Source of the DNA: Bacteroides mediterraneensis
Lineage (GTDB): Bacteria; Bacteroidota; Bacteroidia; Bacteroidales; Bacteroidaceae
Direction: 5' to 3'
NCBI RefSeq assembly: GCF_016900355.1
Contig: NZ_JACJKA010000020.1
Coordinates: 1-64,000 of the forward strand
Length of the DNA stretch: 64,000 nucleotides
A program made the position numbers and the translations under genes. How positions within the stretch are numbered: the stretch's first letter is position 1; the number at the start of each line of letters is the position of its first letter. The notes under the pieces are model-generated. The model ran no database searches. It was not told the origin of the DNA and worked only from the letters and a program-made list of their open reading frames with translations. Positions 1-64,000 of the stretch are shown here, one piece after another.

Positions 1-92
1 AACAAAACGGTTTGAAACCATGAAATCTGTAGGAGGAAACTTGTAAACTTTTTGAGGAAAATCCAAACGACTTCAATCTGATATAAAACGAC

Positions 93-126
93 AGAGGCCA
101 TCTCAATTCATTTTGAGACGGCCTCT
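93..126. terminator. Hairpin, probable bidirectional terminator
   Basis: An inverted repeat (AGAGGCC-n-TCTCAA, short loop, TTGAGA-n-GGCCTCT) forms a strong GC-rich stem. No long T-run follows on either strand, so termination strength is uncertain. It lies between the 3' end of the minus-strand ABC-F gene and whatever lies left of the window. Positions 1-92 hold no gene that I can see. Confidence 0.5.
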
Positions 127-132
127 TCAAGT

Positions 133-215
133 AAAACGCCGAAGCGTTTTGATCAAAACGTCCTTGCGTTTGGGATGAAACGTACTTACGTTTTCCTCCA
201 AACGCAAAGGCGTTT
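133..215. repeat. Four-unit 22-nt tandem palindrome array
   Basis: Four copies of a 16-nt imperfect palindrome with the consensus AAACGY-N4-RCGTTT start at 134, 156, 178 and 200, which is an exact 22-nt period. Each can form a 6-bp hairpin with a 4-nt loop. The last unit is followed by a T-run and ends 9 nt from the stop codon of the ABC-F gene. A longer array of the same design follows the other ABC-F gene at 50351-50497. Function unknown. Confidence 0.8.
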
Positions 216-224
216 TTTTGCGTC

Positions 225-1853
<1,629 letters not shown>

Positions 1854-1875
1854 CTACCTTTTTTGAATTACGCGG

Positions 1876-1908
1876 CAAAGATAATATAAAAATATGAGAT
1901 ACAGCCAA
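1876..1908 (-). promoter_or_regulatory. Bacteroides-type promoter for the ABC-F gene
   Basis: On the minus strand the -7 box TATCTTTG occupies 1876-1883 and a -33 TTG sits at 1906-1908, 22 nt away. It lies about 30 nt upstream of the start codon. Both elements match the sigma-ABfr consensus. Confidence 0.6.
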
Positions 1909-2036
1909 CAAAACAAGAAGCTTAAGAATGGCAAAAATAAATTACAGATTGAATAGATACCCCCACACAATCTGGCCTATTTTCCACTAATTAATGTTAT
2001 TTCTTTAAAATCTATTCGTTTTCTTGCAATTTTTTT

Positions 2037-2044
2037 TATATTTG
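2037..2044 (+). promoter_or_regulatory. Putative -7 box for the T6SS structural operon
   Basis: TATATTTG fits the TAnnTTTG consensus 53 nt upstream of the unfoldase start codon. No convincing -33 box is present at the expected distance. This is the only good promoter candidate in the 253-bp gap 1845-2097, which is otherwise AT-rich and featureless. Confidence 0.5.
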
Positions 2045-2097
2045 CAGAACCCGAATCTATTACGAACGCCTGTATAACCTTCAAAAACATACAAACG

Positions 2098-4548
2098 ATG
2101 AACAGCATCAAGGACATTGCAAATTCATTCGCTGAGGAATATTGTAGCGACGCTATTTATCCCTCCCATCTGTTTAAAGCTATACTTCATAAAAGCATAG
2201 GCTTAGTTCACTTTATCGAGACCGAACTCGATAAAGATTACTATTATCTACAAGAATGGGCAGATGTACAAATGCAGCTTTCACCACGGGCAGCGAAACC
2301 GCAAAGGGGGCTTGAATACTCTCAAGAGTCCAAAGCTGTCATGGAAGAAGCTGAAACATATAAAGAAAAATTCGGATTTTCAGAATGTCGTCCTGTCTGC
2401 ATACTGGCATCGTTAGTTACACCGGGTGTAGGTTTTACATTCGAACAGCTAAAGACACTTCCTCTCACCATATCCGAAATACAAGCCAAAATAGGTATTT
2501 TGGAACATCCGAGAGTAAATGAAACTGGCGGCGAGTCAGCTGAACGCTCATCTACAGGCTACAGAAAAGAACTTATCAACAAATATTGCATAGACAAAAT
2601 AGAAGAAGCCAAATCAGGCAAACTTCCCATTGTCATAGGATTTGAAAATGAGATATCAGTCATTTTTGAGATTTTAGGTCGCAAGACCAAATCGAACCTA
2701 CTAATAACCGGCGAATCTGGCGTAGGAAAGACTTCTCTCGTCAATGCATTTGTCAATCAACTTTTCAACGGTCACGTACCTTCATTCCTGAGCAATGCAG
2801 CCGCCTATGAACTAGATTTGGCAAGTATTAGTGCGGATACATCTTATAAAGGAGAGCTGGAAGACCGTTTCAAAAATTTGTTGCAGGAAATTAAGGAACG
2901 CCCTAATACGATTTTAATCATCGAGTCCATCGACAAAATGTTCGACAAACAAAATAGCCTTTATGGAGCTTCTTCTATCTTAAAGCAAGAATTAAATAAA
3001 GGAAACCTCTTGTTGATATGTACTTCATCCATTGATGGATATACCAAAAATATTGAGACAGACAAAGAATTCGTTACTAAGCTCGAAAAAATCACACTTG
3101 AAGAGCCGAATGCCAATTTGTGTCTCCGTATCCTGAAAGGAGCGCTAAGCGCATACTCCGAATACCACCATATAGCAATAGAAGAACCCGTTATGGCCGA
3201 TGCTATACGCCTGGCTAAACGATACTTGACAGAAAAAGCACTACCGGATTCTGCTTTCGATCTTATAGACCGAACCATGGCCCTTGTCAAAACCATGAAC
3301 GATATGTCGGCTAACGACATAGCCAGCCTAAGAACAGAACTTGCACAACTAACAGAGCAAGCAGAAACCAAAGCAAACGAACAAATTATGACTGAACTGG
3401 AATGGCTACATTATAAGTTAGTCAATAAAATCAGTTGCATACTAATGGCACAAATGGATGCCAACATCGAGTTTAACAAGATAACTACTGTCCAAGAACG
3501 GATTGATTACTTAAAGAAAGTTCTTGACCAGCTTTCTTTACTGTGTAAAGAAAAACGTACAAAACTTGACAGTGCTGATTTATTTGCCGTAGTAGCCAAA
3601 CAGACGGGCATCCCCTTAGGAAAAGTACAATCAAAAGAGCGCGACCGCCTCATCAATGCAGAATCCACGCTGAAGAAACGTGTAATCGGGCAGGATCATG
3701 CTGTGAAGATTGTGCTCGATGCCGTGTTTGAATCTCGTTCAGGTTTAAACAAGAAAGGGCAGCCCATGGGATCGTTCTTTTTCCTCGGCCCTACGGGTAC
3801 CGGTAAAACTGAATTATCAAAGGCACTGGCTGCCTTCCTGTTCGAAGATGAATCGGCACTTATACGTTTCGACATGTCAGAATTCAAGGAAGAACACTCC
3901 GTAGCATTACTCTATGGAGCACCTCCGGGATATGTGGGCTATGAAGAAGGAGGACTTCTTGTAAACAAAATCCGACAAAAGCCCTATTCTGTAGTGCTGT
4001 TCGACGAAATTGAGAAAGCCCATAAATCAGTGTTTGATTTGTTCCTCCAGATTCTGGATGAAGGCAAACTTCATGACCGTTTAGGCCGTGTAGGTGATTT
4101 TTCAAATGCCTTGATTCTTTTCACATCAAATATCGGCAGCCAGTTTATTGTTGACGAATTCAACAAAGGTTCCATACCTCAAAATAATGATTTAATGAAC
4201 ATTATGCAGAACTATTTCCGCCCTGAATTTTTAGGACGTCTCACCGAAATCGTTCCGTTCTCTCCAATTACAGAAGAAACCGTTACACGTATCTTTGATA
4301 TACACCTAAAAGGGCTTCTCAAGTTATTGGAGGAACAAGACATAAAGCTCAATATCAGTCCAGAAGTGAAACGAGATATTGCCATGATGGGCTTTAATCC
4401 GCAATATGGTGCCCGCCCCATCCTCGGGATTATCCGAAAAGAGCTCAGGCACCCATTATCCAAGCTGATTATTTCCGGTCAAATCAAACCTGGCGATACT
4501 GTAGAAGTACAAATGAAAGACGGAAAGACTGAATTTATAACGAACTAA
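2098..4548 (+). CDS. tssH: ClpV-like AAA+ unfoldase of T6SS (TssH)
   Basis: An 816-residue class I Clp/Hsp100 ATPase. The N-terminal ClpN-type double repeat (about 1-150) is followed by AAA+ D1 and D2. ClpV disassembles the contracted TssB/TssC sheath so subunits can be reused. D2 looks fully active: Walker A GPTGTGKT (564-571), Walker B VVLFDE (632-637), pore loop GYVGYEEGG, arginine finger in FRPEFLGR and sensor 2 GAR. D1 keeps Walker A (GESGVGKT, 205-212), but its Walker B reads ILIIES (E276, S277 replace DE) and the usual paired arginine fingers are K328-L329. The protein is therefore probably a one-engine machine. It is the first gene of the structural operon and is followed directly by the sheath genes. 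A housekeeping ClpB is less likely given this context and the eroded D1. Confidence 0.92.
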   Translation: MNSIKDIANSFAEEYCSDAIYPSHLFKAILHKSIGLVHFIETELDKDYYYLQEWADVQMQLSPRAAKPQRGLEYSQESKAVMEEAETYKEKFGFSECRPVCILASLVTPGVGFTFEQLKTLPLTISEIQAKIGILEHPRVNETGGESAERSSTGYRKELINKYCIDKIEEAKSGKLPIVIGFENEISVIFEILGRKTKSNLLITGESGVGKTSLVNAFVNQLFNGHVPSFLSNAAAYELDLASISADTSYKGELEDRFKNLLQEIKERPNTILIIESIDKMFDKQNSLYGASSILKQELNKGNLLLICTSSIDGYTKNIETDKEFVTKLEKITLEEPNANLCLRILKGALSAYSEYHHIAIEEPVMADAIRLAKRYLTEKALPDSAFDLIDRTMALVKTMNDMSANDIASLRTELAQLTEQAETKANEQIMTELEWLHYKLVNKISCILMAQMDANIEFNKITTVQERIDYLKKVLDQLSLLCKEKRTKLDSADLFAVVAKQTGIPLGKVQSKERDRLINAESTLKKRVIGQDHAVKIVLDAVFESRSGLNKKGQPMGSFFFLGPTGTGKTELSKALAAFLFEDESALIRFDMSEFKEEHSVALLYGAPPGYVGYEEGGLLVNKIRQKPYSVVLFDEIEKAHKSVFDLFLQILDEGKLHDRLGRVGDFSNALILFTSNIGSQFIVDEFNKGSIPQNNDLMNIMQNYFRPEFLGRLTEIVPFSPITEETVTRIFDIHLKGLLKLLEEQDIKLNISPEVKRDIAMMGFNPQYGARPILGIIRKELRHPLSKLIISGQIKPGDTVEVQMKDGKTEFITN

Positions 4549-4591
4549 AGCAATACAATAATTTAATAACCATTCTAAAAACATTAGATTT

Positions 4592-5056
4592 ATGGCAATG
4601 AAAGAGAATTTCATCTCAATGGCACCAGATGAAGAATCCAATGCAAAAGTTAGCCCTATTGACAACAACAAGACATTAATGATTGACCAATACACATCGG
4701 ATGTAGAACCTGGAAACCCCGAGTTCGTAGAAAACATACAAAACATCAACGATGCGTTTGCTCACTTCAAACCATCTGTTGAAGTCGACTTTGTAGACGA
4801 AGAAGGAGGTTCTGTAAATGAAGTTCTTCATTTCAATGAGATCCGGGATTTCGAAGCACAAGGAGGCAAAGGAAAATTGGTAGAAAACAGCCAGTTCCTT
4901 TCAAGTGTAAAAAAGAAAATCGATACCAACAGTAAAATCCGCAAAAACATTGAACAGAACAGGAAGCTAAGAGACATCTTGAAAAACAGTACAGCAAAAG
5001 AAGAACTGAAAGAGATGCTGCAAGCTATGCTGGAAGAACTTGAAAATAATAAATAA
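4592..5056 (+). CDS. tssB: T6SS contractile sheath small subunit TssB
   Basis: A 154-residue cytoplasmic protein with no signal peptide. The central part (about 40-100) has the extended strands expected of a sheath subunit, and the C-terminal third is a charged helix typical of Bacteroidetes TssB (DUF5457-like). Together with TssC it builds the contractile sheath around the Hcp tube. Assignment rests on size, this fold pattern and its place directly before tssC. There are 43 nt from tssH and 20 nt to tssC, so these are one transcript. Confidence 0.85.
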   Translation: MAMKENFISMAPDEESNAKVSPIDNNKTLMIDQYTSDVEPGNPEFVENIQNINDAFAHFKPSVEVDFVDEEGGSVNEVLHFNEIRDFEAQGGKGKLVENSQFLSSVKKKIDTNSKIRKNIEQNRKLRDILKNSTAKEELKEMLQAMLEELENNK

Positions 5057-5076
5057 CCATTTATATAATAAGAATT

Positions 5077-6450
5077 ATGGCAGAAGCAGAATTACAAAAA
5101 AACAAAATAGTTTCACAAAGCGCAGAAGAAGCGAATCAGGCCACGCAAGCTTCCCAAGCTAAAAAAGACGTATCACAACTGTTATCCGCATTTGGAGGCT
5201 TTAACGCCATTCGTGGATTCATGCCTGATGCGGATAATCTGAACCCAGCCCGCAAAGCGGTCAAAGCCGTATTTTTGTCAGACAAACGTTTCAAGGAAAA
5301 GCGGGAAAATTTAATTAACGATATTAAAGGATGGCTTGAAATACTCAATGAAGGTCACGAAAGTGCAACGGAATTTGTCGATGCTTGTAAAGCAAAAGAA
5401 GATAAATACACCCAAATTCTTAGCCAAGGAATTACGGATGCCCTTTTTGCAACAGCTAACCTTGAACGTTCCTATCGTACCCTCGATAGTTTCTTCAAGA
5501 CAGCCAACACGGAAAAAGTAAAGAACCTACGCATTATCAATGTATATAAAGATGACATCGCCGACAACGATTCCGGGTTCGCACAAGAAGTAGACACCTT
5601 GTTACGCAATGGATTCGACCGTCTGAGTCTGAAAGATTGCTATAGCCTGCTCGTGATTCCAGGCAATGTATTCCAAGATAAACCCACATTGCTGCAATGG
5701 GCAAAGATTGCCTTCAAGTATAAAGTCATGTTGATTACAGACCATGCAGACGAATACTCCTTCGATGATTTGCAAGCAAATACAGAAGGATACCGTGACA
5801 GCGACATCGAGCTGCAAAACGTCATCATGACAGCCAATTGGCTCGTCGGACGTGATTCCGAAAAATTATCTGAAGACGAAAAAGACAGCCCCGCTTTCTA
5901 TATAGGCGGTTCTGGTGCATTAGCTGGAAAACTATATGACGAAAGTGCGAACATGGCTCAAGGTGCTGGTGGTAAAAAATATGGTACACTTGATGGCATA
6001 AAAGGCGTTAAATTAGATTTGCTAAAATCTGAAATCGCAGCTTTGATGGACAACCAGGTCATCCCTATGGTCTACTCTGACGGACGTGTCATGGCTTTTA
6101 ACAACACCAACCTTTATAACGGCGACAATACCGCTATGAAAGAATACCCGATTGTCCGCGTATTCGATTGGGTAAAAAAAGTCTTAATGAACTACGTGCA
6201 CGAAGTGGCCCTCGAAAACTGGGATCCCTACAACTCTCCCAAAAACTTAAAATCAAAGATTCAGGCTTTCCTGAACGACTATAAGGGTTATGGCAACTTA
6301 TTCCAGAATTATGAGATTAAAGAACCGACACAGGATCCGGTAACCAAACGCATCACGTGCGACATCAGCTTGACCCCGTTCTATTCGGCTAAGAATTTCA
6401 TTATTAAAGTTTCTGCAGACAAGAAAGACAAAGAAGCTCAGATGGCATAA
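5077..6450 (+). CDS. tssC: T6SS contractile sheath large subunit TssC
   Basis: A 457-residue homologue of the Bacteroidetes TssC (DUF5458-type) sheath protein. The start ATGGCAGAAGC is clear. The N-terminal region is a charged helix. The body contains the segments AFGGFNAIRGFMP and ANWLVGRD, and the C-terminal part from about 330 (VRVFDWVKKVLMNYVHEVALEN) resembles the conserved sheath-sheath core domain, ending in a beta-rich gp18-like module. It polymerises with TssB into the sheath, and its contraction drives the Hcp/VgrG needle. It is tightly coupled to tssB upstream and hcp downstream. Confidence 0.9.
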   Translation: MAEAELQKNKIVSQSAEEANQATQASQAKKDVSQLLSAFGGFNAIRGFMPDADNLNPARKAVKAVFLSDKRFKEKRENLINDIKGWLEILNEGHESATEFVDACKAKEDKYTQILSQGITDALFATANLERSYRTLDSFFKTANTEKVKNLRIINVYKDDIADNDSGFAQEVDTLLRNGFDRLSLKDCYSLLVIPGNVFQDKPTLLQWAKIAFKYKVMLITDHADEYSFDDLQANTEGYRDSDIELQNVIMTANWLVGRDSEKLSEDEKDSPAFYIGGSGALAGKLYDESANMAQGAGGKKYGTLDGIKGVKLDLLKSEIAALMDNQVIPMVYSDGRVMAFNNTNLYNGDNTAMKEYPIVRVFDWVKKVLMNYVHEVALENWDPYNSPKNLKSKIQAFLNDYKGYGNLFQNYEIKEPTQDPVTKRITCDISLTPFYSAKNFIIKVSADKKDKEAQMA

Positions 6451-6483
6451 AACAATTATTGTTTAACATAAAAACGTAAAATT

Positions 6484-6876
6484 ATGGCAAAGACACCTGT
6501 AAAATTAGAAGTTGATGGCTATAAGGAACGCGAAGTCATGATGGTCAAATACGAATTTGATCAAGCAACTGACGTCGAAGGCCAAATGTCAGGTATTCCA
6601 CGGGGTGGTAAAATCAACATCCGTGTAAAAGCGCTTAATGACGGTACACCGGATTTACTGGCATGGATGATAGAACGTAATTTACCGAAAAACGGAGTAA
6701 TCACTTTCCTGGAAACAAAAACGGGGAAAAATATGAAAACTATCAAGTTCACGAACGGCTATTGCGTAAACTTTGAGGAAAAGTGGGAAGATAAAAAAGG
6801 GCATTTCGAGGAAATCGAAATTACGTGTCAAAAAATTGAATTTGAATCCGTCGTTTTTGAAAACGACTGGGCTTAA
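6484..6876 (+). CDS. tssD: Hcp/TssD tube protein, copy 1
   Basis: A 130-residue beta-barrel protein of the Bacteroidetes TssD (Hcp) family. Hexameric rings of Hcp stack into the inner tube inside the sheath. The pattern is typical: an N-terminal strand pair (KYEFDQATDVEGQ), the turn ISGIPRGGKI-type segment (here SGIPRGG), a central helix DLLAWMIE, and a C-terminal EKWEDKKGHFEEIEITCQ strand set ending in a tryptophan-containing tail. There is no signal peptide. It is about half identical to the next gene by eye, so the two arose by tandem duplication. Confidence 0.9.
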   Translation: MAKTPVKLEVDGYKEREVMMVKYEFDQATDVEGQMSGIPRGGKINIRVKALNDGTPDLLAWMIERNLPKNGVITFLETKTGKNMKTIKFTNGYCVNFEEKWEDKKGHFEEIEITCQKIEFESVVFENDWA

Positions 6877-6915
6877 GTTCAAAACATAATGTTTAATCAG
6901 AAAAATTGAAGTACT

Positions 6916-7314
6916 ATGGCAGAAAATATGACTCCGGTACAATTATCGGTAAAGGATTTCGAGACTCGTGAAGTCATGATGATTGACTACACATTCTCAC
7001 AAACAACCGACCGTGAAGGCCAGATTTCAGGTATCCCCAGAGGCGGCCGTATCGACATCCGCGTAAAAGCTATGAACGACGGAAACAATCAGTTATTACA
7101 ATGGATGTTATCACCAAATGACCCACGCGACATCAAAATTACTTTCTACAATACCATTGATGGTTCTACCATGAAGGAATTGGAAGGAAAGGGATGCTAC
7201 TGCGTACATTATTTGGAAAAATGGGAAGACGGCGAAGAACATTTCGAACAATTACAGATTGTTTGCCAAGAACTGAAAAATGGCCCTGTTGAATTCCAAA
7301 ATCCTTGGAAATAA
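6916..7314 (+). CDS. tssD: Hcp/TssD tube protein, copy 2
   Basis: A 132-residue paralogue of the preceding Hcp, sharing REVMMxxYxFxQxTDxEGQ, the SGIPRGGxIxIRVKAxNDG segment and the EKWEDxxxHFExxxIxCQ block. It differs mainly in the loop around residues 55-85 and in the C-terminus (FQNPWK). The two may form mixed tubes, or one may be dedicated to a particular cargo. That is inference. A strong hairpin follows it (7350-7383). Confidence 0.9.
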   Translation: MAENMTPVQLSVKDFETREVMMIDYTFSQTTDREGQISGIPRGGRIDIRVKAMNDGNNQLLQWMLSPNDPRDIKITFYNTIDGSTMKELEGKGCYCVHYLEKWEDGEEHFEQLQIVCQELKNGPVEFQNPWK

Positions 7315-7349
7315 AGTTCACCAATATTCTAATTACAGTTATCCATATT

Positions 7350-7383
7350 ACTTTTCCAGCAAGTATTCACTTGCTGGAAAAGT
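7350..7383 (+). other. Perfect 15-bp RNA hairpin after the tandem hcp genes
   Basis: ACTTTTCCAGCAAGT, loop ATTC, then its exact complement. No T-run follows. Its place directly after the two hcp genes, whose products are needed in large excess, suggests a 3' stability element or a partial attenuator that sets a higher level of Hcp than of downstream spike proteins. Confidence 0.7.
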
Positions 7384-7416
7384 AAACGAAAGACACATGA
7401 ATTTAAATTTTCCGCT

Positions 7417-7824
7417 ATGTCCTTATCTGCAAGTTTATATTTGGGAGATAATGCCTCTGAAAACTATACAAACACATATCAGGTTACCCAATGCCAAATC
7501 AAAGTATCCAGGCATCATAACTCCTACAATCCTGACAGCAATCCACGCTGTGACCAAATCATTCTTTCAATCATTGCTCCCGACAAAGACGATTTGGAAT
7601 TATTTGACTGGTACATCGACCAGACCTCTCTATCTGGTAAAATCGTTATTGACCTGACCAACCAGTCTACGAAATATGACATAACGGAACGGGACATTAA
7701 GTTTGAGAGTGCGAAATGTTTTTCAATTGCCGAATCGTATAATATCAACGATACCAATCGCCATCAACTCAAGCTGGGGATTATGGCAGAAAAGTTAGAA
7801 ATCGATGAGATAGAATTCCAATAA
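7417..7824 (+). CDS. Hcp-like protein, divergent
   Basis: A 135-residue protein with the general Hcp/tail-tube pattern: short N-terminal strands, CQIKVSR, a loop rich in polar residues, a central helix (DDLELFDWYIDQ), and C-terminal strands ending LEIDEIEFQ. It lacks the GIPRGG motif of the two canonical copies. A Met further upstream in another frame was rejected because this frame alone has the Hcp pattern. It could be a tube initiator, terminator or cargo-bearing tube subunit joining Hcp to VgrG. It lies after the hairpin, so it is probably made at a lower level. Confidence 0.65.
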   Translation: MSLSASLYLGDNASENYTNTYQVTQCQIKVSRHHNSYNPDSNPRCDQIILSIIAPDKDDLELFDWYIDQTSLSGKIVIDLTNQSTKYDITERDIKFESAKCFSIAESYNINDTNRHQLKLGIMAEKLEIDEIEFQ

Positions 7825-7851
7825 AGCAAACCACCTAAATCAGATTCTTTC

Positions 7852-8358
7852 ATGCAAAACATTTCCAACTACCTCAAAGCCACTCTTTTTTTTGACGACC
7901 TCAATGAGACCAGGGTAAAAAGAGAAGATAGCTTCACAATACAACAATTCCACTATGAATGTACCAGAAAAAGAAATAACACAGGAATGCCGTACGGTCC
8001 GACCATGACAACTCTCCTTCAAATTCAAATAAAATCCTTACCTAATGGTTATTTGAAGGAATTATATAAACGACTGGACGAACAAACAGAATCACATTTC
8101 TCGGTTGTTTTCAATGCCACTTTTCGTACGGATGATTGCGGTGAAAATATGCTAAGCGACTACGACAGCGGTCTAATTATAACAGGCTACGTCATAAGTG
8201 TTGACGAAACTTTTGGGACTTGGTCTGAATCGGCAACGGTTCTTCCACAAGAAGAAAAAACAACCGACCTGATGATGACCAACATCAAGCTACTGACAAA
8301 ATCAATAATCTACATTGGCAGTGACAGCTACCAAAAAAGACTATATATCAACTTCTAA
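7852..8358 (+). CDS. Predicted tube/tail-associated protein, Hcp-like fold
   Basis: A 168-residue cytoplasmic protein with no recognised family signature. Alternating strands, a loop RKRNNTGMPYGPTM, a mid-protein helix (NGYLKELYKRLDEQ) and a second strand set (DSGLIITGYVISVDETF) resemble a tail-tube or Hcp fold with insertions. It sits between the Hcp-like gene and vgrG with gaps of 27 and 19 nt, so it probably functions at the tube-spike interface. The assignment is by context and pattern only. Confidence 0.5.
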   Translation: MQNISNYLKATLFFDDLNETRVKREDSFTIQQFHYECTRKRNNTGMPYGPTMTTLLQIQIKSLPNGYLKELYKRLDEQTESHFSVVFNATFRTDDCGENMLSDYDSGLIITGYVISVDETFGTWSESATVLPQEEKTTDLMMTNIKLLTKSIIYIGSDSYQKRLYINF

Positions 8359-8377
8359 TCCAAACAATTAAAGAATT

Positions 8378-11300
8378 ATGACTTCCTATATATTAGTAAT
8401 CAATAATATCCCAACAGACAACGCCAAGCTTGAATTTAAATATAACACCAATAGTGAAGATTCAAAAAAGACTTTTGACGTAAATGATAATAACGAAAAA
8501 GAAACATGGACTTGCACGCTCCAAAATTTGAGTTATTCAAAAGCAATTTATAAACCTGGGGAGCTCCAATTTAATTTGCAATTAACGGGTTGCAAAAATG
8601 TAAATAAGATTTATCAGACATTCAAAGAGAAGACCGTTACATTAATATCCAAAGAGAATGATAAAACGAATAATATATCAAAAGATTATTATATTTTCGG
8701 TATAAGAATCCAAAAAAGATCAGATATATTCTATATTACAGTTCAAGCATTTGACCCATTCAAATACCTTACATTAGACAACTATTGCAAGGCTTATACT
8801 GGTAAAAAATTTATTTTGGATATTCTTTGGAATACCGACCTTTGGCCAAAAAAGCTTCCAACGGCAATAAAAAAAACACAATTTACTCTTGAAAAATCTA
8901 TACGAAATAAAGCTGTATTAGAACAAAAGAAAAAAACACTGGAATGGATAATAGCAAATTTAAACGACCAAAAAAATAAAGAAAACAAGAAACCTGAAAA
9001 AGAAAGAGATGAAAAGAAAATCAAAGAACTAGAAAATAAAATTCATGAATTAGAAGCTGAAGACAGACCTCTTGAGACAACTAAGAAAGAAATTAATGCG
9101 ACAACAATAGAAGGAAGCTCTGTCTTCAATATAACACCTCAACTTCTACATTATCATAATGGTATTGAATTTATTCAGCCCTACCTCGTTCAATACAACG
9201 AAAGTTTCTTTGACTTTTTGGTCAGAGTCAGCAACCGATGTGGGGAATTCCTTTATTATGAGGATGGTTATTTCAATATTGGATGGGACAAAGACACTAA
9301 AGTCAAAACGCCCATTACAGAATATGTTGCTATCAATTTCGCTCAAAATGTAACTACAGCCTGTGAAGAAGACTCTATTAGCAGTGTACACAATGATTAC
9401 ACAACCAATGAGAACAAAAAAGATAGTAAATCTGCAGCTAAGATGTATGATTCCAACTTAGCCTCTGATGAAAATCTGGCGTCTATTCCTCCGAAAGATG
9501 AATACACCCAATGGACTGATTTTGCCCTGTTTCCAGGATGTTATTTTATTAATATATTTACAGACATTGCCAATTCAGCCAATGTAGCCGAAGCACTCAC
9601 AAATTTAGTGTTTAGTACGACAGCAACCACTTCAGCCAGTGCGGTCTTTTCTAAAAATGTCAATGACGAATATGAAAAAAAATATTTTGACCCAAACAAA
9701 GCCTACATAAAAGAAAGACAAAATGGAGAACGCATCCATCCGTTCAGTACATCAAATAGCAATACAACCACTGTTAAGAGTTCTGAATCAAATATCCCTC
9801 CAAATAGTTACATACCTTTCAGCTTAGAATTTTATGAAGCGGTCCGCAAGGGAATAGAAAAAAATGAACAGTCACGCATTCAAATCGCACTAGGCACTCA
9901 TTTTTACCCTCTCTCACTGGGTAGTTTGATTGAGCTGGACAACCAAACATACATTGTTGTCCAAATCAATGGCTGTGTCAATAACGAGACTGAGACCCTC
10001 GACATCGAGGCCATTCCATACTCAGAGGGAAACACCGTATTTCCTCCTGCTGCGCCTGTCAATCCTATACGTGAAGCCAAAGCCCAACGAGCCTTCATCA
10101 CAGATAATTTGGATCCCCTAAAAATGAACCGTGTAAGGGTACGTTATCCATGGCAAGCCACGTCGAAAGATTCCACGTCGAAAGATTCCACGCCGAAAGA
10201 TTCCACGTCGAAAGATTCCACGCCGAAAGATTCCACGCCGAAAGATTCCACGCCGGAAGATTCCACGCCGTGGATCCGTATAGCTCTGCCCATGGCATCG
10301 AATGACTGCGGTTTTAACTTTCTCCCACAAATAGGCGACGAAGCCATCATCAATTATGAAAACGGGAATATTGAGAGACCTTACGTAGAAGGTATGCTCT
10401 ATACGGGAAAATCATCTGTTCCATATGACTTCAAACAAAATAATGCCCGCGTCATTTCATCTGTAAACGGCCATTCCATCATCTTCTCTGACCCACCAGT
10501 CAGCACGAATGCCATCAATGGACTATTCCCTCTTTGGAAGACAATTAACAGCTTTGTTCCAAGTGCTTTGAAAGGGAAAGATCTTAAAGAGTACAACAAA
10601 AAAGCGATGGGAGGTATCGAATTTACAGACGAACATGGGTTATATTCTATATCCATGTCGTCCGACAAACGCACTATCTCCATCGACAGCCCTGTGGGAA
10701 AAGTAGATATCAACGCTTTTACTGGAATTACCATCAGTGCCCCCAACGGGAACGTCCGCATCGAGGGAAAGAACATCGATATTGTAGCGGGTAATAACCT
10801 GTCCATTTCTTCTGGAAACAATATTGCATCTCACTTTTGGCACATGAGAGATTCCAAGTGGGGAGAAGGAGGAAAAGATTTTCTTCAAACGCTGGGAACA
10901 AGTTTCTTGTCAAAAGTTGAAATTATTGACATGAATTTAATACGTACCATATTTGAAACACTACTACGTCCCTGTGCTGGTACTCTGCTTATTAAATCCA
11001 ATAGATATCTGTGTTTCGAAGCCGGCAAAGGTGAAGCTCAAATTGCCGGACGCCAAACGGTTAAACAATTAGGAATAAGAAAGACAAGTGACTTAACTTT
11101 CGCCCCAGACCAAATATGTGAGGTAACCATCCCATATCAAAATAATGTTGTGGTAACGAACAGAATACCAATACATATTAACAATGTCATTCAGGCTATC
11201 GAAGCAGCAGAGCAAGCATTTAGAACGATAAACACCAATCTGTTAAGTGCAAAAAATGCATATATTGACGCTTTCAAAACGATTAATAGAATACCAAGGA

Positions 11301-12082
11301 GTAATGAGTATATAAAAAATGGAAGTCAGCTTCCAGATTTTGACAGTTTATATCCCGCTAATATTGATAACTTTACAGCATTTCAAATGGTTAGTGAAAT
11401 ACCTGCAGATGGTAGTCAAACAGAATTTCTATCAACAAAAATTTTCCTAAACAAGCTAAATAAACATGCCCTAAATATAAAAGAGAATCAGCTGACAAGC
11501 AACAAGATTTTGAATGATTTTAAAAACGTTTATCTTCAGGATCCTATTGTAAAAGAATTAATAGACAATTATGTAAACATTGATAACGATATCACCAAAT
11601 TATATAGGGATTTTATTACCCAAAGTTATTTTAACCGTCGTTCTCAATCTTGTAGAACAAAGAACAAACGGGAACTTTTGTATAACGTTCTAGTAGGTTT
11701 AATAAACCGCCAAAATGGAACCGAAGCCAAAGGAGCTGCCTATAATAACGTAAACAAAATAGCACTAGAACAAAACACCAATTGGGCACAATGGGATACT
11801 TGGTGTAATTCATTAAAGTATGAACCACAATCTCCTGTTCAACTCAGAAAACGAGATAAGGCTAGATTAGGGATGACAGAATGGAAATTCTTAGGAGTTC
11901 ATAAACTGAACGGTATGCTTGACCAATATATATGGGATACCAATGAAGATGCAGGCAAGATTCTATTTTCAGATCAAGCAGGTGAAACTCTTAATTTTCA
12001 CAACAAAGAAATCCATTATTACAAAAAATCAGAAACAGACCCTCTTACTGCATTAAAAAACATACTCAGAAGAATACAATAA
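8378..12082 (+). CDS. tssI: VgrG spike protein (TssI), large
   Basis: A 1234-residue spike protein. The N-terminal part is gp27-like and contains the VgrG hallmark PYLVQYNESFFDFLVRVSN near residue 270. A charged coiled coil of about 80 residues (about 165-245) is inserted before it. The gp5-like OB domain (about 578-675) carries the phrase RVRVRYPW at one edge and WIRIALPM at the other. Between them a 35-residue (TSKDS)n repeat (595-629) is inserted in a surface loop. A gp5C-type beta-helix follows (about 771-818; VDINAFTGITISAPNG). The last 400 residues are helical and AT-rich, with no domain that I recognise; they may be an adaptor or effector region. Base composition switches sharply along the gene (see findings). 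The protein punctures target membranes and carries the PAAR-like tip encoded downstream. Confidence 0.88.
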   Translation: MTSYILVINNIPTDNAKLEFKYNTNSEDSKKTFDVNDNNEKETWTCTLQNLSYSKAIYKPGELQFNLQLTGCKNVNKIYQTFKEKTVTLISKENDKTNNISKDYYIFGIRIQKRSDIFYITVQAFDPFKYLTLDNYCKAYTGKKFILDILWNTDLWPKKLPTAIKKTQFTLEKSIRNKAVLEQKKKTLEWIIANLNDQKNKENKKPEKERDEKKIKELENKIHELEAEDRPLETTKKEINATTIEGSSVFNITPQLLHYHNGIEFIQPYLVQYNESFFDFLVRVSNRCGEFLYYEDGYFNIGWDKDTKVKTPITEYVAINFAQNVTTACEEDSISSVHNDYTTNENKKDSKSAAKMYDSNLASDENLASIPPKDEYTQWTDFALFPGCYFINIFTDIANSANVAEALTNLVFSTTATTSASAVFSKNVNDEYEKKYFDPNKAYIKERQNGERIHPFSTSNSNTTTVKSSESNIPPNSYIPFSLEFYEAVRKGIEKNEQSRIQIALGTHFYPLSLGSLIELDNQTYIVVQINGCVNNETETLDIEAIPYSEGNTVFPPAAPVNPIREAKAQRAFITDNLDPLKMNRVRVRYPWQATSKDSTSKDSTPKDSTSKDSTPKDSTPKDSTPEDSTPWIRIALPMASNDCGFNFLPQIGDEAIINYENGNIERPYVEGMLYTGKSSVPYDFKQNNARVISSVNGHSIIFSDPPVSTNAINGLFPLWKTINSFVPSALKGKDLKEYNKKAMGGIEFTDEHGLYSISMSSDKRTISIDSPVGKVDINAFTGITISAPNGNVRIEGKNIDIVAGNNLSISSGNNIASHFWHMRDSKWGEGGKDFLQTLGTSFLSKVEIIDMNLIRTIFETLLRPCAGTLLIKSNRYLCFEAGKGEAQIAGRQTVKQLGIRKTSDLTFAPDQICEVTIPYQNNVVVTNRIPIHINNVIQAIEAAEQAFRTINTNLLSAKNAYIDAFKTINRIPRSNEYIKNGSQLPDFDSLYPANIDNFTAFQMVSEIPADGSQTEFLSTKIFLNKLNKHALNIKENQLTSNKILNDFKNVYLQDPIVKELIDNYVNIDNDITKLYRDFITQSYFNRRSQSCRTKNKRELLYNVLVGLINRQNGTEAKGAAYNNVNKIALEQNTNWAQWDTWCNSLKYEPQSPVQLRKRDKARLGMTEWKFLGVHKLNGMLDQYIWDTNEDAGKILFSDQAGETLNFHNKEIHYYKKSETDPLTALKNILRRIQ
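10160..10264 (+). repeat. 15-bp in-frame tandem repeat (7 units) inside vgrG
   Basis: Seven copies of ACGyCGrAAGATTCC encode T(S/P)(K/E)DS pentapeptides (residues 595-629). Units differ only by S/P at position 2 and one K/E change. The unit is 15 bp, so slipped-strand changes in copy number would keep the frame. The insertion lies between two strands of the OB fold, where VgrG proteins normally have a short loop. Confidence 0.95.
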
Positions 12083-12100
12083 TAACAGACACCATTACAC

Positions 12101-13891
12101 ATGAGAACAATCGCAGAACAATTCAAATATTGGCAAGAAGCTCTGAATGATTTCCAAAAAAACGTGGAAAAAGATTTGGATGAAATCCGACGCTACAAAA
12201 GCGAAGTCCAACAAATGAAGATTGACCTGATAGACCATCTGGAGAAAGGACGGTATATCCGCGATGACCAGCGTGTCATCATCTCTGCCCCAGAAATCAT
12301 CATTGGTAATGTAGACAAAAGCGGGACTCTGTGTGGTAGCCATTCGAAAATTATTCTTCGCGGAACAGACATTTGTCTGGATGGCGTTGGCGCAGGTGCT
12401 TCCGGTGTGGGAAGCATTGTGAGCCGTGCTGCAAGCATCCGTCAAATAGCGGTGGATCCGGGAATGGACGGGCAAGAGAATGTGGCGAAAGAAATTTCGG
12501 AGATTGTTTCACAAGCCCGGAATGTCACCATCCGAGGCGAAAAGCAAGCCAAAAATGTCTTCCCAACGTACGGACTTACCAACAACGATGGTGGCATCAC
12601 TCTCTCTACTGATGGACAAATCAGCCTGAACGCGACACTCCCCTGCGACACACTCAAAAAAAGGTTGGAGCAAGAAGAGGCAGCACTGACCACACAAACA
12701 AATGACCTCAAGAAGGAAGCAAGCCAGGCCAAATCTGAAGTATCGTCGCTCATATCGCAAATCGACAAGCTGTTCGACCAGGACCTTATGAACCTGGATG
12801 AAACGATGACCCGAACGAACTACATGGACATCGAGGAACTGCACGAGGAAATCCGGAACATTTCCGGCACCATCTACTCCGCAATGACTCGCTACTTCAA
12901 CGTATTGTCCCGCCTTGCCGAAACGAACCGCCAACTGAACAGCATCAAGGAACAGAAAGAAGCGGCAGGCCAATTACAGTCTTCATTCAAAGACCAGAGC
13001 ACCGATACCTCCATCTCACTCCAGTCTGAAAATATCAGCCTCACCTCGACCGACGGCGACGGCAACTTGCGCACTAACCAAGGCGCAGGTATCGAACTGG
13101 CAGGTAAAGAAATCAACCTCACTTCCTACGGTAACGACGGCGCACTGATTAAGGAAAGCGGTATCTACATGGGTTCGCAAGACGTGGAAATCAACACTGC
13201 CAATCCCAAGATAGCAGACAAAAACACCGATCTGCCGGCAGAGGGCAGTGTACGCGTCGTCTCAAAAGAAATCCAAGTGGAGGCCGTAGACTATGAGACG
13301 AAAGACGACAAGACCGAAGAAAAGAGTCTGACCAAAGAAGGCTCGTTTACCCTGCGTGCTGAAAAAATCAACCTTAACGCCACCGACACTGAAGGCAAAG
13401 CAACCGGAACGATTGCCGCCAACGCTAAGACGGTGGAGGTAAAAGCAATGGACGTAGACAAGGAAAAACGCACTGACAAGGAGGTGGCTGCAGGCAGCAG
13501 CCTGCTTTTATTGGCAGAGAAGGTTTATGCAGGAGCAGGGGACAAGAAGATGCGAAGCAAGAACGTACAAGTGGCCTCGGACAAAGTGGGCCTCTTCGGC
13601 GACACCACCATCGAGCTGCAACAGGACGGCAAAGCCATCCTGCAACTAAGTGGTGGCGATGCCGCACTCTCCGGCAGCAAAACCACCCTCTATGGTGAGA
13701 TGACCTCACAGGGCAAAACGACATTCAAATCCGACGTCACTGCCGGAACGGTCGAGATGAAGAATCTCAAAGTGGATTCATCGTTCAAGACGCCCTACAC
13801 CACCGAAGGTGTCTCTGTGCCCGGCGCACCGTCTACCGCAAAGCTGAGCACAAAGCTGAGTGAAGAAGAACTGAAATCGAGCAACGAATAA
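12101..13891 (+). CDS. Spike-associated repetitive beta/coiled-coil protein
   Basis: A 596-residue protein without signal peptide. A short coiled coil (1-45) leads into strands (VIISAPEIIIGNV, IILRGTDICLDG) and a second coiled coil (about 185-305). From about 310 to 560 it consists of repeated short strands with patterns such as ISLQSENISLTS, IELAGKEINLTS and FTLRAEKINLNA, which look like a gp5C-type trimeric beta-helix. Such a stalk would extend the VgrG spike. Its position between vgrG and the PAAR-like gene (18 and 12 nt gaps) supports this. Its second half is distinctly GC-richer than its neighbours, which points to recent exchange or strong repeat drift. An effector role is possible, but I see no toxin motif. 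Confidence 0.6.
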   Translation: MRTIAEQFKYWQEALNDFQKNVEKDLDEIRRYKSEVQQMKIDLIDHLEKGRYIRDDQRVIISAPEIIIGNVDKSGTLCGSHSKIILRGTDICLDGVGAGASGVGSIVSRAASIRQIAVDPGMDGQENVAKEISEIVSQARNVTIRGEKQAKNVFPTYGLTNNDGGITLSTDGQISLNATLPCDTLKKRLEQEEAALTTQTNDLKKEASQAKSEVSSLISQIDKLFDQDLMNLDETMTRTNYMDIEELHEEIRNISGTIYSAMTRYFNVLSRLAETNRQLNSIKEQKEAAGQLQSSFKDQSTDTSISLQSENISLTSTDGDGNLRTNQGAGIELAGKEINLTSYGNDGALIKESGIYMGSQDVEINTANPKIADKNTDLPAEGSVRVVSKEIQVEAVDYETKDDKTEEKSLTKEGSFTLRAEKINLNATDTEGKATGTIAANAKTVEVKAMDVDKEKRTDKEVAAGSSLLLLAEKVYAGAGDKKMRSKNVQVASDKVGLFGDTTIELQQDGKAILQLSGGDAALSGSKTTLYGEMTSQGKTTFKSDVTAGTVEMKNLKVDSSFKTPYTTEGVSVPGAPSTAKLSTKLSEEELKSSNE

Positions 13892-13903
13892 AAACAAAAA
13901 ATT

Positions 13904-14293
13904 ATGGCAAAATATGTTTGTATGGGTGCCACACTGAAATGCACGTTTGGCATGACCCCCTCCTCATTAATGGTAACAGTTCCCTTACGGCCAATGATTC
14001 AAAACAAGCCAAAAGCCACCATCATGGACTTTGCCCCAATGGTCAACATCCTGCCCTTCGGCATGTGTCAATCACTGAGCAACCCTATGGTAGCCTCTGC
14101 TACCGCTGCTGCTATGGGTACGCTAACCCCCATGCCTTGCATCCCTGTAATCGTAGCTCCCTGGGCACCGGGAGGTAAACAATTGATAACCAACATGCCA
14201 GCACTATTAGATAATTGCAAACTGATGTGCGCCTACGGCGGTAGTATTTCCATCAATATGCCTGGCCACACGTGCGACTCACAAGGAAAATGA
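13904..14293 (+). CDS. PAAR-like spike tip protein (DUF4280 family)
   Basis: A 129-residue protein of the DUF4280/PAAR-like type: CMGATLKCTFG near the N-terminus, a Pro- and Met-rich middle (TPMPCIPVIVAPW), and a C-terminal LMCAYGGSISINMPGHT segment. The Cys residues and the terminal Gly/His-rich part probably bind a metal at the spike apex. It is the last gene of the first operon; a strong bidirectional terminator lies 3 nt after its stop codon. Confidence 0.85.
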   Translation: MAKYVCMGATLKCTFGMTPSSLMVTVPLRPMIQNKPKATIMDFAPMVNILPFGMCQSLSNPMVASATAAAMGTLTPMPCIPVIVAPWAPGGKQLITNMPALLDNCKLMCAYGGSISINMPGHTCDSQGK

Positions 14294-14296
14294 AAA

Positions 14297-14347
14297 CAGA
14301 CGCTTCCCCCTTCCTGAAAATAATTCCAGGAAGGGCGGAAACGTCTG
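14297..14347. terminator. Bidirectional terminator between convergent genes
   Basis: An interrupted stem of about 18 bp: CAGACG, TTCC and CCTTCCTG on the left pair with CAGGAAGG, GGAA and CGTCTG on the right, around an A/T-rich loop. It separates the first T6SS operon (plus strand, ends 14293) from the minus-strand gene ending at 14357. Confidence 0.75.
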
Positions 14348-14356
14348 AAAACACTC

Positions 14357-15091
14357 TTATTCATCAGTTCCTATCTGGCTCAGGTCCAACTTTGAGCCTT
14401 TCTCTTCACTATGGGCAGCTTGACGCTCCTTTTCAGCCTGTTCAGCTTCAGTTCTTTCTTTTAAATATTTCTGGTATGCCTCTTCTATCTGCTTCTCCTT
14501 ACTTTCACGATACGACTTACAGAGATCTTTTATCTGATCATACTGTTTCTGGAGTTCCTCTTTGGCTTCATCCATTTCCTCAGGTTTAGCCGTCATTAAT
14601 TCTTTGGCTATTTTCGTACCATACGCCACATTGGCTTTATCAATCTTTGCCATCATCTCCTCGTAAATAGCTTTTACATAATTCATACCCGCATCGTGAC
14701 GATCGCCATTCACTTCAGGCATGGTACACAAAACGTACTTATCTTCATCTAAATCCTTTTCGTCTTTCTCACCTTCAGCATCCTTTTCCTCCTCATTCAT
14801 CGACTTTTGTTCGATTTTATAATCTGGATGTGCTGTAACCACAGACTTACAGATGGCAAACAGATAATCTTGGTCCTTAGGAATCAAAGCAAACTGATTT
14901 TCCTCGGGTATAGCGACATCAGCCACGTCCTCCAAATTCAAGCGATTACCCCCTACTTCCACTTCGACCGACAGGAGAGCTGCCGGTTCAGCTTCCACAC
15001 TGAAATGCATGAACTGATAATTCATATATACAGCGTAAGCACTCATTTTCTGTTGAGCCTCTCTTAATAAACTAAACACTGTTTGTCTCAT
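14357..15091 (-). CDS. Ribosome-recycling-factor-like protein in the T6SS island
   Basis: A 244-residue cytoplasmic protein. By eye it follows the full layout of ribosome recycling factor: an N-terminal helix (EAQQKMSAYAVYM), a LLSVEVEVGGNRLNLEDVAD segment that matches the RRF domain II entry, a strand with ALIPKDQDYLFAICKSVV (RRF has I-P-D---I-KAI), then two long helices ending in KEKQIEEAYQKYL. An acidic linker of about 30 residues is inserted after domain II. The arginine cluster that RRF uses to grip 23S rRNA (VRNxRRD) reads IDKANVAYGTK, so normal recycling activity is unlikely. It shares one transcript with the PEGA protein upstream (18-nt gap). Role unknown: effector, adaptor or regulator are all possible. 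Confidence 0.5.
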   Translation of the reverse strand: MRQTVFSLLREAQQKMSAYAVYMNYQFMHFSVEAEPAALLSVEVEVGGNRLNLEDVADVAIPEENQFALIPKDQDYLFAICKSVVTAHPDYKIEQKSMNEEEKDAEGEKDEKDLDEDKYVLCTMPEVNGDRHDAGMNYVKAIYEEMMAKIDKANVAYGTKIAKELMTAKPEEMDEAKEELQKQYDQIKDLCKSYRESKEKQIEEAYQKYLKERTEAEQAEKERQAAHSEEKGSKLDLSQIGTDE

Positions 15092-15109
15092 TATTTTTCT
15101 TTTACGTTA

Positions 15110-16429
15110 TTATTTTAGTTTCAGCTGCACATTCACAATGTCGTTCCCCTTCAAACGAATTACCTTTTCAGCCTTCTTATGCCCCTTGACCAAACGAAGA
15201 CGATAGGTATTGTCAACCGGCAAATTATGCAATACACAAGGGGCAACTCCTACCATAACTCCATTCAAAAAAACAAGGGCATCCACCTCATCACACGATA
15301 TGTTCAACAATCCGTAATCAGCCAATGGAGAAATCAGATTCAGTTCTACAGTCTTACTTGCTTCTACCCAGAAAAAATCAGTACGCGAATCTAATCCTTC
15401 TTTCTTTGAACTGACAGCATAAAATCCTGGAGACAACTTTCCCCTCCACTCTCCTCGTCCCACCCTCTCACGATTGAGCCAAATCTCAGTATCACTATCA
15501 AAAGCTTTTATGTACACGTCTGACAGTTTTTCAGAAACAGACACACTATCAACCCTTGTATCAGGTGAAGTCTCCCCCGCCAAAATGGTTCCCGAATTTA
15601 AATCCCATTGCTTCAGTGGATACAACTCGACACCATTCAGATTCACAACCTTCCGCTCAGCATTAGCCAACTCTACCCACCGTTCATAATAAAGCGAGTC
15701 ACTCCTATTGACAGTCAGGCGATAACGACCAGGCATCAAACGAGCAGTTTCAGCACGCTGCATGCCAATTAGAGAACCATCCAAGTAAATTTTGGCATCA
15801 GACCAGTCTGTTTCTACACTCAGATAAGCATAAAAGGGTTGCAATATATATTGTTTTTCAAAGCGTACAGAATCAATCAACTCAATTGTATCATTCAAGG
15901 TCTGATAAAAAGGTGACTCAATACGACAAGTATGTTTACCCAACGGCAAATAAAGTGAAAGATGACCCTCCAAAACGGGATAAATAAGAGAATCAATATA
16001 GACAATGGCATGTGCCGGGTCTGTGGAGAATAATGCCCATTGCTTCTCCTGACGAAACTCTTTATCCAGACTTTCAGTATGCAAATAAGCATGATAACGT
16101 CGCTTTTTTTTCAGCACACCATCAGGAACTTTCCACACTAAATCCCCATACTTAGGGTGCTTGATAAGAAGAGATTCTGTGCGATGTGGCAAAGATAAAG
16201 TAACCACTCCATCTCCCTCCGTAGCAGACACAGCAACGTTACATGCAAAAAACTGAAAACCTTTTTCATTCGTAAAAAAATCGAGTAAAGCATGTCTTTT
16301 ATCAGTTGCAAAAACCGCCTTTCGTAAAAACGGCTTCTTATATCGTCCGAAATCCTCAACGCACATCCGCTGAGCTATAGCGGAAAAAGCAGTCAAACTC
16401 CATAAAATTATGATCCAACAATATTTCAT
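15110..16429 (-). CDS. Secreted PEGA-repeat protein
   Basis: A 439-residue protein with an N-terminal signal peptide (MKYCWIIILWSLTAFSAIAQ). I chose this Met and not one 10 codons upstream, because the -7 box at 16457-16464 would put the transcript start near 16450. The body has at least three PEGA-like domains, with the patterns AKIYLDGSLIGMQ...MPGRYRLTV, TEIWLNRERVG...LSPGFYAV and ALVFLNGVMVGVAP...NTYRLRLV; a fourth weaker copy lies near residue 150 (AIVYIDSLIYP...LPLGKH). PEGA domains are small surface-binding beta-sandwiches common in cell-surface proteins. It is exported, probably periplasmic, and may dock to the secretion machine's envelope part. That is inference from context. Confidence 0.75.
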   Translation of the reverse strand: MKYCWIIILWSLTAFSAIAQRMCVEDFGRYKKPFLRKAVFATDKRHALLDFFTNEKGFQFFACNVAVSATEGDGVVTLSLPHRTESLLIKHPKYGDLVWKVPDGVLKKKRRYHAYLHTESLDKEFRQEKQWALFSTDPAHAIVYIDSLIYPVLEGHLSLYLPLGKHTCRIESPFYQTLNDTIELIDSVRFEKQYILQPFYAYLSVETDWSDAKIYLDGSLIGMQRAETARLMPGRYRLTVNRSDSLYYERWVELANAERKVVNLNGVELYPLKQWDLNSGTILAGETSPDTRVDSVSVSEKLSDVYIKAFDSDTEIWLNRERVGRGEWRGKLSPGFYAVSSKKEGLDSRTDFFWVEASKTVELNLISPLADYGLLNISCDEVDALVFLNGVMVGVAPCVLHNLPVDNTYRLRLVKGHKKAEKVIRLKGNDIVNVQLKLK

Positions 16430-16456
16430 GAGTGCTGTTTCTGAAATCATTCCATG

Positions 16457-16464
16457 CAAACATA
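16457..16464 (-). promoter_or_regulatory. -7 box for the PEGA/RRF-like operon
   Basis: On the minus strand TATGTTTG fits TAnnTTTG, 28 nt upstream of the chosen start codon. A -33 box is not evident. Confidence 0.55.
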
Positions 16465-16630
16465 CAGAAAAATACTGAAATAATTGCTACCGCTTCCTCA
16501 TTTTCTTTACCAAACAAAGCTACAACTTATGATAGATTGAACATTTCTGAAAATCCTTCATAATAAAAGTCACCATAAAAGGAAGAAAGAGGCCTTTTTG
16601 TTACCTTTCATTCAAATATTAGCCTAATCC

Positions 16631-16663
16631 TTTGGGAATTATCCCGAAGATTTATTACATTTG
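16631..16663 (+). promoter_or_regulatory. Promoter of the E1-baseplate operon
   Basis: TTTG (16631-16634), 21 nt, then TACATTTG (16656-16663): a full match to the Bacteroides consensus. Transcription should begin near 16670, so translation of the E1 gene must start at 16689 and not at the in-frame Met at 16632. Confidence 0.75.
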
Positions 16664-16688
16664 GAAGGCTAAACGAAAGCATCGTGCT

Positions 16689-17921
16689 ATGAAAGAAACC
16701 GACTTCATACCAACCCTTTCCCCAGTTTGGGGGGCAGATATCTTTCCGCTACTTTCTTGGTTCAAACTAGACCAAATAAAACACGCCAATGTAATGGTTG
16801 TAGGTTGTGGAGCCTTAGGTAACGAGGTTCTGAAGAATTTAGCTTTGTTTGGGATTGAACATCTAGTCATCGTGGATTTCGATACTATCGAACCATCTAA
16901 TCTGACTCGATCTATACTCTTCAGAAAAGGAGATGCTGAAACTCACCAATTCAAAGCTTTCGTAGCGGCCAAACGACTCCGTGAAATTAACCCTTCCATT
17001 CAAGTTCTACCTTTAACCGGCAACATTTGCCACGATGTGGGATTAGGGCTCCTACGCCGAATGGATGTCGTGATAGGATGCGTAGATAACCGATGGGCAC
17101 GCTATTGCCTAAACCGCCTGTGCATGCGCGTCGGCATCCCTTGGGTGGACGGTGGAATAGACGGCCTTGAAGGAACTGCAAGGGTATTCATTCCCGGCAA
17201 GAACTGTTATGCCTGCAACTTGGGCCCCGAAGCTCTGAAAGATTTATCATACCGCCTTTCATGTGGTTCAACCATACGTCGAAATGAACAAGCCGGACGA
17301 ATACCGACCACTCCTATCATCGCTTCAATTATCGGAGCAGTAGAAGCACAAGAGGCAATCAAACTACTACATCCAGATGAACTGGAACACGAAGAGTTGA
17401 CCTCATTATGCGGAAAAATGTTCTACTACGAAGGACAACACCTAACCTCCCGCATTGTGGAATTTAAGGGTTATGACGATGAATGTCCCGTACACGAACA
17501 ATGGAAGCCAGTAGAAAAAGTAAACCTTACAACTACTTTACCGATTGAAGAAATGCTGACAGGCCTATCTAAACATCTCGGATGTAAAAACATAGAAATC
17601 GTTCTCAGGGACCATAGTTTCGTGGATTACCTGACCGAACGAAAAAATGACCGTAAAATTCACGTCATGTTACCTGATTATGCCATAACGGGCTATATAG
17701 AAAAAGAGCCCTCCTTATGTCATCTCCCCTTTCATGCATTATATCAGCATGAAATAAAAAGTATCGGCACAGATTTCCCGTACAAGAAATTAAATTTATC
17801 ACAAGTCGGTATTCCTCCATGGAGCATATTACATGTACATACAGAGAAAGGTACCCGCTATGTAGAACTGGCCGACGAACAGAATTATATAACATACTTA
17901 TTTCAAAACGAACAGATATGA
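16689..17921 (+). CDS. E1-like ubiquitin-activating enzyme (ThiF/UBA family)
   Basis: A 410-residue E1 homologue. It should adenylate the C-terminal glycine of the Ubl encoded at 22163 and carry it as a thioester. The Rossmann/adenylation core shows GCGALGNE (39-46), IVDFDTIEPSNLTRS (61-75, with Asp63/Asp65 and Arg74 as expected) and GCVDNR (130-135). A structural zinc site is likely: CYAC (173-176) with CPVH (266-269), where His269 replaces the usual fourth Cys. The crossover loop (QAGRIPTTP, 201-209) has no Cys at the UBA5-like position; Cys192 (SCGS) is the best candidate for the catalytic Cys. About 130 C-terminal residues form an extra domain that may recruit the E2 (UFD-like); that is inference. 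The start is set by the promoter. The stop codon overlaps the TssG-like start by 4 bp. A role in thiamin or molybdopterin synthesis is unlikely: no such genes are near and an E2 is present. Confidence 0.88.
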   Translation: MKETDFIPTLSPVWGADIFPLLSWFKLDQIKHANVMVVGCGALGNEVLKNLALFGIEHLVIVDFDTIEPSNLTRSILFRKGDAETHQFKAFVAAKRLREINPSIQVLPLTGNICHDVGLGLLRRMDVVIGCVDNRWARYCLNRLCMRVGIPWVDGGIDGLEGTARVFIPGKNCYACNLGPEALKDLSYRLSCGSTIRRNEQAGRIPTTPIIASIIGAVEAQEAIKLLHPDELEHEELTSLCGKMFYYEGQHLTSRIVEFKGYDDECPVHEQWKPVEKVNLTTTLPIEEMLTGLSKHLGCKNIEIVLRDHSFVDYLTERKNDRKIHVMLPDYAITGYIEKEPSLCHLPFHALYQHEIKSIGTDFPYKKLNLSQVGIPPWSILHVHTEKGTRYVELADEQNYITYLFQNEQI

Positions 17922-18724
17922 TAAACGAGACAGATCTCTTCGATATAAACGCAGAATTCTTGCTAAATTACCTGTATCCGGACCAAACAGACCAATGGCA
18001 GGCAGAATGTGCAGGAACATTTTATCGGAACTACAGTCCAGACATTTTGTCAATCGAAAAAGACAAAACAACAGTGCGCTTGGCTCGCGACGGCTTCCTG
18101 CGACTTCTCCCTCAAGGCATCATCGCCCCTGACAATGCCCTGAAAGGAAAAGACTTCGAACAGAAATACGAGCAACTGAAGAAAAAAGAAGAACTTCTGA
18201 AAGATCTTTTCAAGCCTATAGACACCCAGAACTTCAGATTCCGTCTTCACATCGAAAAAGAGATAGCACAGTTGTCGGGAAACAAACTTACCCTCCTACT
18301 GAAGCAATATTTCAACTTCAATTTAGAAGAAGAAAAAAATCCATACATCCGAAAAACAGCCCCGCTACTGCTTCTCATCAGCCAGCTGCGTGCTGACTTT
18401 TCCTTTCTGCGCACCCTACTAAAACATCTATTTGAGTGCTCTGTAGAAATGACAACCGGCCAATATACATGGGATGAAGGTTACGAGTATTCACAACCGG
18501 CCGTTTTCTATTACTTAATAATTCCTAACCTGACTAATGAAGCATACAACGAGCTGAAACAAGCCATTAATCCATTCATTGACTTTATCCGCGAATGGTT
18601 TATACCCTTCGATACACATTGCAGCATATCCATCAAACACCACGACTGTCCATTTGTTTTGGGGAAAGACCTGACATTGGACTACAACACTAAAATAAAT
18701 ACATTTATCAACCCAACATATTGA
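17918..18724 (+). CDS. tssG: TssG-like T6SS baseplate protein
   Basis: A 268-residue cytoplasmic protein resembling the TssG of Bacteroidetes in size and position. Recognisable points are a central LLLLISQLRADFSFLRTLLKHLFE helical stretch and a C-terminal FIREWFIPFDTHCSISIK segment like the beta-sandwich end of TssG. TssG forms the baseplate wedge with TssE and TssF. Its start codon lies in the stop of the E1 gene (ATGA overlap), so the two are translationally coupled. Identity is inferred; a profile search would settle it. Confidence 0.6.
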   Translation: MINETDLFDINAEFLLNYLYPDQTDQWQAECAGTFYRNYSPDILSIEKDKTTVRLARDGFLRLLPQGIIAPDNALKGKDFEQKYEQLKKKEELLKDLFKPIDTQNFRFRLHIEKEIAQLSGNKLTLLLKQYFNFNLEEEKNPYIRKTAPLLLLISQLRADFSFLRTLLKHLFECSVEMTTGQYTWDEGYEYSQPAVFYYLIIPNLTNEAYNELKQAINPFIDFIREWFIPFDTHCSISIKHHDCPFVLGKDLTLDYNTKINTFINPTY

Positions 18725-18742
18725 CAATAACAGGTATCCATT

Positions 18743-19885
18743 ATGAACATCAATTCAAGAATAGACTGGAAATCAGGTATGGCAATCTCCGCCCGTACCT
18801 TCCTGAAATTGGACGAAAACTTACACAATAGGCTGCAGGTTGCTAACCGAGCCACTAATGGAAATGAATTTGGGCTCATTCCCTTCACTGAATTCAACAA
18901 CCGGGGAGGTTTCGTTCGTAATAAATTAGAAATGGAGCATCTAACCTGTATGGCTCTTCTTCCTTCCGGGAAAATTTTACATATAGACGAAAAAGTCACG
19001 GTAACCATACCATTGGTGTATGGCGACGAATACTACCTGGCTTGTGGCTTCAGCGAAAAGAAACTTGAATTCGATGTCGAAGAAGTACCTTTTGTACGAC
19101 CGGAGTACACTTACGGCATATACCCCTTGAGCGAACTGGAAGGTACAGACCTTTTCCCTGTTATGAAGTTTAAGGTCAACGACGGTATCTTTGCCATTGA
19201 CGAGTCTTATATTCCTCCCAGCCTATGCCTTTCAACCAACAGTCATTTCCAAACATACTTGGAAGAACTCACAGAAAAGGCTCGCGTGCTGGCTGAGCAT
19301 CCAAATTTAGAGAGCGGCGAAGGAAAACGCGCCCTACAACGTTATGCCTATTTGTTAAAGAACTATGACATCCAAGGCAGAACCTACCCCTTCATCCAAC
19401 TAACCCGAGAAATAGCACAGTCCATTGACTACTACATAGTTAGTCCACATACTGAGACACCAGTAGTCATTCCATCCCATTCTGAATACGACATTGCAAC
19501 CTGGTTGGAATGGCTGAACAGTTACTTACATAATGCGTCAAATATTTTGGACAAAGTCGTGCTGGAAGATCACTCCATCGATTTTGACGAACTAAAAGCA
19601 CAAATCAAAGAAGAATTATACGAACAACTACACCCCAAACTATACGAACAGCTCTACGCCGAATTAAAGACAAAACTTTATACAGAGATTACAGAAAACT
19701 TAACCAACCGACTGACCGATTACATCAGTCACCAATTCAAAGCCGAATTACATGATTTACTTTCGGAAGAATTGTCGGAGACATTGTACGAGAACCTATA
19801 TAAGAAGTTATATGAAAGTCTGTACAAGGCTTTATATGTTCCAACAGAAGAAGAAGACAAGGATGAATTTATGCCTTTAATTTAA
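18743..19885 (+). CDS. tssK: TssK-like baseplate protein with C-terminal LYxx repeats
   Basis: A 380-residue protein with the N-terminal TssK shell signature (IDWKSGMAISARTFLKLDENL, where other TssK proteins have a W-GM--P-HF pattern) and a beta-rich shoulder domain to about residue 150. It lacks the globular receptor-binding domain of canonical TssK. Residues about 289-366 instead hold a run of LYxx tetrads (LYENLYKKLYESLYKALY at its end), predicted to be a helical surface that faces a membrane partner. TssK normally joins the baseplate to the membrane complex, so this swap fits a different envelope partner. Confidence 0.7.
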   Translation: MNINSRIDWKSGMAISARTFLKLDENLHNRLQVANRATNGNEFGLIPFTEFNNRGGFVRNKLEMEHLTCMALLPSGKILHIDEKVTVTIPLVYGDEYYLACGFSEKKLEFDVEEVPFVRPEYTYGIYPLSELEGTDLFPVMKFKVNDGIFAIDESYIPPSLCLSTNSHFQTYLEELTEKARVLAEHPNLESGEGKRALQRYAYLLKNYDIQGRTYPFIQLTREIAQSIDYYIVSPHTETPVVIPSHSEYDIATWLEWLNSYLHNASNILDKVVLEDHSIDFDELKAQIKEELYEQLHPKLYEQLYAELKTKLYTEITENLTNRLTDYISHQFKAELHDLLSEELSETLYENLYKKLYESLYKALYVPTEEEDKDEFMPLI

Positions 19886-19892
19886 GTAGATT

Positions 19893-20339
19893 ATGAATGT
19901 TTTACTACCACTGCAAATAACAAATGGCCGACTGGCCACCGCCACACAGCCACAAACTGCTATCAATGCGTTCATCGAACTATTGTTGAGCACACCATGT
20001 GGAAGCAATGTGGCAGATCCTCAATTTGGCTTTATATTTAATAATCTGAAATTTGAGATTTTCAATGAAAAGGAAGGAGTCATTTATGATTCAACCCCAC
20101 AAGAGAGTCTATATCCTAATTTATATGACAAAAAAATATCAGGAAATTCCAAGAACATCAATACATTTGCGATAGACTTAAAAAAAGCCATCGAACAATA
20201 CGAAAAAAGGTTATCACATGTTTCTGTTTCCATGACATACCTTAAAAGTCAAAGAATAATTCAAGTCATCGTTGAAGGCGTACTCATAGAAACAGGTGAA
20301 GTTTACAAATATACAACCAGCATCAAACTCTGGAACTGA
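19893..20339 (+). CDS. tssE: TssE/gp25-like baseplate protein
   Basis: A 148-residue protein of the gpW/gp25 family: ADPQFGFIFNNLKFEIF in the first half, KKAIEQYEKRLSHVSVSM, then the closing strands IQVIVEGVLIETGEVYKYTT. TssE belongs to the baseplate wedge and starts sheath polymerisation. It begins 7 nt after the TssK-like gene. Confidence 0.85.
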   Translation: MNVLLPLQITNGRLATATQPQTAINAFIELLLSTPCGSNVADPQFGFIFNNLKFEIFNEKEGVIYDSTPQESLYPNLYDKKISGNSKNINTFAIDLKKAIEQYEKRLSHVSVSMTYLKSQRIIQVIVEGVLIETGEVYKYTTSIKLWN

Positions 20340-20380
20340 ACTCTCAAAGAACTTCCTAACAAGAACTAAAACGAAAAAAA

Positions 20381-22078
20381 ATGAAGCAAACGATATTCAA
20401 TACACGCCAAAGAGCAGAAGAAATCATCAAAGAAGCAATTGCAATCTGGGAGCAAAGCACCAATAATGAACACCTCGAAGGAATTGAGCAAGACCCGGTT
20501 TTCTCACTATTTCTGACAGCGCTGGCCTATCAAGCCAACGAAATTGATAACGAAATTGAACAGCTCAAAACCGAAATTCTTTATGAACTGGAGCAAATGC
20601 TTATTCCCTACGAACGCACCCATGCGCTTCCCGCCACAGCAACCGTAGAAGTGACGCCAAGTGAAAGTATTTCTGTGCAAACACTGGATCATCAAACAAT
20701 CTTTTCGCTACAGGATACGCAATTCAAGTTTATACCTCTTCTCTGCACACAAGTTTTCAACTGCAAAATTACCTCAATAATCAGAGCGGACAAACGCCGC
20801 TGGAAAGTGACCCTACAATTCAAAGAAACAACCAGCAACCTATCCGGCTTCACCTTTTCAATTAACAATATTCACTTTCAAGACCTAAAAGTTTTCGCCA
20901 ACGGTCACCCATTACCACTCATCAAGCCATGGGACTATGCAGATTTACCATTGGACAAATGTTTCTCGTTAGAGAATCTGATTTACAACCAATCAAGTAT
21001 TTTCCAAGCTCGCCACATCTGGTTTGACTTATTTGCCAGACAAAACGTACGATTATTTACGGTAGATACGTACAAAACTCCTTCTGCAACATCTCAACCA
21101 GATGAAAAGTTAGAGTTAACTTTCGAATTCTTTGGCATTGATGAACAATTTTCATTCGACAAAGAAATGTTATCCATAAACTGTACCATCTTAGCTAACG
21201 CTTCTATAGCGTCTGCCACCCTCTCACCCAGTTCTCCTATCGCGCGTTTAACCGATTGGAACGATATTTCTACACGCGGGCAATTCCTGCATCTAATTCG
21301 ACCATCAGACACACAAATATTCAGAGAAGAGCCCATTGAAATCCGCAAAATGACAGGCAGCCGCTTCAACCCAGAGCGTTTAGTTAAACTTGCGAGTACA
21401 CTTATCAACCGTTTCTCTTCTGATTATTATGCTTTTCAGGGTATCGAATCCCTCCAGGAAGGCAACTTCATGAACAATTTCTACTCACTACTGAAAAAGA
21501 TGGCAGAAGGAGTGGCACAAGCCTCGAACACCTATACCTCAAGTATATATTTGATGCTCAAGAACAATAGTGGTTTCCATCCCAAAGACAAGAGTTTGCA
21601 TATTGACTACTTGATTACTAACGGTAGTGCTGTGAATAGCTTCCTGAATAACAAAAGTCAGTTCCACATCTTGGCAAACGGATATTTCACGAATACCAGA
21701 CTGATTGCCGAACCTATGCCAGGATTTGACGAGACACAGAACATAGATGCTGAAAATACGCTCACGCGTTACTACCTGACCACTAATGACCGCATTGTAA
21801 CACCTGCCGACATCAAGATATTGTGTTATAACGAACTTCTCACCCGCTTCGGCATAACAAACGAAATGATTACAAGCATTAAAGTCAGAAACAATCGACG
21901 CACAGAAGGCAACCATTACGGCTTGGAGACCCAAGTTTATATTTCTCTAAAAGATGACCCCTACATCAAACGAAACTTTCAGCAAAAAATTCCCATGACT
22001 GAATTTTTATTACAAAAGATGATTGAAGTAAGAAGCACTAACATCCTGCCTGTTCTAGTAAATATCGGGATAAACTAA
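20381..22078 (+). CDS. tssF: TssF baseplate protein
   Basis: A 565-residue TssF homologue. The N-terminal hallmark EQDPVFSLFLTALAYQANEI followed by LYELEQMLIPYERTHALPAT matches the TssF pattern (a conserved helix pair, then PxY and P-A-x-x-x). A long beta-rich middle ends in RNNRRTEGNHYGLETQVYISL. TssF and TssG form the wedge that holds VgrG. It is the last baseplate gene before the Ubl-E2 pair (84-nt gap with a weak promoter). Confidence 0.9.
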   Translation: MKQTIFNTRQRAEEIIKEAIAIWEQSTNNEHLEGIEQDPVFSLFLTALAYQANEIDNEIEQLKTEILYELEQMLIPYERTHALPATATVEVTPSESISVQTLDHQTIFSLQDTQFKFIPLLCTQVFNCKITSIIRADKRRWKVTLQFKETTSNLSGFTFSINNIHFQDLKVFANGHPLPLIKPWDYADLPLDKCFSLENLIYNQSSIFQARHIWFDLFARQNVRLFTVDTYKTPSATSQPDEKLELTFEFFGIDEQFSFDKEMLSINCTILANASIASATLSPSSPIARLTDWNDISTRGQFLHLIRPSDTQIFREEPIEIRKMTGSRFNPERLVKLASTLINRFSSDYYAFQGIESLQEGNFMNNFYSLLKKMAEGVAQASNTYTSSIYLMLKNNSGFHPKDKSLHIDYLITNGSAVNSFLNNKSQFHILANGYFTNTRLIAEPMPGFDETQNIDAENTLTRYYLTTNDRIVTPADIKILCYNELLTRFGITNEMITSIKVRNNRRTEGNHYGLETQVYISLKDDPYIKRNFQQKIPMTEFLLQKMIEVRSTNILPVLVNIGIN

Positions 22079-22131
22079 AAACCAAGTTTAGAAATCTCCA
22101 GACAGATTATGAATAAGAGTTTATAATTTAT

Positions 22132-22139
22132 TATTTTTG
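22132..22139 (+). promoter_or_regulatory. Putative internal -7 box before the Ubl gene
   Basis: TATTTTTG lies 24 nt upstream of the Ubl start codon. There is no good -33 box. It may allow the modifier to be made separately from the baseplate genes. Confidence 0.4.
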
Positions 22140-22162
22140 TAATTTAAAATAGAAATATAACA

Positions 22163-22480
22163 ATGGAAGATTTTTTCTTAGACATCGTATATAAAGACAA
22201 AAAAGTTAAATTCCGCATCATGAACCCTCAAGCACCTTTGAGTACTCTGATGAATAATCTACGCCATGCTCTTGGAAAAGACGGCCGGCTCATTTTTGAT
22301 TTTCCTTCGATAGATCCAACTGGTGCTCCTTTGGATTACTTTTTTGGAAAAGAAGATACAGCAACTCATGAAGTACGTGTGCTTAGACCTCGCATTGGAA
22401 AAACAGAACAAACTTTAAGTGACTACAATGTCAACAACGGAGATACACTTTTTCTAATACCTGACCCTTTCCCCGGCTAA
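22163..22480 (+). CDS. Ubiquitin-like modifier (YukD/EsaB-like beta-grasp)
   Basis: A 105-residue single beta-grasp domain. The closing segment TLSDYNVNNGDTLFLI (84-99) is nearly the same as the end of eukaryotic ubiquitin (TLSDYNIQKESTLHLV). The chain ends in DPFPG, with Gly105 as the very last residue. It therefore needs no maturing protease to expose a glycine for adenylation by the E1, and no JAB peptidase or DUB gene is present in the locus. The 60-80 region is longer than in ubiquitin. It is followed 21 nt later by the E2 gene. YukD/EsaB proteins in type VII secretion are the nearest family; conjugation as opposed to a structural role is inferred from the E1/E2 neighbours. Confidence 0.85.
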   Translation: MEDFFLDIVYKDKKVKFRIMNPQAPLSTLMNNLRHALGKDGRLIFDFPSIDPTGAPLDYFFGKEDTATHEVRVLRPRIGKTEQTLSDYNVNNGDTLFLIPDPFPG

Positions 22481-22501
22481 ACGAACTAACAAGAAATAAC
22501 T

Positions 22502-23110
22502 ATGCAAACACATTCCACAAATTGGCAGGATTTTTCAGCCCAACAACTAAATGGTAGAAATCGACGACTACTCCATGAATGGATTCAGTTGGACCAAACC
22601 TTTGCGAAACGGGATAAAATAGAATACCAGATAATCAAACGTAACACGCAAGGGTTACCTATCGTATATCTGATAACTTATCACATTTCCTCTATTAGCG
22701 GTGTAGAATATGTAGAGCAGCTTAACGAACCAGGTATATCCAACTCTCCTCTTTTCGCCTCTACTTTTTATATGCGCATCAGTTTACCTGAAAACTACCC
22801 TTGCGTAGACGCTCCTGCCGAATTTTATTTTCTAACATGCGATAAAGAAGGACATCCTCTTCCTCATCCATGGCATCCGAACATCCGATATTTTGGAGAT
22901 TTTGCTGGAAGAGTATGCCTGAATACTCCAGATAGCTATTCCAGCTTAGCTTGGTGTGTAGAACGTATTGGACATTATTTGAGTTACGATCGATACCATG
23001 CAATACAAGAACCTCCATATCCGGAAGACTTAAAAGTAGCAGAGTGGGTCATTAAGCAAGGAGAACCCAAAGGATGGATTTATTTCAACCAACAACCATC
23101 TTTAAAATAA
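22502..23110 (+). CDS. E2-like ubiquitin-conjugating enzyme
   Basis: A 202-residue UBC-fold protein. It has the E2 core in order: SLPENYPCVDAPAEFYF (about 94-110; compare YPFxPPxVxF), HPN (125-127), the GRVCLN active-site loop with catalytic Cys139, and the helix beginning SSLAWCVERIGHYLS. The N-to-Cys distance is 12 residues, a few more than in most eukaryotic E2s, because of an insert (RYFGDFA). It should accept the Ubl from the E1 by transthiolation. It ends 61 nt before the next gene. Confidence 0.9.
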   Translation: MQTHSTNWQDFSAQQLNGRNRRLLHEWIQLDQTFAKRDKIEYQIIKRNTQGLPIVYLITYHISSISGVEYVEQLNEPGISNSPLFASTFYMRISLPENYPCVDAPAEFYFLTCDKEGHPLPHPWHPNIRYFGDFAGRVCLNTPDSYSSLAWCVERIGHYLSYDRYHAIQEPPYPEDLKVAEWVIKQGEPKGWIYFNQQPSLK

Positions 23111-23143
23111 GGTCATAAAATAATTTTTTCCAATTTAAATTCA

Positions 23144-23151
23144 TATTTTTG
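23144..23151 (+). promoter_or_regulatory. Possible -7 box before the envelope genes
   Basis: TATTTTTG lies 21 nt before the start codon at 23172; no clear -33 box. The site may start a transcript for the three envelope genes. Confidence 0.35.
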
Positions 23152-23171
23152 TCATATTCAAATATTAAAAC

Positions 23172-24320
23172 ATGAAATTCTTAAAGACTATCATATATGG
23201 CCTCATTACCCTTTGCTTCGGTTCCAGTCTGAGAGCACAGACGGTCAAGCAAATAGAAGTAGCAGAAAACGCTCCATACGTAGATCATATCTCGCTCAAA
23301 CCAGGAGCAACAGACATGGACCTTCTGGTAAAAATAAACTTCGACGAGCCAAATAATAGACTCATTGTCAGCCTGATATCCTATCGGAAACTTTTTGCAT
23401 TCCAAGAAAACGTCCGTTACTCACATGTCGTTCGTTTCAACAAACTACGTCCCAACAAATTACCCTATGTAGCAGAATCAGACGAAAAGGCAAAATATAA
23501 AATAACCCGATCATTAAGAAAATCTATCAAACCTAAAAGAAAACATATCTTCAAATCATGGATTAAATATGAAGGCCTCCAACCACAACCCACTGAATAC
23601 AAAATAGTAAATGATTATATTGAGCAAACATTCGACATTCTCCATAAAGCTGCAGACGTATCTATCACATTAAGAGATATCTTAGTGATGAATGAACAAA
23701 TAAATCAGAAGAAAAAGAAATACGATCTTTTTTTCCAAACAGACTTAGACCGCACATATCATATTTCCATCAAAAGAGATCCTTGTTTTGGGAAAGAAGA
23801 CGCCATACAAACAACTAAAAATCAAGCCGAAAACATTAGAACTGCATTTATGGCACTCAAACAGAAGTTTGGTCCAGACTCCCAACTGAACACATCCGAG
23901 AGTGAAAAAATATTTAATGAAATGAAAGCTCTTCTTCTAAAACAATACCCCAAAAAAGAAGAGACAAACACCTGTCCAGATATTCAAACAAACATTGAAA
24001 CCTATAACAGCTATGTGGATGCCATCCAGAACATGCAATGCAAATTTCAAATTATAAAAGAAAAACAGCATGTAATGCTTGAAATCAGCGCAGAATATAT
24101 CTTGAGTATGGCAAGAAAAATTGACAACAGCACCAACAAATGGTTACTAAGTTCAGACGATATTGAAAAGTCAGATATAGAAGCTACGTGCAACCAAATC
24201 ATTGATTCTATTGATACACATGTACAACAGGCCACAGATATTAGCCATTCCCAACAAGAAGCCCTTGCTATATTCAACAAGGCCAAAATTTATTTTCGTC
24301 AAACCTGTCTAAATAAATGA
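23172..24320 (+). CDS. Secreted periplasmic protein of the T6SS envelope module
   Basis: A 382-residue protein with a signal peptide (MKFLKTIIYGLITLCFGSSL, then RAQT). The mature part begins with a beta-rich domain (to about 125), followed by mostly helical charged sequence, with cysteines at 210, 271, 289, 342 and 380 approximately. I recognise no family. It is followed by a membrane-anchored coiled-coil protein and the RING protein, so it is probably a periplasmic part of the trans-envelope complex replacing the usual TssP/TssR-like or TssJLM set. Confidence 0.6.
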   Translation: MKFLKTIIYGLITLCFGSSLRAQTVKQIEVAENAPYVDHISLKPGATDMDLLVKINFDEPNNRLIVSLISYRKLFAFQENVRYSHVVRFNKLRPNKLPYVAESDEKAKYKITRSLRKSIKPKRKHIFKSWIKYEGLQPQPTEYKIVNDYIEQTFDILHKAADVSITLRDILVMNEQINQKKKKYDLFFQTDLDRTYHISIKRDPCFGKEDAIQTTKNQAENIRTAFMALKQKFGPDSQLNTSESEKIFNEMKALLLKQYPKKEETNTCPDIQTNIETYNSYVDAIQNMQCKFQIIKEKQHVMLEISAEYILSMARKIDNSTNKWLLSSDDIEKSDIEATCNQIIDSIDTHVQQATDISHSQQEALAIFNKAKIYFRQTCLNK

Positions 24321-24326
24321 CATACA

Positions 24327-25169
24327 ATGAAAAGATTGAGACATCACATACAGTTCTTTTTCTACTTATGCTTCTGGATTATTTCACCAAGTACACAAGC
24401 CTGGTGTCAGGATGATCCAGGCATATTCGACAATGAAATGCATTTGTTAGAAATAGAAAGCCGCATGCTCAACTTTTATCAAGAACTTAAAGAAATTGCT
24501 GTTAATGTAGGACAATATACCCCAGATGAACTTATAAAAGCCGACAAAAAAGTATCTACAATTGATGCCAAATGGAACACATACTACCAATCAAAACAAA
24601 TAGAAATTGCCGAAGATGATTCTCTTTTGCAAATCGTAGCAAACTACCAACTAGCTAAACAGAGTTTATTAGACTCAATAGCCATTCAGAAACATTTTTT
24701 TGATGCACAAAAAAGTTTCTCGAATGCGGAAACATTCTTAAAAACGCAAGACAGCATTTATGCTCAACTTTATAAAACCGCATTCGAACTTTCATTGGTA
24801 CAAACCTTAACTACCGAACTAGAGAAAGTGAAAGGAAAAGAACAGTTATTATTTGCAGAAATCCAAAACCAATATGATACCGCTAAGGGGGTATCACAAG
24901 AATTTGAAAGTTTTCTTCCCCGCTTCCAACCAATAGAAGAGAAATACATTGAACTTAAAAACACTTCTGAGAAAATTCAGGCCTTGAAATACAAACCTTG
25001 GCTGGAACGCATAAAAGACTACTTATATAGTCTAGCAGCAGTAGCTATAATATTATTATTTATCAACATGCTGCAAGCTAAAATAAAAGCATTCAAACAA
25101 GCACGAGAAAACGCAAAAAAACTTCGTGAAATGATGGATAAAAACAATAATGATTATCCAACTATTTAA
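24327..25169 (+). CDS. Membrane-anchored periplasmic coiled-coil protein
   Basis: A 280-residue protein: signal peptide (FFFYLCFWIISPSTQAWC), a long periplasmic coiled coil (about 35-225) and one C-terminal membrane segment (about 236-253, YSLAAVAIILLFINM) with a short basic cytoplasmic tail. No family recognised. The shape suggests a spacer linking the inner membrane to the periplasmic protein encoded just upstream (6-nt gap). It could be analogous to TssO or TssN, but that is not supported by sequence that I can see. Confidence 0.55.
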   Translation: MKRLRHHIQFFFYLCFWIISPSTQAWCQDDPGIFDNEMHLLEIESRMLNFYQELKEIAVNVGQYTPDELIKADKKVSTIDAKWNTYYQSKQIEIAEDDSLLQIVANYQLAKQSLLDSIAIQKHFFDAQKSFSNAETFLKTQDSIYAQLYKTAFELSLVQTLTTELEKVKGKEQLLFAEIQNQYDTAKGVSQEFESFLPRFQPIEEKYIELKNTSEKIQALKYKPWLERIKDYLYSLAAVAIILLFINMLQAKIKAFKQARENAKKLREMMDKNNNDYPTI

Positions 25170-25200
25170 TAAACTTATAACTAGAAAATCTTCTACAACA

Positions 25201-27603
25201 ATGAACAGACAGTATATCATATCATTTCTACTACTTTTAATCCTCACATTGTCCGGATGTGAGCAACTCAGACCTGACCGTAATTCGTATAAAAAAGATT
25301 TAAACATCAATATCACAAAAATAGAATTTGAGCCAGACTACAAACATTTTAAATTAAATGTAGAACTAAACGATACCCTTACAGCATTGTTATTAAGTAC
25401 CAATGCTGACAGTATTCATTTCAAAACAGAAGAGTTTTTGAAGGGTAATATATACAATCCCAAAACTCAACCTCAATTAGAAAGCTATGAAAACCTTAGA
25501 TTAAAAGAAATAACCCAACTAAAACTGGATGCACTATTTTTGGTTGATCTTACATTGGACTCCACAGCAATCAGCCAACAATATCGGATTATCAAGGATT
25601 TGAAACGACTCTTTGCACTAGACCATCTTCATGTAGCTTTTATGAAAAATGGAGGGGTAACACCAACAATGATAGCGTCAGAGTACGTACTAAATAACTA
25701 TTTCAAAAGTGAGCCAAAAGGTAAATACCTATACCGTGCCATATCTTCTAAAATTGATGAATTCAAAAATGACTCTTCCGAATATGTAGGAAATGTAAAA
25801 GACAGTATCCACGCAAATACAGTAACTTCTGCCCAGAAAATTATGTTCGTCTTTTCCGACGGAAAGGTCTACGACCATAATAAACCTATTGACCCAAAAC
25901 ATTTCGAGTTACAATACCAAATTACCAAAAAAATTGACACAACCCAAACTTTCCCTATCTTCTATTTTAACCTAAAAGAACAAACGGAACGAATTGATCA
26001 AGAAAATAAAGATGCCCAAAATTTTTTAATGGCAATTTGTCAAAAAAGCGGAGGTAAATACATCAATGCATTTAATCAACAATTAAGTTTAAATGACATA
26101 CTACATCTATTCAGAAAAAATTATATAGATAATATCTTTACATATGTCAATCCCGATTATAAAATTTATAGAGGAATAGAACGTAAACTCCAGATTGCAT
26201 GTTATTCAGGCGATAGTCTGATTGCATCCGATTATATCTATTATAATGTAGGGAGCATCTATAACCCCATCATAGTCAATGGTTCTACAACACTCCAAAT
26301 CATTCTTCAAGGCTGTTTTATTGGCATAATAACAATCCTTATACTCTATCTAATCTTCCAATTGATTTTACCATGTATAAGTTATTGGCTGTTCAAAAAG
26401 AAATATGTCACTCGATATAACGGCCAAAACATGAGTTATAACGGAATGTTAATCGAGCAGTCTTGCTATTTCTGCAAAGCTCCATTTAAAGAAGGAGACG
26501 AGATTGTGGTGAAATGCAAACATGTACTCCATAAATCATGCTGGGATGAAAATGAATACCAATGTCCTGAGTATGGAAGACATTGCAAGAAAGGACGGCA
26601 TTATTACAACTCAAAGAATTTATTTGATCCACGCAACGCATCATTTTATCTCTCATGGATTATTGCTGGAGCATTCGCTGGTCTCATTGCCTGGATTAAC
26701 TTTACAGCCAATGTCCACCATAGCGAAAATTTATTACTTGTGAAGTTCATTTACCTTATTTGGGGTATAGAACCTAATTCACCATCCATCACGTCCCTAA
26801 TAGAAGAATACGAAAGCAATCTTTTATTCCTTCCTTTCTATGGCTTGAATATTGGTTTCTTTCTTACCCTCTCATTAAGCATTTTAACCAGCCATGGCCG
26901 ATGGTTATGGAAGAGAATATTACAAATCATCCTTAGATCTATGATTGGAGGACTTCTCAGTTATTTATCTTTTTTTATCGGATGTGTCATTTCCATCACA
27001 CTAAACTTAAAAGACAATTCGTTCCTCATCGATTGGATTCCTTGGATGTTAAGCGGCCTATTCATTGCAACAGCCGTAACTTATGGAACTGACATCAAGT
27101 TAAAGAGAGCGCTGATTGGTGCAACAATCTCTATCATATTCGGACTTGGTTCAATGTATTTGTGGTCATTCTCATTCAACTCTCAAATAGACACACGTGA
27201 ATATCTACTTTTGAGTTACATGATTTATTGTATTGGATTTGCTATTAGTGTTGCAGCCACTAGTCCGAAATCTGAACGGTATTTTCTCAGAGTTGAAGGG
27301 CCCATCAAAGAAACAGATATTGCACTCTACAAATGGATGAAATCTTCAAATCGGCCCAAAAGAATATTAATTGGAAAATCTGTCAATTGTGATCTACAAA
27401 TGACATGGGACATTACCAGCCCTATTGCTCCTGAGCAAGCGGAAATAAAAATGATAAATGGATACCTTTACCTGACTGCTTTAGAAGAAGGTATTCTATT
27501 TAACAAAAAACCACTAAAAACTAATAACAAAAAGAAACTCTACCATGGGACTAAATTTGTAATAGGAAAAACAATATTCACATACCTCGAAAAAGATTTA
27601 TAA
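25201..27603 (+). CDS. Membrane hub with vWA-like, RING-H2-like and FHA domains
   Basis: An 800-residue protein. I start it at the Met at 25201 because it opens a lipoprotein signal with lipobox LSGC (Cys20); the upstream in-frame Met would bury it. The periplasmic domain (21-360) has a vWA-like core (ALFLVDLTLDST, Asp116/Thr118/Asp120; FSDGKV). TM1 is 363-398. A cytosolic RING-H2-like finger follows: Cys422, 425, 439, His441, His444, Cys447, Cys455 and Cys462 (C-x2-C-x13-C-x-H-x2-H-x2-C-x7-C-x6-C). The last pair is wider than the normal C-x2-C. About six to seven further TM segments span 481-690, and an FHA-like domain (about 718-800, ILIGKSVNCDLQM, GTKFVIGKT) closes the protein. It is a candidate E3 ligase and envelope hub. 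The vWA part resembles TssR in general design. An FHA domain would read phosphothreonine signals. Confidence 0.75.
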   Translation: MNRQYIISFLLLLILTLSGCEQLRPDRNSYKKDLNINITKIEFEPDYKHFKLNVELNDTLTALLLSTNADSIHFKTEEFLKGNIYNPKTQPQLESYENLRLKEITQLKLDALFLVDLTLDSTAISQQYRIIKDLKRLFALDHLHVAFMKNGGVTPTMIASEYVLNNYFKSEPKGKYLYRAISSKIDEFKNDSSEYVGNVKDSIHANTVTSAQKIMFVFSDGKVYDHNKPIDPKHFELQYQITKKIDTTQTFPIFYFNLKEQTERIDQENKDAQNFLMAICQKSGGKYINAFNQQLSLNDILHLFRKNYIDNIFTYVNPDYKIYRGIERKLQIACYSGDSLIASDYIYYNVGSIYNPIIVNGSTTLQIILQGCFIGIITILILYLIFQLILPCISYWLFKKKYVTRYNGQNMSYNGMLIEQSCYFCKAPFKEGDEIVVKCKHVLHKSCWDENEYQCPEYGRHCKKGRHYYNSKNLFDPRNASFYLSWIIAGAFAGLIAWINFTANVHHSENLLLVKFIYLIWGIEPNSPSITSLIEEYESNLLFLPFYGLNIGFFLTLSLSILTSHGRWLWKRILQIILRSMIGGLLSYLSFFIGCVISITLNLKDNSFLIDWIPWMLSGLFIATAVTYGTDIKLKRALIGATISIIFGLGSMYLWSFSFNSQIDTREYLLLSYMIYCIGFAISVAATSPKSERYFLRVEGPIKETDIALYKWMKSSNRPKRILIGKSVNCDLQMTWDITSPIAPEQAEIKMINGYLYLTALEEGILFNKKPLKTNNKKKLYHGTKFVIGKTIFTYLEKDL

Positions 27604-27658
27604 CAGCTAAAATAAGAAACAACAAGGCCAAAACTTTGGATAATCCAGAATTTCAAAA

Positions 27659-28417
27659 TCAGAACCAATCCTTCAATTCCGAGGCCTTGGCCTTGCTGAT
27701 GATAATTTTCTCGGGCACCGGCACTTTCAGGTTGATAGCCAACCGCCCGTTGAACCACAGGCTGATGTCGGACACGGCCTTCCGCGACACGATGAACTGG
27801 CGGTTGGCCCGGAAGAAATCGTGCGGGTTGAGCAGTTCGGCCAGCTCGTCGAGCGACTGTGAGAACACAAATTCCTTCCCGTCCCCGTCGACGGCCTTGA
27901 CCAGCCCGTTGGAAATATAGAAATACTGGATGGAATCGACCGATACCGGCAGAAACTTGTCGCCCTTCACCGGCACCAGAAAATGGGTCTTGTAGCTTTC
28001 CTCCTTTTTCAGACTCCGTAGTATCTCGGACAAGTCGGGCTGTTTCGCCACCTTCGGCTGTCCGCCCAACAGTTCCAGCTTGTGCATGGCCTCCTGTAAG
28101 TCGGTCCGGCTGATGGGCTTGAGCAGATAGGCCACACTGTTCACCTTGAATGCTTTCAGGGCATATTCATCGTAGGCCGTGGTAAAGATAATGGGACAGG
28201 TGATATCCACCTGCGCACAGATATCGAAAGCCGAACCGTCGGCCAGATGAATGTCTATAAACACCAATTCCGGCATGGGATGCGTGCGAAACCACTCCAC
28301 CCCGTCGAAAATGCTGTCCACCTCCCCGACGATTTCAAAATTGGTATCCACTTCCTGCATCACGGCCTTCAGGTTACGCAAGGCCGCTTTCTCATCTTCT
28401 ATAATCAGTGTTTTCAT
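27659..28417 (-). CDS. LytTR-family response regulator
   Basis: A 252-residue response regulator. The receiver domain holds IIEDE near the start and the phospho-acceptor Asp in FIDIHLADG (residue 55), with the conserved Lys in LLKPIS. The C-terminal LytTR DNA-binding domain has FFRANRQFIV. It is the last gene of the metal-efflux operon and starts 2 nt after the kinase gene, so the pair is cotranscribed. It probably regulates its own operon, as is common. Confidence 0.9.
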   Translation of the reverse strand: MKTLIIEDEKAALRNLKAVMQEVDTNFEIVGEVDSIFDGVEWFRTHPMPELVFIDIHLADGSAFDICAQVDITCPIIFTTAYDEYALKAFKVNSVAYLLKPISRTDLQEAMHKLELLGGQPKVAKQPDLSEILRSLKKEESYKTHFLVPVKGDKFLPVSVDSIQYFYISNGLVKAVDGDGKEFVFSQSLDELAELLNPHDFFRANRQFIVSRKAVSDISLWFNGRLAINLKVPVPEKIIISKAKASELKDWF

Positions 28418-28418
28418 T

Positions 28419-29462
28419 TCAAATCAAAGGTAAAATCACGGTGAAACGGTTGTTCTCTTCCTGTACGGAAACTTCCTTCTTGTAAAGCAACTGGTAACGT
28501 TTAGCCAAGTTAGCCAGCCCGATACCCATTCCGGCACTTCCTCCCCGCTTGGGTTGCAACGGATTACTCACCTCCACAGTATCGCCTTCGGCCTTCACTG
28601 AAACGGTCAACGGACGGCGGTTGCTGATTTCGTTGTGCTTCACAGCATTCTCGATCAGCAACTGAAGGGCCATGGGCGGGAGCTTACGGGAAAGCAGTTC
28701 CGGAGAAATCTGAATGTCAAACTGCAGATTCTCTTCATAGCGCACCTGCAACAGAAAGATATACGATCGCACAAACTCCATCTCCTCCCGCAGAGTCACG
28801 GAATGTGACTCATTATCCTGCAGGGTGTAACGCATCACTTTCGATAGTTCCTCCAGGTAATGACGGGCTTTGTCGGGCGATTCGCGAATGAGCAGGTACA
28901 GGGTATTCAGTGAATTGAAAAGCATATGCGGATTCAACTGGCTCTTCAGGGCCTCGTACTGGTTGATGATGTTTTCCGTGCGCAACTGCTGGTTCTCAAG
29001 CAGCATTTTGCGGCTCATCCGGTTCTGATGAAAGAAATAGCAGCTACCCGTCACAATGCAAGTAATCAGAAAATCCCGTAAAGGATGCAGATAATGATGA
29101 AGCATAGCATCGATGGCCGGGATGTCGAAATACTGGTGCAGATACACGAAGCATTTTCCCAGCAGGTTGCTGACCACCCACGTGAGCACAAACGCGCAGA
29201 GCATCTTCTTCCACCCGATGGATACCATGTCGCTGTTGAAGTGGAACACGGCCTCATTCAGGAAGAAAAGCAACAACAAGGAAACATATGTAAACAACAC
29301 CTCATTGCCCACATCTGCCCAGTGCATGCCCGGAAACGAAAGCCCGTCGGAAACATACGGATTCGACAAAGCAATCAGTTCCGGGAAATGCGTAAGGAAT
29401 GCCACCATGATAGAGATGGCATTCACTACCAGCAGATATTTATTGTCCACGATTCGCTTCAT
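28419..29462 (-). CDS. LytS/YehU-family sensor histidine kinase
   Basis: A 347-residue kinase with four N-terminal membrane segments (about 1-130), a coiled linker and the His_kinase motif LNPHMLFNSLN, whose His is the phosphorylated residue. The ATPase domain shows LIENAVKHNEIS and GMGIGLANLAKRY. It is followed by its LytTR regulator and preceded by the efflux adaptor gene (9-nt gap). It probably senses envelope metal stress; the ligand is unknown. Confidence 0.9.
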   Translation of the reverse strand: MKRIVDNKYLLVVNAISIMVAFLTHFPELIALSNPYVSDGLSFPGMHWADVGNEVLFTYVSLLLLFFLNEAVFHFNSDMVSIGWKKMLCAFVLTWVVSNLLGKCFVYLHQYFDIPAIDAMLHHYLHPLRDFLITCIVTGSCYFFHQNRMSRKMLLENQQLRTENIINQYEALKSQLNPHMLFNSLNTLYLLIRESPDKARHYLEELSKVMRYTLQDNESHSVTLREEMEFVRSYIFLLQVRYEENLQFDIQISPELLSRKLPPMALQLLIENAVKHNEISNRRPLTVSVKAEGDTVEVSNPLQPKRGGSAGMGIGLANLAKRYQLLYKKEVSVQEENNRFTVILPLI

Positions 29463-29471
29463 GCGTCAAAA

Positions 29472-30389
29472 TCAAGATTTGGAAGACACCTTACGAGCCG
29501 ATACATACATACCCGGACGGAAGTCCTTGAGCGGATTCAGCACGCGCGCATATACCTTGATGGAACGGTTAGTGCTGTCCACCATCTGGTCGATAGATAC
29601 CAGCACGGCCTCAAAGTTCTGATTTCCCATGCCATTCACGTGAAATTCAAAATGGTCGCCCACCTTTAAGTCGTCCAGGTCTTTCTCATAGGCCGTCAGC
29701 TGCAACATCAGTGAATGCTTGTCGATGACATCACACACGGGTTCTCCCACGTTGAAATATTTTCCCAAGTTGACATTCATATTGGTAACGTATCCACTCA
29801 GAGGAGCTTTGATTTCCAGGTAAGGATGAATGCCCTGCGTCTGCAAATGATGAGTATCCATACCCAAAATTTTCAACTGGGCAGCACTTGCATCCAACAG
29901 ACTCTTCATGGAAAGATATTCCGATTTACTCTGCTGCATCTGTTTCTGGGAAGCTGCCTCATGTGAAGCGAGATTCTTCTGGCGTGCATATTCTTTTTCT
30001 AAGAACTCGATTTGTGCAGCCGCGTCCAGCCATGTCTGCTGCAGAGTAATGAAATCCGGATTCTTCAGGGTCAAAATAACCTGACCTTTCTGTACGTAAC
30101 TGCCCGGGAGAAAAGACACACTGTGTACGGCTCCTCCCATACTCAAGGTAATAGTAGCATGCTTTTGCGGTGGTATCATCAAAACTCCGTTGAACGAAGG
30201 AGCATTGGCCACCTGGGTAGCTCCCGACATGCCGTCTACCACCATGCTATCGGTAGCCGCAGCAAGGCTATCCTGCGATGTAGAAAGGGTATCGGTTGCT
30301 TCATCAGTGGTTTGCTCGGATGCACCTCCACCGCAAGAGGTGAAAGCCAGTGCACACCATAAGGCTGAGAAAAAAAGTATCTGTTTCAT
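29472..30389 (-). CDS. RND efflux periplasmic adaptor lipoprotein (HlyD/CusB family)
   Basis: A 305-residue adaptor with a lipoprotein signal (FTSCGGG, Cys19). It has the barrel-sandwich and hairpin pattern of CusB/CzcB: VSFLPGSYVQKGQVILTL, the helical hairpin EFLEKEYARQKNLASHEAAS, then APLSGYVTNMNVNLGKYFNVGE and a C-terminal domain. Length is short for CusB (usually about 400), so metal-binding termini are probably reduced. It links the RND pump to the outer-membrane channel part of the fused gene directly upstream. Confidence 0.9.
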   Translation of the reverse strand: MKQILFFSALWCALAFTSCGGGASEQTTDEATDTLSTSQDSLAAATDSMVVDGMSGATQVANAPSFNGVLMIPPQKHATITLSMGGAVHSVSFLPGSYVQKGQVILTLKNPDFITLQQTWLDAAAQIEFLEKEYARQKNLASHEAASQKQMQQSKSEYLSMKSLLDASAAQLKILGMDTHHLQTQGIHPYLEIKAPLSGYVTNMNVNLGKYFNVGEPVCDVIDKHSLMLQLTAYEKDLDDLKVGDHFEFHVNGMGNQNFEAVLVSIDQMVDSTNRSIKVYARVLNPLKDFRPGMYVSARKVSSKS

Positions 30390-30407
30390 CTTGTTATGCT
30401 TTTTATT

Positions 30408-33400
30408 TTATTCAGTGTATAATTCGATTTCCAGTACGGATACGTTGTAGGCATATACCGTTTCAATGTAATTCTTACGGATTTCGCGGGAAGCATTCAA
30501 ATTCTGTACGAAATCCGTGATGTTGATTTCACTTTCCTTGAACTTCAACAAGGCACTTTCTTGAAGAGCTTCCGCTTCTTTCAGAGCTGCTTTAGAATAA
30601 TAGTCCAGGCTTTCCTGCTGCTGACGGGCACGCCGGTAAAGTTCTTCCACCTGGTTATTCAACTGCACCCGATTTTGCTCGGCCTGCCATTCCGCAATTT
30701 GCAGGTTTACCTTGGCCTGCTTGCTGCGGCTGCGCTGCGGAAAGAATAAAATAGGGAAAGACACTCCCACCATCCACGAATTCAGTCCGTTCAGCGGGGC
30801 GATTTTCTGACGCACATAGCCCACTGAGAATTCCGGGAAGAATTTGCTGCGCTCAATACGGAGCTCCGATTTCTTCTCCTGCACCTGGCTGGCAAAATAA
30901 TTCAGATGAGCAGCCGAAAGAGATCTGTCCTGCACAGAAAGTGGAAGAACAGCCAATGAGCTGTCGTTCGGTACCACCGGAGAATCTGAGTAGCAAGCCC
31001 AAGCAAAACGACGGGAAGCCAGTTCCATCTCTTCACGTGCCTGCAAGATACGGGTATGCAAATCTGCGGCAAGAGCGGCAATCATATTCCGTTCCGTCCG
31101 GTCGATGTCCCCCTGTTCGAAACGCATGTCCCCGCTTTCCTTCAGTTTCAGAGCTAATGCTTCCTGCTCGCTATATAAACGATACAAATGGCAGGCATAC
31201 TGGTAGTACACCCAAGCACGTTTTACTTCGGCCACAATCTCTTTCTTCACCATATCACGGTAGTTGCTGCCAGTGGTCACCTGTGCATTAACCAGCGCAT
31301 TCTTATAGAATGGCGTCAGGAACGAACCCAGCGACTGTTCCACCGACAGTTCATTATCTTTCCGGTAGGCTCCATTCAGCTGTCCCCAAGAGTAGCTGAA
31401 CGAGGTATTACCTCCATCCCACACTTCTCCGCGGGCTGCCCGGCTCCGCTCAATCTCCGCATTGGCCATCTTCAGCCGCGGATGATTCTGCAAAGCTATC
31501 TCTACTGCCTCCTCCAGCGAAATCGCCTTCTGAGGAGTTGAAGTCACGGCAGAAGCAGATGCGGCCAGCAACAGCAGCAGACAAGTCATTCCTGCTTTTC
31601 TACCCAACCGTACACGGTGTTTTTTCCGTCCCCACACATGAGCAATGGAATTTACCAGCCGATAGAATACCGGTATCACTATCAAAGTCAGCACGGTAGA
31701 CACAATCAGTCCGCCAATCACTACCGTAGCCAGCGGACGCTGTACTTCCGCTCCGGCCGAAGTGGCCACTGCCATCGGCACAAAACCCAGTGAAGCTACC
31801 AGTCCGGTCAAGAATACCGGTCTCAACAGATGAGGACATCCTTTTGCAATAATTCGATTCGTACACATAGTATAAGTCTTTTCTTTTCGTAAGTCATTAA
31901 AATGGTTGATCATTAAGATACCATTCAACACGGCCACGCCAAACAGGGCTATAAATCCCACGCCAGCCGAGATACTGAACGGAAGACCGCGCAACCACAA
32001 CGCCACGATACCTCCAATCAGCGACAAAGGTACAGTAGAAAAAACAACTAATGAATAAATTACGCTTCTAAATGCAAAAAATAACAGTAAAAGTATCAAC
32101 ATCAGGGCAATTGGGATCACGATACTCAACGTGCGTACGGCATTCTGCAGGTTCTCAAACTGTCCGCCGTACTCCCAATAATAACCCGGTTTCAGCTTGA
32201 TATTCTTTTCCAAAGAGGTACGAATCTGTGCCACTACTTGCTGAATGTCGGCATCTCGCACATTGACACCAATGACAATCCGTCGCTTGGTGGCATCACG
32301 GTTAATCTGCAACGGACCGTTCTCCAGGTCGATGCTGGCCACTTCGCTGACCGGTATCTGGATGCCTTCGCTCGTGCGGACAAACAGCTTGTCAATATTC
32401 AAATCTTTCACCTTATCCTTATCCAAACGCAGCACAAGATCGAAACGGCGTTCGTTTTCAAACACTACTCCGGCAGTCTCGCCTGCATATGCCGTACGGA
32501 TGATGGAGTTCAGTTCTTCAATGTCGATGCCGTAACGGGCAATCTTGTCACGGTCGTATTTCACCAGCAGCTGCGGAAGTCCCATGGCCTGTTCTACCAG
32601 CACATCGGATGCGCCAGGTACCTGCTCCACATATTTTGCGGCCTCTTTTGCCTTGGCATAAAGTTCGGTCATGTCTTCTCCATACAGCTTGATGGCAATG
32701 TCGGCTTTAGCGCCCGTCATCAATTCATTGAAACGCAACTGGATAGGCTGACTGAAATTGAATTCAGCTCCTTTTACCGACTCCAGCGACTTTTTCATCT
32801 TTTCTACCATTTCCGCCCGGCTGCTGGCCGAAGTCCATTCCTTGAAAGGCTTCATCACAATCATCACATCGGCATCTTCTACCGCCATCGGGTCGGTCGG
32901 CACTTCAGCCGTACCGATTTTGGCTACTACGTGTTTGATTTCCGGGAAGTCTTCTTTCAGTTTCTTCTCGGCTGCGAGCGACACCTCAATGCTGCGGCTC
33001 AAGGAGCTACCTGCCGGGAGGGTCATCTGCATGGCAAAGTCACCTTCGTCGAGTGTCGGAATAAATTCAGCTCCCAACCGGGTAAACAACAAGAAGGATA
33101 ATATTAATAAGGTAAAGGCCGAAGCCAGTGTACCCCACACATGGGACAGACAGAAACTCAAGACACGGTGATACACGTGGTTCAGTTTCTCAAAGAAACG
33201 GTCGGCCAAGGTCGGTTTGACAGCTACACTACGTTTCAGGAAAAGCGAAGCCATCATCGGCACATACGTGAGTGACAACAACAGAGCTCCGATGATACAG
33301 AACACCAGCGTCTTGGCCATCGGGGTAAAGTATTTTCCTTCGATTCCGGTCAAAGTCAATATCGGGAAGAATACAATCAGGATAATCAACACCGCAAACG

Positions 33401-34748
33401 TCGCGCTCCGCACCACATTGCCGGCACCTTTTTCCACTTCCTCATCCATTTCCTTCTTACTCAGCGTACGACCCATCCATTTTTTGCTATAGATGTGTGC
33501 CAGGATACCTTCCAATATCACAATGGAGCCGTCTACCACAATACCGAAGTCGATGGCTCCCAAACTCATCAGGTTGGCCGACACACCAAATACCCGCATC
33601 AGGATAAAGGCAAACAACATGGCCAGCGGTATGACAGAAGCCACAATCAGTCCGGCACGTACATTTCCCAAGAAGATAATCAACACCACGAACACAATCA
33701 CTGCACCTTCCACCAGGTTGCGAATCACCGTCGAGATGTTCCGGTTCACCAGTTCCGAACGGTTCAGATAAGGTCCCACGCTAATTCCTTCCGGCAGCAT
33801 CTTTTGCACCTTCGCCACCCGTTTCTCCAGTTCCTGAGTTACCACATTGGCATTGGCTCCTTTCAGCATCATGGCAATACCACCCACACACTCGCCGTTT
33901 CCATCCATGGTCATGGCACCGAAACGCTTGGGAGCACCATAGCGTACTTTCCCGATGTCGCTCACATGTACGGGAATACCGCCACGGTTGGTCACCACAA
34001 TCTGCTCAATATCCTTCAAGTCGGTAATCATACCTTCCGAACGGATATAATAGGCACGGTTCACCTTTTCTATATAGCTACCTCCGGTATTTTGGTTGTT
34101 GCGGCTCAAAGCATCGAACACGTCGCTGATGGTAATGTTCAACGAATACAACGCATCCGGGTCAACCGCTACCTCATATTGCTTCAGATACCCTCCGAAA
34201 CTGTTGATTTCCACGATACCCGGTATACCCGAAAGCTGACGTTTCACAATCCAGTCCTGGATGGTACGCAACTCCATGGCATCGTACTTCTTTTCATATC
34301 CCGGAGCTACTTTCAGCACATACTGGTAAATCTCTCCCAAACCAGTGGTAATCGGCATCATTTCCGGTACGCCCAGATTGGAAGGAATCTCCCCGGCCAC
34401 GGTCTGTATCTGTTCATTGACCAACTGACGGGCATCCAGCGTAGGCACGCTTTCCTTGAATACGACCGTCACTACGGAAAGTCCAAAACGAGACACCGAA
34501 CGGATTTCCTGCACATTCATAATGTTGCTCATGGCAACCTCTATCGGGAACGTAATCAGCTGCTCTACCTCCTGCGGAGCCAAAGTAGGCGATACCGTGA
34601 CCACCTGCACCTGATTATTGGTAATATCAGGTACGGCATCAATAGGCAACGTCAGCATAGAATAAATGCCCCCAATCATTAAAAACAGTGTTGTCAAAGC
34701 GACAAACAGTTTTTTTCGAATTGAAAAATGGACTATTTTCTTAAACAT
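30408..34748 (-). CDS. CusA/CzcA-type RND pump fused to a TolC-like outer-membrane factor
   Basis: A 1446-residue fusion. Residues 1 to about 1050 form a heavy-metal (HME) RND pump with 12 TM segments; the TM4 HME signature reads DFGIVVDGSIVILEG. Residues from about 1054 hold a signal-peptide-like segment (MTCLLLLLAASASAVTS) and then an OEP/TolC-like domain (SLEEAVEIALQNHPRLKMAN) to the end. An AxA site at about 1066-1068 could allow cleavage by signal peptidase, which would release the TolC part to the periplasm. Such fusions occur in Bacteroidetes. The pump probably exports Cu(I), Ag(I), Zn(II) or similar; the ion cannot be set from sequence. Confidence 0.9.
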   Translation of the reverse strand: MFKKIVHFSIRKKLFVALTTLFLMIGGIYSMLTLPIDAVPDITNNQVQVVTVSPTLAPQEVEQLITFPIEVAMSNIMNVQEIRSVSRFGLSVVTVVFKESVPTLDARQLVNEQIQTVAGEIPSNLGVPEMMPITTGLGEIYQYVLKVAPGYEKKYDAMELRTIQDWIVKRQLSGIPGIVEINSFGGYLKQYEVAVDPDALYSLNITISDVFDALSRNNQNTGGSYIEKVNRAYYIRSEGMITDLKDIEQIVVTNRGGIPVHVSDIGKVRYGAPKRFGAMTMDGNGECVGGIAMMLKGANANVVTQELEKRVAKVQKMLPEGISVGPYLNRSELVNRNISTVIRNLVEGAVIVFVVLIIFLGNVRAGLIVASVIPLAMLFAFILMRVFGVSANLMSLGAIDFGIVVDGSIVILEGILAHIYSKKWMGRTLSKKEMDEEVEKGAGNVVRSATFAVLIILIVFFPILTLTGIEGKYFTPMAKTLVFCIIGALLLSLTYVPMMASLFLKRSVAVKPTLADRFFEKLNHVYHRVLSFCLSHVWGTLASAFTLLILSFLLFTRLGAEFIPTLDEGDFAMQMTLPAGSSLSRSIEVSLAAEKKLKEDFPEIKHVVAKIGTAEVPTDPMAVEDADVMIVMKPFKEWTSASSRAEMVEKMKKSLESVKGAEFNFSQPIQLRFNELMTGAKADIAIKLYGEDMTELYAKAKEAAKYVEQVPGASDVLVEQAMGLPQLLVKYDRDKIARYGIDIEELNSIIRTAYAGETAGVVFENERRFDLVLRLDKDKVKDLNIDKLFVRTSEGIQIPVSEVASIDLENGPLQINRDATKRRIVIGVNVRDADIQQVVAQIRTSLEKNIKLKPGYYWEYGGQFENLQNAVRTLSIVIPIALMLILLLLFFAFRSVIYSLVVFSTVPLSLIGGIVALWLRGLPFSISAGVGFIALFGVAVLNGILMINHFNDLRKEKTYTMCTNRIIAKGCPHLLRPVFLTGLVASLGFVPMAVATSAGAEVQRPLATVVIGGLIVSTVLTLIVIPVFYRLVNSIAHVWGRKKHRVRLGRKAGMTCLLLLLAASASAVTSTPQKAISLEEAVEIALQNHPRLKMANAEIERSRAARGEVWDGGNTSFSYSWGQLNGAYRKDNELSVEQSLGSFLTPFYKNALVNAQVTTGSNYRDMVKKEIVAEVKRAWVYYQYACHLYRLYSEQEALALKLKESGDMRFEQGDIDRTERNMIAALAADLHTRILQAREEMELASRRFAWACYSDSPVVPNDSSLAVLPLSVQDRSLSAAHLNYFASQVQEKKSELRIERSKFFPEFSVGYVRQKIAPLNGLNSWMVGVSFPILFFPQRSRSKQAKVNLQIAEWQAEQNRVQLNNQVEELYRRARQQQESLDYYSKAALKEAEALQESALLKFKESEINITDFVQNLNASREIRKNYIETVYAYNVSVLEIELYTE

Positions 34749-34776
34749 TTTCTTGAGTGTTGATTAATGATGGTAG

Positions 34777-34784
34777 CAAAATTA
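34777..34784 (-). promoter_or_regulatory. -7 box for the efflux operon
   Basis: On the minus strand TAATTTTG lies 28 nt upstream of the RND start codon and matches TAnnTTTG. The -33 position is weak. The 275-bp gap to grpE also carries the grpE promoter. Confidence 0.55.
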
Positions 34785-34928
34785 GTGTCTCACTACCTTT
34801 TAAAGATTCATAAAAGTATGAAACCGACAAATCAGGGGTTGAACTGTACTTTTAGAAAGATGAAATATAAAAAGAGCAGACAGAAGCCGAAACTTATTTT
34901 TTTCTATGTCAGTGTGGCAGTTTTTTAT

Positions 34929-34936
34929 TATTTTTG
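34929..34936 (+). promoter_or_regulatory. -7 box for grpE-dnaJ
   Basis: TATTTTTG lies 87 nt upstream of the grpE start. No recognisable CIRCE element (TTAGCACTC inverted repeat) is seen, so heat-shock control here must use another route or be absent. Confidence 0.55.
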
Positions 34937-35023
34937 CGGCCAATCCACAAAAAGCTGAGCTAAGGCACGATTTTTGCTGGAGAAAAAGCAAAAACATTCA
35001 ATTGGAATAAAACTAAATAAGAT

Positions 35024-35638
35024 ATGAGCAACAAGAATCAAAACCAAAAGGTGGAAGAAGAATTGAAGAATCAGCAGCACACTGACAAAAATGCACAGGC
35101 TGCCGCTGAATCTCAGGAAGCGGAAGCACAAAAAGCCCAGGAAAAAGGCGAAGAAGAAAAAGAACTTACCGCAGAAGAGAAGTTAGAAAAAGAATTGGAA
35201 GAAGCTCAGAAAGTTATTGATGAGCAAAAAGATAAATATCTGCGTCTGTCTGCTGAATTTGATAATTTCCGGAAACGTACTATCAAGGAAAAAGCCGAAC
35301 TGATTAAGAACGGAGGCGAAAAAGCCATCAATGCCGTACTACCAGTTTTGGACGACCTGGAACGTGCTTTACAGAATATGCAGAAAGCAGAAGACGTGAA
35401 AGCAATCTACGACGGTGTAGAACTGATTTATCAAAAGTTCCTGAAGAACTTGCATCAGGAGGGACTGGAAAAAATGGAACCTATCGGTCAGGATTTTGAT
35501 ACCGACTATCACGAAGCCATCGCACTGGTACCCGCTTCAAGTGAAGATCAGAAAGGAAAGATTCTGGACTGTGTACAGACCGGATACAAATTGAATGAAA
35601 AAGTCATCCGTCACGCCAAAGTGGTGGTTGCCCAATAA
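35024..35638 (+). CDS. grpE: Nucleotide exchange factor GrpE
   Basis: A 204-residue GrpE. A disordered, very charged N-terminus (to about 60) is followed by the long dimerisation helix, the motif YLRLSAEFDNFRKR and the C-terminal beta domain (IGQDFDTDYHEAIA ... KVIRHAKVVVA). It exchanges ADP on DnaK, thereby resetting the chaperone cycle. It is 15 nt before dnaJ; dnaK is not in this window. Confidence 0.97.
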   Translation: MSNKNQNQKVEEELKNQQHTDKNAQAAAESQEAEAQKAQEKGEEEKELTAEEKLEKELEEAQKVIDEQKDKYLRLSAEFDNFRKRTIKEKAELIKNGGEKAINAVLPVLDDLERALQNMQKAEDVKAIYDGVELIYQKFLKNLHQEGLEKMEPIGQDFDTDYHEAIALVPASSEDQKGKILDCVQTGYKLNEKVIRHAKVVVAQ

Positions 35639-35653
35639 TAAATAGGTAGAGTC

Positions 35654-36838
35654 ATGGCGAAAAGAGATTACTATGAAGTGCTGGGAGTTGCCAAAACGGC
35701 CACGGCAGATGAGATAAAGAAAGCGTATCGAAAGAAAGCCATCCAGTATCACCCAGACCGTAACCCGGGGGACAAGGAGGCAGAAGAAAAATTCAAGGAA
35801 GCAGCAGAAGCCTACGAAGTGTTGAGCAATGCCGACAAACGTGCGCGCTATGACCAGTTCGGATTTGCCGGTGTGGATGGCGCTGCCGGTGGTGGCAGTG
35901 GCTTCGGTGGATTCAACGGCCAAGGTATGTCTATGGACGATATCTTCTCCATGTTCGGTGATATCTTTGGAGGTCACGGCGGATTTGGCGGCTTCAGCAG
36001 TGGATTCGGCGGAAACAGCCAACCGCGTCAGCGTAAATTCCGTGGTTCCGACCTACGTGTAAAAGTAAAATTAAACCTGAAAGAAATTTCTACTGGTGTA
36101 GAAAAGAAGTTCAAGTTGAAAAAATACGTACAGTGCAGCCATTGTCACGGCACAGGTGCTGAAGGCGATGGAGGTACAGAAACCTGTCCAACTTGCCACG
36201 GAACAGGTAGCGTAACACGTACCCAGCAAAGTATCTTCGGCATGATGCAAACCCAGACCGTATGTCCACAGTGTGGAGGTGAAGGAAAAATCATCAAAAA
36301 CAAATGTAAGGAATGCGACGGCGAAGGTATCGTGTACGGTGAAGAAGTAGTCACTGTCAAGATTCCGGCCGGAGTAGCAGAAGGCATGCAAGTAACCATC
36401 AACGGAAAAGGTAATGCCGGAAAGCACAACGGAGTACCGGGCGACTTGCTGGTATTGATTGAAGAAGAAAAGCATCCGGAACTGATTCGTGACGAAAGCG
36501 ACCTGATTTACAACCTGCTGTTGAGCGTGCCGACTGCCGCCTTGGGAGGTACCGTAGAAATCCCGACTATCGACGGGAAAGCCAAAATCAAGATTGAGCC
36601 AGGTACACAGCCGGGTAAAGTACTTCGCTTGAGAGGCAAAGGATTGCCGAACATCAACAGTTACGGATACAATACAGGCACAGGCGACTTGCTGGTTAAC
36701 ATCAGTGTCTATATTCCAGAAACACTGACCAAAGAAGAACGTCAGGCATTGGAAAAATGGCAGGAAGCTGATAATTTCAAGCCTAATATGAGCCTGAAAG
36801 AGAAGATTTTCAAGAAGTTCAGAAGTCTGTTTGATTAA
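35654..36838 (+). CDS. dnaJ: Chaperone DnaJ
   Basis: A 394-residue class I DnaJ: J domain with HPD (about 33-35, YHPDRNPGD), Gly/Phe-rich linker (75-125), four CxxCxGxG zinc motifs ([32 protein letters not shown]), and the C-terminal substrate-binding part. It delivers unfolded clients to DnaK and stimulates its ATPase. It is cotranscribed with grpE, and a terminator follows at once. Confidence 0.97.
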
Positions 36839-36863
36839 TAACCTCTTTTTGACAAGACATCAC

Positions 36864-36896
36864 AGCCATCCCTCCACAAAGGGGGTGGCTTTTTTG
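36864..36896 (+). terminator. Terminator of grpE-dnaJ
   Basis: AGCCATCCC pairs with GGGGGTGGCT (one wobble), followed by a T-run. It starts 26 nt after the dnaJ stop codon. Confidence 0.85.
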
Positions 36897-36978
36897 TATA
36901 TTCCTCCCAGCTTGTCCAAATAATCTTTAAACCAACCCTAAAAAGAAATAATCGCGACAAACTCAATACCTTTTTTTG

Positions 36979-36986
36979 TAATTTTG
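36979..36986 (+). promoter_or_regulatory. -7 box for the small envelope protein gene
   Basis: TAATTTTG lies 22 nt upstream of the start codon at 37009; no clear -33 box. Confidence 0.5.
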
Positions 36987-37008
36987 AAGTGACTAAAATT
37001 TAGAAATC

Positions 37009-37662
37009 ATGAAAAGCTGTATCTTGTTCTGGATGTTATTCTGTCCGGTACTTGCTTTTGCACAGACCGAAAACAAGAAGTCTCTGCCAGCCGACTCCAT
37101 TGGTGCAACCTCTTTGCAGATGGAGAACGCATTGCCGCAGGATACACTCAGCGTACCGCTGCCTGCACCGGTACCCCAACATTATTTGTATTCCCCCTTC
37201 GATATGTATGGCATTACTCCTTTCCACTATGGCTATGCCACTTGGGAACTGCACAAAGGGTTTAATGCCTCCATTGGTATGAACGTCACGTTCAGTCCCA
37301 GCAAATATGCTCCTTCCGGCGTAGGATTCGGACAGGATGCGGCATTCCTGTATGCGGTTCCACTGACCAAGCGCTTCAGCGTGGCAGGCGGACTATATGC
37401 CAGCAATTTTAACTGGGGAGGAATCAACTACCGGAATGTAGGAGTGGCTGGAATAGCGGCTTTCAAAGTAAACGAACGAATCAGCTTATATGCGTATGGT
37501 AACAAATCGCTTATGCCAAAACGTTCGCCCTACTACTACCCTCTGCCTAATTTCGCACCCGACCGGATTGGAGGAATGATCAATTTCAAATTCAATGAAA
37601 GCAGTTCTATCAGCATTGGCGTGGAAGGAATCAGAGCTCCCCAAGGACCTTACTGGTGGTAA
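37009..37662 (+). CDS. Secreted beta-rich protein, probable outer-membrane protein
   Basis: A 217-residue protein with a signal peptide (SCILFWMLFCPVLAFAQT). The mature part has a Pro-rich linker (VPLPAPVPQHY) and then alternating strands with Gly/aromatic residues (FNASIGMNVTF, RFSVAGGLYASNF, ISLYAYGNKSL), ending in an aromatic-rich C-terminus (YWW). This looks like a small beta-barrel or a porin-related protein of Bacteroidales. I know no function. It is monocistronic and lies between dnaJ and folC. Confidence 0.7.
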   Translation: MKSCILFWMLFCPVLAFAQTENKKSLPADSIGATSLQMENALPQDTLSVPLPAPVPQHYLYSPFDMYGITPFHYGYATWELHKGFNASIGMNVTFSPSKYAPSGVGFGQDAAFLYAVPLTKRFSVAGGLYASNFNWGGINYRNVGVAGIAAFKVNERISLYAYGNKSLMPKRSPYYYPLPNFAPDRIGGMINFKFNESSSISIGVEGIRAPQGPYWW

Positions 37663-37733
37663 ATGAAAGCTAAAAAGATAGGTTATCCTGATAAAAATGA
37701 TGATATTTGCAGCGACTTAAAAAAACAAGAATC

Positions 37734-39020
37734 ATGAATTATCAGGAAACCCTTACTTATCTATATAACAGCGCCCCTCTGTTTCAGCAAGTTGGCAAAG
37801 ACGCCTACAAAGAGGGACTGGACAACACGTATGCATTAGACAATTATTTTCACCACCCTCACCGTCGTTTCCGTACCATCCACGTGGCCGGGACCAACGG
37901 GAAGGGTTCTTGTTCGCATATACTGGCAGCCATCCTTCAGGCTGCAGGTTATAAAACGGGACTTTACACCTCTCCCCACCTAGTGGATTTCCGGGAGCGT
38001 ATCCGCGTGAACGGCATCCCGGTCAGTCAAGAATTTGTCATCGACTTCGTGGAGAAGCACCGGAGTTTCTTTGAGCCTTTGCATCCTTCTTTCTTCGAAC
38101 TGACCACAGCCATGGCCTTCACTTATTTCGCCCAGCAACAAGTAGACGTAGCAGTTATCGAAGTAGGTCTTGGCGGACGTTTGGATTGTACCAACATTAT
38201 CCAACCCGACTTGTGTGTCATCACTAACATCAGTTTCGATCACGTACAATTTTTAGGCAATACCTTGGCAAAGATTGCTTCTGAGAAGGCAGGCATCATC
38301 AAAAAAGGCGTCCCTGTGGTGATTGGAGAAACTACCTCCGAAACCCGTCCGGTCTTTCAGGCCAAAGCAGACGAGGTGGGCGCCCCTATCGTTTTTGCCG
38401 AAGATGAGCACTTGCTTCTCAGTGCCACACGAAACGAAGCCATGCACTATGTCTATCAGACTGCAGACTACGCAAATTTGGAAGGGGAACTGGGTGGTCT
38501 GTGCCAGTTAAAGAATACCAATACCCTGCTCTCTGCTCTCCGCCGGCTACCCGAGGCAGGCTATCATTTCACGGAAGAGAATGTACGGGAAGGTTTTCTG
38601 CACGTATGCGAACTGACCGGACTGATGGGACGCTGGCAGAAACTGGGAGAACACCCTACCATCATCTGTGATACCGGACACAACGTGGGTGGTATGCAAT
38701 ACATCACCGAGCAGCTCCGCCATCAGACCTATCACACGCTGCACATCGTCATCGGCATGGTCAACGACAAGGATGTGAGCGGAGTGCTTTCTATGCTCCC
38801 TAAAGAGGCTCACTATTACTTCACCCAAGCCAGCGTAAAACGTGCCTTACCTTGTGAACAGATGAAAGCCTTGGCTGGGAACTACGGCTTACAGGGAAAT
38901 GCTTATCCACATGTTGCAGAAGCCTTCAAGGCCGCCCGGCATGAAGCTCAACCCGATGATTTCATTTTTGTGGGAGGAAGCAGTTTCATCGTTGCCGATT
39001 TACTTTCTTTAAACCACTAA
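37734..39020 (+). CDS. folC: Folylpolyglutamate / dihydrofolate synthase
   Basis: A 428-residue Mur-ligase family enzyme. It adds glutamate to dihydropteroate and/or folates with ATP. The P-loop GTNGKGS lies near residue 58; TSPHL and RIRVNG follow, as does VIEVGLGGRLDCTN. In the middle, NISFDHVQFLGNTLAKIASEKAGI is conserved. The start is taken at 37734 (MNYQETL), because a TATTTG-type -7 box at 37704-37709 would place the transcript start beyond the earlier in-frame Met at 37707. Confidence 0.95.
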   Translation: MNYQETLTYLYNSAPLFQQVGKDAYKEGLDNTYALDNYFHHPHRRFRTIHVAGTNGKGSCSHILAAILQAAGYKTGLYTSPHLVDFRERIRVNGIPVSQEFVIDFVEKHRSFFEPLHPSFFELTTAMAFTYFAQQQVDVAVIEVGLGGRLDCTNIIQPDLCVITNISFDHVQFLGNTLAKIASEKAGIIKKGVPVVIGETTSETRPVFQAKADEVGAPIVFAEDEHLLLSATRNEAMHYVYQTADYANLEGELGGLCQLKNTNTLLSALRRLPEAGYHFTEENVREGFLHVCELTGLMGRWQKLGEHPTIICDTGHNVGGMQYITEQLRHQTYHTLHIVIGMVNDKDVSGVLSMLPKEAHYYFTQASVKRALPCEQMKALAGNYGLQGNAYPHVAEAFKAARHEAQPDDFIFVGGSSFIVADLLSLNH

Positions 39021-39044
39021 ACCACATTCTTTCTTTGAAAAATG

Positions 39045-39076
39045 TTTGGGTATGTTAGAGAAAATCTTTTTATTTG
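39045..39076 (+). promoter_or_regulatory. Promoter of the galactose operon
   Basis: TTTG (39045-39048), 20 nt, TTTATTTG (39069-39076; one mismatch to TAnnTTTG), 40 nt before galM. No operator repeat is obvious. Confidence 0.6.
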
Positions 39077-39116
39077 CACAACAAAATGATGTGTGAACTA
39101 AAAAGATTTTAATAAT

Positions 39117-40211
39117 ATGAACAACACATTTTATAAAGAAAATAATTTAAGCGGCTTAAAAAGAGCAGATTTTCAAAAAACAATTGACGGTAAAGAAACC
39201 GATTTGTTTATTCTTTCCAATCAAAACGGTGCAGAAGCAGCCATCACAAACTACGGGGGAGCAATCTTAGCAATAATGGTTCCGGATAAAAACGGTAAAC
39301 TGGCCAATGTGGTACAGGGACACGACAGCATCGACCATGTAATCCACAGTCATGAACCCTTCCTCAGTACCTTAATTGGACGTTACGGCAACCGAATTGC
39401 AAAAGGAAGCTTCATGCTGGACGGCAAAGAATACAAACTGACTATCAACAACGGACCAAACTCTCTGCACGGAGGTCCAACCGGTTTCCATGCACGCGTA
39501 TGGGATGCCAAACAAGAAGATGAACATAGTGTCAATCTGCACTATCTCGCTAAAGACGGGGAAGAAGGTTTTCCAGGAAATTTGGATGTCCATGTAACCT
39601 ACACTTTGACAGACAATAATGAACTGGTAATTACTTATGTAGCCAACACAGATAAGAAAACCATCATCAATTTGACCAACCATGCGTTCTTCAGCCTGGC
39701 AGGTCTGAACAATCCCACTCCTACTGTAGATAACAACATTGTCACTATTAATGCAGATTATTTCATACCTATTGATGAAGTATCCATTCCGACCGGGGAA
39801 ATATTGAAAGTTGAAGGAACACCGATGGACTTCCGTACCCCACATACCGTGGGAAGTCGCATCAACGAATCCTTCCAACAACTGATCAACGGAGCCGGAT
39901 ACGACCACTGCTACGTATTAAACAAGCGCGAAACCAATGCGATGGTATTTGCCGCAAAATGCGTAGAACCGGAAAGCGGACGTTCTTTGGAGGTCTATAC
40001 CACAGAACCGGGCGTACAAGTTTACACAGCTAACTGGCACAACGGCTTTGCGGGATATCACGGGGCTACCTTCCCCGCCAGAAGTGCCATCTGCTTTGAG
40101 GCACAGCATTTCCCAGACTCACCCAACAAAGGACATTTCCCTTCAGTAGTATTGAAACCAGAAGAAACCTATCATCAAGTAACGATTTACAAATTCGGGG
40201 TAGAAAAATAA
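39117..40211 (+). CDS. galM: Aldose 1-epimerase (galactose mutarotase)
   Basis: A 364-residue cytoplasmic enzyme (no signal peptide, unlike some Bacteroides paralogues). It interconverts alpha- and beta-galactose. Signatures are NYGGAILA, RYGNRIAKG, NGPNSLHGGPTGFH (active-site His), LTNHAFF (second His) and the glutamate in CFEAQHFPDSPN. It is first in the operon with the sugar transporter and galK, which fixes the substrate as galactose. Confidence 0.95.
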   Translation: MNNTFYKENNLSGLKRADFQKTIDGKETDLFILSNQNGAEAAITNYGGAILAIMVPDKNGKLANVVQGHDSIDHVIHSHEPFLSTLIGRYGNRIAKGSFMLDGKEYKLTINNGPNSLHGGPTGFHARVWDAKQEDEHSVNLHYLAKDGEEGFPGNLDVHVTYTLTDNNELVITYVANTDKKTIINLTNHAFFSLAGLNNPTPTVDNNIVTINADYFIPIDEVSIPTGEILKVEGTPMDFRTPHTVGSRINESFQQLINGAGYDHCYVLNKRETNAMVFAAKCVEPESGRSLEVYTTEPGVQVYTANWHNGFAGYHGATFPARSAICFEAQHFPDSPNKGHFPSVVLKPEETYHQVTIYKFGVEK

Positions 40212-40262
40212 CACATAGGAAAACAATCTAATTTATTACTTAATACACTTTCAATTTAAACC

Positions 40263-41756
40263 ATGGAACAACAAAAACAAAAAACTAATGTCATCGCAAT
40301 CATTACGATGTTCTTTCTGTTTGCGATGATTTCATTTGTTACCAATCTGGCCGCACCGTTTGGTACTATCTGGAAAAACCAGTACGCCGGTGCCAACACA
40401 TTGGGCATGATGGGTAACATGATGAACTTTTTGGCATACCTGTTTATGGGTATTCCAGCCGGCAACATGCTGGAAAAAATCGGATACAAGAAAACATCCT
40501 TGATTGCCATGGCAGTCGGTTTCGCCGGTTTGCTGGTACAATATCTGTCAAGTCTTTTTGGTGCTGACGTAGATGTATTTTCTTTAGGCGAATATTCTAT
40601 CAAGTTGAATTTTATTGTATACTTGTTAGGTGCCTTCATCTGCGGTTTCAGCGTATGTATGCTGAATACAGTAGTTAACCCGATGTTGAACTTGTTAGGT
40701 GGTGGCGGTAACAAAGGTAACCAGCTGATTCAGACAGGTGGTGCATTAAACTCATTGGCCGGTACACTGACCCCTCTTTTCGTAGGTGTACTGATTGGTA
40801 CCGTAACTCCGAAAACAGCCATGTCTGATGTAGCCCCCTTGTTGTTTATTGCCATGGGTGTGTTTGCCTTTACTTTCATCGTGATTTCTTTCGTAACCAT
40901 TCCGGAACCTCACATGAGAAAGAAAGGTGAAAACGCGACAAAAGAAAAATTCTCGCATAGCCCTTGGAGCTTCCGTCATACGGTATTGGGTGTAATCGGT
41001 ATTTTCATTTACGTAGGTATTGAAATCGGTATTCCGGGAACCTTGAACTTCTATCTGGCCGATTCCAGCGACAAAGGAGCCGGCATCCTGACAAACGGTG
41101 CAGCCATCGGTGGTGCCATCGCCGCAATCTACTGGTTGTTGATGCTGGTGGGTCGTCTGACCAGTAGTATTATCAGTGGTAAGGTTTCAACCCGTGCACA
41201 GTTAATTACAGTTTCTGCCACAGCTATAATCTTTACCATCATTGCCATCTTTACGCCCAAAACAGTAGGTTTCAATGTACCGAAGATAGTATATGATCCT
41301 GTAGCCAAAACTTCTGAAATATTGACAAATGCAGGTGTTCCAACTGATCAGATTGCCGCATTCACCAGCAACCCGTCAGAAGAAGCACTGGCTCCTTATA
41401 CAGAACAGCTGAATGAAGTGCACATGACTACTACCGATGTGATGAACTCTATGAAAACTCCATCAGTTCCGGTAAGTGCCCTCTTCCTCGTACTTTGCGG
41501 TCTGTGTACTTCCGTTATGTGGGGAGGTATCTTTAACCTGGCTGTAGAAGGATTAGGTAAATACACCGCACAAGCTTCCGGAATCTTCATGATGATGGTA
41601 GTGGGTGGTGGAATCTTCCCGTTGCTGCAGCAAGTCATCTCCGATGCAGTAGGCTACATGGCCAGCTACTGGCTGATTGTTGCTATGCTTGCTTACCTGT
41701 TGTTCTATGGTGTGACAGGTTGCAAGAATGTAAACAAAGATATTCCTGTAGAATAA
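40263..41756 (+). CDS. Sugar:H+ symporter of the FucP/GluP family (glucose/galactose)
   Basis: A 497-residue MFS transporter with 12 TM segments and the FHS-family features AAPFGTIWKNQYAGANTLG, then GIPAGNMLEKIGYKK after TM2, and CMLNTVVNPMLNLLGGGG. An insert near 340-390 lies between TM8 and TM9. Because it lies between galM and galK, it probably imports galactose and/or glucose. Fucose uptake is less likely. Confidence 0.9.
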   Translation: MEQQKQKTNVIAIITMFFLFAMISFVTNLAAPFGTIWKNQYAGANTLGMMGNMMNFLAYLFMGIPAGNMLEKIGYKKTSLIAMAVGFAGLLVQYLSSLFGADVDVFSLGEYSIKLNFIVYLLGAFICGFSVCMLNTVVNPMLNLLGGGGNKGNQLIQTGGALNSLAGTLTPLFVGVLIGTVTPKTAMSDVAPLLFIAMGVFAFTFIVISFVTIPEPHMRKKGENATKEKFSHSPWSFRHTVLGVIGIFIYVGIEIGIPGTLNFYLADSSDKGAGILTNGAAIGGAIAAIYWLLMLVGRLTSSIISGKVSTRAQLITVSATAIIFTIIAIFTPKTVGFNVPKIVYDPVAKTSEILTNAGVPTDQIAAFTSNPSEEALAPYTEQLNEVHMTTTDVMNSMKTPSVPVSALFLVLCGLCTSVMWGGIFNLAVEGLGKYTAQASGIFMMMVVGGGIFPLLQQVISDAVGYMASYWLIVAMLAYLLFYGVTGCKNVNKDIPVE

Positions 41757-41765
41757 ACACGGCTG

Positions 41766-41795
41766 TCCGGTCCTGCGTGTCAGGATCGGATATGC
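41766..41795 (+). terminator. Weak intra-operon hairpin before galK
   Basis: TCCGGTCCTG pairs with CAGGATCGGA (one G-U), loop CGTGT, then TATGCTTTTT. It probably acts as an attenuator or RNA-processing site between the transporter and galK. Confidence 0.5.
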
Positions 41796-41827
41796 TTTTT
41801 AATATTAACCTTTAAATTTTTATCATT

Positions 41828-42982
41828 ATGGACATAGAATTTGTAAGAAGCCGCTTCATCAAGCATTTTGACGGTACAACAGGCTCAGTATATACTTCTC
41901 CGGGACGAATCAACCTGATTGGTGAGCACACAGACTATAACGGAGGTTTTGTATTTCCGGGAGCAGTAGATAAAGGAATGGTAGCCGAAATCAAACCCAA
42001 CGGAAAAGATAAGGTTTGCGCCTACTCTATTGACTTGAAAGATTACGTAGAATTTGGTTTGAACGAAGAAGATGCCCCGAAAGCAAGCTGGGCACGCTAT
42101 ATATTCGGTGTGTGCCGCGAAATGATCAAACGCGGAGTTGACGTGAAAGGTTTCAACACTGCATTTGCCGGTGATGTGCCTCTGGGTGCCGGAATGTCTT
42201 CTTCTGCTGCATTGGAATCTACTTATGCTTTCGCGTTGAACGACTTGTTCGGCGACAACAAAATCGATAAGTTTGAACTGGCTAAAGTTGGTCAGGCTAC
42301 AGAACACAACTATTGCGGTGTGAATTGCGGTATCATGGACCAGTTTGCTTCTGTATTCGGTAAAGAAGGCCATCTGATTCGTTTGGACTGCCGCTCACTG
42401 GAATATCAGTACTTCCCCTTCAGACCGGACGGATACCGCCTGGTATTGGTTGATTCAGTAGTAAAACATGAACTGGCTTCTTCTGCATACAACAAACGTC
42501 GTCAGAGCTGCGAAGCAGTAGTGGCAGCTATCAAAAAGAACCACCCGACCGTAGAATTCTTGAGAGACTGCAACATGGACATGCTGAACGAAGTAAAAGC
42601 TGAAATCACTCAGGAAGACTACATGCGTGCAGAATACGTAATTGAAGAAATCCAGCGTGTATTGGATGTATGTGATGCACTGGAAAAAGGTGACTACGAA
42701 ACAGTAGGCCAGAAGATGTATGAAACTCATCACGGCATGAGCAAGCTTTATGAAGTAAGCTGCGAAGAACTGGATTTCCTGAACGACATCGCCTTCGATT
42801 GCGGCGTAACCGGTTCACGTGTAATGGGTGGAGGCTTCGGCGGATGTACCATCAACTTAGTGAAGAACGAACTGTATGAAACCTTCATCTCTACTGCAAA
42901 AGAACGCTTCAAAGAAAAATTCGGCCGCAGTCCGAAAGTATATGATGTGGTCATCAGCGACGGTTCTCATAAAATTTGCTAA
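41828..42982 (+). CDS. galK: Galactokinase
   Basis: A 384-residue GHMP kinase. It makes galactose-1-phosphate from galactose and ATP, the first committed Leloir step. The N-terminal signature GRINLIGEHTDYNGG (substrate binding), the ATP loop PLGAGMSSSAALE and the closing motif MGGGFGGCTI are all present. No galT or galE is in this window. A terminator follows immediately. Confidence 0.97.
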   Translation: MDIEFVRSRFIKHFDGTTGSVYTSPGRINLIGEHTDYNGGFVFPGAVDKGMVAEIKPNGKDKVCAYSIDLKDYVEFGLNEEDAPKASWARYIFGVCREMIKRGVDVKGFNTAFAGDVPLGAGMSSSAALESTYAFALNDLFGDNKIDKFELAKVGQATEHNYCGVNCGIMDQFASVFGKEGHLIRLDCRSLEYQYFPFRPDGYRLVLVDSVVKHELASSAYNKRRQSCEAVVAAIKKNHPTVEFLRDCNMDMLNEVKAEITQEDYMRAEYVIEEIQRVLDVCDALEKGDYETVGQKMYETHHGMSKLYEVSCEELDFLNDIAFDCGVTGSRVMGGGFGGCTINLVKNELYETFISTAKERFKEKFGRSPKVYDVVISDGSHKIC

Positions 42983-43003
42983 TTCAATATCCATATCAAG
43001 CAT

Positions 43004-43037
43004 AAAAAAAGCACGAATTAAATTCGTGCTTTTTTTG
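43004..43037. terminator. Bidirectional terminator after galK
   Basis: AAAAAAAGCACGAATT and its complement form a 16-bp stem with T-runs on both strands. It separates galK from the convergent DUF3843-like gene. Confidence 0.9.
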
Positions 43038-43059
43038 TATTCATAAAATCCTTATCCAC

Positions 43060-44229
43060 TCAATCTCCCCGATAATAATACAGCAAAGAATGACGGGCGA
43101 TAAAATCCGCATTCAGCTTCACCAGCATCTTCTCTCCCACCTCTGGTAATTCCGCATCGGGAAGCAGATTCTCACAAATGCAGTAAGTCAGTAAATCGGG
43201 CGGACAAAGCATCTCTTCAGTCAGCATCCGGAACGCATTCTGTGATGCTTCTTCTTGGTTATAAAACGGATTCTCCGCATCCGCAATATACTCACACACA
43301 TCCTTTGCCAGCAATAGTCCCTTCTGCTCATCCACCATCAGCACAAAGTTACGGTTGGACTTCATCTGTGGCATCGTATGGTTTTCATCGTCCGGCCAAC
43401 GGAGAATCTCCACCAGAAAACGCTTCAACGAATCATACCCATTGAGATAGATAATCCGTCTTCCACCCGTCCACAATGTGAACAACCGATAGATTTCCGC
43501 ATTCTTTTTCAGTACCTCGTCCGGTATCACCGACTCCTCCGGATACAGTCCCGGCACCTTCTTCCACACCTCCGACTGCTTGCCTGCCAGCAAATCAATC
43601 CACTCATGCAAAAACAACGCCAAAGGTCCTACCGGCACAATAAACCGGTCGGTCGGAGTCACCTGCTGAATATATGGCCACATAGACGGTTCCGTAAGGT
43701 ATGTATGTCCGAAAAGCCAAGTCAGTTTCCGGTCAGCTTCCTTCTCGTCGGCATACCCCGAAAAATAATTGTGCAACAACTCATTCTCCGGCGCCTGCTC
43801 ATAGGCCTCTTCCATGATCGGCATAAAAGCCCGTGCCAGCCGTAGAATCTGTCCGTCCAGCGGATTTACATACGAATGCTTGAACAAAGCCTTCTGCCAC
43901 GTATTCCAAATCAGAAAACGAAGGTCTTCTTCATTGACTTCTCCCTTGACATAATTCTTTCCAAGCGGATAAAACGGAAGACATCGTCCATACAGATGAG
44001 TATGAGCCGTTATAAAAGCCTGCCACAGCCCCAAATCTGACACCAAATCTTCCAGATAGGCCGCTGCATAAAGACATATTTTCTTCCGGTACGATTCTGG
44101 TACTTCTTCCAGATCGCACACCATATAAAGCCGGTTGGCCAACTCCACAAAGAAACCATCCGACGGAGCTACCGCCGTATAGGGATGAATGGCCAGCCAG
44201 TCGTTCAGATAAATCACATTCTTTTTCAT
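43060..44229 (-). CDS. Conserved Bacteroidales protein (DUF3843-like)
   Basis: A 389-residue cytoplasmic protein without signal peptide or TM segment. The opening VIYLNDWLAIHPYT is typical of the DUF3843 family as I remember it. The sequence is helix-rich with several Trp-containing segments and no catalytic motif that I can name. It lies 23 nt after the MFS gene on the same strand, so the two probably share a transcript. Confidence 0.65.
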   Translation of the reverse strand: MKKNVIYLNDWLAIHPYTAVAPSDGFFVELANRLYMVCDLEEVPESYRKKICLYAAAYLEDLVSDLGLWQAFITAHTHLYGRCLPFYPLGKNYVKGEVNEEDLRFLIWNTWQKALFKHSYVNPLDGQILRLARAFMPIMEEAYEQAPENELLHNYFSGYADEKEADRKLTWLFGHTYLTEPSMWPYIQQVTPTDRFIVPVGPLALFLHEWIDLLAGKQSEVWKKVPGLYPEESVIPDEVLKKNAEIYRLFTLWTGGRRIIYLNGYDSLKRFLVEILRWPDDENHTMPQMKSNRNFVLMVDEQKGLLLAKDVCEYIADAENPFYNQEEASQNAFRMLTEEMLCPPDLLTYCICENLLPDAELPEVGEKMLVKLNADFIARHSLLYYYRGD

Positions 44230-44252
44230 CTTTGTCTGTTCTCCATATTAAA

Positions 44253-45428
44253 TCAATTCCGGGCGAAAAGCGTAATTAGCAACGACACTGCTGCCAAACC
44301 GATTCCTGCTCCTGTCACCCCTGCCCATCCAAATGCATGCCAGCAAGTACCAGCCAGAAAGGTTCCTAACGAACCGCCCACGAAATATGTTGTCATAAAA
44401 ATCGTATTCACCCGATTGGTCGCTTTGGGGGCCAGCGACAAAGCACATGTCTGGTTGCTGATCTGGATGCACTGCATACCAATATCAATCACTACAATGC
44501 CCACGATAAACCCAAGATAGAAGTTCTGGAAAACATACATCACTACCCAGGCCAGTATCATCAGTGCACAACCCAGATAGGTAAAAAAACGTACCCCCAA
44601 CTTATGCACCAGACTGCCCACAAAAGAAGCCGTCAAGGCCCCTGCGATACCACATAAACCCAGCATGCCAATCACATTGTTTCCCGCGTGGAAAGGCTCT
44701 CCACTCAGTTTGAAGGCAAGACAAGCCCACAAAGCCAAAAAACTGCCGAAGCAGCATCCAGCCCGTGCAGACACCATCCGGATGGTCGGATGGTCACGAT
44801 ACAGCGTAAACAATGACTTCATCAGTCCACCATACGTTCCCTTGAAGTTCGACGGCATGTCCGGCAACACCCGAAGCACAAGAAAAATACACAACAGCAT
44901 AAGAAGGGACGCAATGTAATACATGGTGCGCCACCCCCAATATTCTCCTACAAAGCCGCTGACCACCCGGGAACCGAGAATTCCCGTCAGCAGACCACTG
45001 ACCATCATTCCCACGTTGCGAGCCTTATTTTCCGGCAACGAAAACTGTGCCGCTATCGGAATAAAAATCTGTGGCATCACCGAACAGATACCCGTCACCA
45101 GCGAAGCTATTAAAATATAAGGTATACTTCTCGAAGAGGCAATACTGCAAGTAGCCACCACCAAAAGCGTGAAATTCACGACAATGATATGCTTGCGCTT
45201 ATACAAGTCGCCCAACGGAATAATGAACAGCAATCCCAGTGCATAGCCAATCTGCGTGGTCATCGGTATCAGGTTCGCTGTAAACTCCGAGACTCCCAGA
45301 TCTTCACTGATTCTATTCAGTAATGGCTGGTTATAATACAAATTCGCGACTGACAATGCCGATATCACAGCCAGCATCCATAATAAATGTGCCGGTATTC
45401 CTTTATTTTCCTCCAATCTTAGTTTCAT
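44253..45428 (-). CDS. MFS transporter
   Basis: A 391-residue protein with 12 TM segments. MFS signature motifs are present after TM2 (PLGDLYKRKHII) and in TM5-like GSRVVSGFVGEYWGWR. It most resembles drug-efflux or sugar-exporter subfamilies (YNQPLLNRISEDLG at the first loop), but no substrate can be given. There is no regulator next to it. Confidence 0.85.
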   Translation of the reverse strand: MKLRLEENKGIPAHLLWMLAVISALSVANLYYNQPLLNRISEDLGVSEFTANLIPMTTQIGYALGLLFIIPLGDLYKRKHIIVVNFTLLVVATCSIASSRSIPYILIASLVTGICSVMPQIFIPIAAQFSLPENKARNVGMMVSGLLTGILGSRVVSGFVGEYWGWRTMYYIASLLMLLCIFLVLRVLPDMPSNFKGTYGGLMKSLFTLYRDHPTIRMVSARAGCCFGSFLALWACLAFKLSGEPFHAGNNVIGMLGLCGIAGALTASFVGSLVHKLGVRFFTYLGCALMILAWVVMYVFQNFYLGFIVGIVVIDIGMQCIQISNQTCALSLAPKATNRVNTIFMTTYFVGGSLGTFLAGTCWHAFGWAGVTGAGIGLAAVSLLITLFARN

Positions 45429-45838
45429 CTTCCGTCAAAATTCTTTGAGGCACAAAAATAAGCAAAAAACACAAGTTCGAAAAATTCACTTACAGATTAA
45501 AACGGGAATAAATTCATAATTTATGCAATAATATAAAGAACAACTTCCCTTTTCCATAGAAAATTACAAATTCGTTACAAAACTCAGAATACAAATATCT
45601 CACACATAATCAGACATAAATAATCTTTTCAGAAGGACTTTTCCCCTTTTTGGTAAAGTAAAAAAGTTAATAATTCCTTGAGCGATTTGTTAAAGCACCT
45701 CGAGAGATTCTACGAATTGAAAAGATTTTTTAACTTTGCAAACGAAAAGGTCTGACAATCAGGCATTATTTAACAAGACAACAGACATAAACTGACAAAC
45801 ACTAAAAATAGATTTACAATTCATTTAATCTAAATTTT
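45429..45838 (+). promoter_or_regulatory. Long upstream region and -7 box of the Oar-like gene
   Basis: This 410-bp gap has no ORF. TAACTTTG (45731-45738) matches the -7 consensus and predicts a leader of about 95 nt. The rest is AT-rich and shows no clear terminator, riboswitch or operator that I can see. Confidence 0.5.
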
Positions 45839-48800
45839 ATGGTACATCATTCCAAATTCCTGTTTTCAGCATTCGTCGTTTCAGCGATGGCTGTAGGCGC
45901 AAATGCTCAGGTGACAACTTCTGCTATCAGCGGAAAAGTGCTCGATGAAACCAAAGCTCCGGTTATCGGCGCTACAGTAGTAGCCATTCATGAACCGTCT
46001 GGTACGCTGTATGGTGCAGTAACGAATGTAGATGGACGCTACACCATCCAAGGTATGCGTACGGGAGGACCCTACAAAATTGAAATCTCCTACGTGGGTT
46101 ACAACAAGACCACCTACACGGGCATCTCTCTGGAACTGGGTAACACACTCAGCCTGAATGCAGAAATGAAACCGAGTTCAGAGTTGCTGGATGAAGTAGT
46201 AGTGGTAGCCGATGCCAAGGCAAATGCTGGAGCAGCCCACAACTTCTCTACACAGAAAATTGAAAATACTCCGACCGTCGACCGTAACGTGTACGACATC
46301 GTGAAGAACATGCCGATGGCCATGACTTCCAAGAACGGAGGTATCACCTTCGCCGGTTCAAACAACCGCTACAACAGTTTCCAGATTGACGGTACAGTAA
46401 GTAATGATGTATTCGGTCTGTCAGCATCCGGAACCAACGGCGGTCAGACAGATGCCAACCCGATTTCAATGGATGCCATCCAGGAAATCCAGGTAGTCGT
46501 AGCTCCTTTCGACGTACGCCAGAGCGGATTTACCGGAGGTGGTATCAATGCCATTACCAAGCAGGGTACTAACACCACTCACGGTTCTGCCTATACTTAC
46601 TTCAACAACCAGAACATGTATGGCAAGTACAGCGCCGTACGTGATTACGAAAAATCTCCGCTCACCCAGCAATACACCCGTACCTTTGGTGGAACATTGG
46701 GTGGTGCCATCGTAAAAGACAAACTGTTCTACTTTGTCAGTGCAGAAGCCAAGAAGGAATCTTATCCGTCAAGCATCTATCCGGGATACACCACTTCTTA
46801 TCTGACGTCTGACCAAGCCAAGCAGATTGCAGATGCATATTACAACATGACAGGTTTCAGTGACAGCTACGGACAACGTAATATCGACAACAAGTCTTTC
46901 GGTCTGTTAGCACGTATCGACTGGAACATCAACCAGAACCATAAGTTGGCTTTGCGCTACCAGCACAACAACTCATACAAAGACAACTATGGTGTAGGCT
47001 CTACCAGCTACATGTTCGAAAACAGCGGCTACCGCATGAACAACAAGACCAACTCTATCGTGGCCGAATTGAACTCTCACCTGGGACAGAACCTGTACAA
47101 TGAACTCCGTGCTTCTGCCAGCTTCATCCGTGACCACCGTGACGTAGCCTACCAGGGTCCGACTGTCCAGATCAGCAACATCCCGGCACCGGACGGCACG
47201 AACATTACAGCCAACATCGGTACTGAATATTCTTCTGGAGCCAACTACTTGGATCAGGACATCTATACCTTCGAAGACAACCTTTCTTGGTACTTGGGTA
47301 ACCATACGCTGACCTTTGGTACGCACAATGAAATCTACCGGATGAAAAACTTGTTCATCCAGGCTTCCAACGGTTCATGGTATTACAACTCACTGGAAGA
47401 CTTCATTGCCGACAGACCCTACAAATATTCGTACAAATATACTGACCCGGCACTGACAGGCGGTGAAACCAAATGGGCTCCTGCCATGAAATCCGGACAG
47501 TTCGGATTCTACGCACAGGACAAATGGGATGTCAGCAACAACTTCAACCTGACTTACGGTTTGCGTATTGATATTCCGGTCATCTTCAATAATCCGACTA
47601 CAAACGAAACCTTCAACCAGTTTGCAGAAGCACAGAATCTGAACGCCCGTGTGGGAGAAAACCCGAGCGCAAAAGTACTGTTCTCACCGCGTGTAGGTTT
47701 CCGGTGGTATACCAACGATTCACACAACACCCTGATTCGTGGTGGTGTCGGAATCTTTACCGGACGTGTACCGTTCGTATGGTTATCAAATGCCTTCAAT
47801 AACACCGGTATGGAAAGCAAGGGTACTACCATCACTCCGGAAGATAAAGATGGAAACTATACTTACGATGCCCCGAAACTGGGACAATATGCAAACGACC
47901 CGCTGGGTGCAGCTAACTCACAAAGCGGAGCTGCCGCAAAACCTGATATTGTAACCGTAGACAAAAACTTCAAATACCCGCAGGTATTCCGTGTAAACCT
48001 GGCATGGGAACAGAAATTGCCGGGCGATGTGAAAATGACTTTGGAAGGTATCTATTCAAAGACCATGAACAATGTCTTCTTTGAAAACCTGGCATTGACC
48101 CAGAGCGGTAACAAAGTATATGCCGTAGCTGGCAATGAAGCTTCTGCCGCTCCTTACTACCAGTTCAACTCAGGTAACTACTACAGTATCATCAACCTGA
48201 AGAACACCAACAAGGGATATACTTACGCATTGTCAGCCTTGCTGGAGAAACACTTCAACTTCGGTCTGGACTTGTCTGCATCTTATACGTTCGGACATGC
48301 CAAATCCGTAAATGATGGTACAAGTTCTGTGGCTTACTCTAACTGGAAGTACAACTATTCAGTAGACACCAACTCTGGAAACGAACTTGGTTTCTCTAAA
48401 TTTGATATTCCTCACCGCGTCATGGTACAGGCTTCTTACAACAGTCCGAAATACTGGAACGGTTGGACCAGCACTACCATCTCGGTAATCTACAACGGAT
48501 TCTCTGGCAGCCGCTACAGCTTGACCATGAACGAGAAGTCTGATTACAACGGTGACAAATGGTCTGGCAACTCACTGCTCTACATCCCGACCGATGCCGA
48601 ATTGAGCAAAATGAATTTCGTCGACATTACAGACAAAAAGGGCAATGTAACCATGAGCGCTGAACAGAGCCGTCAGGCCTTCAAACAGTGGATTGAAAAC
48701 GACAGTTATGCCAAGAACCACAGAGGCCAGTATGCAGAACGCAACTCTAACCTGAGCAACTGGGAACATGAAATCGACTTGCACCTGGCTCAGACCATCT

Positions 48801-49048
48801 ACAATGTGCAGGGAGTAGGCAAACTGGAATTCACTTTCGATATCATCAACTTTGCCAACATGCTGAACAAGAAATGGGGCGCAAGCTACAGCTCAGCCTA
48901 CAACTTGTCACCGTTGACAATGAACGGTCTTTCTACCGATGCAGACGGCAACAAGATTGCCTCTTTCTCTTACAACAAGGCTGAAATCCAGAAGAGTGAT
49001 ATCAGCTCACGCTGGCACTGCCAGGTGGGTGTAAGACTGACTTTCTAA
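45839..49048 (+). CDS. Oar-like TonB-dependent outer-membrane protein
   Basis: A 1069-residue protein. It begins with a signal peptide (SAMAVGANAQ), then a carboxypeptidase-regulatory-like domain (SAISGKVLDETKAPVIGATV ... YNKTTYTG) and a plug domain (NTPTVDRNVYDIVKNMPM ... TGGGINAITKQGTN), then a 22-strand-type barrel ending in the strand WHCQVGVRLTF. Such Oar-like proteins are TonB-dependent receptors of unclear cargo. No SusD partner follows, so it is not a classic polysaccharide-utilisation SusC/D pair. A perfect terminator follows. Confidence 0.9.
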   Translation: MVHHSKFLFSAFVVSAMAVGANAQVTTSAISGKVLDETKAPVIGATVVAIHEPSGTLYGAVTNVDGRYTIQGMRTGGPYKIEISYVGYNKTTYTGISLELGNTLSLNAEMKPSSELLDEVVVVADAKANAGAAHNFSTQKIENTPTVDRNVYDIVKNMPMAMTSKNGGITFAGSNNRYNSFQIDGTVSNDVFGLSASGTNGGQTDANPISMDAIQEIQVVVAPFDVRQSGFTGGGINAITKQGTNTTHGSAYTYFNNQNMYGKYSAVRDYEKSPLTQQYTRTFGGTLGGAIVKDKLFYFVSAEAKKESYPSSIYPGYTTSYLTSDQAKQIADAYYNMTGFSDSYGQRNIDNKSFGLLARIDWNINQNHKLALRYQHNNSYKDNYGVGSTSYMFENSGYRMNNKTNSIVAELNSHLGQNLYNELRASASFIRDHRDVAYQGPTVQISNIPAPDGTNITANIGTEYSSGANYLDQDIYTFEDNLSWYLGNHTLTFGTHNEIYRMKNLFIQASNGSWYYNSLEDFIADRPYKYSYKYTDPALTGGETKWAPAMKSGQFGFYAQDKWDVSNNFNLTYGLRIDIPVIFNNPTTNETFNQFAEAQNLNARVGENPSAKVLFSPRVGFRWYTNDSHNTLIRGGVGIFTGRVPFVWLSNAFNNTGMESKGTTITPEDKDGNYTYDAPKLGQYANDPLGAANSQSGAAAKPDIVTVDKNFKYPQVFRVNLAWEQKLPGDVKMTLEGIYSKTMNNVFFENLALTQSGNKVYAVAGNEASAAPYYQFNSGNYYSIINLKNTNKGYTYALSALLEKHFNFGLDLSASYTFGHAKSVNDGTSSVAYSNWKYNYSVDTNSGNELGFSKFDIPHRVMVQASYNSPKYWNGWTSTTISVIYNGFSGSRYSLTMNEKSDYNGDKWSGNSLLYIPTDAELSKMNFVDITDKKGNVTMSAEQSRQAFKQWIENDSYAKNHRGQYAERNSNLSNWEHEIDLHLAQTIYNVQGVGKLEFTFDIINFANMLNKKWGASYSSAYNLSPLTMNGLSTDADGNKIASFSYNKAEIQKSDISSRWHCQVGVRLTF

Positions 49049-49070
49049 TGAAAGACTGACCCTTCTCATA

Positions 49071-49117
49071 AAAGGTGTATTGCCCACAAGACCAGCGGCA
49101 ATACACCTTTCTTTTTT
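49071..49117 (+). terminator. Terminator of the Oar-like gene
   Basis: AAAGGTGTATTGCC and its exact complement around a 12-nt loop, then CTTTTTTATC. It covers the first candidate start codon of the next gene, which supports the later start at 49144. Confidence 0.9.
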
Positions 49118-49143
49118 ATCAACCCTCAACAAAAACCGGACTT

Positions 49144-50331
49144 ATGAAAAAATTCTTCATCCTCTTTTTCCTGTGGTGCACCTGCCTCTCCTTGTGGGCC
49201 GGCAAACACTACACCGTGATTGTTTCCCTCGACGGATTCCGCTGGGATTACCCCCAAATGTACGACACTCCGTTCTTCGACCAGATGGCCCGCGAAGGCG
49301 TGAAGGCTACCATGATTCCTTCTTTCCCTTCAAAAACCTTCCCTAACCACTATACCCTTGCCACGGGACTGGTACCTGACCATCATGGCATCGTAGCCAA
49401 CACATTCTGGGACCCGGAACGCAAGGAACTCTACAAGATGACCAAGCCGGAAACCCGCAACAACCCCGCCTACTACGGAGGGGAACCCATCTGGATTACA
49501 GCCCAGAAACAGGGCATCAAGACAGGAAATATCTATTGGGTAGGTTCCGACATTGCCGTAAAAGGACAGCATCCTACCTATTATCATGTGTACGACCAAA
49601 AGCCCCGTCTTACTCAAACAGAACGTGTGGCAGAGGCCCTGCGACTGCTGAAGTTGCCGGAAGAAGAACGGCCTCAACTGATTATGATGTACTTTGAAGA
49701 TTCCGACACCTACGGTCACAGTTACAGCCCGCACAGCAAGGAAACACGCCGCTGCATCGAAGAACTGGATGGACTCATGAGATACTTGTGGGAGGGATTG
49801 CAAAGTCTGCCTTTCGGAAAAGACATCAACCTGATTGTGACGGCCGACCACGGTATGGCCACAGTGAGTGCCGACCGCTTTGTGCCCATCAAGCACCTGC
49901 TGAAAGAGAATTGGTACACACTGATAGACGGCAACCTGCCGGCACAGATTTATACAAAACCAGAATACCGCGACTCAGTATATCAGGCCTTGCAGGGACT
50001 GGAGCACGTGCGGGTATGGAAGAAAGAAGAAATTCCGGCTTACCTGCACTACGGTAGCAATCCGCGAGTGGGCGACATCATCGTACTGCCCGACCTGGGC
50101 TGGTTGGTGGAAGAAGGTACCCAGACACTTCCAGGCGCTCACGGTTTCGACCCGACCTACGACGATATGCAGGTGATGTTCCGGGCATGCGGACCCGACT
50201 TCAAGAAGGGATACGAAGCACCCAAGTTCCGGAACGTATCGATTTATTCCCTGCTGGCTCGTTTGCTGCACATCACTCCTGAAAAGACAGACGGCAGCTT
50301 AGAGGAAGTAGAAAACATGTTAATTCCATGA
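49144..50331 (+). CDS. Ecto-nucleotide pyrophosphatase/phosphodiesterase family protein
   Basis: A 395-residue periplasmic alkaline-phosphatase superfamily protein. It has a signal peptide (KKFFILFFLWCTCLSLWA). Metal and catalytic residues are visible: VSLDGFRWDY (Asp), the nucleophile Thr in PSKTFPNHYTLA, DSDTYGHSYSP, TADHGMATV and the last His in GAHGFDP. Its family hydrolyses nucleotide phosphodiesters or phospholipid-like substrates; the natural substrate is not known. The start at 49144 is preferred because the Met at 49075 lies inside the upstream terminator. Confidence 0.9.
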   Translation: MKKFFILFFLWCTCLSLWAGKHYTVIVSLDGFRWDYPQMYDTPFFDQMAREGVKATMIPSFPSKTFPNHYTLATGLVPDHHGIVANTFWDPERKELYKMTKPETRNNPAYYGGEPIWITAQKQGIKTGNIYWVGSDIAVKGQHPTYYHVYDQKPRLTQTERVAEALRLLKLPEEERPQLIMMYFEDSDTYGHSYSPHSKETRRCIEELDGLMRYLWEGLQSLPFGKDINLIVTADHGMATVSADRFVPIKHLLKENWYTLIDGNLPAQIYTKPEYRDSVYQALQGLEHVRVWKKEEIPAYLHYGSNPRVGDIIVLPDLGWLVEEGTQTLPGAHGFDPTYDDMQVMFRACGPDFKKGYEAPKFRNVSIYSLLARLLHITPEKTDGSLEEVENMLIP

Positions 50332-50350
50332 GATTTATAACTCTGCAAAA

Positions 50351-50497
50351 AGACGCACTTGCGTTTTAAAAAAACACAAGGACGTTTGACCTTAAACGCA
50401 AGTGCGTTTCAACTAAAACGTAAGTGCGTTTTCCTTCAAACGCAAGTACATTTAAACAAAAACGCTTCGACGTTTTCTTCCGAACGTCGAAGCGTTT
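50351..50497. repeat. Seven-unit 22-nt tandem palindrome array after ettA
   Basis: Seven copies of AAACGC-N4-GCGTTT-like 16-nt palindromes start at 50351, 50372, 50394, 50416, 50438, 50460 and 50482. The spacing is 21 nt once, then 22 nt five times. The best-conserved unit is AAACGCAAGTGCGTTT. Spacers are only 6 nt. The array directly follows the EttA stop codon (minus strand), just as the array at 133-215 follows the other ABC-F gene. The last two units also pair with each other. Confidence 0.85.
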
Positions 50498-50499
50498 TT
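50458..50499. terminator. 17-bp bidirectional terminator within the array
   Basis: AAAAACGCTTCGACGTT pairs perfectly with its complement 8 nt later, and the flanks supply a T-run on both strands. It should end both the phosphodiesterase and the EttA transcript. Confidence 0.85.
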
Positions 50500-50524
50500 T
50501 ATGTTTTATATAAGTAACTGAAAA

Positions 50525-52213
50525 TCAGTCTTCCATCAATTTGCGGTAGCGTACGCGTTTCGGCTCTATATTGCCCATGCGCTTCATCTTATTTTCCTCG
50601 TATTCCGTGTAGGAACCTTCGAAGTAGAACACCTGACTATCTCCCTCGAATGCCAGGATGTGCGTACAGATACGGTCGAGGAACCAGCGGTCGTGACTGA
50701 TGACCACGGCACAACCTGCGAAATCTTCCAGACCTTCTTCCAATGCCCGGAGTGTGTTCACATCAATATCGTTGGTCGGCTCGTCGAGCAACAGCACATT
50801 ACCTTCTTCCTTCAGGGCCATGGCCAGGTGCAGACGGTTACGTTCACCACCCGAAAGCATGCCGCAAAGCTTTTCCTGATCAGAACCAGAGAAATTGAAA
50901 CGGCTCAGGTAGGCACGGGCGTTCACGTCGCGGTTACCCATACGAATCAGGTCGTTGCCTCCGCTAATGACCTGATACACACTCTTGTTCGGATCAATGT
51001 CCTTGTGCTGCTGGTCCACATAGGCAATCTTGACCGTATCCCCTACTTCAAACTCACCCTTGTCCACCGTTTCCAGTCCCATAATCAGACGGAACAGGGT
51101 AGTCTTTCCGGCACCGTTCGGACCGATAACTCCCACAATGCCGTTAGGCGGCAACATGAAGTTCAGGTCGTCAAAGAGCAACTTGTCGCCATACGCCTTG
51201 GCCACGTGCTTGGCCTCGATGACCTTGTTGCCCAGACGCGGACCGTTCGGGATGAAGATTTCCAGCTTCTCTTCCTTCTCCTTCACGTCTTCGTTCAAAA
51301 GTTTGTCGTACGAATTTAGACGAGCCTTACCCTTGGCATGGCGGGCCTTGGGAGCCATGCGCACCCATTCCAACTCACGTTCCAAGGTCTTGCGGCGCTT
51401 GCTGGCCGTTTTTTCTTCCATCTCCATGCGCTTGGTCTTCTGCTCCAGCCAGCTAGAATAGTTTCCCTTCCAAGGAATACCTTCGCCACGGTCGAGTTCC
51501 AGAATCCATCCGGCCACGTGGTCCAGGAAGTAACGGTCGTGTGTCACGGCAATCACCGTTCCCTCGTACTGCTGCAGGTGCTGTTCCAGCCAGTCGATGC
51601 TTTCCGCATCCAAGTGGTTGGTCGGCTCGTCAAGCAACAGGATGTCAGGCTTCTGCAACAACAGACGGCACAGAGCCACCCGACGGCGTTCCCCTCCGGA
51701 GAGGTTCTTCACCAGCTGGTCTTCTGGCGGACAGCGCAGGGCATCCATCGCCCGCTCCAGTTTGCTGTCAAGATTCCACGCATCCGTAGCATCGATTATA
51801 TCCTGCAATTCGGCCTGACGCGCAAAGAGGGCGTCCATCTTTTCCTGGTCTTCGTAATACTCCGGCAAACCGAACTTCTGATTGATTTCTTCGTATTCAG
51901 CCAGCGTGTCTACCACCTGCTGCACCCCTTCCATCACGACTTCCTTCACGGTCTTCGCGTCGTCGAGCTGGGGTTCCTGTGCCAGATAGCCGACACTGTA
52001 TCCCGGCGAAAATACCACTTCGCCCTGGTAATTCTTGTCGAGTCCGGCAATGATTTTCATCAACGTAGACTTACCGGAACCGTTCAGACCGATGATTCCG
52101 ATTTTCGCGCCATAAAAAAAGGATAGGTAGATGTCTTTCAATACCTGCTTGTTGTTCTGGAATGACTTGCTCACTCCCACCATTGAAAAGATAATTTTCT
52201 TGTCGTCTGCCAT
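50525..52213 (-). CDS. ettA: Energy-dependent translational throttle protein EttA
   Basis: A 562-residue ABC-F protein, 7 residues longer than E. coli EttA. Both nucleotide-binding domains are intact: GLNGSGKST and [11 protein letters not shown], then GPNGAGKTT and [11 protein letters not shown]. The arm/linker with the basic ERELEWVRMAPKARHAKGKARL segment is typical of EttA. It binds the ribosomal E site and gates the first elongation steps with the ATP/ADP ratio. It lies 19 nt after the MFS gene, so they may be cotranscribed. Confidence 0.95.
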   Translation of the reverse strand: MADDKKIIFSMVGVSKSFQNNKQVLKDIYLSFFYGAKIGIIGLNGSGKSTLMKIIAGLDKNYQGEVVFSPGYSVGYLAQEPQLDDAKTVKEVVMEGVQQVVDTLAEYEEINQKFGLPEYYEDQEKMDALFARQAELQDIIDATDAWNLDSKLERAMDALRCPPEDQLVKNLSGGERRRVALCRLLLQKPDILLLDEPTNHLDAESIDWLEQHLQQYEGTVIAVTHDRYFLDHVAGWILELDRGEGIPWKGNYSSWLEQKTKRMEMEEKTASKRRKTLERELEWVRMAPKARHAKGKARLNSYDKLLNEDVKEKEEKLEIFIPNGPRLGNKVIEAKHVAKAYGDKLLFDDLNFMLPPNGIVGVIGPNGAGKTTLFRLIMGLETVDKGEFEVGDTVKIAYVDQQHKDIDPNKSVYQVISGGNDLIRMGNRDVNARAYLSRFNFSGSDQEKLCGMLSGGERNRLHLAMALKEEGNVLLLDEPTNDIDVNTLRALEEGLEDFAGCAVVISHDRWFLDRICTHILAFEGDSQVFYFEGSYTEYEENKMKRMGNIEPKRVRYRKLMED

Positions 52214-52232
52214 ATTCTTTATATTGGTTAAG

Positions 52233-53354
52233 TTATCTGTTTCTCATGCGTCGCACAAAATAGCCGTGAATGCCTCCCTGGTAAACCAGCAGTCCCACCA
52301 TGCAGACCAGCAAGGCCAGCAGGTACTGCCGTTTCATGGAGTTGGCTACATATTGCCCGAGTAGTACGCCCACCATCACACCGGTCTCCCACAGCAACTG
52401 GTAAGTGTGATAGCCCGTTCCCCGCTCACAATGCAGCGGAAGATAAATCATCATCCGCAGGAACTGCAACAGGGAAAGTCCCATGCCCAATCCAAGCAGG
52501 AATCCGGCTCCCCACAGGGAATCCCGACCGTCTGAAAGATAAAGCATCACCAAGGCCATCCCCATCAGCACCAATCCCACGGCATTCAGGAAACGCCCGT
52601 CGGCCTGGCTGCGGAACAACCGGTCGAGCAACAGGAAGACCACAAATCCGGCCATAATACAAATGTAGAAAAAACTATCGAAAGTCGTGCTGAATACTAC
52701 CCCCAAAATGAAAGGTACCACCATCATGTTCAGTCCCGGAAGCAGAGTGCGGAACAACAGGAAACGGTCGAGCGACAGCAACGGCAAATCCAGCGGAGCG
52801 CGAAAGCAAACTTTCACCATCGATACCAACAGGATAGGAACGATGCACAGGATAACAAACAGATACAGCTCATACTGGAACGAAAGAAAGTCTCCCAAAC
52901 TGTATCCCCCCCAGATGCCACACAACATGCCGAGGACTCCCGACCAAGTGAAAGTAAGATTGGCCCTGTTCCGGCAGTGGCTGGGCGTCACGTCGATAAC
53001 CAAGGTACTTCCCATCGACATCAGCGCCACTCCAAACAAAGCTCCCTGCAATACCCGAAGGGCTACGATGGTTCCTATCCCCGAAAAATAAGGGTATATC
53101 AATCCTACCAACGCCAGCAACAAGATACTGCGCGTACATACGGCCTTACGCTTAAACGTATCGACCAGGTAATTATTAAAGGGCCCAAAGATATACAAGG
53201 AAGCCCCAAAAATAGCAATGGTTCCTCCGGCCTGAAGGTTGGTATATCCTCCCTCCCCCACCATCCACCGATGAAGGACCGGAAACAGCATATACACCGC
53301 CGTGTACAGGAAAAAATTCGCTGTAAGTAAAAGATTAAAATTGCGATTCCACAT
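52233..53354 (-). CDS. MFS transporter
   Basis: A 373-residue MFS permease with about 12 TM segments and MFS motif A-like NNYLVDTFKRKAVC after TM2. The short loops and sequence RVLQGALFGVALMSMGSTLVIDV fit a small-molecule exporter, but no substrate is identifiable. It begins 122 nt after panB on the same strand. Confidence 0.85.
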   Translation of the reverse strand: MWNRNFNLLLTANFFLYTAVYMLFPVLHRWMVGEGGYTNLQAGGTIAIFGASLYIFGPFNNYLVDTFKRKAVCTRSILLLALVGLIYPYFSGIGTIVALRVLQGALFGVALMSMGSTLVIDVTPSHCRNRANLTFTWSGVLGMLCGIWGGYSLGDFLSFQYELYLFVILCIVPILLVSMVKVCFRAPLDLPLLSLDRFLLFRTLLPGLNMMVVPFILGVVFSTTFDSFFYICIMAGFVVFLLLDRLFRSQADGRFLNAVGLVLMGMALVMLYLSDGRDSLWGAGFLLGLGMGLSLLQFLRMMIYLPLHCERGTGYHTYQLLWETGVMVGVLLGQYVANSMKRQYLLALLVCMVGLLVYQGGIHGYFVRRMRNR

Positions 53355-53476
53355 GTTCTTATTCTTTTATATCTCTATCTTCTCCAAAACACAAATGCAC
53401 AGACTGTATCACCTGCCGGAAACTGACCGCCCGGTCCTACAGTCCATGCACCCTTATTTATGCCAAAAAAATAGGC

Positions 53477-54298
53477 TCAATACTGCTCTGATTCATTCGG
53501 GAAGTCACACGACTTCACATCGGCCACATAATGCCCGATGGCATCGGTCATCACCGTGTTCAGGTCGGCATAACGACGCAAGAAGCGTGGGCTGAACCCT
53601 TTGGTCATGCCCAGCATGTCGGTCACCACCAGCACCTGTCCGTCTACTCCCCCTCCAGCACCGATACCAATTACGGGGATAGTCAGTTCCTTGGCCACAC
53701 GGGCAGCCAGTTCAGCCGGAATCTTTTCCAGCACAAGCGCAAAACATCCGGCCTCTTCCAAAAGACGCGCGTCTTTCATCAGCTTTTCAGCTTCGGCATC
53801 TTCCTTGGCCCGTACACCATAAGTACCATACTTGTTGATGGACTGCGGCATCAGTCCCAGGTGTCCCATCACCGGCATACCGGCACCGATGATACGGCGA
53901 ATCACATCGATAACCTCTTCACCGCCTTCCAGCTTCAACGCATCGGCATGTGTCTCTTTCATGATGCGGATGGCATTACGCACGCCGTCGAACGGGTCTG
54001 CCTGATACGAACCAAACGGCATGTCTACTACCACCAGTGCCCGTTTCACACCGCGCATCACCGACTTGCCATGATAAATCATCTGGTCTACCGTGATGGG
54101 AAGGGTGGTCACATTTCCGGCCATGACATTTGAAGCCGAATCGCCTACTAAAATCACATCTACTCCGGCACCGTCTACAATCTGTGCCATGGTATAATCG
54201 TAAGAGGTCAGCATGGAAATTTTCTCACCTCTTTGTTTCATTTCAATCAAACGGTGAGTCGTTACTTTACGAGTATCACCTGAAAGATATCCTGCCAT
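53477..54298 (-). CDS. panB: 3-methyl-2-oxobutanoate hydroxymethyltransferase
   Basis: A 273-residue enzyme of pantothenate (coenzyme A) synthesis. It transfers a hydroxymethyl group from methylene-THF to 2-oxoisovalerate to give ketopantoate. Signatures are [30 protein letters not shown] (metal Asp), [11 protein letters not shown] and [14 protein letters not shown]. Its own promoter lies just upstream. panC and panD are not nearby. Confidence 0.97.
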
Positions 54299-54328
54299 AA
54301 TTCTTTTTCCTATTTAGTAAAATTTCCA

Positions 54329-54359
54329 CAAAAATAGCCGATTTCTCTGAATCAGACAA
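54329..54359 (-). promoter_or_regulatory. Promoter of panB
   Basis: On the minus strand TTG (54357-54359), 20 nt, then TATTTTTG (54329-54336): a good match to the Bacteroides consensus. Confidence 0.7.
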
Positions 54360-54362
54360 GTG

Positions 54363-55010
54363 TTACAGCAAGTTCATCATGGCCTCGTAGGTAAAATGGC
54401 GGAAATCTGGAATCACCAAAGCACACTGATTCTGAATGGCTTCCGCCGGATTGGTCGTACTCAGACCCACCACAGCCATCCCTGCCGCATTTCCAGCCTG
54501 AATGCCATGAAAGGAATCCTCAAAAACGACACAGTTTTCCGGTACCGTCTCAAAAACCTCAGCCCCCAACAGAAAGCAGTCGGGTTCCGGCTTCGATTTA
54601 TGGAACATTTCAGCCGTCAGAATCCGGTCGACCAGTCCCTTCAGTTCGGGATGCGCGGCATAGACGTTGGCCATCTTCTTCTCGTTCGAGCTGGTCACAA
54701 TGGCAATCTTCACCCCATGGGCATGCAGGCTGCGCATGAAATCTTCCACTCCCGGCACGTATTCATACTTCATCTCCGTCTCAAAACGGTTCAGACGGTC
54801 GGTAATCTCCGCCTGCTCCCGTTCCATTCCCTGAAAATGGCGGTCGTAAATCTGCTTAAGAGTCTGTCCTTTGATAACCCGTCCGAACTCTTCATATTCC
54901 GGATGATATTGTTTTCCTACCTTGTTCCAAAAAAGACTGTACTGTGATTCGGTATCCATCACCACCCCGTCGAAATCAAAAAGGGCAGCTACACATTTCG
55001 TTTTGTCCAT
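54363..55010 (-). CDS. HAD-superfamily phosphatase (beta-phosphoglucomutase-like)
   Basis: A 215-residue HAD hydrolase. Motif I is LFDFDGVVMDTES with a nucleophile Asp and acid/base Asp; motif II is TSSNEKKM, motif III has the Lys of KSKPEPD, motif IV is FEDSFHGIQAG. The four-helix cap is of the C1 type. The sequence is close to sugar-phosphate phosphatases. The substrate is unknown. Confidence 0.88.
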   Translation of the reverse strand: MDKTKCVAALFDFDGVVMDTESQYSLFWNKVGKQYHPEYEEFGRVIKGQTLKQIYDRHFQGMEREQAEITDRLNRFETEMKYEYVPGVEDFMRSLHAHGVKIAIVTSSNEKKMANVYAAHPELKGLVDRILTAEMFHKSKPEPDCFLLGAEVFETVPENCVVFEDSFHGIQAGNAAGMAVVGLSTTNPAEAIQNQCALVIPDFRHFTYEAMMNLL

Positions 55011-55065
55011 TCGATGTTTAGTTTGATTTAACGGTGCAAAGTTCTGAAATATCGGTTCATATTCC

Positions 55066-55073
55066 TAACTTTG
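55066..55073 (+). promoter_or_regulatory. -7 box of the MATE gene
   Basis: TAACTTTG ends 24 nt before the chosen ATG at 55098. The in-frame Met at 55071 would lie in the promoter, which is why the later start is preferred. Confidence 0.6.
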
Positions 55074-55097
55074 AGAATTAAAATAAACAAATTTCAC

Positions 55098-56459
55098 ATG
55101 AAAGAGAACAATCCGCATATCTTAGGAGAAGCTCCCATCGGTAAACTGTTGCTGGAATATTCCATCCCGGCCATCATCGGCATGACACTGACCTCGCTCT
55201 ACAACATCATCGACAGTATCTTCATCGGACACGGTGTGGGGGCACTGGCCATCTCGGGACTGGCCATCACCTTCCCGCTCATGAACCTGCTGGTGGCGTT
55301 CTGTACGCTGGTGGGTGTGGGAGGTGCTACACTCTCCTCCATCCGCCTGGGACAGAAAGACAAGAAAGGGACCGAAGACATCTTGGGCAATGTGGCGATT
55401 CTCTGTGTCATCAATGCCGTGTTCTACGGGGGACTGGCGTTCATCTTCCTGGAACCGATTCTGTTTTTCTTCGGGGCCAGCGAAGCGACCATGCCTTATG
55501 CCCGCGACTTCATGCAGGTCATCCTGCTGGGCAGCCCCATCTCGTATGTCATGATCGGACTCAACAACGTCATGCGGGCCACGGGCTATCCGCGCAAGGC
55601 CATGCTCTCGTCCATGCTGACGGTGGGATGCAACATCATTCTGGCTCCCATCTTCATCTTCGTGTTCGACTGGGGCATCCGGGGAGCGGCACTGGCCACA
55701 GTCTGCTCACAGTTTTTCGGCATGATCTGGGTGCTCTATCACTTCTGCAACCGGAAAAGCTACATCCGTTTCCACCGACCCAACCTTCGCTTGCAGAAGA
55801 AAATCATGGGAAATATTTTTGCCATCGGCATGTCCCCCTTCGTGATGAACGTGTGCGCCTGCTGTATCGTCATCTTCATTAACAACCGGTTGCTCAGCTA
55901 TGGAGGCGACATGGCCATCGGAGCCTTCGGTATCCTCAACCGCATCCAGATGTTGTTTGTCATGATTGTGATGGGCATCACCATGGGTATGCAACCCATT
56001 ACGGGATACAATTATGGAGCCCGCCATTTCAGTCGGGTGAAACACACTTTAAAGTTGGGTATTACGGCGGCCTGCATCATCACCACCGTGGGATTTGCCG
56101 TGGGAGAGCTGTTTCCTGGACTCTTCGTGGGTATGTTTACCGATAGTCAGGAACTGATGGACGATGCCATCCTCGCCTTGCGAATCGGTATCTTAGCTTT
56201 TCCCGTGGTCGGGGCACAGATTGTCATCACTCAATTCTTCCAATCCATTGGAAAGGCACGGATTTCCATCTTCCTGTCCCTCTCCCGTCAGCTGCTCTTC
56301 CTGCTTCCGGGACTGGCCTGGTTACCGCCTGTCTACGGACTGAAAGGGGTATGGTTCAGCATGCCGCTGTCCGACGGCCTGGCCTTTGCGGTAGCCGCCC
56401 TCATGCTGCTTTATCATTTCAAAAAGAAAATGAGAGAGAGACTTCCGCACGAAGCCTGA
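55098..56459 (+). CDS. MATE-family multidrug exporter
   Basis: A 453-residue protein with 12 TM segments and a MATE N-terminal signature (IPAIIGMTLTSLYNIIDSIF). The centre has FMQVILLGSPISYVMIGLNNVMRATGYPRKAM. The second half repeats the fold. It exports cationic compounds in exchange for Na+ or H+. It is convergent with the Nramp gene, which ends 7 nt later. Confidence 0.92.
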   Translation: MKENNPHILGEAPIGKLLLEYSIPAIIGMTLTSLYNIIDSIFIGHGVGALAISGLAITFPLMNLLVAFCTLVGVGGATLSSIRLGQKDKKGTEDILGNVAILCVINAVFYGGLAFIFLEPILFFFGASEATMPYARDFMQVILLGSPISYVMIGLNNVMRATGYPRKAMLSSMLTVGCNIILAPIFIFVFDWGIRGAALATVCSQFFGMIWVLYHFCNRKSYIRFHRPNLRLQKKIMGNIFAIGMSPFVMNVCACCIVIFINNRLLSYGGDMAIGAFGILNRIQMLFVMIVMGITMGMQPITGYNYGARHFSRVKHTLKLGITAACIITTVGFAVGELFPGLFVGMFTDSQELMDDAILALRIGILAFPVVGAQIVITQFFQSIGKARISIFLSLSRQLLFLLPGLAWLPPVYGLKGVWFSMPLSDGLAFAVAALMLLYHFKKKMRERLPHEA

Positions 56460-56466
56460 CAAGCAT

Positions 56467-57720
56467 TTACGAAAACAGCAGTGCAAGATTCAGTACGGAC
56501 ACCACCACGGCCATGGTATAGAGTACCCACGTGCTCCACCGAGAATTGGCATACGGACCCATCACCCGCCGGGAGGAAGTCAGCCACACTTGCAAAAAGA
56601 TGGTAAACGGCAACTGGATACTCAGCACCATCTGAGAAATAATCAAACCCTGAAAGGGGTTGTCAATGAACAGAATCACTACCAAAGCGACGCCCAAGGA
56701 AAGCAAAATACCCACCCGCGAATGGATATCCTTCACATGATATGACTCGCCGAACATCCCGGCAAAGATGGAACCTGCCGCCATACCGCTCGTCACTGTC
56801 GACGAGATACCGGCCATCAGCAAGGCCAAAGCGAACACTAAGGCTGCCTGACTACCCAACAAGGGTTCTAACAGACTCTTAGCCTGTTGCAGTTCTTCCA
56901 CTTCCACTCCATTGGCAAAGAAAGTAGCCGCTGCCAGCAAAATCATCGCACTGTTGATGGCCCAGCCCACTCCCATGGAGAAAAGGGTATCGTAGAACTC
57001 ATACTTCAGCAGCTTGCGAATGGAAGCATCGTCCTGCTTGTTGTATTCCCGGCTCTGCACCACCTCCGAATGAAGAAACAGGTTGTGGGGCATAACCACC
57101 GCTCCCAGTACGCTCATAATAACCAGCAGACTCCCCTGGGGGATGGATGGTACCACCCATGAACGGACTGCCAATGGCCAGTCAATCTCCACCAGAAACA
57201 TTTCATACAGAAAAGACAATCCGATGACGGAGACAAAAGCAATGATGGCCCGCTCAATCCGTTTATAGGAATTGGTGAAAAGCATGATGACGACAAATGC
57301 TGTGGTCAATAGGGCTCCCCAAATGATGGGAATGTGAAAGAGCATCTCCAAAGCGATGGCTCCTCCCAAAATCTCAGCAAGCGAAGTAGAGATGGAAGCC
57401 AGTACCGCCGTACCTAATACAGGACGAGACACCCATTTGGGCGTGTATTTCGTGGCCGCCTCACTCAGGCAAAGCCCGGTAACGATACCCAAATGTGCTA
57501 CATTGTGCTGCAACACTATCAACATGATAGTCGACAGGGTGATAACCCACAGCAGGGAATAGCCGAAATCAGCTCCTGCCGCAAAATTCGAGGCCCAGTT
57601 ACCCGGGTCGATGAAACCGACGGTCACGAGCAATCCCGGACCGATGTATTTGAAGAAATCCAATCCACCTAAGTAACGTGGATGGTCTTTCCGTTTTAAC
57701 TCTTTGATAAAATTCCACAT
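56467..57720 (-). CDS. Nramp-family Mn2+/Fe2+ transporter
   Basis: A 417-residue transporter with about 11 TM segments. Both metal-binding motifs are intact: DPGNWASN in TM1 and the AVVMPHNLFLHS of TM6. It is a proton-coupled divalent metal importer. A -7 box TAAATTTG (57750-57757, minus) precedes it by 30 nt. The start may be at 57729 (three codons earlier); I cannot choose from the sequence. Confidence 0.92.
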   Translation of the reverse strand: MWNFIKELKRKDHPRYLGGLDFFKYIGPGLLVTVGFIDPGNWASNFAAGADFGYSLLWVITLSTIMLIVLQHNVAHLGIVTGLCLSEAATKYTPKWVSRPVLGTAVLASISTSLAEILGGAIALEMLFHIPIIWGALLTTAFVVIMLFTNSYKRIERAIIAFVSVIGLSFLYEMFLVEIDWPLAVRSWVVPSIPQGSLLVIMSVLGAVVMPHNLFLHSEVVQSREYNKQDDASIRKLLKYEFYDTLFSMGVGWAINSAMILLAAATFFANGVEVEELQQAKSLLEPLLGSQAALVFALALLMAGISSTVTSGMAAGSIFAGMFGESYHVKDIHSRVGILLSLGVALVVILFIDNPFQGLIISQMVLSIQLPFTIFLQVWLTSSRRVMGPYANSRWSTWVLYTMAVVVSVLNLALLFS

Positions 57721-57804
57721 AGCGAACAATCTGCCTTAAAGCAATACAACAAATTTACCACACAGAAAGTTTACACAAAGCGTCAAGAAGTCAGCAATTA
57801 TCAG

Positions 57805-59082
57805 TTAGTTCAAGGCATCCCAGCCTGCGGCACGATACCAGGCGATAGATTGTGTATAGTAACTGTTCCAGGAAGTCTTGTTCGTCACATATCGATTATA
57901 CTCTCCCGGAATATACATCCCGATTCCGCAAAAACGGGCATCGTCTACCTTAAAATTTGAATATACAGATGGAGGATTTGGAATACATTCCTTAGCAATG
58001 ACAGCCTGATTCAAAGCGGTCTGTACAGAAGCGATTTCCGTATTCAGATCCGTTTCAGCCACCCCATACTTCCGGCCCAATTCCCGGAAGAAATCAAGCA
58101 CATCGTATGAGAAATACCGATAACTGTTCACCCCATACTGCTGCACATTCTCCATTGAAACCGAAGGAAGCGCCTCTTTCCATTCCAACAGCTTGGCTTT
58201 CACTGCTTCGGCCAGATTATCCATCTGACTGCAATCGACCGCTGCACAGGTTCCCCACAAATTATAGGTTTTATTATATGAAATAAATTCATGACATACC
58301 GCCGAGTAGTCTACACTATCTACATATAGATAAGGAAGTACCTGATCATAAGGAAATCCATCAGTAGGTGTTTCCATCACCGAAGCCACACAGTGCGAAG
58401 TCACATCTTTCAATTCGCAGCATACTTCTGCCGTACCCATCATACAGGCGTCAAACAGCACAAAATCAAGCTTCTTCGTAAAACTGTTTTTCAAGACATT
58501 AGCCAAGTCCGGAATATCGATATTGTAACCGTTGTCATCTCCAAATGCTTTTGTCCGTACAGAATTTACTTTCATCCATCCACTGCCATGTGAACCGAAA
58601 ATCACTCCGTAACTGTCCGAAGGAGCTACCGTCTGCATATCCTTAAAAACTTCTTCCATAACAGCCGGATCGGTAGCAATCTGACTGTTCATGGTATATT
58701 CTTTCTTTTCTGCTACCTGACAAATCGATTCAAAGGTTAGATTGACCCCCGTCAAAGCTGGCTGACTATTGACATTTCCACGCCCATCGGTATAGAAACT
58801 CATCAAGGTAGGATTACTTAAGGGCGCATCATTCGTATAGGGCCGATAGAAAACCAACAACGTACACGACTCCTTCATATTTCCTAACGCCGTGTACATA
58901 TCTATTACGTTATCACGCAAATAAGTATCCAAGGAACCTGAATTCCGAGAATTGTTCGATATCAGATAGGCCAATACGGTACGCCCTGAGCGTTTAGCCG
59001 GCTGTTGTTCCGGAATCTCATTGGAACAGGCCGCCAGAAGCACTACCAACAGGCCATACACCCATTTCTTCATCCCTCTCAT
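57805..59082 (-). CDS. Clostripain-family (C11) cysteine peptidase lipoprotein
   Basis: A 425-residue lipoprotein (lipobox LLAACS). The C11 catalytic pair is visible: His in FGSHGSGW and Cys in LFDACMMGTAEV. Such peptidases cut after basic residues and can be self-activating. The start ATG overlaps the upstream stop codon by 4 bp (ATGA); an alternative Met lies three codons later. It shares a transcript with the small secreted protein. It probably acts at the cell surface. Confidence 0.88.
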   Translation of the reverse strand: MRGMKKWVYGLLVVLLAACSNEIPEQQPAKRSGRTVLAYLISNNSRNSGSLDTYLRDNVIDMYTALGNMKESCTLLVFYRPYTNDAPLSNPTLMSFYTDGRGNVNSQPALTGVNLTFESICQVAEKKEYTMNSQIATDPAVMEEVFKDMQTVAPSDSYGVIFGSHGSGWMKVNSVRTKAFGDDNGYNIDIPDLANVLKNSFTKKLDFVLFDACMMGTAEVCCELKDVTSHCVASVMETPTDGFPYDQVLPYLYVDSVDYSAVCHEFISYNKTYNLWGTCAAVDCSQMDNLAEAVKAKLLEWKEALPSVSMENVQQYGVNSYRYFSYDVLDFFRELGRKYGVAETDLNTEIASVQTALNQAVIAKECIPNPPSVYSNFKVDDARFCGIGMYIPGEYNRYVTNKTSWNSYYTQSIAWYRAAGWDALN

Positions 59083-59486
59083 TCTACGTCAGGCTTTGTA
59101 AACTTGAATTCCGGATTTACATCTTGAAGGAACAATGAACCGCCCTTCGTATATTTTTCTTTCAGCTTTTTCAGCTCCTTCTGCACATTTTTTTTCTTCC
59201 GGCTAAAAAACATGAAACATGTACGGTTCTTGCCATTCTGTTTCTGTTCCAGGTAATCCTTCAGCTGCAGACTGTACAAAGCACGACCTACCAACATATC
59301 CTTATCATCCACAGCCGCGCTATCCAAATACTGTACTTCAGTGAAATACACTAATGAATCGGTGAACGAAGCAGAAACACCTGCCAAATACACACCGTAT
59401 TTATTCTTATCTTTCGGCTCCTTGCTGAAGGCAGAAGCAGCAAATACTATCACAAACAGGAAACAAAAAAATTTTGTGTAACGCAT
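59079..59486 (-). CDS. Small secreted protein coupled to the C11 peptidase
   Basis: A 135-residue protein with a signal peptide (FFCFLFVIVFAASAFSK). The mature domain (about 115 residues) is charged and ends in a basic helix (RKKKNVQKELKKLKEKY). No family recognised. The 4-bp overlap with the peptidase gene suggests a partner, for example an inhibitor or chaperone; that is inference. Confidence 0.75.
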   Translation of the reverse strand: MRYTKFFCFLFVIVFAASAFSKEPKDKNKYGVYLAGVSASFTDSLVYFTEVQYLDSAAVDDKDMLVGRALYSLQLKDYLEQKQNGKNRTCFMFFSRKKKNVQKELKKLKEKYTKGGSLFLQDVNPEFKFTKPDVE

Positions 59487-59506
59487 AATCCATCAATTTA
59501 TGAAGG

Positions 59507-59514
59507 CAAAAGTA
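59507..59514 (-). promoter_or_regulatory. -7 box of the C11 peptidase operon
   Basis: On the minus strand TACTTTTG lies 20 nt before the start codon. No clear -33 box. Confidence 0.55.
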
Positions 59515-59586
59515 CACAATTATGCGTAAAAACCGAAAGAAGACATATAAATTAACAAAGAAAAAGCCTTTATACATACAAAAAGA

Positions 59587-59619
59587 GATGTATCAAGACT
59601 GAGCTTGTCTTCATACATC
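59587..59619 (-). terminator. Terminator of rpoD
   Basis: GATGTAT-c-AAGAC pairs with GTCTT-c-ATACATC. On the minus strand it is followed by CTCTTTTTG. It lies 32 nt after the rpoD stop codon. Confidence 0.75.
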
Positions 59620-59650
59620 CCTTCTGTTTTTTCGGAAATCAATCTCTACC

Positions 59651-60511
59651 TTATCCCAAATAAGATTTGAGCAACTTACTACGAGAATTTTGTCTTAATC
59701 GTCTAATTGCCTTTTCCTTAATCTGGCGAACACGCTCACGGGTGAGTCCAAACTTGTCGCCGATTTCTTCCAACGTCATTTCCTGCGTGTTAATACCGAA
59801 AAACATCTGGATGATATCCTTCTCTCTTTCGGTCAACGTAGAAAGTGCTCTGTCAATTTCCCTCGAAAGTGATTCATTCACCAAAGAGCGGTCGGCCATC
59901 GGAGAATCATCGTTCACCAGCACATCCAGCAGACTGTTGTCCTCTCCTTCCACAAAAGGAGCATCCACGGAAATGTGGCGACCGGAAACCTTCAGCGTAT
60001 CCGAAATCTTGTCTACCGGAATTTCCAGCTCATCGGCCAGTTCCTCCGGCGACGGACGACGTTCGTTTTCCTGCTCAAACTTAGAGAATGCCTTACTAAT
60101 TTTATTCAATGAACCTACCTGGTTCAACGGCAGACGCACGATACGTGACTGTTCTGCCAATGCCTGCAAAATGGACTGACGAATCCACCAAACAGCGTAA
60201 CTGATGAATTTGAAACCACGGGTTTCATCAAACTTTTCAGCGGCCTTAATCAATCCCAGGTTACCTTCATTAATCAAATCCGGCAAGCTCAAGCCCTGGT
60301 TCTGATACTGTTTGGCTACAGACACCACAAATCGTAGGTTGGCACGTGTAAGTTTCTCTAATGCCGCACGGTCACCTTTACGGATACGTTGAGCGAGTTC
60401 TACCTCCTCTTCTACAGTAATCAAATCTTCACGACCGATTTCCTGCAAATACTTATCCAAAGAAGCGCTCTCTCGGTTAGTGATACTTTTAGTAATCTTT
60501 AACTGTCTCAT
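59651..60511 (-). CDS. rpoD: Primary sigma factor RpoD (sigma-ABfr)
   Basis: A 286-residue sigma factor without the large N-terminal domain of other sigma-70 proteins, which is typical of Bacteroides. Region 1.2 starts at [20 protein letters not shown], region 2 holds [12 protein letters not shown], and region 4 contains [19 protein letters not shown]. It recognises the TAnnTTTG / TTTG promoters seen across this window. The start at 60511 is preferred over one 11 codons upstream because the -7 box at 60534-60541 would place the transcript start near 60527. Confidence 0.97.
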
Positions 60512-60533
60512 TCTATATAAAATGATTTGGGTA

Positions 60534-60541
60534 CAAAAGTA
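60534..60541 (-). promoter_or_regulatory. -7 box of rpoD
   Basis: On the minus strand TACTTTTG, 23 nt before the rpoD start codon. It sits in a 12-nt palindrome (GTACAAAAGTAC has a GTAC at each end). Confidence 0.65.
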
Positions 60542-60712
60542 CAAAAAAAATTTTATTCTGACAGTGATTTTCGAAAGAAAGAATCGATAAATTTCATAAA
60601 CTCCTATCTATTCTCTCTTTTTGTCAACCACATATCAAAAAGGAAACAGAGCAGACGACCCGATTGTTCATTCCACGCACGGATTGTCCACTCCTATAGT
60701 CAGAAGCCAAAG

Positions 60713-60740
60713 AAGGCGCTTCGGAGGTTCGAAGCGCCTT
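60713..60740 (-). terminator. Terminator of the DegP/HtrA gene
   Basis: AAGGCGCTTCG and its exact complement with a 6-nt loop, followed on the minus strand by a T-rich stretch. It lies 35 nt past the protease stop codon. Confidence 0.8.
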
Positions 60741-60774
60741 CAACGTTGCTAAATCTTTCTACCTTGTGTAATTA

Positions 60775-62268
60775 TTATTCAGCCTGAGATAAGTCGACTG
60801 CATAATTTGCACGTTTGCCTGACGGATATACACCTGTCATGAACAGTACCTGATCGGCTGATTGGGAAGCGGCTTTCATCACGTTTTCCAAATCCTGTAC
60901 ACTATGCAACTGCTTTCCGTTGGCTTTCAGGATAATGAATCCCTTGCGGATACCACTGTCTTTCATTCTTCCGTCGCTGACACCGGTCACTTCCACTCCG
61001 TAACCCAAATTCAACTGTTCCTTCAGTTCTTTCGGTACAGCACGGAAGGCAGCACCCAAGATTTCCATATCGGCCTGTTTTACTACTTTAGTCGTTCCCT
61101 GAGAATTCTTCAAGGTAATGGTAAAGGTCTTTTCTTTCTTGTCACGCAAAACGGTCACCTTCACTTTGTCACCCGGACGATACTTAGCCAGCATACCTTG
61201 CAGGTCGGCCATCGTCTTCACCTTGGTGTCGTTCAGTTTCAGAATAACATCGTTCTTCTGCAAGATTCCGTCGGCTGAACCACCATCTGTGACTTCTACG
61301 ACCTGTACACCTTCGGTAGCACCCAGTTCTTTCTGTTCCTTACGGATTTCATCCGGATAAACTTCATTACCCATATCACGACCGGCGATACCCAGCAAGG
61401 CACGCTGTACGGTACCATATTGCTTCAAGTCTGTTACCACCTTGGTCATGATACTTACCGGAATGGCGAAACCATAACCGGAGTAAGCTCCTGTCGGAGA
61501 ATACAGCATGGCGTTGATACCTACCAGTTCACCTTTTGCATTGACCAACGCACCACCACTGTTACCTTGGTTGATGGCCGCATCGGTCTGGATGAAAGAT
61601 TCTACCTGATTGGCTCCCAGTCCACGGGATTTCGCACTTACCACACCGGCGGTTACTGTAGAACCTAAGTTGAACGGGTTACCGACTGCCAGTACCCACT
61701 CACCTACTTTCAGGTTGTCAGAGCTACCAACCACAATAGCCGGGAAATCATCTCCTTCAATCTTGATCAATGCCAAGTCGGTGGTCGGGTCTGCCCCGAT
61801 GACACGTCCTTTCATTTCGCGTCCGTCATGCAGCTTCACATTAATTTCATCAGCCCCGTCAATCACATGATTGTTGGTCACGATGTAACCATCTTTTGAA
61901 ATGATGACACCCGAACCAAGGCCTCTCTGTTCCGGAGTCTGTACCTGTTGCTGCCGGCCTCGTCCGTCACCAAAGAAGAAATCGAATATATCGGGCTGTT
62001 GAATTGTCTGAATCTTGCTACGCTGAATAGACATGATATGTACCACGGAGTTCAACGTACTTTCTGCCGCTTTCGTCAAATCGACCGGTTGCATGCTTGA
62101 TGCATCCAATGCCGCCGTACGCAAAGGAGACGCAGTATCAAAAGCATCATAGAAAGATGCGTTTGCCTGATTTTTCTCCATCATGGCATACGCTGTAGCT
62201 CCGGCCACTCCAGCACTCAGTGCAATGACTGCTACTGAACCTATCGCAAACTTAGTTGTTGTTTTCAT
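60775..62268 (-). CDS. DegP/HtrA (Do-family) periplasmic serine protease
   Basis: A 497-residue protein. It has an N-terminal membrane signal (AVIALSAGVAGATAYAMM), a trypsin-like domain with the triad His (TNNHVIDGA), Asp (TDLALIKI) and Ser (GNSGGALV), and two PDZ domains (about 300-390 and 400-497). It degrades or refolds misfolded envelope proteins. DegQ or DegP cannot be told apart from sequence alone. Confidence 0.95.
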   Translation of the reverse strand: MKTTTKFAIGSVAVIALSAGVAGATAYAMMEKNQANASFYDAFDTASPLRTAALDASSMQPVDLTKAAESTLNSVVHIMSIQRSKIQTIQQPDIFDFFFGDGRGRQQQVQTPEQRGLGSGVIISKDGYIVTNNHVIDGADEINVKLHDGREMKGRVIGADPTTDLALIKIEGDDFPAIVVGSSDNLKVGEWVLAVGNPFNLGSTVTAGVVSAKSRGLGANQVESFIQTDAAINQGNSGGALVNAKGELVGINAMLYSPTGAYSGYGFAIPVSIMTKVVTDLKQYGTVQRALLGIAGRDMGNEVYPDEIRKEQKELGATEGVQVVEVTDGGSADGILQKNDVILKLNDTKVKTMADLQGMLAKYRPGDKVKVTVLRDKKEKTFTITLKNSQGTTKVVKQADMEILGAAFRAVPKELKEQLNLGYGVEVTGVSDGRMKDSGIRKGFIILKANGKQLHSVQDLENVMKAASQSADQVLFMTGVYPSGKRANYAVDLSQAE

Positions 62269-62552
62269 ATCTTCTATTGTTTAAAATGTTAATTTCGACG
62301 TTGTTTTAACTTTTCATTTGCTAAAGTAGAACAAAATCCATACGAATGTACTCTTCCCCCGTTCTTTTTTCTGTCTTTTAACAATGGACAGAAAGGCATT
62401 AACCGCAGTTAACTGCCAAATCTGACAAATTTACATTCATTACCAGTGGAATAGTGACACCGCTGACAAATCGTCTGTCCCGCCAGAGCCCTTCTAAAAC
62501 ACCTATACCGAAAGAATCCCAGCATTTATAGCACAAATTCCGTTTATTTGCG

Positions 62553-62560
62553 TACCTTTG
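62553..62560 (+). promoter_or_regulatory. -7 box of rnpB
   Basis: TACCTTTG; its end is 6 nt before the predicted 5' end of the RNase P RNA, which is the spacing expected of a Bacteroides promoter. Confidence 0.65.
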
Positions 62561-62566
62561 CACAGA

Positions 62567-62936
62567 GAAAGCAGTTGGTCGGTCTGTCGCTGATACTATT
62601 TGGGTAGAAGAGGAAAGTCCGGGCAACACAGAGCGTCCTACTTCCTAACAGAAAGCCGCCTGCAAGGGCAGAGTAATGCAGAAGAAAATAACCGCCTCCA
62701 CCCGGAGGTAAGGGTGAGAAGGTAGGGTAAGAGCCTACCAGCCGTATAGCGATATGCGGGCTGTGCATCTTAGGAGTTGTAAGGTCATGTAAACCGGCAT
62801 TAACGAGGGTTGCTCGCCCCACGTCGGAGGGTGGACCGCTAGAGCCTGCCGGTGACGGCAGGCGTAGATAAATGACAGGCTCCCCTGCATTCGCAGGGTG
62901 ACAGAACCCGGCTTATAGACCAGCTGCTTTCTTTTT
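62567..62936 (+). ncRNA. rnpB: RNase P RNA (bacterial type A-like)
   Basis: About 370 nt. The conserved CR-I GAGGAAAGTCCGGGC is at 62610-62624 and the CR-V ACAGAACCCGGCTTATAGA is at 62901-62919. The first and last 14 nt pair (GAAAGCAGTTGGTC with GACCAGCTGCTTTC) to form helix P1. A T-run follows. It is the catalytic RNA that trims tRNA 5' ends. Confidence 0.95.
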
Positions 62937-62955
62937 TCACTAAAATATACGAATC

Positions 62956-64000
62956 ATGAATGCCCGAATTAAAGCGCTGATTCATTTCCTCGACGACGGA
63001 ATATGGCGCATCCGAGAAGAAGAGGTGACTCCCCTCCAGTGGAAAATCTATACTTACATCAAGATTATTTACCTTTCTATTATTCAGTTCATCAAAGACC
63101 GTATCGTGGTACGTGCCTCCGCACTGACCTACAGCACCCTGCTTTCCATCATCCCTATTCTGGCCCTGCTGTTCGCCATCGCCCGCGGTTTCGGATTCGA
63201 CACACTAATTGAGGCACAGATCCGACAAGGAATGACCGGTACCCAGGCCGAACTGATTTTTAGCTGGATCAACTCTTACCTGGAGCACGCTCAAAGTGGT
63301 ATCTTCATCGGTATCGGCCTGATTATGCTGTTAGGCACCATCCTGCTGCTGATTGACAACATCGAACGCAGCTTCAATGCCATCTGGCAGGTGAAGAAAC
63401 CCCGCAGTGTATTCCGGCAAATCACTGACTATTTCTCCATGATTTTGCTGCTCCCCATCCTACTGGTGGTTTCCAGCGGTCTCACCATCTTCATGATGAC
63501 CTATGTAAAGGAAATGGACAACTTCATGGTGCTGGCCCCTATCCTAAAATTCTTTGTCCGACTCATCCCCTACGCCCTTATCTGGGGTATGTTCATCGGA
63601 CTCTATACCTTCATGCCCAACACGAAAGTCAAACTCTCACACGCCTGGCTTCCCGGTGTACTGGCCGGCAGTGCTTTTCAGGCCTTCCAATACTTTTACA
63701 TCAACAGCCAGATATGGGTCTCCAACTACAACGCCATCTACGGAAGCTTCGCCGCTATCCCCCTCTTCCTTTTGTGGACACAGATTTCCTGGAGCATCTG
63801 CCTGTTCGGTGCAGAAATGAGCTACATCAGCCAAAACGTTTCTACCTTCAACTTCGGAAAGGAAACAGCCCACATCAGCCGCCGCTTCCACGACTTCTTC
63901 TGTACCATCATCCTGAGTTCCATCTGTAAACGGTTTGCCACAGGCGGACAACCTTACACGGCAGAAGCACTCAGCACAGAGCATAAAATCCCTATTCGGC
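62956..64000 (+). CDS. YihY/virulence factor BrkB family membrane protein (partial)
   Basis: An open frame of 348 codons that runs off the window. It has five or six membrane segments. Family marks are RASALTYSTLLSIIPILALL, SFNAIWQV and the closing LLWTQISWSICLFGAEMSY, followed by a cytosolic part (HISRRFHDFFC). BrkB/YihY proteins are inner-membrane proteins of unclear function. It starts 20 nt after rnpB, so the RNA may share a promoter with it; the T-run suggests partial termination. Confidence 0.9.
   Translation, partial: MNARIKALIHFLDDGIWRIREEEVTPLQWKIYTYIKIIYLSIIQFIKDRIVVRASALTYSTLLSIIPILALLFAIARGFGFDTLIEAQIRQGMTGTQAELIFSWINSYLEHAQSGIFIGIGLIMLLGTILLLIDNIERSFNAIWQVKKPRSVFRQITDYFSMILLLPILLVVSSGLTIFMMTYVKEMDNFMVLAPILKFFVRLIPYALIWGMFIGLYTFMPNTKVKLSHAWLPGVLAGSAFQAFQYFYINSQIWVSNYNAIYGSFAAIPLFLLWTQISWSICLFGAEMSYISQNVSTFNFGKETAHISRRFHDFFCTIILSSICKRFATGGQPYTAEALSTEHKIPIR

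Follow-up and report, generated by a model that had tools for sequence, protein, structure and literature searches.

The locus described here raises the question of why genes for a ubiquitin-like conjugation cascade, i.e., an E1 activating enzyme, an E2 conjugating enzyme, a ubiquitin-like protein (Ubl) and a RING membrane protein, are found among the baseplate genes of a type VI secretion system (T6SS) in Bacteroides mediterraneensis, when the bacterial E1-E2-Ubl systems known to us serve phage defence or the synthesis of cofactors. The analysis of the window, which is the whole stretch of 64,000 nucleotides, leads to the conclusion that the operon is a T6SS without TssN that has its own dedicated conjugation cascade. 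Judged from the sequences, the probable role of this cascade is to join the Ubl to some component of the machine at the inner membrane, where, by analogy, it would plausibly act as a dock, the counterpart of the ubiquitin-like domain that is fused into TssN.

The initial annotation had described a full conjugation gene set lying amid T6SS baseplate genes on the plus strand, and the open reading frame check found every named gene in its place (Table 1), in a ten-gene run at 16689-27603 with the order E1, TssG, TssK, TssE, TssF, Ubl, E2, X1, X2 and RING membrane protein. As the gaps between neighbours in this run are of only -20 to +84 bp, it looks like a single operon. The sheath, tube and ClpV components expected of a subtype iii T6SS are all present in the window (TssD 2.4e-30; ClpV-type AAA; TssB 0.014; TssC 38%).

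Table 1. Genes of the T6SS cluster and of the ten-gene run in the window, with the evidence for each name (values are E-values unless stated otherwise).
Feature	Position	Strand	Evidence
ClpV/TssH ATPase	2098..4548	+	AAA_2 8e-63
TssB sheath subunit	4592..5056	+	VipA 0.014, under cut-off
TssC sheath subunit	5077..6450	+	38% identical to a second TssC encoded in this genome
Three Hcp/TssD genes (starts 6484, 6916, 7417)	6484..7824	+	TssD 2.4e-30, 3e-24, 1e-13
Fourth, weak Hcp/TssD gene	7852-8358	+	TssD 0.0065
VgrG-like spike protein, 1234 aa	8378..12082	+	ORF; name by sequence reading
Uncharacterised 596-aa protein, conserved beside spike genes	12101..13891	+	no convincing Pfam match
DUF4280 protein, spike-tip-like position	13904..14293	+	DUF4280 2e-32
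E1 activating enzyme	16689..17921	+	Pfam ThiF 3.8e-51
TssG-like baseplate protein	17915..18724	+	position; canonical TssG 0.012
TssK-like baseplate protein	18743..19885	+	TIGR03353 1.8e-10, under model cut-off
TssE, gp25-like	19893..20339	+	gp25 2.6e-8, over cut-off
TssF baseplate protein	20381..22078	+	hhalign against canonical TssF 1e-9
Ubiquitin-like protein (Ubl), 105 aa, C-terminus DPFPG	22163..22480	+	Rad60-SLD 0.0011, under cut-off
E2 conjugating enzyme, HPN then Cys139	22502..23110	+	UQ_con 0.0028, under cut-off
X1, predicted secreted envelope protein, two invariant cysteines	23172..24320	+	
X2, envelope protein with C-terminal TM segment	24327..25169	+	TM 229-247
RING membrane protein	25150..27603	+	Prok-RING_1 1.3e-4, zf-RING_2 5e-4, both under cut-offs

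The ClpV/TssH ATPase matches the TssH model at 3e-144, yet falls under the cut-off of this model and below the ClpB model, and the TssB stands at 33% to the TssB-like protein that adjoins the second TssC of the genome. Among the spike genes, parts of the VgrG-like protein were matched in related loci, and the 596-aa and DUF4280 proteins are present in 49 and 61 of 80 loci, respectively. When the baseplate proteins were aligned by hhalign with canonical copies, which in the case of TssF was the copy of the genome itself, TssE, TssF and TssK gave E-values of 5e-11, 1e-9 and 1.8e-4, and the off-diagonal controls gave 0.12 or worse. The labels that these three proteins had received are backed by family or profile matches, whereas the TssG-like protein has no family match and compares weakly with the canonical TssG (E 0.012), so that its name is given mostly by position.

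The gene order proved to be conserved in the comparison across genomes for which the initial annotation had called. All ten genes, in the same order and strand, were found in 71 of the 80 named genome loci, and the other nine comprise eight that are cut by contig ends and one in which the E1 gene lies elsewhere. In the reverse direction, the eight family genomes found through the TssF of a second T6SS lineage all carry the E2 gene, 11-12.3 kb away on the same contig and strand, and the cassette was found in each of the 12 family genomes picked out by their TssF. E1, E2 and Ubl genes are thus present in related T6SS loci, with a linkage that holds both ways, and chance adjacency was rejected on these grounds. 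The second lineage has the same parts in a different gene order, together with a membrane-anchored JAMM protein (deubiquitinase-type), and a third version sits in an extracellular contractile injection system (eCIS) neighbourhood of another order. The carriers live in the gut or rumen and belong to several genera, which among the matches listed include Bacteroides, Parabacteroides, Alistipes and Prevotella; Mediterranea massiliensis, Caecibacteroides pullorum and Prevotella sp. ne3005 are among the named carriers. Given the two-way linkage and the JAMM of the relatives, the part of the earlier interpretation that stands is that the E1-E2-Ubl-RING set is a dedicated, inherited part of the injection machine; its proposals for the component that receives the Ubl, for a control of assembly or firing, and for a delivery of the Ubl itself keep the rank of possibilities.

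The residues expected of a working cascade, some of which had been read from this one sequence, recur among the homologues compared, and E1 C192, E2 C139 and the terminal Gly of the Ubl are invariant. In the E1, whose best PDB matches are UBA7 and UBA1, the GxGALGNE motif, K89, D133 and C192 are invariant in 23 of 23 members, as are C173, C176, C266 and H269, which form a likely Zn site; C192 is the candidate catalytic cysteine by virtue of its position, and no Pfam match to an E1 ubiquitin-fold domain was obtained in the 23 members. The E2 has C139 in 81 of 81 sequences and the HPN in 119 of 120 homologues among the matches listed. The Ubl ends in a ready-made Gly in 80 of 80 loci and in all of the 120 proteins listed of the 590 found, counts that are lower bounds since the Ubl profile missed five of the eight second-lineage family genomes caught by the E2 profile; one eCIS-type Ubl has two residues beyond its Gly. 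Even at identities of approximately 30-46% to the window Ubl, the Ubls of the T6SS lineages keep this Gly, and the catalytic-type cysteines of E1 and E2 are likewise invariant across these lineages. The Pfam scores of the window RING, E2 and Ubl all lie below the curated cut-offs. The AlphaFold model of the Ubl superposes on ubiquitin chains and has the ubiquitin fold, and the alignment ends at the pair 105/76 in some comparisons and at 105/75, or is shorter, in others. High E-values obtained against polyubiquitin were left out of the evidence, since they are produced by summed repeats. An ATG8-like lipidation, for which a single terminal Gly and a membrane setting might speak, was considered and set aside, given that the E2 keeps the HPN motif, which by E2 chemistry argues against such a reaction.

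The RING protein combines a lipobox, a vWA domain, a TM segment, a RING-H2-like domain, six further TM segments and an FHA domain; the vWA and FHA domains are supported by fold comparison, and the RING and FHA domains recur across homologues. At E 0.01 or better, zf-RING_2 was recognized in 32 and Prok-RING_1 in 29 of 40 homologues. Seven zinc ligands follow the RING-H2 spacing, and the eighth, which lies off the usual CxxC place, is possibly C479; in two eCIS-type homologues, five of the eight ligands are lost. X2 is fused to the RING protein in six of 78 loci, and X1, in which C205 and C268 are invariant in 79 of 79 sequences, has a signal-like N-terminus by reading only, with no TM segment passing the threshold. 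The JAMM proteins of the divergent loci are membrane proteins that keep the E-HxH-S-D motif in seven of seven cases. The HxHP..SxxD pattern was found neither in the window nor in the 80 loci, and a scan of 103 sequences matched exactly the seven divergent loci; a profile search of four genomes of the window lineage returned nothing in three and an E of 0.094 in the fourth. It is possible that these genomes encode a JAMM of another family elsewhere.

Invariant lysines, which are leads only as putative Ubl acceptors, were surveyed without TssB, TssC and Hcp, for which there were too few loci. TssE K81 and the RING protein K443, K720 and K728 occur without exception in the 79 sequences compared; across lineages, K728 alone among the RING lysines is shared by all eight RING proteins examined. 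K81 lies in a lineage-specific insertion that is not found in the canonical TssE of the genome itself, and that is present in locus L106 and absent in L105 and L107-L109. TssE K81 and RING K728 are the candidate sites.

The comparison with the known Bacteroidota machine indicates where such an attachment might act. In the subtype iii T6SS of B. fragilis, as described in the available part of PMC10781749, the membrane complex is made up of TssNQOPR, and the cytosolic domain of TssN is ubiquitin-like and docks the baseplate through TssK. Both systems have TssB, TssC, TssD, ClpV and relatives of TssE, TssF and TssK, but in place of recognisable relatives of TssN, TssO, TssP and TssR the operon has the RING/vWA/FHA membrane protein, X1 and X2, together with E1, E2 and a free Ubl. 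No TssN was found in the operon, and in none of the 57 Ubl-type genomes tested did a match pass the family cut-off, with sub-threshold matches in two of the 57 and in two of 12 Ubl-type family genomes (G447 and G547); in the genome of the window itself, TssN occurs only in a separate cluster. X1, X2 and the RING protein did not match the TssN, TssO or TssR models, which recognise the canonical cluster of the genome, and hhalign was negative for these three and the Ubl against TssN, TssP, both TssO-family proteins and TssR. The RING protein and TssR share a vWA-like domain, but hhalign found no match that would make the former a divergent form of the latter, and none for X2 as TssO, and both readings were rejected. 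Two comparisons with locus L091, X1 with its 350-aa protein and X2 with its JAMM protein, gave no convincing match either; the sensitivity of all these comparisons was limited, as the targets were single sequences. As the same method barely detects TssG against TssG (E 0.012), an absent match does not exclude kinship. From the absence of TssN and the fold of the Ubl we infer that the cassette replaces TssN, although genomes do not fall cleanly into one type or the other, since five family genomes with TssF-like matches (G231, G321, G323, G408 and G424) have neither E2 nor TssN.

The alternative that survives best is that the Ubl is conjugated to the tube, the spike or an effector, or is itself loaded and injected, in which case the tag would travel with the cargo, as the initial annotation had also suggested. 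The Hcp, VgrG-like and DUF4280 genes do adjoin the cassette, and the Ubl is conserved to a degree (mean top residue frequency 0.84) that would fit an exposed protein meant for delivery just as well. However, the cassette runs with the baseplate and envelope genes, with E1 preceding the baseplate genes in both T6SS gene orders, the predicted E3 and the JAMM are membrane proteins, and delivery leaves the absence of TssN unexplained; it is considered unlikely, and TssN-type systems, taken as the comparison, point to a role where baseplate and membrane meet more than to delivery.

A somewhat less likely reading is that the Ubl assists assembly non-covalently, in the manner of YukD/EsaB or of the EccD domain of type VII secretion, where we know of no E1, E2 or RING, and that the E1 and E2 are vestigial or act on a different substrate. 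In its favour, the Ubl fold matches EccD as well as it matches ubiquitin, and two of the three divergent Ubls scanned score to YukD (1.3e-5 and 0.0013), so that the earlier label "YukD-like" suits these two, but the window Ubl less well (YukD 0.084). YukD is described as not covalently conjugated in the available part of PMC1779556, whereas the operon has E1, E2 and RING genes, all linked, with cysteines and a terminal Gly that are invariant across divergent T6SS lineages and JAMM residues kept in seven of seven relatives, which would be unexpected of vestigial enzymes.

It is improbable that the cassette marks spent or misassembled sheaths and baseplates for disassembly or degradation, a form of quality control that the ClpV in the same cluster and the reversibility implied by JAMM proteins would suit, but for which neither a tag-dependent adaptor nor a protease gene appeared among the scanned proteins of the operon, nor a JAMM in the window lineage.

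Bil systems tag a phage tail protein, and the E1 domain matches the PADLOC E1-E2 models at 1e-15, but an antiphage module of the Bil/Bub/CBASS kind, incidentally placed in a T6SS island, is very improbable when the E2, Ubl, X1, X2 and RING protein have no PADLOC family match at E 0.01 and the cassette is interleaved with baseplate genes and found throughout the 12 TssF-identified genomes. The Bub operons, for which we know of no T6SS link, share the E1-type adenylation domain (Citrobacter BubCD, PDB), and the operon E1 compares with BubCD at 4.9e-7 and with UBA7 at 9e-25. Burroughs, Iyer and Aravind reportedly described in 2011 prokaryotic E1/E2/RING sets with RING genes near those of E1, E2 and YukD-like Ubls, which the match of the operon RING to Prok-RING_1 resembles. 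BilABCD, as presented in the available part of PMC11354881, has an E2 with a CEHH motif and a BilA with two Ubl domains; it resembles the operon in its E1, E2 and Ubl, and in the JAMM of the divergent relatives of the latter, but the operon has an E2 with HPN and C139, a single-domain Ubl of 105 aa, a membrane RING protein and the linkage to an injection machine. In the available main text of the 2006 paper of the same three authors (PMC1779556), the string "vgr" occurs zero times and "secretion" once, and among the literature matches listed there was no paper on E1, E2 or Ubl in T6SS or eCIS.

The preferred reading is thus a TssN-less T6SS in which E1, E2, Ubl and RING protein are predicted to form one cascade that places the Ubl, at the inner membrane, on a lysine belonging to the machine, a model to which we give even chances as a whole. 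The E1 would adenylate Gly105 of the Ubl, which would pass through C192 of the E1 to C139 of the E2. The RING protein, with its RING and FHA domains predicted to be cytosolic and its vWA domain periplasmic, would tether the charged E2 to the base of the envelope complex. There a baseplate or membrane subunit may receive the Ubl, possibly at one of the two lysines noted above. Once in place, the Ubl would provide a ubiquitin-fold dock from the baseplate to the membrane, like the one built into TssN as a domain in canonical Bacteroidota systems. Lineages that bear a JAMM would be able to undo the attachment, which is maybe permanent in the window lineage, where none was found. Against the model stand the sub-cut-off Pfam scores of RING, E2 and Ubl, the displaced eighth zinc ligand and the ligand losses of the eCIS-type homologues, the E1 without a recognised ubiquitin-fold domain, the uneven distribution of the K81 insertion, the two extra residues of one eCIS-type Ubl, and the family genomes that have neither E2 nor TssN. 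A broader proposition, which is tentative and less likely than not, is that contractile injection systems own a Ubl pathway, in the T6SS and the eCIS neighbourhood alike, in which E1, E2 and RING would weld a ubiquitin fold at the baseplate/membrane interface as a dock, provided elsewhere by TssN, and a membrane JAMM would unweld it.

Whatever the acceptor, an E1-E2-Ubl set is here hard-wired into a secretion machine of common gut genera, and a Ubl type joins the TssN type among the T6SS of the Bacteroidota, with a short list of candidates for the search for the natural substrate. If the tagging occurs as predicted, ubiquitin-like tagging would be part of a bacterial secretion machine, and, should the broader proposition be true, a structural and possibly firing-control step of this nanomachine. 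The system may also connect the use of the ubiquitin fold as a scaffold with its use as a tag.

The T6SS cluster of the window, which forms part of contig C23 in a genome of 3.53 Mb, was delimited by ORFs and family scans. Its first part runs from ClpV, TssB and TssC through Hcp-like genes to a VgrG-like gene, an uncharacterised gene and a DUF4280 gene. After two minus-strand genes, E1, TssG, TssK, TssE, TssF, the ubiquitin-like protein (Ubl), E2, the envelope proteins X1 and X2 and a RING membrane protein follow at a spacing of -20 to +84 bp. The two intervening genes (Pfam RRF 1.7e-9; PEGA-repeat protein, 2e-19) recur beside the operon in many loci, where they frequently lie on the plus strand.

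Features of the T6SS cluster and of two stretches from relatives
Feature	Stretch	Positions	Strand	Remark
T6SS cluster	window	2098-27603	+	
Four tandem Hcp/TssD-like genes	window	6484-8358		family similarity falls along the row
RRF-like and PEGA-repeat genes	window	14357-16459	-	ribosome-recycling-factor-like coil; PEGA repeats
E1	window	16689-17921	+	
TssE	window	19893-20339	+	
TssF	window	20381-22078	+	
Ubl	window	22163-22480	+	
E2	window	22502-23110	+	
RING membrane protein	window	25150-27603	+	
Second Ubl	L092	11105-11488	-	near the first Ubl
E2 match	G458:C31	57508-58092		two in-frame TAG codons reported, although stretch L092 shows an uninterrupted E2 ORF of 216 aa

The names of these genes rest on scores of unequal weight. 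E1 (Pfam ThiF, 3.8e-51) and TssE (gp25, 2.6e-8) stand above their family cut-offs, and TssK (1.8e-10) falls below its own. When aligned by hhalign with the canonical counterparts of the same genome, TssE gave 5e-11, TssF 1e-9, TssK 1.8e-4 and TssG only 0.012, and the name of TssG is therefore mainly positional.

When GTDB representatives were scanned for the Ubl, 107 relatives came up. Among the best 80 of these, 71 loci present all ten genes in the same order and on the same strand, and the gene set read here by the initial annotation is confirmed. Eight of the other nine loci end at contig edges, and the ninth (L072) has no E1 within its 20 kb. In L072 and L097, the E1 has been relocated from the operon to beside dapB- and rpsA-like genes (named by ORF reading), with an open reading frame, and could, judging from this, act from elsewhere. 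By title, the 80 loci come from Bacteroidales taxa, the exceptions being L027, given as Bacteroidia, and L080, given under a Candidatus genus. Of 30 gene pairs between the window and three close loci, 18 had an estimable dS; their dN/dS values of 0.01-0.13 are rough, as synonymous sites are near saturation.

The linkage also holds in reverse, from TssF to Ubl and E2. In evenly drawn samples that include the window's own genome, the Ubl profile matched in 3 of 294 genomes from the order and in 7 of 298 from the family, and the E2 profile in 3 of 392 from the phylum. The window's TssF, searched in the same 298 family genomes, matched in 30. All four genomes with close matches (E 3e-151 or better) have the Ubl, and all eight of the next tier (E 3e-12 to 3e-18, residues about 254-562) carry an E2 at 11-12.3 kb from TssF, sharing its contig and strand. 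The E2 was found in none of 11 comparison genomes, i.e., eight of the 18 with weaker TssF matches and three TssN carriers. Five of these 11 (G231, G321, G323, G408 and G424) gave neither E2 nor TssN despite their TssF-like matches, which may point to a further TssF-like injection-system type in the family.

The key residues of E1 and E2 are conserved. GxGALGNE, K89, D133, C173/C176/C266/H269 (a likely zinc set) and C192, by position the candidate catalytic cysteine, are invariant in 23 E1s, five of them from divergent lineages. In the PDB, this E1 matches the eukaryotic E1s UBA7 and UBA1 most closely (9e-25 to 3e-21), ahead of MoeB (5e-19) and BubCD (4.9e-7), and Pfam found no ubiquitin-fold domain in it. 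In E2, C139 is kept in 81 of 81 proteins, HPWHPNI with C139 is invariant in 26, and WHPNI with C139 persists in both divergent E2s aligned.

A structure model (pLDDT 80) and TM prediction suggest that the RING protein consists of a signal/lipobox, a vWA domain, a TM, the RING, six TMs and an FHA domain, a topology in which RING and FHA should lie on the cytosolic side. Foldseek matched the model to structures of FHA domains, with target TM-scores of up to 0.76, and of vWA domains, with 0.58-0.61, and the homologues gave, at E 0.01, zf-RING_2 in 32, Prok-RING_1 in 29 and FHA in 18 of 40, with PF00092 (vWA) at 1.7e-5 on a divergent one. Seven zinc ligands in RING-H2 spacing are invariant in 40 of 40, and the displaced eighth has possibly moved to C479, the candidate kept in 78 of 79 sequences. 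X2 and the RING protein are fused as one gene in 6 of 78 loci, which argues that the two touch.

A divergent second T6SS lineage (L089-L093) carries the same two blocks in reversed order, as Ubl, E2, one or two envelope proteins, JAMM, RING, E1 and baseplate genes (with an additional small gene preceding E1 in L090), whereas the window has no JAMM. All five loci have tube and spike genes, and four have sheath genes, the exception being L091, whose stretch stops short of that region; relatives of TssE and TssF lie next to them on L105-L109. Their Ubls share 27-46% identity with the Ubls compared and keep the C-terminal Gly; direct BLAST with the window's Ubl did not reach L091-L093. The second Ubl of L092, with a longer tail in place of the terminal Gly, looks as if it were a non-conjugatable paralogue. 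A TM-anchored protein with the full JAMM motif is present in 7 of 7 loci, i.e., L089-L093 plus L099 and L101, the latter two from another order, and a pattern scan detected it neither in the window nor in any of the 80 named loci.

In this other, eCIS-type version, the L099 contig encodes eCIS sheath, gp25, spike OB, gp19 and CIS_tube proteins, with PAAR, eCIS_core, PKD and TssR-like proteins closer to the cassette. The eCIS link is looser than the T6SS link, with gp25 and E2 about 28 kb apart in the L099 genome; for the L101 genome, the link consists of a gp25-E2 distance of 52 kb in a sister genome. One of the two eCIS-type Ubls has two residues beyond the Gly, and the RING proteins of both loci (L099/L100 and L101/L102) have lost five of eight ligands. 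These homologues retain a DPITQD segment that may be reminiscent of a U-box.

PMC10781749 describes TssN as the inner-membrane core of the canonical system, contacting TssK, with an EccD-like, ubiquitin-like cytosolic domain and a gene located between tssK and tssG; in the window, TssG and TssK are adjacent, without a TssN between them. The window's T6SS lacks the TssN membrane complex, a defining trait of subtype iii that is reported, whole or in part, for all 443 subtype iii systems detected by the models of that study; the Ubl type would seem not to be among these. The main text of PMC4714493, on the three architectures GA1-3, holds zero occurrences of ubiquitin, ThiF or FHA.

TssN above the family cut-off was found in 0 of 57 Ubl-type genomes (50 of the 80 named plus seven), with two sub-threshold matches, and in 26 of 298 genomes of the family sample. 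The 12 Ubl-type genomes of the family sample include the window's own, which has TssN, and G447 and G547, which have sub-threshold matches. Family models and hhalign gave no match of X1, X2, the RING protein or the Ubl to TssN, TssP, TssO or TssR. Contig C17 of the window's genome holds a second T6SS cluster, of the canonical type, in which TssN and TssR occur together with two genes of the TssO family and a TssP-like PKD gene. At the end of its contig C35 (L083, L084), TssB, TssC and an Hcp-sized gene lie with mobile-element-type genes and an Ntox44 toxin-like gene; they may be the tail portion of the canonical system, the rest of which is on C17.

Given the invariant active-site residues, the ready-made Gly, the membrane RING and the JAMM proteins in relatives, a conjugation cascade dedicated to the injection machine is the simplest reading. 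Its product would be located at the baseplate/membrane interface, because TssN is missing, TssN has a ubiquitin-like dock, and E1 goes with baseplate genes in both T6SS orders. The initial interpretation is partly supported, namely in the tie of E1, E2 and Ubl to the T6SS; for the acceptor there are leads, the candidate lysines being K728 of the RING protein and K81 of TssE, which is invariant within a lineage-specific insertion of about 40 residues missing from the canonical TssE that this genome also encodes.

A 2011 survey of prokaryotic RING proteins may have listed some of these genes, and both parent kinds, the Ubl conjugation cascade and the T6SS, are already known. Finally, the system appears to be a cascade of the ubiquitin-like-conjugation type, with catalysis predicted, attached to a T6SS without the TssN membrane complex.
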